Assembly (NCBI GenBank): GCA_009886115.1
Contig: VFJJ01000220.1
Coordinates: 1 to 34,999 of the forward strand
Direction: 5' to 3'
Length of the DNA stretch: 34,999 nt
Source: Actinomycetota bacterium
Lineage (GTDB): Bacteria > Actinomycetota > Acidimicrobiia > IMCC26256 > VFJJ01
Shown here: positions 1-34,999 of the stretch, one piece after another
Numbering within the stretch: position 1 is the stretch's first letter
Layout: the number at the start of each line of letters is the position of its first letter
Position numbers and translations under genes: made by a program
The notes under the pieces: generated by a model
Told to the model about the DNA's origin: nothing
Databases searched by the model: none
Seen by the model: the letters and a program-made list of their open reading frames with translations, nothing else

Positions 1-26
1 CGGGGTGCCGGTTGCCCGACACCCCG
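1..26 (-). terminator. Distal copy of tRNA-Cys downstream hairpin
   Basis: A 7-bp stem (CGGGGTG at 1-7 with CACCCCG at 20-26) lies just past the duplicated tRNA-Cys 3' end. A near-identical hairpin follows the real tRNA-Cys at 1681-1709. There is no U-tract, so calling it a transcription terminator is inference from its position. The window edge may cut the stem. Confidence 0.4.
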
Positions 27-46
27 TGTGACCTGCGCTGCTACCT

Positions 47-89
47 GAGGCGGCGAGCGGAATTGAACCGCTGTAGAGGGTTTTGCAGA
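47..89 (-). repeat. Distal att copy: duplicated 3' half of tRNA-Cys
   Basis: These 43 bases are identical to 1729-1771, the anticodon-to-3'-end part of the tRNA-Cys gene. On the - strand they carry the anticodon-loop 3' side, the T-arm and the acceptor 3' strand, but the 5' half of a tRNA is missing: past position 89 the sequence no longer matches. An exact repeat of a tRNA 3' end is the usual scar of tyrosine-integrase insertion. The pair therefore marks the two ends of a 1,682-bp unit. Confidence 0.8.
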
Positions 90-207
90 TCTGGTTTCGC
101 CGTCCGGCCCGTGTTGTTCCGTGCCAGCTTGTACCTTCTGAGCTGCGGAAACATTCCGTCCGGTGTTGTCGCGTGGTGTCCGATGCCGGCGCGTGTGGAG
201 GAGTTTC

Positions 208-225
208 GTGACCAATCCGTGACCA
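208..225 (+). repeat. Arm-like repeat, left copy
   Basis: GTGACCAATCCGTGACCA occurs here and again, identical and in the same orientation, at 1650-1667. Each copy contains two GTGACCA heptamers with a period of 11 bp, about one helical turn. Both copies lie inside the unit bounded by the 43-bp att repeats. This resembles arm-type integrase or excisionase binding sites, which is an inference. Confidence 0.45.
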
Positions 226-267
226 CCAGCCGATCGTCCGGGCGAGCCGTGTGGAGCGGACGAGGTC

Positions 268-675
268 TCAGGGAACGAGGTCGAACGCGTCGACGTGAGA
301 GGGGCGTACGACGGCGAAGTCCCGTCGGTTGAGCGTGGCGATGGTCGTGAGACCGAGGCGTTCGGCGACGGCCACGACCGAGGCGTCAACCAGACCGAGC
401 CGCATGTCGTGATAGATCCTGAGCAGCTCCGCACAGCGGGCCCAATCCCCGCTGGTGAGGTCGACGACCACCAGCTCGCCGTCGGCGATCGAGGAGACGA
501 AGGCGGCTTCGGCGCGGGGTCCGAGGCGAGACTCGATCATCCAGGCGGTCTCGATCGCTACAGGTGCACTCAACGCGAGGTCGGTCCGTTCATCGAGCAA
601 CGCTGCGCATCGGTCATGCTCCGGCGTCGAGATGTCGGCCCCGGCGAGCAACACGTTCGTGTCGACCAGCAGCAC
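268..675 (-). CDS. vapC: VapC-type PIN-domain ribonuclease toxin
   Basis: A 135-residue PIN-domain protein, the usual size for VapC. The N-terminal strand VLLVDTNVLLAG carries the first acidic residue (Asp5), followed by Glu42 in APVAIETAW and the C-terminal acidic pair region GLVDASVVAVAERLG (Asp97), the typical PIN metal site. VapC toxins are Mg-dependent endoribonucleases that cleave tRNA or rRNA and are blocked by the cognate VapB. The GTG at 673-675 is chosen as start because it begins the conserved strand and has a purine-rich GAAGGTG about 10 bases upstream, inside vapB. It starts 5 bases after the vapB stop, so the two are co-transcribed. The pair sits inside the tRNA-Cys-bounded element, where it may act as a stabiliser. 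Confidence 0.85.
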   Translation of the reverse strand: MLLVDTNVLLAGADISTPEHDRCAALLDERTDLALSAPVAIETAWMIESRLGPRAEAAFVSSIADGELVVVDLTSGDWARCAELLRIYHDMRLGLVDASVVAVAERLGLTTIATLNRRDFAVVRPSHVDAFDLVP

Positions 676-680
676 GCGGT

Positions 681-926
681 TCAGGCACCTTCGGCAAGCT
701 TCTTGGCGGCAAGCTCGGCTCGTTCGCGATCGATGTCCAACGGTTCGGTGCGTCCCGATGCGCCGATCCCGACGAAGCCCAATCGGTGTCGGCGTGCCTG
801 GCCTGCTGGCGCCGGGAGCGCGGCCGCGAGCTCGGCGATGAGCTCGTCCAGCGTGATCCCGCGCCGCCCAGCTTCGCTTTCGAGGCGGGCAAGAGCATCG
901 TCCGAGAGTTCGATCGTGACCGGCAT
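681..926 (-). CDS. vapB: VapB-type antitoxin
   Basis: An 81-residue protein starting MPVTIELSDDALARLESEA. This short strand plus helix pattern, followed by RGITLDELIAELAA, fits a ribbon-helix-helix DNA-binding antitoxin N-terminus. The acidic/basic tail (EPLDIDRERAELAAKKLAEGA) would bind and neutralise the PIN toxin encoded immediately downstream. The open frame extends upstream to 1226, but the added sequence is low-complexity and shadow-like, so the ATG at 924-926 is preferred. Antitoxins of this class normally autoregulate their operon; no clear operator was identified upstream. Subfamily (CopG-like or VapB) is assigned from general pattern only. Confidence 0.75.
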   Translation of the reverse strand: MPVTIELSDDALARLESEAGRRGITLDELIAELAAALPAPAGQARRHRLGFVGIGASGRTEPLDIDRERAELAAKKLAEGA

Positions 927-964
927 GCTCCAAGTGTAGGAATCTCCAGAGAACCCCGGCGTGG

Positions 965-1132
965 GTGCGCTGCAGTGAAGTGCTCGATCACCAAGTTCCC
1001 GCACTCTTCGGGGCCTCCACAGCCGACGGCGTCCTGATGGCCGTTCGAGCCGCGGGCGGCAACGTGAACCCGGCAACCATCGCCGCCTCGATGATCGCCC
1101 TCGCACAGGAACTCCTGACCACGCTCCAATGA
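965..1132 (+). pseudogene. Possible C-terminal relic of an unrecognised gene
   Basis: A frame reading to a TGA at 1130-1132 encodes about 55 residues with an ordinary protein composition (for example FGASTADGVLMAVRAAGG and AASMIALAQELLTTLQ). It has only a weak GTG start at 965 and no upstream gene body. It looks like the preserved end of a gene lost during decay of the element. I do not recognise the family. Positions 1133-1410 hold nothing I can support. Confidence 0.25.
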
Positions 1133-1410
1133 GCGCAGTCGCGCCGTGACCACGAGGCGGGTCGACAAGCCGGGGTCGAGCGGACCCTTGTCCCCTGCCC
1201 GCTCGGCGTCGCGATGCTCGCTCCACACGGATCGGGCGTGCCCTCGCGTGTCGCCCAGTGCCCGTGCGTGTCTGCTCGACCCCTGCAACAGATTCTGCTC
1301 CTCAGAAGTGCTGAATGCGTTCCTTCGGCGGGGAATGGGCTCAGCGAAATCGTTTTTCTGGATCTGGTTCTGTCCGCCAGCGTTCAGCACAGTCCGTTGA
1401 GTACCGCCAC

Positions 1411-1605
1411 CTACAAATGTACGGACGGTTGCATCCAGTCGCCTCGCTGGGCGGCCTTGAGGAGCGACGCCAACGCCGCGTCGGCTTCCTTGCGCGTTCG
1501 GAAACCCCGCCGTCGCACTTGTCGCCGCTTGCCCGTCGCCGGGTCGATGCCGTTGTCAACGACGAACGACCACCCCGGGCCATCCCGCCGCACCGATCCC
1601 CGCAT
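1411..1605 (-). pseudogene. Truncated tyrosine integrase, N-terminal arm-binding domain only
   Basis: Sixty-four residues (MRGSVRRDGPGWSF..., then DPATGKRRQVRRRGFRTRKE and EADAALASLLKAAQRGDW) match the three-stranded AP2-like arm-DNA-binding domain at the start of actinobacterial phage and ICE integrases. The frame stops after QPSVHL, exactly where a full integrase would continue into the SAM-like core-binding and catalytic domains (normally 350-400 residues in total). No R-H-R-Y catalytic part is visible down to 1133. It lies beside tRNA-Cys and is transcribed away from it. This fragment supports past site-specific integration but cannot be catalytic. Confidence 0.7.
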
Positions 1606-1649
1606 CGCAGCCCTCCCGATCGGTGGTACGTGACCGGCCACGGCCACCC

Positions 1650-1667
1650 GTGACCAATCCGTGACCA
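1650..1667 (+). repeat. Arm-like repeat, right copy
   Basis: Identical to 208-225: two GTGACCA heptamers with an 11-bp period. It lies about 60 bp inside the tRNA-proximal att core and just upstream of the integrase fragment. A further related GTGACC occurs at about 1630. The position fits a recombinase arm site or an Xis site; this is inference. Confidence 0.45.
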
Positions 1668-1680
1668 GCGGGCTCGCGAG

Positions 1681-1709
1681 ACGGGGTGCCGGTTTGCCCG
1701 ACACCCCGT
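1681..1709 (-). terminator. Hairpin downstream of tRNA-Cys
   Basis: ACGGGGTG (1681-1688) pairs perfectly with CACCCCGT (1702-1709), giving an 8-bp GC-rich stem 20 bases beyond the tRNA 3' end. No U-tract follows. It probably ends or protects the tRNA-Cys transcript. The near-copy at 1-26 suggests the element restored both the tRNA 3' end and its terminator on insertion. Confidence 0.5.
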
Positions 1710-1728
1710 CTGAACTGCTGAAACACCA

Positions 1729-1771
1729 GAGGCGGCGAGCGGAATTGAACCGCTGTAGAGGGTTTTGCAGA
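1729..1771 (-). repeat. tRNA-proximal att core
   Basis: These 43 bases are exactly repeated at 47-89. They form the 3' half of the intact tRNA-Cys gene, so insertion of the element left a functional tRNA. Confidence 0.8.
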
Positions 1772-1801
1772 CCCTTGCCTGAACCACTCGGCCACGCCGC
1801 C
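1730..1801 (-). tRNA. tRNA-Cys (anticodon GCA)
   Basis: Read on the - strand, a 7-bp acceptor stem (GGCGGCG with CGCCGCC), a D-arm, an anticodon loop CTGCAAA (anticodon GCA), and a T-arm GCGGTTCAATTCCGC form a complete cloverleaf. The discriminator is U, the expected identity base for cysteine tRNA. CCA is not encoded. The 3' half serves as the attachment site of the adjoining element. Confidence 0.93.
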
Positions 1802-1907
1802 GTGCTGTGACTGCGGGATCAGATTAGCCGGGTGGCTTCAGGAACTCCGCGGTCAAGCCGACAAGGTCTCGACCACGTTCCGTGACGAAGGATCGGCACC
1901 CTGCGTC

Positions 1908-2942
1908 GTGACCTCACTCGAGTCGATCCAACGAGACACCGCGGCCGCTGTCACCCTCGCCACGCCCCACGCCCCGGGGACGACCGCGGTGCGTCTCACC
2001 CAGGTGGGTCGCCGCTTCGGTGACGTCGTAGCCGTCCACGACATGACCATGGACGTTCCGGCGGGGACGGTCACGGTGTTGCTCGGGCCCAACGGCGCCG
2101 GGAAGTCGACGACGGTCCGCCTCATGACCGGCTCGATCGCCGCCGACACCGGTCGGGTCGAGGTCTTCGGGCTCGATCCGATCGCCGACGGGACGGCCGT
2201 CCGCCAGCGGTGCGGCGTGGTGCCCCCCAAGCCCAGCCTGTACCTGCGCATGTCGGGCCGCGACAACCTCCGCTACGCCGCCGAGATCTACGGCCTCGGA
2301 CGCAGGGCCGCGGCCGACTTCCTCATCGACGAGGCCGCCGACCGCTTCGGCATCGGCCACGCGCTCGCCCAGAAGGTCGACGGCTACTCGACGGGCATGC
2401 GCACGAGGCTGGCCCTGGCCCGCGCCGTACTCCACGATCCCGACCTGCTGCTGCTCGACGAGCCGACGGCGGGGCTCGACCCCGAGTCGGCCCGGGCCGT
2501 GCTCGGGCTCATTCGCGAGATGGCCGTCCGGGGCAAGACCGTCGTGGTGTGCACCCACCTGCTGCACGAGGCCGAGGGCCTCGCCGACCAGGTCGTGCTC
2601 GTGAGCCGGGGGACGGCCGTGGCCGCCGGGCCGCCCCACGAGCTGGCGCGCCGTCTCTGGCCCGACTGCCGGCTCGTGCTCGAGGCCGAGCAGCCGGCAC
2701 GTCTCGATGCCGTCGCCGCCATGGACGGGGTGCTCGCCTACCACCGCAACGGGGTCGCGACGGCCGATCTCGATGATCCGGCCCGCATCCCCGAGCTGGT
2801 TCGACGCCTCGTCGACGACGGGGTGCGCCTGACCCGGGTGCAGCCGCTGCAGCCGACGCTCGAGGAGCTGTACTTCGCGCTCCAACGCGACGGCAACGAC
2901 CAGCCACACCCGCACGACGGGCCCCTGGTGGCCGCGCCGTGA
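1908..2942 (+). CDS. ABC transporter ATP-binding protein
   Basis: A 344-residue nucleotide-binding subunit of an ABC-2-type exporter of the drug/lipid efflux class. Walker A GPNGAGKST is at residues 60-68, the signature YSTGM at 160-164, Walker B LLLLDEPTAGLDP at about 180-192, and the H-loop histidine in CTHLLHE near 217. One oddity is the Q-loop: where family members read G-V-L-P-Q, this protein has GVVPPKPSLY, so the usual glutamine is absent. The C-terminal 90 residues resemble the accessory region of DrrA/NatA-like ATPases. The start is GTG, at the 5' edge of the open frame; a later start is possible because residues 1-25 are unconserved. The stop overlaps the permease start (TGATG), so the two subunits are coupled. 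The substrate is unknown. Confidence 0.9.
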   Translation: MTSLESIQRDTAAAVTLATPHAPGTTAVRLTQVGRRFGDVVAVHDMTMDVPAGTVTVLLGPNGAGKSTTVRLMTGSIAADTGRVEVFGLDPIADGTAVRQRCGVVPPKPSLYLRMSGRDNLRYAAEIYGLGRRAAADFLIDEAADRFGIGHALAQKVDGYSTGMRTRLALARAVLHDPDLLLLDEPTAGLDPESARAVLGLIREMAVRGKTVVVCTHLLHEAEGLADQVVLVSRGTAVAAGPPHELARRLWPDCRLVLEAEQPARLDAVAAMDGVLAYHRNGVATADLDDPARIPELVRRLVDDGVRLTRVQPLQPTLEELYFALQRDGNDQPHPHDGPLVAAP

Positions 2943-3760
2943 TGACCAGGGCGATGGCCGTGGCCCGGGCCGACCTGCGCCAGGTGGTGCGCAGCCGCGA
3001 CTTCTGGATCCCCATCGGGATCATGGCCGCGATGTTCTTCGTCGTGATCCCGGGATTCCTGCTGTGGATCGTGACGAGCGCCGACGAGAGCGGCGCGATC
3101 GAGCAGGTCACCCGGGCGCTGGGAGCGCTCCCCAAGGACATCACCGACAGCCTCGAAGGCTCGTCGGCGTCGGCCCGGGCCGGATACGCGTTCGCCGTCT
3201 ACCTGTTCGGGCCGGTGGCGGTGATCGTCCCGCTCACGGTGGCCGCCGCGGTGGGCGCCAACACGATCGTGGGGGAACGCGAGCGGGGCACCGGCGAGTT
3301 CCTCGCCCACTCCCCCGCGACCGAGCGCGAGATCTACCTGGGCAAGCTCGTCGCCAGCCTCCTGCCCGGCTACATCGTGCTGCTGACGGGCTTCGCGGCC
3401 TACTCACTCGTCGTGAACCTCACCGTCGGCGGTGAGCTCGGGCGCTGGTTCTTCCCCACGGGGCGCTGGTGGCTGCTCATCTTCTGGGTCATGCCGCCCT
3501 GCATCGCCGTGGCGCTGTCGATGATCCTGCGGGTTTCGGGTGTCGTGAAGTCGGCCGCGGCGGCGCAGCAGGCGTCGTCGCTCGTGACCCTGCCCGTGAT
3601 CGTCGTCGCCTACGGGGCGGCCAGCGGTTCGATGTTCTCGTCGACGGCGTCGGTGTGGATGGTCGGCGCCGCAGCCTGGGCGGTGGCCGGCTTCGGCCTG
3701 GTCAGGGGCAGCCACGCCGTGCGCCGCGAGCGTCTGCTCGGCATCGACGCCCGCGGCTGA
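2942..3760 (+). CDS. ABC-2 type transporter permease
   Basis: About 272 residues with six predicted membrane segments, including IGIMAAMFFVVIPGFLLWIV, YLFGPVAVIVPLTVAAAVGA, LLPGYIVLLTGFAAYSLVV, WWLLIFWVMPPCIAVALSMI and VTLPVIVVAYGAASG. The cytoplasmic stretch VGERERGTGEFLAHSPATE is the E-R-x-x-G-T motif typical of ABC-2 permeases near the coupling helix. It would dimerise in the membrane and pair with the ATPase encoded upstream, with which it overlaps by one base. A GTG at 2939 in the same frame is an equally possible start. The exported compound cannot be told from sequence. Confidence 0.88.
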   Translation: MTRAMAVARADLRQVVRSRDFWIPIGIMAAMFFVVIPGFLLWIVTSADESGAIEQVTRALGALPKDITDSLEGSSASARAGYAFAVYLFGPVAVIVPLTVAAAVGANTIVGERERGTGEFLAHSPATEREIYLGKLVASLLPGYIVLLTGFAAYSLVVNLTVGGELGRWFFPTGRWWLLIFWVMPPCIAVALSMILRVSGVVKSAAAAQQASSLVTLPVIVVAYGAASGSMFSSTASVWMVGAAAWAVAGFGLVRGSHAVRRERLLGIDARG

Positions 3761-3817
3761 CGAGACACCCGCCGGCCCACTGCCGTCACCGACGGCACCA
3801 GGTGGCATGCTCGGCCG

Positions 3818-4591
3818 GTGCATCCTCTCGCCGCCGCCGTCGCTCAGAGCCCCGACACCGACGGAGTTGTGCTCCTGGCGCCGGCCGATGTGTTCGAGAC
3901 CCTGGCGGTGGTCGCCGAGTCGGGTCTCGACGTGCGCTGCGTGATGCTCGACCCTTGGTACAACAAGGGAGTCGGCGGTGTCACTGACGACGAGGAGTAC
4001 GACCGCTTCGTGCTCGACCTCCTCGCCGCGGCAGGCGCCATCGCCGATCACGTGTACCTGTGGGGCTTCCCCGAGATCATGGCCCGTTTCATGACCCGGT
4101 TCCCGGCTCCGCTGGAGCTCGTCGCCTGGCTCACCTGGTACTACAAGAACAACCCGTCGGTGATCAGGGGTTGGCGCTCGGCCCAGATGACCTGCCTGCA
4201 TCTGGGCCGCCCCGGGGCGCGCCTGTACCCCGAGCACTTCCTCAACGAGGCCCAACTGGCGCTCAAGGCCCAGGGCAAGCTCCGCTACATGCCCGGTCCG
4301 CCCAGCGTCATCGAGGCCGCCTTGCTCGTGGGCTTCATCGGCCGGGCCGAGCAGACGGGCCACCCGGCGCAAAAGCCCGTCAACGCGATCGAGCCGCTGC
4401 TGAAGATGGTGCTGGCGCCCGGCGAGCTCGTCGTCGACCCCATGTGCGGCTCGGGGACGACCGGCGCGGCGGCTCGGGCCCTGGGCGCCACGGCGATCCT
4501 GGCCGACGGCTCGGCCGAGTACACCGCGCTCGTCGAGAACCGTCTCGGCGTGCAGGCCATCACGCTCGACCCGCCGCGACTCCTGGGCTGA
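3818..4591 (+). CDS. Beta-class site-specific DNA methyltransferase, orphan
   Basis: A 257-residue SAM-dependent DNA methyltransferase of the N6-adenine/N4-cytosine group. The catalytic motif IV is DPWY (residues 45-48) and comes before the SAM-binding motif I DPMCGSGTTG (207-216), the beta-class order. HPAQKP at 182-187 is the usual motif X/HP.KP. The protein is short and has little room for a target-recognition domain, so its specificity may be limited. No restriction endonuclease or specificity subunit is nearby, suggesting a solitary regulatory or protective enzyme. GTG is the start; the region before it (3761-3817) separates it from the exporter. It converges on the MFS pseudogene. A structured-RNA methyltransferase is a less likely alternative. 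Confidence 0.8.
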   Translation: MHPLAAAVAQSPDTDGVVLLAPADVFETLAVVAESGLDVRCVMLDPWYNKGVGGVTDDEEYDRFVLDLLAAAGAIADHVYLWGFPEIMARFMTRFPAPLELVAWLTWYYKNNPSVIRGWRSAQMTCLHLGRPGARLYPEHFLNEAQLALKAQGKLRYMPGPPSVIEAALLVGFIGRAEQTGHPAQKPVNAIEPLLKMVLAPGELVVDPMCGSGTTGAAARALGATAILADGSAEYTALVENRLGVQAITLDPPRLLG

Positions 4592-4600
4592 GCGCCACGT

Positions 4601-5496
4601 TCATCTCGTCGGGCTCAACGCCGGAGCCGCAGCCGGAGCCCGAGCTCGGCCCACCCGGCCCCGCACCAGGCCTGTCGTCCGCAGACGGCTGGAAGCGATC
4701 GCGCCGCGAATCCCTTGGGTCGCGACGGCAGCGACGAGGCACAAGGTGCCAGCCAGGAGGAAGCTCAGCCGGTAGCTGCCGGTCCAGCCGTGGCTCACAC
4801 CGGCAAACCAGGCGATGGCGGCAGCCCCGATCTGATGGCTGGCGAAGACCCATCCGAACACCACAGAACCGCGATCGGGGCCGAAGCACTCGTTGCACAA
4901 CGCGACCGTGGGTGGGACCGACACCCACCGCCATCCCACCGTATCGGCGAGATGGCCGGCAGCGGGAGGAACACGATCTGCCCGGTGGCCGTCGCCGCCG
5001 TCAACACGCCGATGACGAGGCCCCGACGGGCCACGAACCAGCGGGTGGCGACCGTGGCCGCGAGCACCGTGGCCAGACAGCCCGAGCCCGTCCCCACGAC
5101 GACACCCCAGAGCACGATGAGCTGCCAGACCGAGGTCATGGTCGTCGTGAGCGCGGCACCGGCCGAGATGACGACCAGCGCGCTCAGCACGACCGGCCGC
5201 AGACCGAACCGGTTCATGAGGGCGGCTGCGAACGGCCCGACGAGGCCGAAGAGGACGAGGTTCACCGAGATGGCCGCCGAGATCCACCCGCGGCTCCAGC
5301 CGAAGTCGTCTTCGAGGGGCTCGATCAGGACGCCCGGCGTGGCTCGGAAGCCGGCCGCTCCCAGGAGCGTCACGAACGTGACGGCGGCGACGATCCAGGC
5401 GTCGTGGAGGCGGGGCCGAGACGCTGGGCTCGTCGAGGTGGAGCTGGCGGGGACCGGCCCCGTTTCGACACGTCGAGCGGCGGCATCACCGTCCAC
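4601..5496 (-). pseudogene. MFS transporter pseudogene, frameshift plus internal deletion
   Basis: The first frame encodes an MFS N-terminal half: VTFVTLLGAAGFRATPGVL, a DDFGWSRGWISAAIS loop, LVGPFAAALMNRFGLRPVV (motif A-like), then segments to ATGQIVFLPL. Near 4965 the reading frame shifts, and the continuation LADTVGWRWVSV jumps directly into PPTVALCNECFGPDRG and VVFGWVFASHQIGAA, sequences typical of the last three helices of monocarboxylate/oxalate-formate-like MFS proteins. The span is about 298 codons against a usual 400-430, so roughly helices 6-9 are missing. Two independent lesions argue for a true pseudogene rather than one sequencing error. Confidence 0.75.
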
Positions 5497-5591
5497 CGTA
5501 TTCGCACGACCACCGGTGACCCGGTCGGAAATCCGGTCGGGCGACGACCACGGATCGACTCCGACCGCGCCGATCGGCTAGCAACGGGCCC

Positions 5592-6560
5592 ATGACCTCC
5601 TCCCCCGACGGCACCGGTACGGCGCTCGACCCCTCCGGGGTGGCCGCCAACGGCGCCGGGTCGAACCGGTTCCGCCACGATCTGGCCGAGATCCGCCGGA
5701 GGGTCGCGGCCCGGGTCGTGGGGCGCGACCACGAGCTCAAGGTGCTGCTCGCAGCCATCGCCGCGGGACGTGACCTGCTGCTGGAAGGCCCGCCGGGGAC
5801 GAGCAAGAGCACGCTGCTCAGAGAGGTCACCCGCGAGTTCGGGGTCCCGCTGGTGTTCGTCGAGGGCAACGCCGAGCTCACCACGGCCAAGCTGGTGGGC
5901 CACCACAACCCGGCCCGGGTGCTGCGCGACGACTTCTCGGCCGACACGTTCGTCCCCGGTCCCCTCGTCGAGGCGATGCGCCGGGGCGGCTTCCTCTACG
6001 TGGAGGAGATCAACCGGGCCCCCGAGGACACGCTCAACGCCCTGCTCACTGCCATCGCCGAGCGCGAGATCACCGTCCCGCGCGTCGGTCACGTGAAGGC
6101 GGCCGACGGGTTCCGGGTCGTGGCCTCGATGAACCCGTTCGACAACGTGGGCACGTCGCGGATCTCCTCGTCGGTCCACGATCGGCTGTGCCGCATCCCG
6201 GTCGGCTACCAGAGCGCCGACGAGGAGATCGACATCGTTGCGCTCCGCACGGCCGTCGACCACGACCGCTTGGCCGCCGACGCCGTGGCCCTCACCCGGG
6301 CGACGAGGTTCCATCCCGAGATCCGCCAGGGCTCGTCGGTACGCGGCGCGATCGACCTGGTGCTCGTCGCCGAGCAGCTCCTGGCTCTTGAGGGCACCGA
6401 CGGCGCCCCGTACGAGGACGTGGTGCGCGACGCCGTGATGGTGTCGCTCTCGGGGCGCATCCACCTCGACGAGACCAGCGAATCATCGCCCGAACGGGTG
6501 CTCACGGAGATCTGGGAGAACCACTTCGTGCTCGGCCCCCGGCGAGCCAAGCCCGGCTGA
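5592..6560 (+). CDS. MoxR-family AAA+ ATPase
   Basis: A 322-residue AAA+ ATPase of the MoxR/CoxD/NorQ type. Walker A GPPGTSKST lies at residues 66-74, Walker B FLYVEEINRAP at 134-144, sensor-1-like VVASMNPFDN near 178, and an arginine-finger region SSVHDRLCRIP. Such ATPases act with a VWA-domain protein to insert metal cofactors or remodel large enzymes (CO dehydrogenase, nitric oxide reductase, Rubisco systems). The VWA partner follows at once in the same reading frame. The client enzyme is not in this window. The start ATG follows a 95-bp gap that is divergent from the MFS pseudogene. Confidence 0.9.
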   Translation: MTSSPDGTGTALDPSGVAANGAGSNRFRHDLAEIRRRVAARVVGRDHELKVLLAAIAAGRDLLLEGPPGTSKSTLLREVTREFGVPLVFVEGNAELTTAKLVGHHNPARVLRDDFSADTFVPGPLVEAMRRGGFLYVEEINRAPEDTLNALLTAIAEREITVPRVGHVKAADGFRVVASMNPFDNVGTSRISSSVHDRLCRIPVGYQSADEEIDIVALRTAVDHDRLAADAVALTRATRFHPEIRQGSSVRGAIDLVLVAEQLLALEGTDGAPYEDVVRDAVMVSLSGRIHLDETSESSPERVLTEIWENHFVLGPRRAKPG

Positions 6561-6668
6561 AGAGCTCTCGATCTCACGCCGGCGATCGAGCTCCCCAGCG
6601 AGGATGCCCGGATCGACGGCCGGGGCCCGCTCAAGCGCAAGCCCAAGCAGCTCGACACCGCTCCCGCC

Positions 6669-7559
6669 TTGTACGCCAAGGGCGGGAGCCTGGCCCAGGT
6701 CGTCGTGCCGCCCGAGGGCGAGGAGCCGGGTGGGCCCGCCGGTGGCGCACCGCCGCCCACCACGTCCAAGACCATGACGACCGCCGAGATCGGCGAGAGC
6801 CGCCGGCTGGACGAGGTGCTCGAGGACACCCCGCCCGACCCCGAGGTGCGCAAGGCCGTCCAGCAGATCGCGTCGCGGCTTGCGGTGCGTCGCTCGGCCG
6901 CGGCGCGCGACGCCGAGCGGGGCCCTGGGCGCCCCCGAAGCCTCCCGTACCAGGGCGATGCCGACGAGATCGACATCGACGCCACGCTGGAGGTTCTCAC
7001 CGAGCGCCCGGTGCCCGAGGACTCCGACATCATCGTGCGCACCCGGGTACGGCCCCGTCGGGCCGTGGCCTTGATCGTCGACGTGTCGGGCTCGATGAAG
7101 GGCGAGAAGGCCCGGGTGGCCGCGGCCACCGTGGGCGCCTTGGCGGGCGAGTTGGTCGACGAGGAGCTCACCGTGGTCGCCTTTTGGAAGGACTGCGCGA
7201 TGCTCACGGTTCCCGGGCTGCGGGTCCGGGCGTCGCAGGTGCTCGACGACCTGCTGCACCTGCCCACCAAGGGGCTCACGAACGTGAACGTGGGCCTGGC
7301 GGTGGCAGCCCGCGAGCTGGCCCGATCACGGTGTCGTGAACGGGTTGCCGTGCTCTTGTCGGACTGTGTGCACAACGCCGGCCCTGATCCCCGTGACGCT
7401 GCCGCTCGGCTGCCCCGCCTGCACGTGATGCTCCAGATCGACGGTGAGCACGACGCCTGGCTCGGCGCCGAGCTGGCCCGCATCGGCGGCGGTCGCCTGG
7501 CCCCCGTCCGCAGCGCCCGTCAGGTCGCCCCGGCACTCAACCGACTCCTGGCGCCCTAG
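6669..7559 (+). CDS. VWA-domain (CoxE-like) protein, MoxR partner
   Basis: A 296-residue protein with a C-terminal von Willebrand A domain. The MIDAS metal site is intact: DVSGSMKG at 138-145, a threonine in KGLTNVNVGLA, and an aspartate in LLSDCVHNAG. It probably works with the upstream ATPase as a MoxR-VWA chaperone pair, as CoxD-CoxE do. The only start in this frame after the upstream TGA (6558-6560) is the TTG at 6669. The 108 bases before it stay open in the same frame and look coding (LDLTPAIELPSEDARIDG), which makes the true N-terminus doubtful. The first 60 residues are Pro/Gly-rich and low in complexity. Confidence 0.85.
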   Translation: MYAKGGSLAQVVVPPEGEEPGGPAGGAPPPTTSKTMTTAEIGESRRLDEVLEDTPPDPEVRKAVQQIASRLAVRRSAAARDAERGPGRPRSLPYQGDADEIDIDATLEVLTERPVPEDSDIIVRTRVRPRRAVALIVDVSGSMKGEKARVAAATVGALAGELVDEELTVVAFWKDCAMLTVPGLRVRASQVLDDLLHLPTKGLTNVNVGLAVAARELARSRCRERVAVLLSDCVHNAGPDPRDAAARLPRLHVMLQIDGEHDAWLGAELARIGGGRLAPVRSARQVAPALNRLLAP

Positions 7560-7570
7560 CACCAAACGGC

Positions 7571-7620
7571 CCAACTGTCAGCGTGGCGGGCCGTATCCGG
7601 ACCCTCACGCTGACAGTTGG
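7571..7620. terminator. Perfect 15-bp inverted repeat after the MoxR-VWA pair
   Basis: CCAACTGTCAGCGTG (7571-7585) is perfectly complementary to 7606-7620 around a 20-base loop. It begins 11 bases after the VWA stop codon. There is no U-tract, so a rho-independent terminator of the actinobacterial tail-less kind is likely but not proven; an operator or mobile palindrome is possible. Confidence 0.55.
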
Positions 7621-7679
7621 AGGATGGGGAGGCCCGGGGTAGGGTGCGCCGCCGCTGCGTCTCCGCGAAAGGTCCCGCC

Positions 7680-8801
7680 ATGCCGCTCAGCCCGTTCGAC
7701 GAGTTCCTCGCCCACCAGACGTCGGAGACGTTCGACCATGTGGGCACGTCAGACCGCAACTTCTACGACCGCTACTACTTCAACATGCACTCGTCGAGCG
7801 ACGAGATCTTCGTCATCACCGGCCTGGGCCAGTACCCGAACCTGGGGGTGACCGACGCCTTCATCACGGTGTCGTTGGGCCACGAGCAGTTCACGGTGCG
7901 GTCGTCGCGCGAGCTGGGCTCCGACCGGCTCGACACCTCGGTGGGGCCGCTGTCGGTCGAGGTGATCACGGGTCTCGAACGTCTGCGGGTGCGGTGCGCG
8001 CCCAACGAGTGGGGCCTCGAGGCCGATCTCACGTTCACCGGGAGCGTCCCCGCCCTGGAGGAACCCAAGACCTTCGTCCGCCAGTACGGCCGCATCATCC
8101 AGGACGTGAGCCGCTACGCCCAGGTCGGCGTGTGGGAAGGCCGCATCAGCGTGGCCGGACGTACCTTCGAGGTGACTCCCGACCTGTGGAAGGGCGCCCG
8201 CGACCGGTCGTGGGGTGTGCGCCCCGTCGGCGAACGGGAGGCCCCGGGCATCCGGGCCCGTCAGCAGGTCGACGGCTACGGATTCCGGCACGACTGGATC
8301 CCGATGCAGTTCGACGACCACATGATCAAGGTCCAGATCGACCAGGACGGCGACGGGCACCGCCATCTCGAAGAGGCCGCCCGGGTCTGGAACCTGGGCT
8401 CGAACCGGGCGCCGGAGCACCTCGGCCGGCCCGAGGTCGACGTCGAGTACCTCTCGGGCACGCGCGAGATGCGGAACGCGACCGTGCGTACGTCGGCCCC
8501 CGACGGCACGCCCATCGTCGTGAAGAACACCCCGCTGCGCACCCTGTACCTGGCGGCCGGGTCGGGCTACGTGAACGACGGCACCTGGGGTCACGGCGTG
8601 TACCAGGGCGCCCTCAAGGTCGAGGGCCTCACCCACGACCTGAGCGACCCCGAGGTCCGTCGGAGTTACGCCATCCTCAACGAGACCTTGTGTCGCTTCG
8701 AGATGGCCACCGGCGAGGTCGGCTACGGAATGCACGAGAACATGCTCATGGGCGTCTACAAGCCGACAGGCTTCCTGACCCCCGAAACCGTCGCTCCCTA
8801 A
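7680..8801 (+). CDS. Lipocalin-like (AttH/CrtC/DUF7064-7065 type) protein, copy A
   Basis: A 373-residue protein I recognise only as one of a group common beside P450 genes in actinobacteria, with suggested similarity to AttH/CrtC (carotenoid 1,2-hydratase) lipocalin-fold proteins. Visible features are SDRNFYDRYYFNMH at the N-terminus, alternating beta-strand patterns (VGVWEGRISVAGRTFEV), a central GARDRSWGVRPV and a C-terminal GEVGYGMHENMLMGVYKP. The paralogue at 18237-19427 shares the equivalent YRDHSWGVR and VGYGIMESIIGGVWP blocks. ATG 7680 is preferred; an in-frame upstream start at 7617 would overlap the inverted repeat. It is convergent with the ferredoxin gene. Catalytic activity is unproven. 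Confidence 0.7.
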   Translation: MPLSPFDEFLAHQTSETFDHVGTSDRNFYDRYYFNMHSSSDEIFVITGLGQYPNLGVTDAFITVSLGHEQFTVRSSRELGSDRLDTSVGPLSVEVITGLERLRVRCAPNEWGLEADLTFTGSVPALEEPKTFVRQYGRIIQDVSRYAQVGVWEGRISVAGRTFEVTPDLWKGARDRSWGVRPVGEREAPGIRARQQVDGYGFRHDWIPMQFDDHMIKVQIDQDGDGHRHLEEAARVWNLGSNRAPEHLGRPEVDVEYLSGTREMRNATVRTSAPDGTPIVVKNTPLRTLYLAAGSGYVNDGTWGHGVYQGALKVEGLTHDLSDPEVRRSYAILNETLCRFEMATGEVGYGMHENMLMGVYKPTGFLTPETVAP

Positions 8802-8838
8802 GCCTCTGAGCTGGGAAGACGCGTCACTTCCGTCTGCA

Positions 8839-9084
8839 TCAAACGCTGTTGTGTGACGTTGTTGTCTTTGGCTCATCACCCGGCATGAGCGAGATGGCCC
8901 GCTCGGGACAGCGCAACACGGCGGTGCGCACCGCTACCTCGAGCGCGGCGGGCACGTCCTCGATCTGGAGGACGGCGAAGCCCTGCTCGTCGAAGGCGAA
9001 CACGTCGGGCGCGGCCATGGCGCACTGGCCGTGGCCCTGGCAGCGCCCGGTGTCGAGCTGGACGCGCGTCAAGGGACCCGTCAC
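8839..9084 (-). CDS. [3Fe-4S] ferredoxin, P450 redox partner
   Basis: An 81-residue ferredoxin. The cluster motif is CQGHGQC (Cys15, His18, Cys21) plus Cys59-Pro in VLRCPERAISL, the C-x2-H-x2-C ... C-P arrangement of actinobacterial P450 ferredoxins that bind a 3Fe-4S cluster, the histidine replacing the usual fourth-cluster cysteine. It delivers electrons to the P450 encoded upstream. The GTG start at 9082-9084 overlaps the P450 stop (GTGA), so translation is coupled and the partners are made in matched amounts. A ferredoxin reductase is not present in the window and would have to come from elsewhere. Confidence 0.92.
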   Translation of the reverse strand: MTGPLTRVQLDTGRCQGHGQCAMAAPDVFAFDEQGFAVLQIEDVPAALEVAVRTAVLRCPERAISLMPGDEPKTTTSHNSV

Positions 9085-10370
9085 CCCTTGACCAGAGGCA
9101 GCGCGGAGAGGCCCTTCATCCCACCGAACGCCTCGGCCCGACGCTCGGGATCTGGGTGGTAGTCGGGAAGCTTGCGGTGGAAGACCTGCAATGCGATTCG
9201 CACCTCTCGTCGGGCCAGGTGGATCCCGATGCACCGGTGCGGTCCGAGCCCGAAACCCAGATGGCGGTTGGGCGTGCGGTCGAACACGAGCTCGTTGGGT
9301 TCGGCGAACTCGCTGGCGTCGCGGTTGGCAGCCATCGTGGGGCACAGCACCTGTGAGCCGTGCGCGAACTCGGTGCCGTGGAAGGTGACGTCCTGGGTCA
9401 CCCGCCGGGGTAGCAGCACGATGGCGTGATAGCGGATGAGCTCTTCGACGGCCGGCCCGACCCGCTCGGGGTCGTCCATCAGCTCGATGAACTCCCGACG
9501 CTTCCCGGGGTTCGCGGCGAACGTCTGCACGATCAGGCCCAGCGCCGAGGCCACCGTGTCGAGACCGGCCATGTAGAAGAGGAAGAGCGTGTCCTCGAGC
9601 TCCTCCTGGGTGAGCGGTCGCTCGCCTTCGTAGGAAGCGGCGAGGAGCTTGGTGATCATGTCGTCGGTCGGCTCGGCGCGGCGGCGGTCGATGAGACCGC
9701 CCAGGTAGGCGTAGATGCGCTGGCCGACCGTGGACCGGACGGCGAGCTCCTCCTCGGGCGTGAGGTGCGAACCCGACACCTCGTGGCCGAGCTCACGGGC
9801 CATCTCCGCGGCGAGCTCGAAGCCCCGCACGTGCCCGTCGGCGCAGTGCATCAACGTGTTCTTCCAGTTCATGATCTGCTGGTAGTCGTCGAGCGGGAAT
9901 CCGGCGAGCTGGCAGAAGATGACCGTCGGGAACGGGTCGGCGAACGCGGCCACGAAGTCGAAGTCGTCGCCCTGGTCGAGCATCGTGTCGACGAGCTCCT
10001 CGGCGAACTTCTCGAGGTGCGGCTCGAGATGGCGCATCTCGTCGACGGTGAACCACGGGTTCATGATCCGCCGGTACGCGCTGTGCGCCGGCGGGTCGAT
10101 GGCCTGCGGTATCCACGGCCGCACCGGGTACACGTTCGACTGGTTCGAGAAGCTGGCGTGGTCTTGGAGGAAGTCGCACGACTGGTCGTAACGGGTGAGC
10201 ACCCACGATCCGGGCGCACCCATCGCCGTGATGGCCTCGGTCCGAGCGATCGGGAGCTCGGCCCGGAGGAGGTCGTAGACCTCGAATTCGCGCTCGAGGA
10301 ACGCGACGTCGTAGGGGTTGTACGCCGCGGCTGCAGCCTCGGCCAAGCTGCGTGCGTCCATGGTCGTCAT
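9081..10370 (-). CDS. Cytochrome P450 monooxygenase (family not assigned)
   Basis: A 429-residue soluble class I P450. The I-helix oxygen-activation motif is AGLDTVAS (268-275), the K-helix ExxR is EELIR (309-313), and the heme loop is FGLGPHRCIGIHLA with axial Cys380. IDPPAHSAYRRIMNPWF is the conserved C-helix region. It would hydroxylate a hydrophobic substrate using electrons from the overlapping ferredoxin. The ATG at 10368-10370 follows an AAGGGGG ribosome site; the open frame continues upstream to 10784 but that part overlaps the preceding gene. A short hairpin (10425-10460) separates it from that gene. The substrate cannot be read from sequence; its relatives act on terpenoids, steroids or aromatics. 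Confidence 0.92.
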   Translation of the reverse strand: MTTMDARSLAEAAAAAYNPYDVAFLEREFEVYDLLRAELPIARTEAITAMGAPGSWVLTRYDQSCDFLQDHASFSNQSNVYPVRPWIPQAIDPPAHSAYRRIMNPWFTVDEMRHLEPHLEKFAEELVDTMLDQGDDFDFVAAFADPFPTVIFCQLAGFPLDDYQQIMNWKNTLMHCADGHVRGFELAAEMARELGHEVSGSHLTPEEELAVRSTVGQRIYAYLGGLIDRRRAEPTDDMITKLLAASYEGERPLTQEELEDTLFLFYMAGLDTVASALGLIVQTFAANPGKRREFIELMDDPERVGPAVEELIRYHAIVLLPRRVTQDVTFHGTEFAHGSQVLCPTMAANRDASEFAEPNELVFDRTPNRHLGFGLGPHRCIGIHLARREVRIALQVFHRKLPDYHPDPERRAEAFGGMKGLSALPLVKG

Positions 10371-10424
10371 CGAGCCCCCTTGTCGCCGATCTCGTCGACC
10401 GGCAAAGTACCCGACACCATCTCG

Positions 10425-10460
10425 ACGGGGAAAGGCCGCCTCGTTCGCGTTGTTCCCCGT
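10425..10460 (-). promoter_or_regulatory. Intercistronic hairpin between lipocalin-like gene and P450
   Basis: ACGGGGAA (10425-10432) pairs perfectly with TTCCCCGT (10453-10460), a stem starting 5 bases after the upstream stop codon. It may be an attenuator or mRNA-stabilising structure lowering or decoupling expression of the downstream P450. Position and symmetry are the only evidence. Confidence 0.35.
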
Positions 10461-10465
10461 GAGGC

Positions 10466-11527
10466 TCAGCGGGTGGAGCGCAAGGCGGTGAGCATCTTGA
10501 CGAAGTGCTCGGCCCGCCAGCCATCCTGATCTTCGCCCCAGCCGATCTGGCCGTCGTACTCCCAACGCATCAAGGCGTTGGCGCCCGACGCGTGCTCGCA
10601 CATGTGACTGAGCGCAAACCCTTCGGCCTCCATCGTCCGCCCGGTCACGTCGACGAGCGCGACCTCCATGTGGGCGCTCCAGCCCGTGTTCGGGTCGCGG
10701 AAGTTCCGCATCCGGCTCCTCGACGGGTCGAGCCGCTCGAACACCCCGTCCTTGAGCAACCAGCCCACGTTCAACGGCGACCATCCGGCAGCGTCGCCGT
10801 CCTGCGGACGCACGAAGCTCAAGAAGCCCGTCCGGGCGCCGGTGTGGCCGAAGATGTACTGGATGCGGCCACGGCCCCGCTCGCGTTCGATCTCGCGCCA
10901 GCGAGGACCCCCCGGATGGGCCACCCGGTGCTCGCCCCGCAGGTGCTCGGGCTTGCGACTCTGGGCGTGATGCCCACCGCGTGGCCCCCAGGTGCGATCA
11001 CGCACCGAATGACAGTCGATCGCGATGCGCTCGCCGTGCAACACCAACTCGCCGGTGACGTGCCCGAGCTGGTCGAGATGCGGGTTGTGCATGATCGGCG
11101 CCTGTCCGGGCGTGAACCGGTGGGGCGGATGGACGCTCCGGTGCTCAAGCTCGATCGCGAAGTCGGCCTCCGCGTCGCGGTACGCCACGCGGTAGTGCAT
11201 CAGCGGCTCGAGCATCTTCACGCTGAAGCCACCCGCCGGGAACGTGATGTCGCGCAGATCGGGGTCGGGCGGCATCGGCACGTCGGGCACGATCTTGTAG
11301 TACGCCAAGCGGCCCGGATCGGCACCTCGGGGGTCCCACACGAACACCCGCCACGTGACCTCGTGACGGTTGCTGTGGTAGCCGGCATGGAGCCACGCGC
11401 CGATGCGGCGCTCGGGGATGTTCAACGACCACCACGTGGTCTCGAGCTCGAACGGATCGTCCGACACGGCATGGTAGGTGTCGTCGTCGGGGACGAACGG
11501 CGTGTCCTCGGTCACCGGCTTCGGCAT
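10466..11527 (-). CDS. Lipocalin-like (AttH/CrtC/DUF7064-7065 type) protein, copy B
   Basis: A 353-residue protein, first gene of a likely operon with the P450 and ferredoxin. It has the same outline as the copies at 7680 and 18237: an N-terminal beta-rich part (ETTWWSLNIPERRIGAWLHA), a middle VRDRTWGPRGGH block equivalent to the RSWGVR/HSWGVR blocks of the other two, and a C-terminal half ending in MRWEYDGQIGWGEDQDGW. ALMRWEYDG and GWGEDQDGW resemble DUF7064-type C-termini. The start ATG 11525-11527 follows AAGGGGAGCC. The role is unknown; a lyase/hydratase or a lipid-binding chaperone for the P450 substrate are both possible. Divergence from the other copies is large, so the family link is moderate. 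Confidence 0.65.
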   Translation of the reverse strand: MPKPVTEDTPFVPDDDTYHAVSDDPFELETTWWSLNIPERRIGAWLHAGYHSNRHEVTWRVFVWDPRGADPGRLAYYKIVPDVPMPPDPDLRDITFPAGGFSVKMLEPLMHYRVAYRDAEADFAIELEHRSVHPPHRFTPGQAPIMHNPHLDQLGHVTGELVLHGERIAIDCHSVRDRTWGPRGGHHAQSRKPEHLRGEHRVAHPGGPRWREIERERGRGRIQYIFGHTGARTGFLSFVRPQDGDAAGWSPLNVGWLLKDGVFERLDPSRSRMRNFRDPNTGWSAHMEVALVDVTGRTMEAEGFALSHMCEHASGANALMRWEYDGQIGWGEDQDGWRAEHFVKMLTALRSTR

Positions 11528-11584
11528 CGGGCTCCCCTTCGTCGCGCGCAGACGGGCGCTCAAGGCGTGGTCAGGCGCGCGTGG

Positions 11585-13219
11585 TCAGACCGTGAAGGTG
11601 TGGACGTCGACGAACTCGCCGAGGCCACCGGCAGCAACCTGGACGGTCCCCCGGAACGGCCCCAGCTCACGGCCGTCGACCTTGATCTCGACCGTGTAGT
11701 CCTGGGGGCCGACGCCACCCTCGCACTCCGAGAAGTAGTTGAGCTGGACAGCGTAGGTGCCCGTCGGAGCGCCGCCGGTGGGCCAGAACACGTTCTCGAC
11801 AGGCGGCGACACCGTCTCGATGGGGTCGCAGCCGGCGTTGGCGTCGACGTCGAGCGTCCCCCCGTCCGTGCTCGTCGGCTGCGCGAACGAGATGATCGAG
11901 CCGTCCGGGGTGGTCACGTACAAGTCGAGATCGGCTGTCGAGTTCCAGCGCAACGTGATCTGGATGTCGCCGGTGCCGAGCGCGACCGTCGTCGTGGTTT
12001 CTGGGCTCGTGGTGGTGGTCGGGACGGTGGTGGTGGTGGTGGTGGCAGGGGGCTCGGTGGTCGTGGTCGTGGGCTCGGGCACGTCCTCGTCGGACGAGCC
12101 GTCGGTGCCGACCGGGCGCACGAACTTGTCGCCCACCTCGGGATCGCCGAGGTCGACGAGCACGAACTCTGTCACCACCTCGATCGCGACGACCACCAGC
12201 ACCAGGCCAGGGTCGAACCCGTCCCAGGCATCACCGGTCAGCGGTACGCCGAGGGGCTGTGGGATCGGCGCCAGCAGTGGGTTGCCACACGCACAGCGGG
12301 CCCGGGGAACCCCCGACGGGTCGACGAGGACCGCGGTCCCCCGCTCGAGCACCGACTGGCGCGGAGTCGCCCGTCCGTCGCTGAAGCCGTGGTTGGTGAC
12401 GCGGGTGTCGTCGAGCAGCACGACCGGCGTGAGCGAACGGAGATAGTCGGGCACGGCCTCGGGGTCGATGCCCTGGACCCCGGCCCACGCGGCGCGCTTG
12501 TCGGGGTTGTCCTCGAGGAACGAGATCATCTGGCCGACGTCGCACTCGGCGTTGTCGCGGGTACCTCCGTAGAGCCCGGGTGTGGTGCCGGGCACGGGAA
12601 CCACCGTGACGACGGGGTCGGCCGTGTCGTCGGCTCCAGGTGTCGCCAAGCCCACGGCCTTCGACGGCGGGTTCGCGTCGCGAACCTCCTGCGCGAAGCT
12701 CGCTCCCGACGTCTTGGTGAAGGCATCGGGGCCCTCGACCGACGCCGGTTCCAGGAAGATCTCGCCGACCCCGTCAGCGGGCTCGGCTGCGTCGTCGCCA
12801 CCGACCACCGAGCCGACCACGAGGCCACCGGCGAAGAGCGCCACGCACAACAGGGCCACGAGCCACACCACGACCGGTCGGCGCCGACGGGCGTTGGGCT
12901 CGGGAACAGGGGCCCCGGCGAACGCGGGGTCGAAGCCGGGAGCCGGGTATCCGGCGCCTGCGCCGGGAGCCGGGTATCCGGCGCCTGCGCCGGGCCCGCT
13001 GACGGGGCTCGGCCAGGGCTGCGGCTGTGGGACCGGCTGCGGGATGGGCCCCTGCACGGTGGGCGGCGATGGCGCAACAGGCGGCGGCGGGGGTTGGGCT
13101 TCGAACGGGTCGTTCGACTGCACGCCAGCGTCGGCGACGACGTCGGTCCAGCGCTGGCCGTCCCAGTACCGGTACTCGTGCCGGCCCGTCGGGTCGGGAC
13201 TCCAGTTCGCCGGTTGCAC
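11585..13219 (-). CDS. Membrane-anchored DUF2510 / DUF6777-like / DUF2135-like protein
   Basis: A 544-residue protein in clear modules. Residues 1-30 (NWSPDPTGRHEYRYWDGQRW) are a DUF2510 motif. A Pro/Gly-rich cytoplasmic stretch with a 9-residue duplication (AGAGYPAPG) follows. One membrane helix (VVVWLVALLCVALFAGGLVV) lies near 115-135. The external part begins with a domain I recognise as DUF6777-like (TPGLYGGTRDNAECDVGQM, LLDDTRVTNHGFSDGRATPRQ, RARCACGNPL), known from actinobacteria and of unknown function. A Thr-rich linker leads to a C-terminal beta-sandwich (ITLRWNSTADLDLYVTTPDG, GTYAVQLNYF) resembling DUF2135/YfaP. A wall- or surface-exposed binding role is likely. It is a separate unit 57 bp upstream of the lipocalin-like gene. 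Confidence 0.75.
   Translation of the reverse strand: MQPANWSPDPTGRHEYRYWDGQRWTDVVADAGVQSNDPFEAQPPPPPVAPSPPTVQGPIPQPVPQPQPWPSPVSGPGAGAGYPAPGAGAGYPAPGFDPAFAGAPVPEPNARRRRPVVVWLVALLCVALFAGGLVVGSVVGGDDAAEPADGVGEIFLEPASVEGPDAFTKTSGASFAQEVRDANPPSKAVGLATPGADDTADPVVTVVPVPGTTPGLYGGTRDNAECDVGQMISFLEDNPDKRAAWAGVQGIDPEAVPDYLRSLTPVVLLDDTRVTNHGFSDGRATPRQSVLERGTAVLVDPSGVPRARCACGNPLLAPIPQPLGVPLTGDAWDGFDPGLVLVVVAIEVVTEFVLVDLGDPEVGDKFVRPVGTDGSSDEDVPEPTTTTTEPPATTTTTTVPTTTTSPETTTTVALGTGDIQITLRWNSTADLDLYVTTPDGSIISFAQPTSTDGGTLDVDANAGCDPIETVSPPVENVFWPTGGAPTGTYAVQLNYFSECEGGVGPQDYTVEIKVDGRELGPFRGTVQVAAGGLGEFVDVHTFTV
12938..12991 (-). repeat. 27-bp tandem duplication inside coding sequence
   Basis: Two exact adjacent copies of a 27-bp unit (12938-12964 and 12965-12991) encode the repeated AGAGYPAPG in the Pro/Gly-rich cytoplasmic linker. 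Identity at every base, including third positions, indicates a recent slippage or unequal-crossover event. It preserves frame. Confidence 0.85.
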
Positions 13220-13396
13220 CCTGACTCCACGCTGGCTCGAGGCCGCCCACCCGGCGGATCACGGGACGCTACCACCGCCGCGCAGTCGCCCGACGCCGAC
13301 GATCTGCTGTGTGACACCCGCCGAGAGGGCGACTCATCGGCGTCGGTATCTGGAGCTGACGCGGCCGTGCGCCGAGCCCGATCGCCCACGTGGTCA

Positions 13397-14077
13397 TCAC
13401 TGCTCCTTCTCTTGAGCCTTCCTCTCGACCGGGAGACCTGCGCGTCGCCACTCGGGGAATCCGTCCTTCAGCCGGAGGGCGGCTCGGCCGCGGCGGTGCA
13501 GCAGACGCACGGCCTCGTCGGCGAAGACGCAGTAGGGGCCCCTGCAGTAGGCGACGACCTCGACGTCGTCGGGGAGTGTGCGGAGCTGGCGCTTCAGCTC
13601 GCCGATCGGGATCGACCGGGCGCCGGCGATGTGACCGGCTGCGTACTCCGGTGTGGGACGGACATCGACGACCACGACATCGCCATCACGCAGGCGCCGT
13701 GCGAGCTCGTCGCGGCCGATCTCGTCGAGTGCATCGCGGTTGCCGAGATAGGCGGTGGCGAGGTCGTCGATCTCGGCGATGTGTGTGGCCGCGACATCGC
13801 GCAGCGAGCTCCACAGCTCGCCGACCGTGGCTGATGAGAGCCGGTAGTAGATCCGGGTGCCCTCGCGCCGGGTAGCGACAAGACCGACTGCGGCGAGCGC
13901 GCGGAGATGGAACGAGGTGTTGGCGATGCTCTGGTGGATCTCGGACGCGATGTCCTCGACGTGGCGTTCCCCCTGGGCGAGGACGTCGATGATCTCCGCC
14001 CGACGACCGTTGCTGAGCGCCTTGGCAACCCGGGCAAAGCAGTCGAACAGCTCGTCCTTCGCCACACGATCACTCAT
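13397..14077 (-). CDS. ArsR-family regulator fused to rhodanese domain
   Basis: A 226-residue two-domain protein. Residues 10-95 are an ArsR winged helix (RRAEIIDVLAQGERHVEDIA, SIANTSFHLRALAAVGLVATRREGTRIYYRL). Residues 118-218 are a rhodanese domain (VVVVDVRPTPEYAAGHIAGA) with loop CRGPYC (Cys178 and Cys183). ArsR-rhodanese fusions sense persulfide or polysulfide and repress sulfur-oxidation genes. The metal-binding ELCVC motif is absent and Cys13 is the only cysteine in the HTH part, so sensing probably uses the rhodanese cysteines; this is inference. It is divergent from the persulfide-dioxygenase operon it probably controls. The ribosome site GAGGAGG precedes the ATG. The 13220-13396 gap downstream holds nothing evident. 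Confidence 0.88.
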   Translation of the reverse strand: MSDRVAKDELFDCFARVAKALSNGRRAEIIDVLAQGERHVEDIASEIHQSIANTSFHLRALAAVGLVATRREGTRIYYRLSSATVGELWSSLRDVAATHIAEIDDLATAYLGNRDALDEIGRDELARRLRDGDVVVVDVRPTPEYAAGHIAGARSIPIGELKRQLRTLPDDVEVVAYCRGPYCVFADEAVRLLHRRGRAALRLKDGFPEWRRAGLPVERKAQEKEQ

Positions 14078-14084
14078 CGAACCT

Positions 14085-14150
14085 CCTCAAAGAAGTGCTT
14101 GACAATCTAGCGCCGCACCTGTGACACTCATTATTCAAGTCATCGCTTGA
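14085..14150. promoter_or_regulatory. Divergent promoter/operator of the sulfur module
   Basis: The short region between the ArsR-rhodanese gene and the MBL gene contains TCAAG-N6-CTTGA (14135-14150), a further CTTGA at 14098-14102, and a TTGACA hexamer (14099-14104) that could be a -35 box. The inverted TCAAG/CTTGA is a candidate ArsR-dimer operator. No binding evidence exists. Confidence 0.4.
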
Positions 14151-14164
14151 GGGGCTGGTTGCGG

Positions 14165-15556
14165 ATGCGAGTGCATCAGTTCGTCGACGAGGGTCTCGGC
14201 CACTCGAGCTACCTGATCGACGTGGGCGACGGCACGGCGGCGCTGGTCGATCCACCGAGATTCCCGACTGCACACGAGAACCTGGCCACGGCCCACGGGC
14301 TGCGCATCGGCTGGACGTTCGACACCCACTCGCACGCCGATTACGTGACCGGAAGTCCCGGCGTCGCCCTCCGGCACGGCGCGACGTTCGTCGCGCCACG
14401 GGCGTCGCAGCTGGAGACACCCCATCGGCCTGTCGACGACGGGGACTCGATCGACATCGGCAACGGCAACGGCAATGGCGACGGCAACGGCAATGGCGAC
14501 GGCATCAGCAACGGCTTGCGGATGGTCGCGATCGCATCTCCCGGCCACACTTCCGACCACCACGCATTTCTCCTCGTCGACCACGACGAGCCGACGGTGC
14601 TGTTCTCCGGCGGGTCGCTGATGGTAGGCACCGTCGGCCGCACCGATCTGGGTGGCGATGACCTGGCGGGGCCGCTCGCTCGGCAGATGTACCACTCCGT
14701 GCGGCGGTTGCTGGAGCTGCCCGACGATGTTGCCGTTGCACCAACTCACGGCGCAGGGTCGTTCTGCTCCGCTTCGGGCGCCTCGGCGCGAACGACCACC
14801 ATCGGCGACGAGCGGTGTACCGACCTCCTGGCGATCGACGACGAGGACCGTTTCGTCGATGAGCTGCTCGCGACGTACGGGTCGTTCCCCGCCTACTTCC
14901 GGCGCCTGCCGGAATTCAACCGTCGAGGCCCACAGCCCTTTGACGCACTCCCTTCACTCGCCCGGCTCTCGCTCGTGGAGTTCGAGGCTGCGGTCGCGGG
15001 CGGTGCGGTCGTCGTCGATGCCCGCCCGATCGGTCGGTTCTCGAAGGCGCATGTGCCAGGTTCGCTGTCGAACGCGCTGCGACCGACGTTCGCGAGCTGG
15101 ATCGGGTGGCTCTTCGATCCCGCCCGAGCCTTGCTGTTCGTCCTCGACCCGGGCCAGGACCGCGCCGACCTGGTCCGCCAGTGTCTCGACGTCGGCCACG
15201 ATGATCTCATCGGCGAGCTCGATGGCGGTCTCGACACGTGGGCGGCGGCGGGCCGACCGACGGCGAGCATCCCGCTTGTCAACGCCGCAGAAATCGCGCC
15301 GATCCTGGTTGACGTCCGCCAGGCGAACGAGTACGCCGCTGGCCACGTCTCCGGCGCGATCAACGTCGAGCTCGCCCGCGTTCGCGCCAACTCCGCCGGG
15401 CGCACGGGGGTCACGTTCATGTGCGGACACGGTGAGCGGGCGATGACCGCAGCGAGCATTGCCAACGGTTTCGGGGCTCGCGGTGTCAGTGCCTTCGATG
15501 GGGGCCCCGAAGCATTCCCCGCAGCGACCGCGGCGTCGACCGTGACAGGGCGATGA
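14165..15556 (+). CDS. Persulfide dioxygenase-like MBL-fold protein with two rhodanese domains
   Basis: About 463 residues. The N-terminal metallo-beta-lactamase domain has FDTHSHADYVTG, a later ASPGHTSDHH and SGGSLMVGTVGRTD, as in bacterial ETHE1/Blh-type persulfide dioxygenases, where a tyrosine often replaces the last His of HxHxDH. Two rhodanese domains follow. The first (VVVDARPIGRFSKAHVPG) lacks a catalytic cysteine (FVLDPGQDRADL). The second (ILVDVRQANEYAAGHVSGA) has the active loop MCGHGERA. The enzyme would oxidise glutathione- or mycothiol-type persulfide to sulfite, the rhodanese moving sulfane sulfur. The MBL domain carries a GNGNGD-rich loop from an 18-bp repeat. ATG 14165 is preferred over the upstream TTG at 14147. 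It overlaps the MFS gene by ATGA. Confidence 0.88.
   Translation: MRVHQFVDEGLGHSSYLIDVGDGTAALVDPPRFPTAHENLATAHGLRIGWTFDTHSHADYVTGSPGVALRHGATFVAPRASQLETPHRPVDDGDSIDIGNGNGNGDGNGNGDGISNGLRMVAIASPGHTSDHHAFLLVDHDEPTVLFSGGSLMVGTVGRTDLGGDDLAGPLARQMYHSVRRLLELPDDVAVAPTHGAGSFCSASGASARTTTIGDERCTDLLAIDDEDRFVDELLATYGSFPAYFRRLPEFNRRGPQPFDALPSLARLSLVEFEAAVAGGAVVVDARPIGRFSKAHVPGSLSNALRPTFASWIGWLFDPARALLFVLDPGQDRADLVRQCLDVGHDDLIGELDGGLDTWAAAGRPTASIPLVNAAEIAPILVDVRQANEYAAGHVSGAINVELARVRANSAGRTGVTFMCGHGERAMTAASIANGFGARGVSAFDGGPEAFPAATAASTVTGR
14459..14500 (+). repeat. 18-bp tandem repeat in MBL coding sequence
   Basis: GGCAACGGCAATGGCGAC occurs twice without mismatch (14465-14482, 14483-14500) and is preceded by another GGCAAC. 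It encodes a Gly/Asn/Asp-rich surface loop between the active-site motifs. The unit is a multiple of 3, so copy-number change would keep frame. The loop is absent from typical relatives as I know them. Confidence 0.8.
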
Positions 15557-16806
15557 CAGCGAGCGCCGACGTCCGGTCTCCGCGCCTCGGGTTGCGCGCC
15601 AACCTCGGCCAGTTCTCGTTGCTCGTCGGCGTCAACGCCCTCGTCGGTGGAATGATCGGCCAGGAGCGAACCGTCCTACCGTTGCTGGCGAAGGAAGAGT
15701 TCGGCCTCACCGCGTTCACGGCGACGATGACCTTCATCGTCGCTTTCGGGTCGGTCAAGGCCGCGACGAACTTCTTCGCCGGGACGCTGTGCGACCGCTA
15801 CGGCCGCAAGCCGGTACTGGTGGCCGGGTGGGCGATCGGGATACCGGTCCCGCTGATGCTGATCTGGGCACCGTCGTGGACGTGGGTCGTCGTCGCCAAC
15901 GTCCTGCTCGGCGTCAACCAGGGGCTCACGTGGTCGACGACGGTGATCATGAAGATCGACCTCGTCGGTCCCGAGCGGCGCGGGTTCGCCATGGGCCTCA
16001 ACGAGGCCGCCGGATACGGCGCGGTTGCCCTCACCGCTCTCGTCACCGGCTACATCGCGCAGGAGGCCGGGCTGCGCCCCGAGCCCTTCCTGCTCGGGCT
16101 GGCGTATGCCGGGCTCGGCATCGGGCTGTCGGCGTTGTTCGTTCACGAGACTGCCGGCCACGCCGCACACGAGGCTCGCAACCACACAACCTCATCAGCC
16201 GGTGGCAACGCCGACATGACGACCGGGGACGTCTTCCGCCTGACCAGCTTCCGAGACCGGGCACTGTCGTCATGCTCCCAAGCCGGTCTCGTGAACAACC
16301 TCAACGACGGCCTCGCCTGGGGCCTGTTCCCGATCCTCTTCGCCGCCCATGGCCTCTCGCTGGGCCGGATCGGGATCCTGGCGGCCCTGTACCCCGCCGT
16401 GTGGGGGCTCGCCCAGCTCTACACCGGCGGGCTCTCCGACCGCATCGGGCGCAAGCCGCTGATCGTCGGCGGGATGCTGGTCCAAGGCGCCGCGCTGGCA
16501 TGGATCGCAGCAACCGAAGGCTTTTCCCCGTGGGCGATCGGGTGCGTGGTTCTCGGCGTCGGCACGGCGATGGTCTACCCGACGCTGCTCGCCGCCATCG
16601 GCGATGTCGCCCACCCTCGTTGGCGTGCCCGCTCGGTCGGGGTGTACCGCCTGTGGCGCGACGGAGGATTCGCCGTCGGGGCGATCCTCGCGGGTCTCGT
16701 CGCCGACCGCTTCTCGCCCGTGGCCGCGATCTGGGTCGTCGCCGCGCTGACGGGACTGTCGGGCGTCGTCGTTGCGCAACGGATGTACGAAACGAAAGGA
16801 GCATGA
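15553..16806 (+). CDS. MFS transporter of the sulfur module
   Basis: A 417-residue 12-helix major facilitator protein. The inter-helix motif A appears twice (FFAGTLCDRYGRKPVLV and YTGGLSDRIGRKPLIVG), marking the two halves, separated by a cytoplasmic loop (GHAAHEARNHTTSSAGGNAD). VLLGVNQGLTWSTTVIMKID and GVYRLWRDGGFAVGAILAG are conserved cores. Its ATG overlaps the stop of the MBL-rhodanese gene (ATGA), so it is co-translated with it. In this context it may export sulfite or another product of persulfide oxidation, or import a thio-compound; the substrate is inferred from the operon only. Confidence 0.85.
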   Translation: MTASADVRSPRLGLRANLGQFSLLVGVNALVGGMIGQERTVLPLLAKEEFGLTAFTATMTFIVAFGSVKAATNFFAGTLCDRYGRKPVLVAGWAIGIPVPLMLIWAPSWTWVVVANVLLGVNQGLTWSTTVIMKIDLVGPERRGFAMGLNEAAGYGAVALTALVTGYIAQEAGLRPEPFLLGLAYAGLGIGLSALFVHETAGHAAHEARNHTTSSAGGNADMTTGDVFRLTSFRDRALSSCSQAGLVNNLNDGLAWGLFPILFAAHGLSLGRIGILAALYPAVWGLAQLYTGGLSDRIGRKPLIVGGMLVQGAALAWIAATEGFSPWAIGCVVLGVGTAMVYPTLLAAIGDVAHPRWRARSVGVYRLWRDGGFAVGAILAGLVADRFSPVAAIWVVAALTGLSGVVVAQRMYETKGA

Positions 16807-16869
16807 CCATGGGCCACGATCTGCTGGTCGATCCCGACACTCCGAGCGAGCATCTCCGTGAGCATCTCG

Positions 16870-17187
16870 GCCAGACCTCGCCCAGCGGCGTGGTCGGGCG
16901 GAAGGTCTGTGCGTTGGCGACGAGCCCGTCGACTCGCCCGAACGTCGCCACGGTGCGCTCCACCAAGGCGAACATGCCGTCGCGATCGGCGACGTTCAGG
17001 CACTGCACGAAATGGTCGGCGTCGAGCGCGACGAGCTCGCTCGAGAGCACGGCGAGTGGCTCTTCCCGACGGGCGACGGCCACGAGACGAGCCCCGCCCG
17101 TGCCAGGTGAAGCGCCACGCCGCGGCCGATGCCCTTCGACGCGCCGGTGACGATCACGACGCGGTCGCGTACACCAATTTCGGTCAT
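16870..17187 (-). pseudogene. Short-chain dehydrogenase/reductase pseudogene
   Basis: The start MTEIGVRDRVVIVTGASKGIG carries the SDR TGxxxGIG cofactor motif and continues through ALHLARAG. Near 17092 the frame breaks in a run of G (read on the - strand), where one added base would restore GARLVAVARREEP. The next frame continues with VALDADHFVQCLNVADRDG and FGRVDGLVANAQTFRP, then TTPLGEV, and ends about residue 105 of a normal 250. The catalytic S-Y-K part is missing. The truncated end abuts the 3' end of the sulfur module. It was divergent from the SnoaL-like gene. Confidence 0.75.
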
Positions 17188-17320
17188 CGTCGGACTCTTC
17201 CCGAAGCCGCCGCCGATCTCAAGTTGGCGTGGTCGGCGCTTCGGGCCTTCGACCTCCGTAGGCTGGGTCCCCGACGGCACGAGTGCACGATGGCACGAGA
17301 TCGGATCGTAAGGGGACCTG

Positions 17321-17728
17321 ATGACGCAGGACCGGGAGGTTCGTGAGGCCATCGATCGGCTCTTGGCCGCCTACCCGCTCCTGCTCGATTCCGGCGACAT
17401 CACAGGCTGTGCCGAGCTCTTCGTCGACGAGGCGCAGTTCATCGTCAATGGAGAGGCCCGGGCGACAGGGCGCGACGGGGTGACCGCCATGTTTCAGCAT
17501 GTGGTGGACAGTGGTTCCTCGGGTATCCACCTGCCGGGTCCGCCCCTGGTTGAGATCGCAGGCGACGGCCTGACGGCCACGGTGTGGCAGAGCTTCCTCT
17601 TCGTCAGGAGCGGGTCGAACACGGTGGTGCGAGGCATGTACCGCGACGTGGCCGAACGTGACGGCGACCGGTGGCGGTTCCGCAGCCGCGACGTCGAGAT
17701 CTACCCGGGGCCCACACCCCGTGCCTGA
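17321..17728 (+). CDS. SnoaL-like / NTF2-fold protein
   Basis: A 135-residue single-domain protein of the NTF2-like superfamily. The N-terminal helix pair EAIDRLLAAYPLLLDSGDI followed by CAELFVDEAQFIVNGEARATG and the late strands RGMYRDVAERDGDRWRFRSRDVEI are the usual SnoaL_4 pattern. Such proteins bind or isomerise steroid-like or aromatic substrates, but many are only ligand-binding. It has a ribosome site AAGGGG before the ATG. It is intact despite decayed neighbours on both sides (SDR relic upstream, amidohydrolase relic downstream). Given the P450-rich setting, a hydrophobic ligand is plausible. Confidence 0.8.
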   Translation: MTQDREVREAIDRLLAAYPLLLDSGDITGCAELFVDEAQFIVNGEARATGRDGVTAMFQHVVDSGSSGIHLPGPPLVEIAGDGLTATVWQSFLFVRSGSNTVVRGMYRDVAERDGDRWRFRSRDVEIYPGPTPRA

Positions 17729-17732
17729 CCCG

Positions 17733-17808
17733 CCGGTCCAGCCGGCCGCCGGTCCAGCCGGCCGCCGGTCCAGCCGGCCGCCGGTCCAGCCGGCCGCCGG
17801 ATCAGCCG
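17733..17808. repeat. 16-bp minisatellite after the SnoaL-like gene
   Basis: CCGGTCCAGCCGGCCG is repeated four times without mismatch (17733-17796) and once degenerately (17797-17808, CCGGATCAGCCG). It begins 4 bases after the stop codon. The unit is self-complementary in part (CCGGCCG/CCGGCTGG), so long hairpins can form in RNA of either strand. It may serve as a bidirectional terminator between convergent units, or be a hypervariable locus. Confidence 0.85.
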
Positions 17809-17858
17809 AAGGCGCTGAGCCGCCCCTGCTGGTATCGATCGGCGAGCTCGATCGCCCA

Positions 17859-18229
17859 TCACTGATCGTCTCGCGCATTCAACGCCTCGACGTTCGCCGT
17901 CGGGCCGGTACGGACCTTCGGCGGGCGCGCCGTCGAGAGGGAGCTCGTAGCCCGAGTGGCAGATGACGAAATCGATGTCGGGGAAGGCCTTGGCCGAGGG
18001 GCCGACATCACGGGGCGAGCCGTTGTCGACGAGCCGGCTGATCCCCTTGTGAGCGCGTCGCGCACGATCTCGGGCGTCAGCTCCTCGATCGCCGCCTTCG
18101 AGAACACCCCGAGTAGGCGAGCGCTTCGTAGGTCCCGAACTTGGGCTGGAACACGATGTCGCCCGACGCCCGTCGGGCTGCGATGTCGTCCCAGGTGTCG
18201 TACAGGTCTGCGGGAAGGTCGTCGGGCAT
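17859..18229 (-). pseudogene. Amidohydrolase (family 2) pseudogene
   Basis: Pieces of one TIM-barrel amidohydrolase are split over several frames: MPDDLPADLYDTWDDIA and SGDIVFQPKFGTYEALAYSG, then FSKAAIEELTPEIVRDAL, then GISRLVDNGSPRDVGPSAKA and FPDIDFVICHSGYELPLDG. One missing base each near 18108, 18055 and 17900 would join them. Only about 120 of a usual 300-400 residues remain. The histidine of VICHSGYE is the family's metal-site motif. It begins 7 bases after the stop of the lipocalin-like gene, as if it once were the fourth gene of that operon. Confidence 0.65.
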
Positions 18230-18236
18230 CGTCGTC

Positions 18237-19427
18237 TCAGCCGTACGAGACCTGGTGGTCGGACTCCGCGGTGAGACCGAGCTCGGGCCACACGCCACCG
18301 ATGATGCTCTCCATGATCCCGTAGCCCACGGCGTCGCCTTCTCGTACCCGGACCGGGGTATCGCGGAACTGCCCGAGGCTGCGGAGGTGCTCGTCGTCGG
18401 AGCAGTCGGCGATGTACTCGCTGTCGAGGTGCAGCGCCCCCTTCCAGGCGCCGTGGATGTGGCCCGCCCAGCGGCCGTAGCCGGCGGTCTTCAAGAGGAA
18501 GCCCGAGTCGCCGACCGTCTCGACCTCGATGACGCGCTCGGTACCGTCGGCCATCGTGAGGCCCAGCTCGCCGCCGATCACGTAGCGGGTCCGTGGGTCG
18601 TAGTGGATGCGCGGCTCGACGTGACGGACGAGCGCCTGCGAGCCGTCGGCGTCGTTGACGTACGCGGACGTGTAGCCCCACACACCTTCCGAGAGGAAGA
18701 TGGCCGTCTCGTAACAGGTGCCGTCGGGACGCTGGAAGAACATCGGCGCCCACTTCATCGCACCCCGGGGCGGCTGCTTGGGGGTCGAGGCCGCCTCCGG
18801 GGCCGAGACCGGCGACGGGCGGCTGCCGATGAGATCGGGTACCGGAGCGCCGACGTTCTGGCGTACCCCCCAGGAGTGGTCGCGATAGCCGAACCACTCG
18901 TCGGGGCAGATCTCAAAGGTTTCGCCGGCCACGGTGATCGTCCCTTCGGCCCACCCACCCTGGTGGTAGCGGATGACGTCGACGTCGACCCGTCCGGTCC
19001 TGCGGTTGCGCACGAGGTTGCGCTCCTCGAAGAACGGCGGGGTCACACCCGTGAGCACCACGTCGAACGAGATCGGCTGCTCGTCGTTGGGCTCGAGACG
19101 GCACCGCGCCGACCGCAACGGATCGACGATCTCATAGTGGACTGGCCCCACCGCGACCTGCTCGGGCGCCGAGTCGAGCTCCCGGCTGGCCCGCACCGTC
19201 CATTGCTCGCGGCCGCGCGACACGCCACCGAAGCCGTCGATGATGCCCCGGTTGTGGTACTTGCCGATCCCGCAGTCGAGCTGGAGCGAGCCGTCGGAGC
19301 GGGCGATCGACAGCCAGATCTTCTCGGTCCAGGAATGGTCGGACTGCGAGACGGTGGCGAAGGTGTCGACGATCTGGTGGTTCAGGCTCTCGTCGGCCCC
19401 CCGCAAGGGCCCGATGTCACGGATCAT
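18237..19427 (-). CDS. Lipocalin-like (AttH/CrtC/DUF7064-7065 type) protein, copy C
   Basis: A 396-residue protein, last intact gene of the P450-kinase operon. It shares with copy A the strand pattern GGWAEGTITVAGETFEICPDE, the YRDHSWGVRQ block, GHIHGAWKGALHLDSEY (compare GHGVYQGALKVEG in A) and the C-terminal VGYGIMESIIGGVWPEL. The family is probably of lipocalin/AttH/CrtC fold; the role is unknown. Its ATG overlaps the kinase stop (ATGA). The much longer frame reaching 20387 only arises because the region antisense to the kinase stays open. A coding start at 19425-19427 is supported by the GGAGGAGACACC ribosome site. A hydratase or lyase acting after the kinase is a reasonable guess, no more. 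Confidence 0.7.
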   Translation of the reverse strand: MIRDIGPLRGADESLNHQIVDTFATVSQSDHSWTEKIWLSIARSDGSLQLDCGIGKYHNRGIIDGFGGVSRGREQWTVRASRELDSAPEQVAVGPVHYEIVDPLRSARCRLEPNDEQPISFDVVLTGVTPPFFEERNLVRNRRTGRVDVDVIRYHQGGWAEGTITVAGETFEICPDEWFGYRDHSWGVRQNVGAPVPDLIGSRPSPVSAPEAASTPKQPPRGAMKWAPMFFQRPDGTCYETAIFLSEGVWGYTSAYVNDADGSQALVRHVEPRIHYDPRTRYVIGGELGLTMADGTERVIEVETVGDSGFLLKTAGYGRWAGHIHGAWKGALHLDSEYIADCSDDEHLRSLGQFRDTPVRVREGDAVGYGIMESIIGGVWPELGLTAESDHQVSYG

Positions 19428-20572
19428 GGTGTCTCCTCCTGGCGGGCGCGTATAGCGGCCATGCGTTCCTCGTTGGCCATGACCGGTCCGGATTCGAGCT
19501 CGTCGGCGATCCCGAGGTTGGCGAGCGCTCCGGCAGTGAGGAAGTGCACGCCGTAGCCCATCTGGGCCAACCGGAGGTCGTCGGTGATCCCGGCGTCGAA
19601 ATGCATGGCGCCCACGAGCAGGATGGCAGCCATCTTGAACATCTGCATGGCGCGATACCACTCGCGGTGCACGACCGTGATCCCGCTGAGCTCTTCGTAT
19701 CGGGCGACGAACGCATCGACGTCGAGCGAGGCCGGCAGGGAGGTGAACGTGCCCGGCATCGTCCAGGTCACCTCGGCCCAGCCGATGTCGGCCAACGGGT
19801 CGCCGACGGTCGACATCTCCCAGTCGAACACGGCCGAGACCTCGCCACCCTCGAACGCGAAGTTGCCGGGCTTGGGGTCGCCGTGCACCAGCGTGACGAT
19901 GGCGGAGGCCTCGGGCCGGCGCTCGCGCAGCGCCGCTTCCAGTCGCTCGAGCGCGGGGAGCGGCCCCCGCTGCACCCGCCGGATCTCGCCGACCCAGTGG
20001 TCGAGCTCGCGGTCGAGGTAACCGTGCCCGTTGCCGAGCGCGTCGAGCCCGGTGGCGCTCAGGTCGACCAGGTGGATCGCCGCGAGCTGCTCCACCAGGC
20101 TCTCCGACATGCGCCGCACCCGGTCGGGCGCGGCGACGAGCTCGTCGGGGATGGTCCGCTCGTACACGGTCCCGCCGAGGCGCTCCATCACGTAGAACTC
20201 GCGCCCGAGCACCTCGCCGGTGCCCTCGTACCACAGCGCCCGCGGCGCCCGGACCGGCGTCGCCTCGAGGCCCCCGAGGATGGCGAACTGGCGGGCCAGG
20301 TCGTAGGGCTCGAGGAGGCCAGGGGCGGGTGGGCGCTGTCGCAGCACGACGTCCTGACGGTGCCCGACGCCGTCGCCACGCCAGCACACGGTGAGCGTCA
20401 GCGTCTCGGCCGAATGGCCGAACTCCACACGATCGAGCGCCTCGACGCGGACGTCGTCACAGCCCGGCAACTGCGTGGCGAGCCAGGCGGCGAGCCGATC
20501 GAGACGGTCGACGTCGCGATCGTCGCGATCGTCGCGATCGGAGTCGGGATCGGAGTCGGGATCGGCGGTCAT
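19424..20572 (-). CDS. APH-type phosphotransferase (ACAD10-like kinase)
   Basis: A 382-residue aminoglycoside-phosphotransferase-fold kinase. The catalytic loop is LVHGDPKPGNFAF (HGDxxxxN, 230-237), the metal-binding DWE is at 250-252 in VFDWEMSTVGDPLADIGW, and REFYVMERLGG is the hinge. This is the type found as the N-terminal domain of ACAD10/11, which phosphorylates hydroxyacyl-CoA. The ATG at 20570-20572 overlaps the P450 stop (ATGA) and its own stop overlaps the next gene, so all three are coupled. The start is preceded by 9- and 12-bp repeats that encode DPDSDPDSDRDDRDDRD; an alternative start after it cannot be excluded. A sugar-antibiotic kinase is unlikely in this context. Confidence 0.88.
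   Translation of the reverse strand: MTADPDSDPDSDRDDRDDRDVDRLDRLAAWLATQLPGCDDVRVEALDRVEFGHSAETLTLTVCWRGDGVGHRQDVVLRQRPPAPGLLEPYDLARQFAILGGLEATPVRAPRALWYEGTGEVLGREFYVMERLGGTVYERTIPDELVAAPDRVRRMSESLVEQLAAIHLVDLSATGLDALGNGHGYLDRELDHWVGEIRRVQRGPLPALERLEAALRERRPEASAIVTLVHGDPKPGNFAFEGGEVSAVFDWEMSTVGDPLADIGWAEVTWTMPGTFTSLPASLDVDAFVARYEELSGITVVHREWYRAMQMFKMAAILLVGAMHFDAGITDDLRLAQMGYGVHFLTAGALANLGIADELESGPVMANEERMAAIRARQEETP
20512..20563 (-). repeat. Acidic-tail codon repeats at the kinase N-terminus
   Basis: A 9-bp unit (CGTCGCGAT, three times at about 20512-20538) is followed by two 12-bp units (GGAGTCGGGATC). They encode Asp/Arg and Asp/Ser/Pro tandem residues at positions 4-20 of the kinase. Low-complexity and prone to slippage; all units are multiples of three. 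Confidence 0.6.
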
Positions 20573-21768
20573 CGGGTCGGAGTGAAGCGGATGCGGATGC
20601 GGTCGTAGGCCCGAGCGAACGTGGCCGGCATGATCTGCGGCTCGTCGGGCTCGACGAGCTGCCAGTCGGGTATGCGCCGGAGGAGCTCCTCGAACATCAC
20701 CCGAATCTCGAGGCGGGCGAGGTGCGAACCCAGACAGAAATGCGTCCCGAACCCGAACGCCACGTGCCGGTTGTGGGCCCGGATCACGTCGAGCGCGTCG
20801 GGATCGTCGAAAACCCGCGGATCACGATTCGCCGACGCGTACAACAGCAACAGCTCGTCGCCCTCCTTGATTCGGCGCCCGTGGAGCTCGTGGTCGACCG
20901 TCGCCGTGCGCCGCATGTTCAATACCGGCGATACCCAGCGGATGAACTCCTCGACGGCCGTCGTCGACAGCAGCTCGGGCTGTTCCCGAAGGAGCTGGCG
21001 CTGCCGGGGCTGCACAGCCAACTCGCGAATCATGGAGCCGACGACGGTCCGCGTCGTCTCGGCGCCGCCGTTCAGGACGAGGATCGTCTCCGCGATGACA
21101 TGACCGACATCCCAGCCGTCCTGGTGGACCCAGATCGAGATGAGGTCGTCGGCTGGAGCGGATCGACGGGCTTCGATGATCGCCAGCGTGGCCTCGACGA
21201 ACTCGGCGAAGACGGGGGCGATGCCAGGATGGGTCTCGTGCGGCGGGCCGGTCGGCGATGTCTGGCCGGCGAGCAACATGACCTGCTCGGACCAGTGACG
21301 CACCCGCTCCCACATCTCGCGCGGGTACCCGAGGACGTCGCCGATCATGATCGCCGGCAGGCGCGACGCGATCGCCTCGATCGCCTCGCACTCGCCGAGC
21401 GGCGCGACCTCGTCGAGGATCCCGGTCACGATCTCACGGACGTGGTCCTCGTGGCTGCGCACCGCATGCGGGGTGAAGCGGCGGGCCACGAGGTTGCGCT
21501 GCACCTGGTGGACAGGATCGTCCAGGTTGATCATCGACCGGTCGGCGCGCTGGTCGAGGTGCGGACGCGACCCGGCGAACGACGAGTACCGCTGACCGTC
21601 CTTCTCGACGGCGACGACATCGGCGTACCGCGAGATCGCCCACAGCCGCTGCACGGGATCCCAGAACACCGGCTGCTCGTCACGGAGCCACCGGTAGGCG
21701 TCCCACGGATCGACGTAGAACGCGGGATCGAGGACGTTCACTGCGGGCGTCGTGGTCGGAGTGCTCAT
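20569..21768 (-). CDS. Cytochrome P450 monooxygenase (CYP125/142-like group)
   Basis: A 399-residue P450, first gene of the operon. I-helix LNGGAETTRTV (the acid/alcohol pair is Glu-Thr, residues 237-238), ExxR EFIRW (274-278), heme loop FGFGTHFCLGSHLARLE with Cys345. The FGFGTHFCLG form and GGxETTR I-helix are typical of mycobacterial steroid and fatty-acid hydroxylases (CYP124/125/142). ATG 21766-21768 is chosen; the frame extends to 21861 but the added residues are low in conservation. No ferredoxin follows; it may share the one at 8839. It is followed by the kinase with an ATGA overlap. It is divergent from the acyl-CoA synthetase over a 200-bp gap without a clear operator. Confidence 0.9.
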   Translation of the reverse strand: MSTPTTTPAVNVLDPAFYVDPWDAYRWLRDEQPVFWDPVQRLWAISRYADVVAVEKDGQRYSSFAGSRPHLDQRADRSMINLDDPVHQVQRNLVARRFTPHAVRSHEDHVREIVTGILDEVAPLGECEAIEAIASRLPAIMIGDVLGYPREMWERVRHWSEQVMLLAGQTSPTGPPHETHPGIAPVFAEFVEATLAIIEARRSAPADDLISIWVHQDGWDVGHVIAETILVLNGGAETTRTVVGSMIRELAVQPRQRQLLREQPELLSTTAVEEFIRWVSPVLNMRRTATVDHELHGRRIKEGDELLLLYASANRDPRVFDDPDALDVIRAHNRHVAFGFGTHFCLGSHLARLEIRVMFEELLRRIPDWQLVEPDEPQIMPATFARAYDRIRIRFTPTR

Positions 21769-21968
21769 CGGCCGACCCCACCATGCTGCGGGCGTTCCCA
21801 CGGCGTGCCGCACGTCCCCATGCGATCCCCTCCAGCGGTGGTCGGGCTGCACGTCGGACACTACCTACGCCGGGCGGGCAGCTGTCGCCGTCGCAGCAAA
21901 CGCGTGCCTGAAACTCCAACGAACCCGGCGAGCGGGCCTCCACGATCACCATCGTGGTTGACTCAGTC

Positions 21969-23723
21969 ATGACCGCCATGAGCCGTGCCGATGCGGTGGC
22001 CGCGCTCACCAAGCCCGGCGCACCGTTCGAGATCGTCGAGACCGAGGTACGAGGGGTCACCGTTCGTGCCTTCGCCGGGGCGCCGGCGTCGCTGCGGGGC
22101 GTGCTCGAGAGCAGCCGGGCGCACGGAACGCGGGACTTCCTCGTGTACCAGGACGACCGCTACACCTTCGCCGACCACCTGTCGATCGTCGCCGGCCTGG
22201 CGCGCTGGCTCACGACCGAGCACGGCATCGGCAAGGGCGACCGCGTCGCGATCGGGATGCGCAACTACCCCGAGTGGATCTTCACGTTCTGGGCGACCCA
22301 GGTGCTCGGAGCCGTGGCCGTGCCGCTCAACGCCTGGTGGACGGGCGCCGAGCTGCGCTACGCCCTCGACGACAGCGGCGCCCGGTTCGCGGTCCTCGAC
22401 GGCGAGCGCTCTTCCCGGCTGGCGGGCGCCCTGGCGGAGCTCTCATTGCCGTCGATCGTCGTGCGTCCCGATGGCGAACCGGGCGCGGGCGACCCCGGCG
22501 CCGGCGCTATCCCCTGGGCCGATGTGTACGCAGGGCTCGACCGCTCGGCCGACCTACCAGCCGCGGTCGAGATCGATCCGGACGACGACGCCACGATCCT
22601 CTACACCTCAGGCACGACCGGCCGTTCCAAGGGCGCCATCGGCACGCAGCGCAACCACGTCACCAACTATCTGAACACCGCGTTCTCCGCGGCCGTCGAG
22701 CGGATGCTCGCAGCCAGCGCGACCGCGACGGTCGCGACGGGCGCGGTCACTCCGGGATCGGCGCCAGTACCGGCCGTCGTCGCACCGCTTCCGTGCTCGC
22801 TACAGACGTACCCGTTCTTCCACATCGGCGGGCTCACCGCGGTCTACATCTCGACGGGCTTCGGCACGAAGATGGTGCTGCAGTACAAGTGGGATCTGGA
22901 GGAGGCGCTCGAGCTGATCCAGCGTGAGCGGGTGACGTCGCTCGCTGCGGTGCCGACCATCCTGCGGCGCGTTCTCGAATCCCCGCTCCTCGACCGCTAC
23001 GACCTCTCGACGCTCGGCAACGTCGGCTCCGGCGGAGCGCCGGTGCCCCCCGACCTCATCCACCGGGTCGACGATCTGTTCGCCTCGAAGGTGACTCCCG
23101 CGAACGGCTATGGCCTCACCGAGACGACCTCCGCGGTCACCTCCAACCGGGGCCGCGACTACCTCGATCGGCCGACCAGCGTCGGGCGGACCTTTCCCGT
23201 CGTCGACGTGCGCGTCGTCGATCCGGCGACCGGGGCCGACCAGCCGACAGGCGCCACGGGCGAGCTGTGGTTCCGCGGGCCCAACGTGGTGCGGGGCTAC
23301 TGGAACCAGCCGGAGGCGACCGCAGCGGCGTTCACCGACGGATGGTTCCACTCCGGCGACCTCGGCCATGTCGACGACGAGTCGTTCGTGTACGTCGTCG
23401 ACCGGCTCAAGGACGTCGTGATCAGGGGCGGCGAGAACGTGTACTGCGGCGAGGTGGAGGCCGCGCTCTTCGAGCATCCGGCGGTGGCCGACGTCGCCGT
23501 CGTCGGCGTGGCGCATCGCGAGCTCGGCGAGCAGGTGGCCGCGGTCGTGCAGCTCGCCGACGGTGCGGTCGTGTCGGCTGCCGAGCTGCAAGCGCACGTC
23601 GCCACCCGGCTGGCGCATTTCAAGGTCCCCGAGCTCATCGTGTTCCGCGACGAGCCGCTGCCGCGCACCGCGACCGGCAAGGTGCTCAAGCGGGAACTGC
23701 GTGACGACCTCACCCGGTCATGA
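21969..23723 (+). CDS. Acyl-CoA synthetase (AMP-dependent, FadD-like)
   Basis: About 584 residues of the ANL superfamily. The phosphate-binding loop is TILYTSGTTGRSKGA, the aspartate-coordinating GYGLTETTSAV, the hinge DLGHVDDESFVYVVDRLKD, and the C-terminal lysine motif PRTATGKVLKREL. It would activate a carboxylic acid with ATP and CoA. A Gly/Ala/Pro-rich insertion (about residues 250-275) separates two core blocks. Two starts are possible: GTG 21954 or ATG 21969. Alongside the P450s it probably feeds an oxidised side chain into beta-oxidation; the acid is not known. It is followed by a GH3 enzyme with its own ribosome site. Confidence 0.92.
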   Translation: MTAMSRADAVAALTKPGAPFEIVETEVRGVTVRAFAGAPASLRGVLESSRAHGTRDFLVYQDDRYTFADHLSIVAGLARWLTTEHGIGKGDRVAIGMRNYPEWIFTFWATQVLGAVAVPLNAWWTGAELRYALDDSGARFAVLDGERSSRLAGALAELSLPSIVVRPDGEPGAGDPGAGAIPWADVYAGLDRSADLPAAVEIDPDDDATILYTSGTTGRSKGAIGTQRNHVTNYLNTAFSAAVERMLAASATATVATGAVTPGSAPVPAVVAPLPCSLQTYPFFHIGGLTAVYISTGFGTKMVLQYKWDLEEALELIQRERVTSLAAVPTILRRVLESPLLDRYDLSTLGNVGSGGAPVPPDLIHRVDDLFASKVTPANGYGLTETTSAVTSNRGRDYLDRPTSVGRTFPVVDVRVVDPATGADQPTGATGELWFRGPNVVRGYWNQPEATAAAFTDGWFHSGDLGHVDDESFVYVVDRLKDVVIRGGENVYCGEVEAALFEHPAVADVAVVGVAHRELGEQVAAVVQLADGAVVSAAELQAHVATRLAHFKVPELIVFRDEPLPRTATGKVLKRELRDDLTRS

Positions 23724-23776
23724 GCCCGGCCATGAGCCGTCGTCGGCGAACCTCGATTCCCCTCTGAAGGAGACTG

Positions 23777-26311
23777 ATGGACATCGACGGCGTGCTCGCA
23801 CAGTTGACCGTGGACGAGAAGGCCAGCCTGACCGCAGGCTTGGACCTCTGGAACATCGCCGGGGTCGAGCGGTTCGGGATCCCTCAGATCCGGGTGACCG
23901 ACGGCCCGAACGGGGCCCGGGGATCGGGCCTCTTCGGCGCGGGCTCGGTGACGGCCGCCTGCCTCCCGTGCGGGTCGGCGCTGGGAGCGACGTGGGACCC
24001 CGGGCTCGTCCAAGACGTGGGGGCGGTGATCGGCCACGAGGCGCGCACCAAGTCGTGCCGGTTCCTGCTCGCCCCGACGATCAACCTGCATCGGTCGCCC
24101 GTCGCCGGCCGGAACTTCGAGTGCTACTCGGAGGATCCGCTGCTGTCGGGCAAGACCGCAGCTGGATTCGTGCGGGGCGTGCAATCACAGGGTGTGGCGG
24201 CCACAGCCAAGCACTTCGTCGGCAACGAGGCGGAGTTCGAACGCACGACGATGAGCTCCGACATCGACGAGCAGCCCTTGCGGGAGCTGTACCTGCGCCC
24301 GTTCGAGCTGGCCGTCACCGAAGGCGGGCTCCTCGCCGTGATGACGGGTTACAACCGCCTCAACGGAACGTTCTGCACCGAGGACGCCGGCCTGCTCGGC
24401 ACCATCCTTCGCGACGAGTGGGGCTTCGGGGGCATCGTGATGACCGACTGGTTCGGCGCCGCCGGCACGGTCGCGTCGCCCGCGGCCGGTCTTGATCTGG
24501 AGATGCCCGGCCCGAGTCGGGCGTACGGCCAGGCGCTGGCCGACGCGGTGCGGGACGGGCGGGTGCCCGAGGAGCAGCTCGACGCGACGGTGCGACGCTG
24601 GCTGACGGTCATCGATCAGCTGGGTGCATGGGACGACGACGAACCGACCGAGGAGACGGTCGACCGCGCGGAAGACCGGGCGGTGGCACGCCGTGCCGCG
24701 GCCGACTCCTGCGTGCTGCTCACCAACGACGGCGTCCTCCCGCTCGATCCCGGCGGGAACGGGCGCGTCGCGCTGATCGGCCCCCGGGCTGGCGCGGTGC
24801 ACATGATGGGTGGCGGATCCGCGCAGCTCCGCCCGCACTACACGGTGTCGCTGCGCGACGTCCTCGCCGACCGTCTGGGCGACCGGCTCACGTTCGAACC
24901 GGGATGCCGGATCGACAAGACGACCCGCCAGATCGACGGTCGGATGTTGGCGACACCGGATGGCCGCCGAGGGGTGCTCGTCGAGATCTTCGCCGGCCAT
25001 GACCTCGAGGGCGATCCCGTGGCGACGATCGTCCGACCCGACACCCGGCTCGTGTTCGTCGGCGAGCCGGTTCCAGGAGTGGGCGGCGTGTTCTCGTTCA
25101 GAGCCACCACGATCCTCACGCCCGAACGCAGCGGCCCGCACGTCATCACGCTGGTCGATGCCGGCCGGGCCAGGCTGCTCGCCGACGGTGCCGTGCTGCT
25201 CGACGGCTTCGAGGCGCTCGCGCCGCGGGGCGCCGAGGCGTTCGGCATGGCGAGCATCGAGCGGGAGGCAGCGATCGAGCTCACGCAGGGCGCACCCGTC
25301 GAGATCGTCATCGAGTACTCCTCGCGGGACGCAGCGTTCCTCTACCTCGTCAAGGTCGGCCTCCGCTTGGCCGACACGGGGCGCGAGATCGACGACGCCG
25401 TCTCCGCTGCGGCGTCGAGCGACGTCGCGATCGTGCTCGTGGGGACGAGCGACGAGTGGGAGAGCGAGGGTCACGACCGCGAGAGCATGGACCTCCCCGG
25501 CGACCAGGACGAGCTCGTCCGGCGGGTCGCGGCGGCCAACACCCGCACCATCGTCCTGGTCAACTCCGGAGCGCCGGTCACGATGCCCTGGGCCGACGAC
25601 GTCGCGTCCATCGTGCAGGTGTGGCTGGGTGGCCAGGAAATGGCGGCCGCGATCGACGAGGTCATCTTCGGCGAGGCCGAGCCGGCCGGTCGGCTCCCGA
25701 CGACCTTCCCGCTACGCCTCGAGCACAACCCGACCTACAACACCTTTCCCGGAGCGAACGATCACCACCGCTATGGCGAGGGGATGCTCGTCGGTTACCG
25801 GTGGTACGACACCCGCCAGCTCCCGGTGCGATTCCCCTTCGGACACGGTGGCAGCTACACCACCTTCGCGTGGGGAAGCGCATCCGTCTCAGCCGACGTT
25901 CTCTCACCCGGCGCGACGCTCACCGTCACGGTGCCCGTCACCAACACCGGCACGAGGCGCGGCGCTGAGGTCGTGCAGTGCTACCTGGCCCCGCCCCGCG
26001 GGCGCAGCGCCCGGCCCGACCGGGAGCTCGTCGGGTTCGCCAAGCTGTGGCTCGAACCGGGCACCACGGCTACGGCCAGCATCGAGCTCACCGAGCGCGC
26101 GTTCGCTCACTGGGATCCCACCAGTCCCGACATCGATGATCTCGCTGCCCGCGCTGCTGCGATGCCGATGCTCACTCGTCCGGCCGACCTGCGCACCGAC
26201 GCCGGCTGGTGGATCGACGCCGGCACGTATCAGATCGAGCTGGGCGCCTCCGTGGCCGACATCCGCCAACGCCTTCCCGTCACGAGCGATCAGCGTCGGA
26301 TCGGTCCGTGA
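23777..26311 (+). CDS. GH3 beta-glycosidase with PA14 insertion
   Basis: An 844-residue family 3 glycoside hydrolase. N-terminal barrel: AKHFVGNEAEFER and GRNFECYSEDP are substrate-binding motifs and VMTDWFGA carries the nucleophile Asp224. The second domain holds EWESEGHDRESMDLPGDQ, with the candidate acid/base. Between them (about 390-530) lies a PA14-like beta domain (GVGGVFSFRATTILTPERSG, LVDAGRARLLADGAVLLDG), as in plant-glycoside-active relatives. The end (TLTVTVPVTNTGTRRGAEVVQCY) is a fibronectin-III-like domain. No signal peptide is seen, so it acts in the cytoplasm on imported glycosides. AAGGAG precedes the ATG. Its neighbours suggest it may deglycosylate a terpenoid or steroid glycoside before oxidation; this is inference. 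Confidence 0.93.
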   Translation: MDIDGVLAQLTVDEKASLTAGLDLWNIAGVERFGIPQIRVTDGPNGARGSGLFGAGSVTAACLPCGSALGATWDPGLVQDVGAVIGHEARTKSCRFLLAPTINLHRSPVAGRNFECYSEDPLLSGKTAAGFVRGVQSQGVAATAKHFVGNEAEFERTTMSSDIDEQPLRELYLRPFELAVTEGGLLAVMTGYNRLNGTFCTEDAGLLGTILRDEWGFGGIVMTDWFGAAGTVASPAAGLDLEMPGPSRAYGQALADAVRDGRVPEEQLDATVRRWLTVIDQLGAWDDDEPTEETVDRAEDRAVARRAAADSCVLLTNDGVLPLDPGGNGRVALIGPRAGAVHMMGGGSAQLRPHYTVSLRDVLADRLGDRLTFEPGCRIDKTTRQIDGRMLATPDGRRGVLVEIFAGHDLEGDPVATIVRPDTRLVFVGEPVPGVGGVFSFRATTILTPERSGPHVITLVDAGRARLLADGAVLLDGFEALAPRGAEAFGMASIEREAAIELTQGAPVEIVIEYSSRDAAFLYLVKVGLRLADTGREIDDAVSAAASSDVAIVLVGTSDEWESEGHDRESMDLPGDQDELVRRVAAANTRTIVLVNSGAPVTMPWADDVASIVQVWLGGQEMAAAIDEVIFGEAEPAGRLPTTFPLRLEHNPTYNTFPGANDHHRYGEGMLVGYRWYDTRQLPVRFPFGHGGSYTTFAWGSASVSADVLSPGATLTVTVPVTNTGTRRGAEVVQCYLAPPRGRSARPDRELVGFAKLWLEPGTTATASIELTERAFAHWDPTSPDIDDLAARAAAMPMLTRPADLRTDAGWWIDAGTYQIELGASVADIRQRLPVTSDQRRIGP

Positions 26312-26401
26312 CGTGAGTCCTGGGGGTCAGCGCCCGTCTCTTCAGATGTGCTCGGGGGCGTGGGCCATCCCGGCGCTCTGATACTCCAGCTGCGTGGGCG
26401 T

Positions 26402-27580
26402 TCAGCCGTGTGACGGGGTGAACGCGACGGGCATGGCTTCGGGGCCTGAGATGAAGTTCGATGCCCGACGGGGAAGGGGATCGCCGGCGAGGTGGATGTC
26501 GGGGAGCCGCCGCACGAGCTCGTCGAACATGACCTTGAGCTCGATCCGGGCCAGCGATGCTCCCATGCAGAAGTGCGGCCCGAACCCGAACGCCAAGTGG
26601 GGGTTGGGGTTGCGCTGCACGTCGAAGCGATCGGGGTCGTCGAACACGGCAGGGTCTCGATTGGCCGACGGGTACATGATGATCACCTGCTCGCCGGCCC
26701 GCAACGTCTGGCCGTGGAGCTCGACATCGCGGGTGACCGTGCGGGACATGTTCTTGATCGGCGACACCCAGCGCAGCAGCTCCTCGACACCCGTATCGAT
26801 CGTGGCGGGATCGTCGCGGAGGATGGCCATCTGGTCGGGGTGGCCGAGCAGGGCGAGCATCCCGTCGGTCATGACGTGGCGGCTGGTCTCGTCGCCCCCG
26901 ATGAGGATCAGCAGGCTCTCCTGGATGATCGACTCGTCGTCGAGGCGCTCCCCGTCGATCTCGGCGTAGCACAGGATGCTCACGAGGTCGTCTTGCGGCG
27001 GCTTCGACCGGCGGTCGGCGATCACCCCGAGCTGGAACTCCCGGAATGCGAGCCCGGCCAGTGCGGCGGTGTGCATCGCATCGGGATCGTTGATGGTCGT
27101 TCCGCGGATCATGTCGTCGGACCAGTGGAGCAGGTCGTCGTACGACTCGGGCGGAAAGCCGAGCATGTCGGCGATGAGCAGGAGCGGCAGGGGCGCGGCG
27201 ATGTCCCAGACGAAATCGCACTCGCCGCGACCGGCCACCCGGTCGACGATCTCGGTGCACAGTCGGCGGATCGTCGCCTCGTGGTCGCGGACCCGGCGCG
27301 GCGTGAACCCGCGGGCGACGAGCTTGCGTCGACGGGAGTGCTCGGGATCGTCCATCGAGATCATCATCGGCAGGTGAAAGCCGTGTGGCCGTGGCGCCCG
27401 CTCGCTGGAGAACAGCTCCGGGTCCTTCTCGACGGCGAGCACGTCGCTGTAGCGGGTCAGGGCCCACACCTCGTTGGTGGCGTCCCAGTAGGCGGGTGCG
27501 TGCTCGCGCATCCATGCCCAGTCTTCGTAGGGCTGGCTGGCGTACCAGTGGCCGTCGAGGAGGTCGAACGTCTTGGTCAT
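26402..27580 (-). CDS. Cytochrome P450, CYP142-like (steroid C26/27 hydroxylase type)
   Basis: A 392-residue P450. I-helix LIGGDETSRHV (GGDETS 228-233), ExxR EELLR (266-270), heme loop FGFGPHFCMGASLARIE with Cys338. The stretches SPIKNMSRTVTRDVELHG, FDVQRNPNPHLAFGFG and the C-terminal NFISGPEAMPVAFTPS closely resemble what I recall of CYP142A1 of Mycobacterium, a cholest-4-en-3-one side-chain oxidase. I am fairly sure of the family group, not of the substrate. The ATG at 27578-27580 is preferred although the frame continues upstream. A perfect 17-bp palindrome lies 24 bases before the start. It is convergent with the GH3 gene. Confidence 0.9.
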   Translation of the reverse strand: MTKTFDLLDGHWYASQPYEDWAWMREHAPAYWDATNEVWALTRYSDVLAVEKDPELFSSERAPRPHGFHLPMMISMDDPEHSRRRKLVARGFTPRRVRDHEATIRRLCTEIVDRVAGRGECDFVWDIAAPLPLLLIADMLGFPPESYDDLLHWSDDMIRGTTINDPDAMHTAALAGLAFREFQLGVIADRRSKPPQDDLVSILCYAEIDGERLDDESIIQESLLILIGGDETSRHVMTDGMLALLGHPDQMAILRDDPATIDTGVEELLRWVSPIKNMSRTVTRDVELHGQTLRAGEQVIIMYPSANRDPAVFDDPDRFDVQRNPNPHLAFGFGPHFCMGASLARIELKVMFDELVRRLPDIHLAGDPLPRRASNFISGPEAMPVAFTPSHG

Positions 27581-27603
27581 GGCGTCCTGAATTCTCGAGA
27601 GAC

Positions 27604-27620
27604 GAGCGCACGGTGCGCTC
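27604..27620. promoter_or_regulatory. 17-bp perfect palindrome upstream of the CYP142-like gene
   Basis: GAGCGCAC-G-GTGCGCTC, two perfect 8-bp arms around one base. It lies 24-40 bases before the P450 start, in the divergent interval with the methyltransferase gene, as expected for a TetR-type repressor operator. The bound protein is unknown; it does not match the KstR consensus. Confidence 0.5.
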
Positions 27621-27738
27621 TCGGTGGGAACCGCGTGCCGTCGGAACGTAGCGGATGTCCCACGGGACCGACAGGACGGTCGCCAGGCAGGAGCGAGCGT
27701 CGCGCTCAGCTGTGGCGCGCGGCACGTAGTCTGCGACG

Positions 27739-28713
27739 ATGTCAACCTCGGTACCAGCGACGCCTCAGGAATTCCTGGCCAGTCCCCTGAACCAGACGCC
27801 GTGGTACTACAGCGTCGAGGTGTTTCCCGGAGTCGTCGCAGGCGGGTCGTTCCCGGACGACCTGGTCATGTTGCCCCGGCTGCTGACGCGTCACGCCGAT
27901 GTCGCCGGCCACTCCTGCCTGGACATCGGGAGCATGGAGGGGTTGCTCCCTGTGCTCTTGGCTCGCCGCGGTGCCTCGCGAGTCGTTGCCACCGATGCCA
28001 TCCCCCACTGTGCGCCTCGCATGGAGGCCATCAAGAAGTACTACGACGTGGAGTTCGAGTTCTCTGCGGTCGGGCTGCTCTATGACCTGCACAGGAAGCT
28101 CGCGCCACAATGCTTCGACTTCATCAACTTCTCCGGCGTCCTCTACCACGTTTACTCGCCGCTGATGGCGCTCGCGAGCATGCGCTCGCTCTTGCGGCCA
28201 GGCGGCCTGATGGTCGTGTCGACGAACATCGTCCATGACGATGGATACCGAGCGGAGTTCAACGCCGGTGGACGCCTGCAACCAGAGGCCAACACGTTCT
28301 GGTACCTCAGCGTGCCGCTGCTCGACTACATGCTGCGCATGCTGCGCCTGGCACCCATCGACTGCCTGCATTTCGAGCACGCCGGCCTGGGCCTGACCCC
28401 GGACGTGCCTGGCCTGCGGACGGGGTACATGTCGGTCCTGTGCCAAGCGCGCGACGAGCGACTTCCGACCGGCGGCGATGAGTACCTCGATTCGCTGCAG
28501 GTGCACTCCTGGGAGTTCAACTCCATGACCGACTGGCAGGCAGCCGACAGCCATCCGCGGTCGACGATCCGCGCCACCGGCCCGTACGACGGCGTCGTCC
28601 AGCGTGACGATCTCGACGCGATCGACCTGTGGGCCACGGTCCAGAACCAGCCCGGGCACGGCCCAGCCGTCGCTCGCGACGCCCACCAGTTGCACCTCGA
28701 CGACTGGGAGTGA
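27739..28713 (+). CDS. Class I SAM-dependent methyltransferase (CmoB/DUF1698-like)
   Basis: A 324-residue Rossmann-fold methyltransferase. WYYSVEVFPGVVAGG at the N-terminus and motif I SCLDIGSMEGLLPVLLARRG (near residues 60-79) are the pattern of CmoB-like and related actinobacterial enzymes. A later FDFINFSGVLYHVYSPL corresponds to motif IV/post-motif. CmoB itself acts on tRNA wobble uridine; this protein has a long divergent C-terminal part (DLWATVQNQPGHGP) and is more likely a small-molecule or sugar methyltransferase. ATG 27739 follows a short upstream gap. It is divergent from the CYP142-like gene and may be co-regulated through the palindrome. Confidence 0.8.
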   Translation: MSTSVPATPQEFLASPLNQTPWYYSVEVFPGVVAGGSFPDDLVMLPRLLTRHADVAGHSCLDIGSMEGLLPVLLARRGASRVVATDAIPHCAPRMEAIKKYYDVEFEFSAVGLLYDLHRKLAPQCFDFINFSGVLYHVYSPLMALASMRSLLRPGGLMVVSTNIVHDDGYRAEFNAGGRLQPEANTFWYLSVPLLDYMLRMLRLAPIDCLHFEHAGLGLTPDVPGLRTGYMSVLCQARDERLPTGGDEYLDSLQVHSWEFNSMTDWQAADSHPRSTIRATGPYDGVVQRDDLDAIDLWATVQNQPGHGPAVARDAHQLHLDDWE

Positions 28714-28739
28714 CGCCGAGGCAGACGTGATCGGCGCCC

Positions 28740-28994
28740 CTATGATTCGAGTTCGCCGGTGTCGGCGACGCACGCCGAGTCGACGTTGCGCCCGATGTGG
28801 ATCACCACGAGCTCGGCCAGGGTCGCGACGATCTCATCACGCTCGCGAGGTAGATCGCTGACCCGCCAGAAATACCACACGCCTTCGATCAACGAGCGAA
28901 GAGCGAGCCCTTGCACGGTGGTATCGCCGATGGCATGTCCTCGCAACCGTTGGAGTTGCAGTCCGAGTCGGCGACAATAGCGCTGCACGTTCAA
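28740..28994 (-). pseudogene. TetR-family regulator relic (C-terminal part)
   Basis: Eighty-four residues (for example LGLQLQRLRGHAIGDTTVQG and DLPRERDEIVATLAELVVIH) resemble the ligand-binding C-terminus of TetR regulators, especially DLPR-x-EIVATLAELV near the end. The N-terminal helix-turn-helix is absent: upstream of 28994 no such motif is readable. It is truncated just before a tRNA-like fragment, so it may have been cut by an insertion. If the intact gene existed, it may have bound the palindrome at 27604. Confidence 0.5.
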
Positions 28995-29028
28995 GTGGCC
29001 GTCTACGAATACGCGGCCGCGTAGGCGT

Positions 29029-29048
29029 GACCTTCGGGTTATGAGCCC
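29029..29048 (-). other. Possible tRNA-Met anticodon-arm fragment (integration scar)
   Basis: On the - strand GGGCTCATAACCCGAAGGTC reproduces the CAU anticodon loop (CTCATAA), a 3-bp stem and the variable region of a methionine tRNA. The surrounding sequence does not close into a cloverleaf, so it is not a functional tRNA. It lies at the junction between the TetR relic and the PIN/ImmA pair. Chance similarity of 20 bases cannot be excluded. Confidence 0.35.
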
Positions 29049-29247
29049 TCCCGATCGTCAGAGCGTTGTCGCAGGTCACCGGCAACTATCCAGGTCAGCC
29101 ACCGTTTCGTGTTGCCCGCTGGTGCCCGCTGCGCCCCTAGTTTGCCGGTGTGCTGTGCCATTTTTGTGCGATGGGACCCCGGCTTCCCCGACGCCACTTT
29201 GGCCCGGACGCGATCTCGCGGCCGCCGACACGCCCGTTGCTGCGCAG

Positions 29248-29877
29248 TTACGGAAACGGTGCGCCGGCGTCCCAGAACCCGTGGATTCGCATCTCGGCGT
29301 GGATGCCGTTCGCTTCGGCCTGGGAGACCGCACGTTCGTTGGCGGCGCGGGTAAGCAGCTTGCGGATGCGTTCGTAGCGGAACGCTCCGGTCTTGTTCAG
29401 ATTCTTCATGACGGTGAGGGCGTCGGTGTCATCGGTCGCGATGGTCCATCTGCGAGTGTGCGCGATGGCAACGCACGCCGCTTCGCCTGGGCCTAGCGGG
29501 TACCGGATGCCGTGCCGTTTGAGGTTCTCTCTGCTCTGCAGGGATGCGGCGAGGTTTCGCTCGTCTTCTGTCATGGGAACGGAACGGATGCGGCCGGCGT
29601 CGCTGAGCGCGTCGACGCGGGCGACTCGTTCGAGGGAGGAGTGGTCGCCTGTGGACCGCGCGCTCGCCTCGTAGTGACGGATCGCCTGGCGCATCTCGGA
29701 GAGTAGGTCGGACCGTGCCGAGGCAGCGTTCCCGTCACGTGGTTCCTCGGGGTCGTACACCGAGAACGGCACCTGAAGGGGATCGCCGATGAGTTCTACG
29801 AGCAGGTCGAACCGTTCGACCAACAAGAAGTAGAGCAAGACGACGGTGTCGACGATGTGAAGGTCATCCGATGACAC
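29248..29877 (-). CDS. PIN-like domain protein paired with ImmA/IrrE protease
   Basis: A 209-residue protein with PIN-fold hallmarks: Asp10 in HIVDTVVLLYFLL, Glu132 in LGPGEAACVAIAH and the acidic pair Asp149-Asp150 in WTIATDDTDALTV. The central part (residues 40-115) is longer than in VapC proteins. Its start overlaps the end of the upstream XRE-ImmA gene by 14 bases, so they are co-translated. A PIN-type nuclease toxin with a regulator/protease partner is the simplest reading. Function is not demonstrated; it might instead be an inactive regulator. The stop is followed by 29000-29247, which holds no gene I can support. Confidence 0.75.
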   Translation of the reverse strand: MSSDDLHIVDTVVLLYFLLVERFDLLVELIGDPLQVPFSVYDPEEPRDGNAASARSDLLSEMRQAIRHYEASARSTGDHSSLERVARVDALSDAGRIRSVPMTEDERNLAASLQSRENLKRHGIRYPLGPGEAACVAIAHTRRWTIATDDTDALTVMKNLNKTGAFRYERIRKLLTRAANERAVSQAEANGIHAEMRIHGFWDAGAPFP

Positions 29878-31075
29878 CGGTCTCCTCGAACTCCAGGAAC
29901 TCCGTTGCCACCTCGTCCGACAGGGGCTCCGCTCCGGTCTCCGGTTGTCCGAGGATCTGCACGATGTCGGGGATCGCGAGGCCGGCGAACGATGCCGCGG
30001 TCGGTGGCGACATCACGCCGGTGACGACTGCTTCCCTGAGCATTCGCAAGAATGGGCGAGGGAATCGCCGTATGCGCCACACCTCGGCGTCTTGGGCGTA
30101 CTCCTCAGGGTGAATTGAGTAGCCGAGCGAACGGGCAAGCGCGACAGGCCTGACCGCCGTCTTCATGGCCGCGTAGCTCTTCTGCGTGATGGTGTTCATC
30201 TGCCGTAGGCGGACCAGAGCGGTGGGCCAAGAAACCTGGAAGAAGCGCTGGACGTGGACCACGTCGACGGGATCGGTCAGTCGGGGAGGGAGGCCGGCCT
30301 CCTCCTGGAAGCGCCGAACGCCCTCGCTCGGCATCAAGAACTCGCCTGCGAACTCATCGGCGAACGTCTCACGTGGCGAGGTGCCGTAGGAGACCACCCA
30401 GTTTCTCTCGTCGCTGTGGAACAGCGCGTGCGCGATCTCGTGGCCGACCGTGAACCGGCGCCGCCCGGGGGTCATGTCGAGGTTGACGAGGATGGAGAAG
30501 CGGACCTCGGGATGGTTGAGGAACGCGCCCGATGGCGACTGGCGCAGATCGCTACCGAGCGGAGCTCGGTAGACGGTGATGCCAAGCATCTCGCACACAG
30601 CGTCCAGGTCCGAGAGCGGCCCCGTGCCCATGCCCAGGTAAGCGCGTACCTCCTCGGCCTTCCGGCGGGCATCATCCTTCTGCGAGAACTTCGGGCGGAA
30701 CACGAACGGGCTGTGCTCGAGCCCCCGAATCGGAGCACCGACGAGTCGGGAGAGCTCGGCGTAGCGCTCCAAGAACTGGACGAACTCTTGCAGACCTGGC
30801 GCCGACACCGGATCTTCAAGGCCCTCGGCACCACGCAGCAGCATCCCCGTCACATCCGCGCCGGCCGGCTCAACATTGCGTCCCTCGATGATGTCCAGTG
30901 GCTGCACGCCGTAGAGACGCGCCAGCGCGCTCAACTGCCGGTCGTTCGGTGACCGTGACCCGGCCTCCCAGTAAGACACCATCGCCCGACTCACACCGAG
31001 CGCTGCTCCCACATCGTCCTGGGAGTACCGCGCCCTCTCACGGGCGCGCGCCAACGCCGGGTGAAGGTCAGACAT
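29864..31075 (-). CDS. XRE-family regulator with ImmA/IrrE metallopeptidase domain
   Basis: A 403-residue fusion. Residues 5-62 are a helix-turn-helix (ARERARYSQDDVGAALGVSR, AMVSYWEAGSRSPNDRQLSA). The ImmA/IrrE zinc-peptidase domain centres on VGHEIAHALFHSD (HEIAH 212-216), with third-ligand candidates in ETFADEFAGEFLMP (236-249). Such proteins cleave a repressor or antitoxin to switch on mobile-element or stress genes, as ImmA does for ICEBs1. It is co-translated with the PIN-like gene downstream (14-base overlap). Its promoter region holds three to four CGCAACA-type sites, suggesting autoregulation. M. tuberculosis Rv2515c-Rv2514c may have this order, from memory only. The ATG at 31073-31075 follows GGAGG. 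Confidence 0.9.
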   Translation of the reverse strand: MSDLHPALARARERARYSQDDVGAALGVSRAMVSYWEAGSRSPNDRQLSALARLYGVQPLDIIEGRNVEPAGADVTGMLLRGAEGLEDPVSAPGLQEFVQFLERYAELSRLVGAPIRGLEHSPFVFRPKFSQKDDARRKAEEVRAYLGMGTGPLSDLDAVCEMLGITVYRAPLGSDLRQSPSGAFLNHPEVRFSILVNLDMTPGRRRFTVGHEIAHALFHSDERNWVVSYGTSPRETFADEFAGEFLMPSEGVRRFQEEAGLPPRLTDPVDVVHVQRFFQVSWPTALVRLRQMNTITQKSYAAMKTAVRPVALARSLGYSIHPEEYAQDAEVWRIRRFPRPFLRMLREAVVTGVMSPPTAASFAGLAIPDIVQILGQPETGAEPLSDEVATEFLEFEETGVIG

Positions 31076-31096
31076 GAGGGTGGCCTCCTGGAGGGA

Positions 31097-31186
31097 TCCT
31101 GTTGCGCACTCTGACGTATCGCGCCGTGAAACGCAACAACCATCTGTTACGCTCTAGCGGGTACTACCCGAAACGACGCAACAGGA
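31097..31186. promoter_or_regulatory. Operator array upstream of the XRE-ImmA gene
   Basis: TCCTGTTGCG (31097-31106) is the exact inverted complement of CGCAACAGGA (31177-31186). Between them, CGCAACAACCATCTGTTACG (31132-31151) forms an imperfect 20-bp palindrome from the same CGCAACA core. These are probable binding sites for the XRE-type regulator, spaced to allow cooperative binding or looping. Confidence 0.6.
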
Positions 31187-31209
31187 GGTCCTCCCTAGCC
31201 GTTGCCACC

Positions 31210-31413
31210 ATGGGGCGCGTCTTCGCTTGGGCGACCGGACCCCAGGGGTTCGCGCTGAGCGCCGCACAGCGTTCCAAGCATGCGCTCGCCGTGCCCGGGG
31301 CCGACCACTTCCTCGACCCGGACGTCCACGTCGGATCGCTTGCCGGGCCAACCTGCGCCGAGATCCAGCTCGACCTGCTCCGCTTGGCGTCTTTGTCCTT
31401 CACGACCAGCTGA
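31210..31413 (+). CDS. Uncertain small ORF divergent from the XRE-ImmA gene
   Basis: A 67-residue frame starting MGRVFAWATGPQGFALSAAQ and ending LDLLRLASLSFTTS. Its codons have strong G/C at third positions, as in real genes here. The frame extends upstream to a TTG at 31102, but an AGGAGG lies too far (about 21 bases) from the ATG. An antisense frame (31164-31403) has similar bias, so coding is undecided. I recognise no domain. Confidence 0.3.
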   Translation: MGRVFAWATGPQGFALSAAQRSKHALAVPGADHFLDPDVHVGSLAGPTCAEIQLDLLRLASLSFTTS

Positions 31414-31427
31414 TCTGCGTTCGGTGA

Positions 31428-31604
31428 TCGCTACCACGGTCGAACGTTCGCCGCCACCTGGTCGTCGTCCGGTGGAACGAAGAGGGTCCACGGGCGTCGT
31501 TGGAGCGCGGCGTGCACTTCTGCACCACTTCGGTCGACGACTTCGAACGAGGACGTGGCTCAGATCGGCTGGCCCAGTTGACCTACCCGCCGCTGGCCAG
31601 GTGA
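31428..31604 (+). pseudogene. Possible gene-end relic
   Basis: After a TGA at 31425-31427, a frame without any start codon encodes about 58 residues (RRHLVVVRWNEEGPRASLER, GVHFCTTSVDDFERGRGSDR) with strong third-position G/C bias and stops at 31602-31604. It reads like the tail of a real protein that lost its front. Family unknown. 31605-31709 holds nothing evident. Confidence 0.25.
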
Positions 31605-31709
31605 ACGGTGAAACGTGCCGGCAGGAATCGGCGCGGTCGCTGCAGATCGCGTCTTCGTAGTCTCGTCGGCGTGGTCGCCGTGCCGAATGCTGGCGTTGGG
31701 CGCTGGCGG

Positions 31710-33677
31710 TTACGCCGAAATCGGAAGTTCTGCTGCGGCGGGCGGGTGAGCTGGTCGGGAGTTTGTCGCTGGTGGCGTGGTGCGGTGGTGAGGTTTGTCT
31801 CGATACATGGCCTGGTCGGCGCGGTGGAGGAGAGTTTCGCTGTTGTCACCGGGTTCGGCGAGCGCGCCGCCGACGGCTGCTTCGGCAACGATGGCTTGGT
31901 TGGCGATGATGCACGGGTGGGCGATTGCCGCGAGAAGTCTGGCTTCGGTGACGTGCAGTTGTGTTTCGTCGTCGCAGTCGATCAGCATGGCGAACTCGTC
32001 GCCGCCGAGTCTCGCCACGAGGGCGCCGGGGTGGACTGCTCGGGTGAGGGCGTCGGCGACATGTCGCAGCAGGGCGTCGCCGGCTGCGTGGCCGATCGTG
32101 TCGTTGAGTTGTTTGAAGTGGTTCAGGTCCAGGTAGACGACGCCGACGGCGCGGTTTCCGGCCGCGAGCCGGAGATCGAGTTCGGCGAAGAACATCCGTC
32201 GATTCGCGAGCCCGGTGAGTTGGTCGTGGTTGGCTTCACTTTCGAGTTGCAGTTCGATCGCGGCCCGTTCGATCAGTGACGCCTGCAGCCGCGAGGTGAG
32301 CGATCGGAGCTCGAGATGGGCGACGACCTGCTCGGCGAGCGAGGCGAGGATCCGCCGGTCGGGTTCGTCGAACCGGCGGGCGCTCCGGTCGATCACGCAG
32401 AGCGTTCCCAGCGCGTTGCCGGCGCTGTCGATCAGCGGGGCGCCGGCATAGAACCGGATGTTGGGATCGGCGTTGACGAGCGGGTTTCCAGCGAAGCGGG
32501 GGTCCTCGAGTGCGTTCTCGACGACGAACACGTTGCTCTGCAGGATGGCGTGGGAACAGAACGCGACATCGCGCGGTGTCTCCGTGGCATCGAGACCCAC
32601 GCTCGACTTGAACCACTGTCGCGACGAGTCGACCAAACTGACGAGAGCGATGGGTGTCGCGAAGACTTCCGCCGCGATTTTGGTGAGCGTGTCAAACGCG
32701 GTCTCTGGCGACGTGTCCAGAATGCCAAGATTGTGGAGTGCCTGGATGCGGGCGTCCTCGTTCGGTGACAGCGCAGCAGGGACCGGTCCAACGGTGTCAG
32801 CAGGACGCTGGCGCGGCATTCGAAGCACCCGGTTCGCCGGTTGCGGCCGCCCGAATCGGTAGCCCTGCAACAACGACACACCCAGCCGACGCATCAGACG
32901 TTCATGTTCCACGGTCTCGACCCCTTCGGCGATCACCGCGAGACCCAACTCGTGACCGAGGCCGACAACAGAACGGACAATCGCTGTCGCTGCCCCGTCG
33001 CCGGCGGCATTGACGACGATCGACCTGTCGATCTTGACTGCGTCGACTGGCAGATTCATCAGATGGGTCAGAGTCGAGTATCCGGTGCCGAAGTCGTCCA
33101 GTGCGATCCGCACCCCCGCCTGTGACAACGCTTCAAGCGTCCGCCTCGCCTGGTCGCCGACCATCGCAGTCTCTGTCGCTTCGATCCACACCGACGTCAC
33201 CGGAAGCCCATGCGCCGCGATGGTCTCCAAGATCGCCACGCACGTATCCGGGTCCGCCAACGTCAACGGTGACATGTTCACCGTGACCGCCAGTTCAGGA
33301 TGCAGCCCTGACCGCCAAAGGGCCAACGCCGCACACGCCTGCCCAAGGATCTCGTGGTCCAACCGTGCGATCAACCCGCACTGCTCGGCCCCGGGGATGA
33401 ACCAGTCCGGTGTGACGACACCGAGATCCGGGTCGCACCAACGCGCCAAGGCCTCCAGCTTGGCCGTCCGCCCGGTTGGCATCTCCACGATCCGCTGGAA
33501 CACGGCCGTCACCAACCCAGCGTCGAGCGCACCAGCAAACCGTTCCGCCGCAAACCAGTCAACCTCCCCAGTTTCGGTTGACACTCCTGGTTGGGGGCGA
33601 GGACGCTCGCTCCTGGAGGGGAGTGGTGGTGTTGGGCCTGCGAACATGCGCTGGTAGTCGGTCGTCACGGCAGCCAC
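31710..33677 (-). CDS. Cyclic-di-GMP protein with EAL-GAF-GGDEF order
   Basis: A 655-residue cytoplasmic signalling protein. Residues 45-285 are an EAL phosphodiesterase domain: KLEALARW (EAL 75-77), TVNMSPLTL, WIEATETAM, ALDDFGTGYSTL, VKIDRS, VIAEGVET. Residues about 300-450 are a GAF domain (LGILDTSPETAFDTLTKIAA, FYAGAPLIDSAGNALGTLCV). Residues 480-630 are a GGDEF cyclase (DQLTGLANRRMFFAELDLRL, RLGGDEFAMLI). Both catalytic signatures look intact, so it may switch between making and degrading c-di-GMP, with GAF as sensor. The usual order is sensor-GGDEF-EAL; here it is reversed. GTG 33675-33677 begins the frame; no better start is seen. No membrane segment. Confidence 0.9.
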   Translation of the reverse strand: MAAVTTDYQRMFAGPTPPLPSRSERPRPQPGVSTETGEVDWFAAERFAGALDAGLVTAVFQRIVEMPTGRTAKLEALARWCDPDLGVVTPDWFIPGAEQCGLIARLDHEILGQACAALALWRSGLHPELAVTVNMSPLTLADPDTCVAILETIAAHGLPVTSVWIEATETAMVGDQARRTLEALSQAGVRIALDDFGTGYSTLTHLMNLPVDAVKIDRSIVVNAAGDGAATAIVRSVVGLGHELGLAVIAEGVETVEHERLMRRLGVSLLQGYRFGRPQPANRVLRMPRQRPADTVGPVPAALSPNEDARIQALHNLGILDTSPETAFDTLTKIAAEVFATPIALVSLVDSSRQWFKSSVGLDATETPRDVAFCSHAILQSNVFVVENALEDPRFAGNPLVNADPNIRFYAGAPLIDSAGNALGTLCVIDRSARRFDEPDRRILASLAEQVVAHLELRSLTSRLQASLIERAAIELQLESEANHDQLTGLANRRMFFAELDLRLAAGNRAVGVVYLDLNHFKQLNDTIGHAAGDALLRHVADALTRAVHPGALVARLGGDEFAMLIDCDDETQLHVTEARLLAAIAHPCIIANQAIVAEAAVGGALAEPGDNSETLLHRADQAMYRDKPHHRTTPPATNSRPAHPPAAAELPISA

Positions 33678-33797
33678 TTGGGAAGCGGGGAAGCGAGAGT
33701 CGGGTTCATGGTGGTCCTGTCGCTGCGAAGTCTAGGCCGCGTTGTGCATTGTCTCGGCACGCCGAGCGGGGAACTGAATCCATTGAGGAGATGTTGA

Positions 33798-34660
33798 TCA
33801 GCAGATCGCTCGGCTCTCGTCGCGCGCAGCGACGGGGAGGCTGATCACGAACGTGGCGCCCTGGCCACTGCGGCTGCTGACGCTGGTTCGATTCCAACAG
33901 CGGTGTCGACGACCGAGAGCTCGACGATGTCGGCGGAGCCCTCGATGTTCCCGAGGTCCATCGTCTCCCCGACGTGCATCGCCAGCCGCACGGAGCCACC
34001 AGCGGGTGTGAACTTGAGCGCGTTGCTGACCACGTTGGCGATCGCCTGCTCGGTCCGGCCACTGTCGGCGAGCACGAGCAGGTCGTCGATCAGCTCGGTC
34101 ATCCGACGCGCATTGCGATGCGCGACGCTGAGGAGCTCTCTGTCTTGGTTCGTCAGATCGTTGGAGTCGAGCACCTCGTCCAGGTACCCGATGATCGCCG
34201 ACGTCGGGAGGCGCGGCTCGTGAGCGGCCGATGCGGCGATGTGTCGCTGTGCGCTCGCCGACTCCAGTGCAGCATCTCGGGCACGCTCGGCGGCCCGAAC
34301 GAACTCACGGCGCTCGGTGACGTCGAGCGAGACTCCGCATGTCGCGTAGACCCTGCCGTTGTCATCGGTCAGCGGAAACTTCATCGACTCGAACAGCTGC
34401 TCACCGCCGGCTGCTGCCGACGTTTCTTCCACTTCGAACAGACCGTCGCGGGCGCGTCGGTCGTTGGCCCGCCACGTCGGCGCCCGCTGAGCGTCCAAGA
34501 ATTCGTCGGTCTGGCCGAGCAGGTCGTGTACCGACGCCACGTCGTGGGCCGCCGCAAGCATCATCCCTGCCAAGACCCTGCGGCGAATCGTGTCGTTGCT
34601 GACGCCGAGGCGTTCAGCTACTTCACCGATGGTGAGCCGGGCCCGCCGATTCCGTTGCAT
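33798..34660 (-). pseudogene. Ruined PAS sensor histidine kinase with excisionase-like HTH start
   Basis: The start MQRNRRARLTIGEVAERLGV followed by SNDTIRRRV is an excisionase/MerR-type helix-turn-helix. It runs straight into a PAS domain lacking its front (VHDLLGQTDEFLDAQ, FESMKFPLTDDNGRVYATCG, SLDVTERR). The HisKA helix follows (SAAHEPRLPTSAIIGYLDEV), with the H-box scrambled from HELRTPL. About 45 residues between LIDDLLVLADSGR and TEQAIANVVSNALKF are missing. The ATPase domain stops after VVDTAVGIE; the remaining tail SSGQGATFVISLPVAARDES is in another frame and ends at 33798. The phospho-acceptor histidine is kept, but N-box spacing, F and G2 boxes are lost. Confidence 0.7.
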
Positions 34661-34999
34661 GTCTGACAAGTTGTGCGGGGCGGTCGGCGCACGCTTCGTA
34701 AACCGGCGCTCCAACCGATTCACGGTCCGGCGATGGTTCGCGAGCGCAATCAGCTTCGTCGGCGATGATGCGCCAGTGCGCCGCTTGTGCACGGCGTGCG
34801 TACGCAGCAAACGCGAAGGCTGGCGTGCGTATGAGAAATCGCGATTTACCGACCTTTGCGAGGTCAGCACGGTCACGGCTGCGGAGGCATCGTCGCGCTT
34901 CAAAGCTCGGCTCCGGCGCAGCGGGACCGAGTTGCGTATGCAGCGGACCGGTCAGGGGTTGGTCAACCCGCCGGAAAACCGCAGGTCGGCGACCGTCCA
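34661..34999. other. No gene identified
   Basis: The open frame on the - strand continues to 34903 but its residues are basic, low in conservation and not recognised. The stretch contains a perfect 12-bp palindrome AAATCGCGATTT at 34836-34847 in a local AT-rich dip. I can support no gene or RNA here. Confidence 0.3.

Follow-up and report, generated by a model that had tools for sequence, protein, structure and literature searches.

In this work we describe a three-gene set on the minus strand of a 34,999-nucleotide stretch of DNA from an Actinomycetota bacterium (the window), read from position 21768 to 18237 in the order P450, APH-fold kinase, Rv3169/DUF7064-family protein. We propose that these genes probably form a catabolic-type module, in which an isoprenoid-like hydrophobic compound would be phosphorylated and would then lose its phosphate by elimination. 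Sequence, fold and gene neighbourhood assign the three proteins to their families, reveal conservation of their catalytic residues and show that their genes cluster recurrently. The first-pass annotation of this DNA had already proposed phosphorylation followed by elimination, by analogy with ACAD10/11; the scheme is strongly supported here, and the precedent of the kinase–lyase pair 25-HSK and 25-PSL of Sterolibacterium denitrificans (PMC7411048, PMC8449060; PDB 9fsg, 9ft5, 9fzn, 9g2i, 9g4c) supports it better than that analogy did.

Operon layout and recurrence

The three genes had been read as joined in series by ATGA overlaps, and both junction sequences, CCCGATGACCG and CACCATGATCC, bear this out, stop and start codons overlapping as ATGA at each. 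The features of the window are as follows.

20569–21768, minus strand: cytochrome P450 of 399 aa, most similar among solved structures to CYP142/CYP125 (38% identical with CYP142A3)
19424–20572, minus strand: small-molecule kinase of APH fold, 382 aa, resembling 25-HSK and Rv3168; catalytic D232, N237 and D250, alphaC Gln Q95
18237–19427, minus strand: Rv3169-family protein, 396 aa, 25-phosphosteroid lyase homologue; motif RDHSWGVR, D183 equivalent to D176 of 25-PSL
20569–20572, minus strand: ATGA overlap, P450 stop and kinase start
19424–19427, minus strand: ATGA overlap, kinase stop and lyase start
17800–18208, minus strand: Amidohydro_2 relic, frames broken, non-working; matched pieces 17878–18045 and about 17807–17884
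21954–23723, plus strand: divergent acyl-CoA ligase, 589 aa, possible downstream step; nearest NCBIfam model CasG, the steroid-24-oyl-CoA synthetase (466 bits, under the cut-off of 750)
7617–8801, plus strand: second Rv3169-family protein of the window; 44% identity to 25-PSL over 356 aa
10466–11563, minus strand: third member of the family (DUF7065/DUF7064 type), with another P450 gene downstream
9081–10346, minus strand: the P450 gene that immediately follows the DUF7065 gene

The relic amidohydrolase noticed behind the operon in the first-pass annotation is genuine: two frames together give about 75 residues that match residues 267–315 and 437–462 of an intact 463-amino-acid Amidohydro_2 protein of a related genome, the pieces being 77.6% and 58% identical to it; a Pfam search by itself did not recognise these fragments. 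Scans detected no sigma-70-like promoter site and no terminator behind the operon, and an operator scan returned a single inverted repeat, of 7 bp, between the divergent genes. The second Rv3169-family gene (7617–8801) has no adjoining kinase.

A gene-neighbourhood search had been suggested as the check on which the proposal would stand or fall, and the P450–kinase–lyase set does recur across genomes. Orthologues of all three genes are present in seven other genomes (Frankia, Parafrankia, Pseudofrankia and actinobacterial MAGs), with identities of 67–71% for the lyase, 72–76% for the P450 and 55–63% for the kinase, and they cluster at loci L126, L128, L129, L130, L131, L132 and L135. Gene order is not conserved, as it is mostly lyase–P450–kinase in these clusters, unlike the P450–kinase–lyase order found here. 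P450 orthologues (72–76% identical) adjoin the lyase gene at nine loci, and in each of the five genomes examined that carry it, the P450 orthologue is single-copy and lies at the lyase locus, among 28–108 P450 candidates. Mycobacterial orthologue loci have kept kinase and lyase but not the P450 orthologue; in the Mycobacterium genome in which this was looked at, the P450 orthologue is absent genome-wide.

At 27 of 48 distant lyase loci a kinase gene is no more than 5 kb away; a P450 gene is that close at 16 and both are at 15, against one kinase and two P450s in 400 kb of control DNA. When the background is set instead by the Pfam densities of this genome itself, 2.2 kinases and 4.5 P450s are expected where 27 and 19 are observed. 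The clustering of these genes is not due to chance. Within this genome (statistics derived from searches of the genome), 6 of 30 APH genes adjoin the 13 lyase-family loci; the two P450s at these loci are close to the number expected from the genome's own P450 density, and the P450 excess is visible only in the many-genome test. The other neighbours of lyase loci (SDRs, acyl-CoA ligases, TetR regulators, F420-dependent LLM oxidoreductases and various unrelated genes) include none that is diagnostic of a substrate.

The probable kinase–lyase pair

The third protein of the operon matches NCBIfam NF053593 over its full length (357 bits, cut-off 150), its match to Pfam DUF7064 lying under the gathering score. 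25-PSL, to which it is 29% identical, is its sole match in a PDB sequence search (E 3e-30). Its AlphaFold model (pLDDT 89.8) matches 25-PSL 9fzn with a Foldseek E of 1.2e-27 and a VIA Z of 38.9 (rmsd 2.4 Å, 329 residues aligned), structure alignments being built from the window proteins and sequences of related loci. All residues invariant across 91 homologues are common to the third protein and 25-PSL. One of them is D176 of 25-PSL, an Asn in the 9g4c chain of the product complex; its equivalent, D183, lies in the motif RDxSWGxR. The first-pass annotation had left the role of this protein between elimination, hydration and binding; because it resembles 25-PSL in sequence, fold and invariant residues, elimination is favoured over the other two. 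It is not the orthologue of 25-PSL itself, with 29% identity compared with 44% for the product of gene 7617–8801; since the latter is the closer homologue, the substrate of the operon may differ from that of 25-PSL. Full-text literature on the lyase gave nothing further than mention of a putative 25-PSL.

The kinase carries the motifs HGDPKPGN and DWE, and the catalytic Asp, Asn and metal Asp of the APH fold (D232, N237, D250) are invariant. The best structural match of its model (pLDDT 93.9) is 25-HSK 9ft5, which contains ADP and a 25-phosphosteroid; Rv3168 and 3dxp equal its Z of 30.6. Identity to 25-HSK is about 25%. The alphaC residue is Gln (Q95 here) in 64 of the 70 rows of two kinase alignments as well as in 25-HSK and Rv3168; it is Glu in ACAD11, 3dxp, 9o56 and, within this genome, in 13 of 16 APH genes that are not linked to a lyase. 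The use of alphaC Gln as a mark of 25-HSK-type kinases comes from this analysis and has no published definition.

The operon shares with the Sterolibacterium pair the folds of kinase and lyase, their catalytic residues and both marks, alphaC Gln and RDxSWGxR. It differs in that the Sterolibacterium pair works with molybdenum hydroxylases, whereas here the two genes form one operon with a P450; in Sterolibacterium the surroundings of the kinase gene contain no lyase candidate (PMC8449060). The mycobacterial Rv3168–Rv3169 operon noted previously (PMC5340868; Rv3168 structure 3ats) also has a kinase gene adjoining an NF053593-family gene, but the pair lacks a P450 orthologue.

From these resemblances we infer the reactions, their order and a substrate with an isoprenoid or steroid side chain. 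The kinase would use ATP to phosphorylate a hindered and probably tertiary hydroxyl of the side chain, and the Rv3169-family enzyme, of CrtC/AttH fold, would expel this phosphate to give an alkene. Judging from PDB titles and the D176N chain, D183 of RDxSWGxR is probably a key active-site residue. The P450, of CYP142/125 kind, would either make the hydroxyl first or oxidise the methyl beside the new double bond, the two being about equally likely; after methyl oxidation an acyl-CoA ligase, for example the divergent neighbour, could activate the acid.

Position of the P450 and other readings

The P450 shows the signatures of its superfamily: GGAETTR with the acid–Thr pair of the I helix, ExxR in EEFIRW, and FGFGTHFCLG with the heme Cys. 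Homology to CYP142A3 starts at the ATG of the annotated gene and extends over the full length, with 38.3% identity over 407 columns, which is below the 40% that customarily marks membership of a P450 family, here CYP142. The lyase-linked P450s are nearest to CYP142, CYP125 and CYP124, the closest solved relatives, and two other lyase-linked clades also match CYP125/124/142 first. These enzymes are isoprenoid side-chain oxidases, and since those of CYP142/125 kind classically oxidise a terminal methyl, the P450 may act after elimination.

In the order given by the first-pass annotation, which we hold tentatively, the P450 would hydroxylate an unactivated, probably tertiary, carbon before phosphorylation and elimination. 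Its gene leads the operon and overlaps that of the kinase, P450–lyase–kinase clusters recur, the substrate of the Sterolibacterium kinase is made by a hydroxylase (PMC7411048), and vitamin D 25-hydroxylases are among the relatives listed for two lyase-linked P450s, although they are not the closest. However, the lack of a conserved gene order speaks against it, and so do the closest solved P450s, terminal C26/omega oxidases whose reaction needs no kinase and lyase afterwards. If this order is true, the module would perform a net O2- and ATP-driven desaturation, with the P450 replacing the molybdenum hydroxylase S25DH.

The reverse order has an equal claim. Kinase and lyase would dehydrate a pre-existing tertiary alcohol, the P450 would oxidise the allylic methyl to an alcohol or acid and a ligase would activate the acid. 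This would copy the Sterolibacterium route, the P450 standing in for S26DH, whose step follows elimination (PMC7411048). The kinship of lyase-linked P450s with CYP142/125/124 agrees with this, as do the operons L067 and L073, in which an acyl-CoA ligase gene directly follows those of lyase and P450, and the divergent ligase of the window. Against it, the window ligase lies outside the operon and ligases vary between loci. That the module serves Frankia, Acidimicrobia and their relatives as a stand-alone O2- and ATP-driven desaturation of a non-sterol isoprenoid at a tertiary carbon is a more doubtful proposition.

A route of ACAD10/11 or LvaA type, with phosphorylation of a 4-hydroxyacyl-CoA and then elimination, is improbable. 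The scheme proposed here shares with ACAD10/ACAD11 and LvaA/LvaC an APH-fold kinase that phosphorylates a hydroxyl ahead of phosphate elimination, a CoA ligase gene adjoins the operon, and phmmer scores of the kinase are higher for 9o56 (129 bits), ACAD11 (94) and 3dxp than for 25-HSK (84), which is therefore not its closest sequence relative. Yet in the ACAD10/11 and LvaAC systems elimination is performed by the ACAD (PMC11342911, PMC12440821), a flavin acyl-CoA dehydrogenase acting on CoA thioesters, and no such dehydrogenase is among the annotated proteins of the window, where the kinase is instead partnered with a 25-PSL homologue. The ACAD10-like label of the first-pass annotation does not hold, as alphaC is Gln rather than Glu and the operon kinase lies outside the strongly supported 9o56/3dxp/ACAD11 clade, in a tree whose deep nodes are weak.

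The lipocalin/CrtC-like fold assigned to the third protein earlier agrees with its predicted structure, the next structural neighbours after 25-PSL being AttH (Z 24.1), kievitone hydratase (22.8) and pericyclases (about 20), of the same all-beta two-barrel fold type. These CrtC-fold relatives hydrate or cyclise, which counts against phosphate elimination. That the protein acts like CrtC, kievitone hydratase or decalin cyclases, with the kinase serving resistance or another pathway, is the least probable reading, as these superfamily matches are far weaker than that to 25-PSL, with which all invariant residues are shared, and the repeated pairing with a kinase would be left unexplained.

Substrate context and significance

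In this genome (95.6% complete) no canonical KshA was found (best KshA_C match 113 bits, compared with about 300 in mycobacteria) and no Mce4_CUP1, so that it does not qualify as a canonical aerobic sterol degrader and full sterol breakdown is unbacked. Squalene–hopene cyclase, present in Frankia-group genomes, was not found in this one, which leaves home-made hopanol unsupported as the substrate.

The first-pass annotation knew of no described pathway with this gene set. This still seems to hold for the full set with the P450, on which we found no literature, but not for the kinase–lyase pair, already described (PMC7411048, PMC8449060). Dehydration driven by ATP via a tertiary phosphoester was previously known from a single organism, an anaerobic sterol degrader; the close association of this chemistry with a P450, in actinobacteria of aerobic type, seems not to have been described. 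According to the present results, many actinobacteria and related bacteria have the kinase–lyase pair, frequently more than once per genome and frequently with a P450 of side-chain-oxidase kind as neighbour. Our proposal offers a testable function for the large Rv3169/DUF7064-7065 family and for Rv3168-like kinases, which alphaC Gln, as a simple sequence mark, separates from ACAD-type kinases. The full module is found in Parafrankia sp. EUN1f, Pseudofrankia asymbiotica and Frankia nepalensis, where it can be tested.

Gene content of the operon

All three genes of the operon proposed in the first-pass annotation lie on the minus strand where it had placed them, with the claimed ATGA overlaps at both junctions, and each has a strong family match:

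20569-21768, minus strand, P450
19424-20572, minus strand, kinase
18237-19427, minus strand, third protein (lyase homologue)

The P450 and the kinase show the third-position GC bias typical of genuine genes. A broken Amidohydro_2 gene, recognised because a related genome carries its 463-aa homologue intact, lies 3' of the operon, which bears out the relic amidohydrolase described there. The window is the entire 35-kb contig, from a 5.4 Mb genome in 224 contigs, and also holds an SDR pseudogene (16575-17352, minus strand), with short-chain dehydrogenase pieces in differing frames, between an MFS transporter and a SnoaL-like gene.

The third protein belongs to the Rv3169 family (NCBIfam, 357 bits), and its only sequence matches in the PDB are to the 25-phosphosteroid lyase (25-PSL) of Sterolibacterium denitrificans. 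One 25-PSL chain, 9g4c, has Asp replaced by Asn at position 176 inside RDRSWG and is titled as a complex with phosphate and alkene product, suggesting that Asp176 is catalytic; the matching residue, D183, is present in the window protein. Every invariant residue of a 91-member family alignment is also found in 25-PSL. The AlphaFold model matches 25-PSL with Z 38.9, followed at a distance by AttH, kievitone hydratase and pericyclases, so that the lipocalin/CrtC-like fold call was correct and, among the elimination, hydration or binding originally offered, elimination is the best-supported prediction.

The APH catalytic residues are present in the kinase. It had been called ACAD10-like, and its sequence score does put it nearer ACAD11-type kinases, but in structure its model is matched best by the 25-hydroxysteroid kinase (25-HSK) of S. 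denitrificans in complex with ADP and 25-phosphosteroid, with Rv3168 and a Ralstonia kinase scoring equally well. The alphaC residue also argues against that name: two kinase alignments, whose rows are mostly lyase-linked, have Gln at this position in 64 of 70 rows, as do 25-HSK and Rv3168, while Glu is found in ACAD11, 3dxp, 9o56 and most APH genes of the same genome not adjoining a lyase. At the sequence level this residue separates the kinase groups with exceptions on both sides, as Gln also occurs in three unlinked APH genes and is missing from a few of the linked genes. In a FastTree tree with weak deep nodes, the window kinase falls outside the 9o56/3dxp/ACAD11 clade.

Conservation of the gene set

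The recurrent triples sought by neighbourhood search were found. A third-protein homologue (E 1e-40 or better) occurs in 46 of 296 sampled genomes of the class; within 5 kb of it lies a kinase at 27 of 48 loci, a P450 at 16 and both at 15, and twenty 20-kb control stretches of the same genomes held one kinase and two P450s. The profiles were seeded with the window genes and trained mostly on the same 48 loci, which biases these counts in their favour. Against own-genome Pfam densities the excess is still large (kinase, 27 observed for 2.2 expected; P450, 19 for 4.5), with Poisson values overstated because the loci are related. Six of the 30 APH genes of the genome adjoin its 13 lyase-family loci.

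Orthologue clustering is stronger evidence than these counts. A set of 80 named loci includes lyases 67-75% identical, and seven of the loci have all three genes (Parafrankia sp. EUN1f, Pseudofrankia sp. BMG5.36, Frankia nepalensis, Frankia sp. AgB1.9, Pseudofrankia asymbiotica and two actinobacterial MAGs). The P450 orthologue is single-copy and located at this locus in all five genomes checked that have it; orthologous Mycobacterium and Mycolicibacterium loci have lyase and kinase with no P450 orthologue. Most of the seven read lyase-P450-kinase, whereas the window reads P450-kinase-lyase, and clustering kept despite altered order argues for a functional tie and not merely an inherited block.

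Order of steps and substrate

In Sterolibacterium, 25-HSK phosphorylates a tertiary alcohol, elimination of the phosphate yields an alkene, and hydroxylation of the allylic methyl follows (PMC7411048, PMC8449060, PMC11061730). By homology, the middle two enzymes are common to that pathway and the window module, which would carry out a kinase-lyase dehydration with an associated P450. Such dehydration is already known, though the first reading had no described pathway to cite for this gene set; the literature searched yielded no P450-linked version conserved in aerobic-type actinobacteria.

The P450 might replace the first hydroxylase and act before kinase and lyase, as first proposed, a tentative reading favoured by operon order and by the kinase's need for an alcohol. 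About as likely, with each order at somewhat under even chances, it instead replaces the final hydroxylase after elimination. Slightly favouring this are a divergent ligase in the window, acyl-CoA ligases adjoining lyase and P450 at two further loci (L067, L073), and CYP142/125 kinship. The operon P450 has complete signatures and its closest solved relatives are CYP142A3 (38%) and CYP125; CYP125, CYP124 and CYP142 are also first or nearly first matches of P450s from two other clades (L079, L067) in a search that covered lyase-linked P450s. Both orders are sub-cases of the dehydration module.

Canonical KshA, Mce4_CUP1 and a hopanoid cyclase were not found in the genome (95.6% complete). The operon is unlikely to act simply on a 25-phosphosteroid, because a protein nearer the solved 25-PSL than the operon's lyase is encoded, with no adjoining kinase, elsewhere in the window:

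7617-8801, plus strand, full-length 25-PSL homologue (44% identity over 356 aa)

Other P450 and lyase-family genes

The genome has a large set of about 60 P450 genes. One in the window (26402-27745, minus strand) resembles the operon P450 (about 321 bits), and a close homologue at another locus, L069 (about 633 bits to its best-matching window P450), adjoins genes for a lyase, a P450 and a kinase. A DUF7065/7064 protein with another P450 after it (9081-11563, minus strand) forms a second P450/lyase-family pairing on the contig, adjoined by a DUF6777/DUF2510 protein (11585-13219, minus strand). On another contig of the genome (C28), adjoining kinase and lyase genes (L014:8091-10415) match Rv3168 (157 bits) and 25-HSK (152 bits) and are, judged by these scores, a more classical 25-HSK/25-PSL-like pair. 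DUF7065-type proteins adjoin APH kinases at three other loci of the genome (L020, L021, L022), so that kinase pairing reaches past the Rv3169 branch; two of these kinases keep an acidic alphaC residue.
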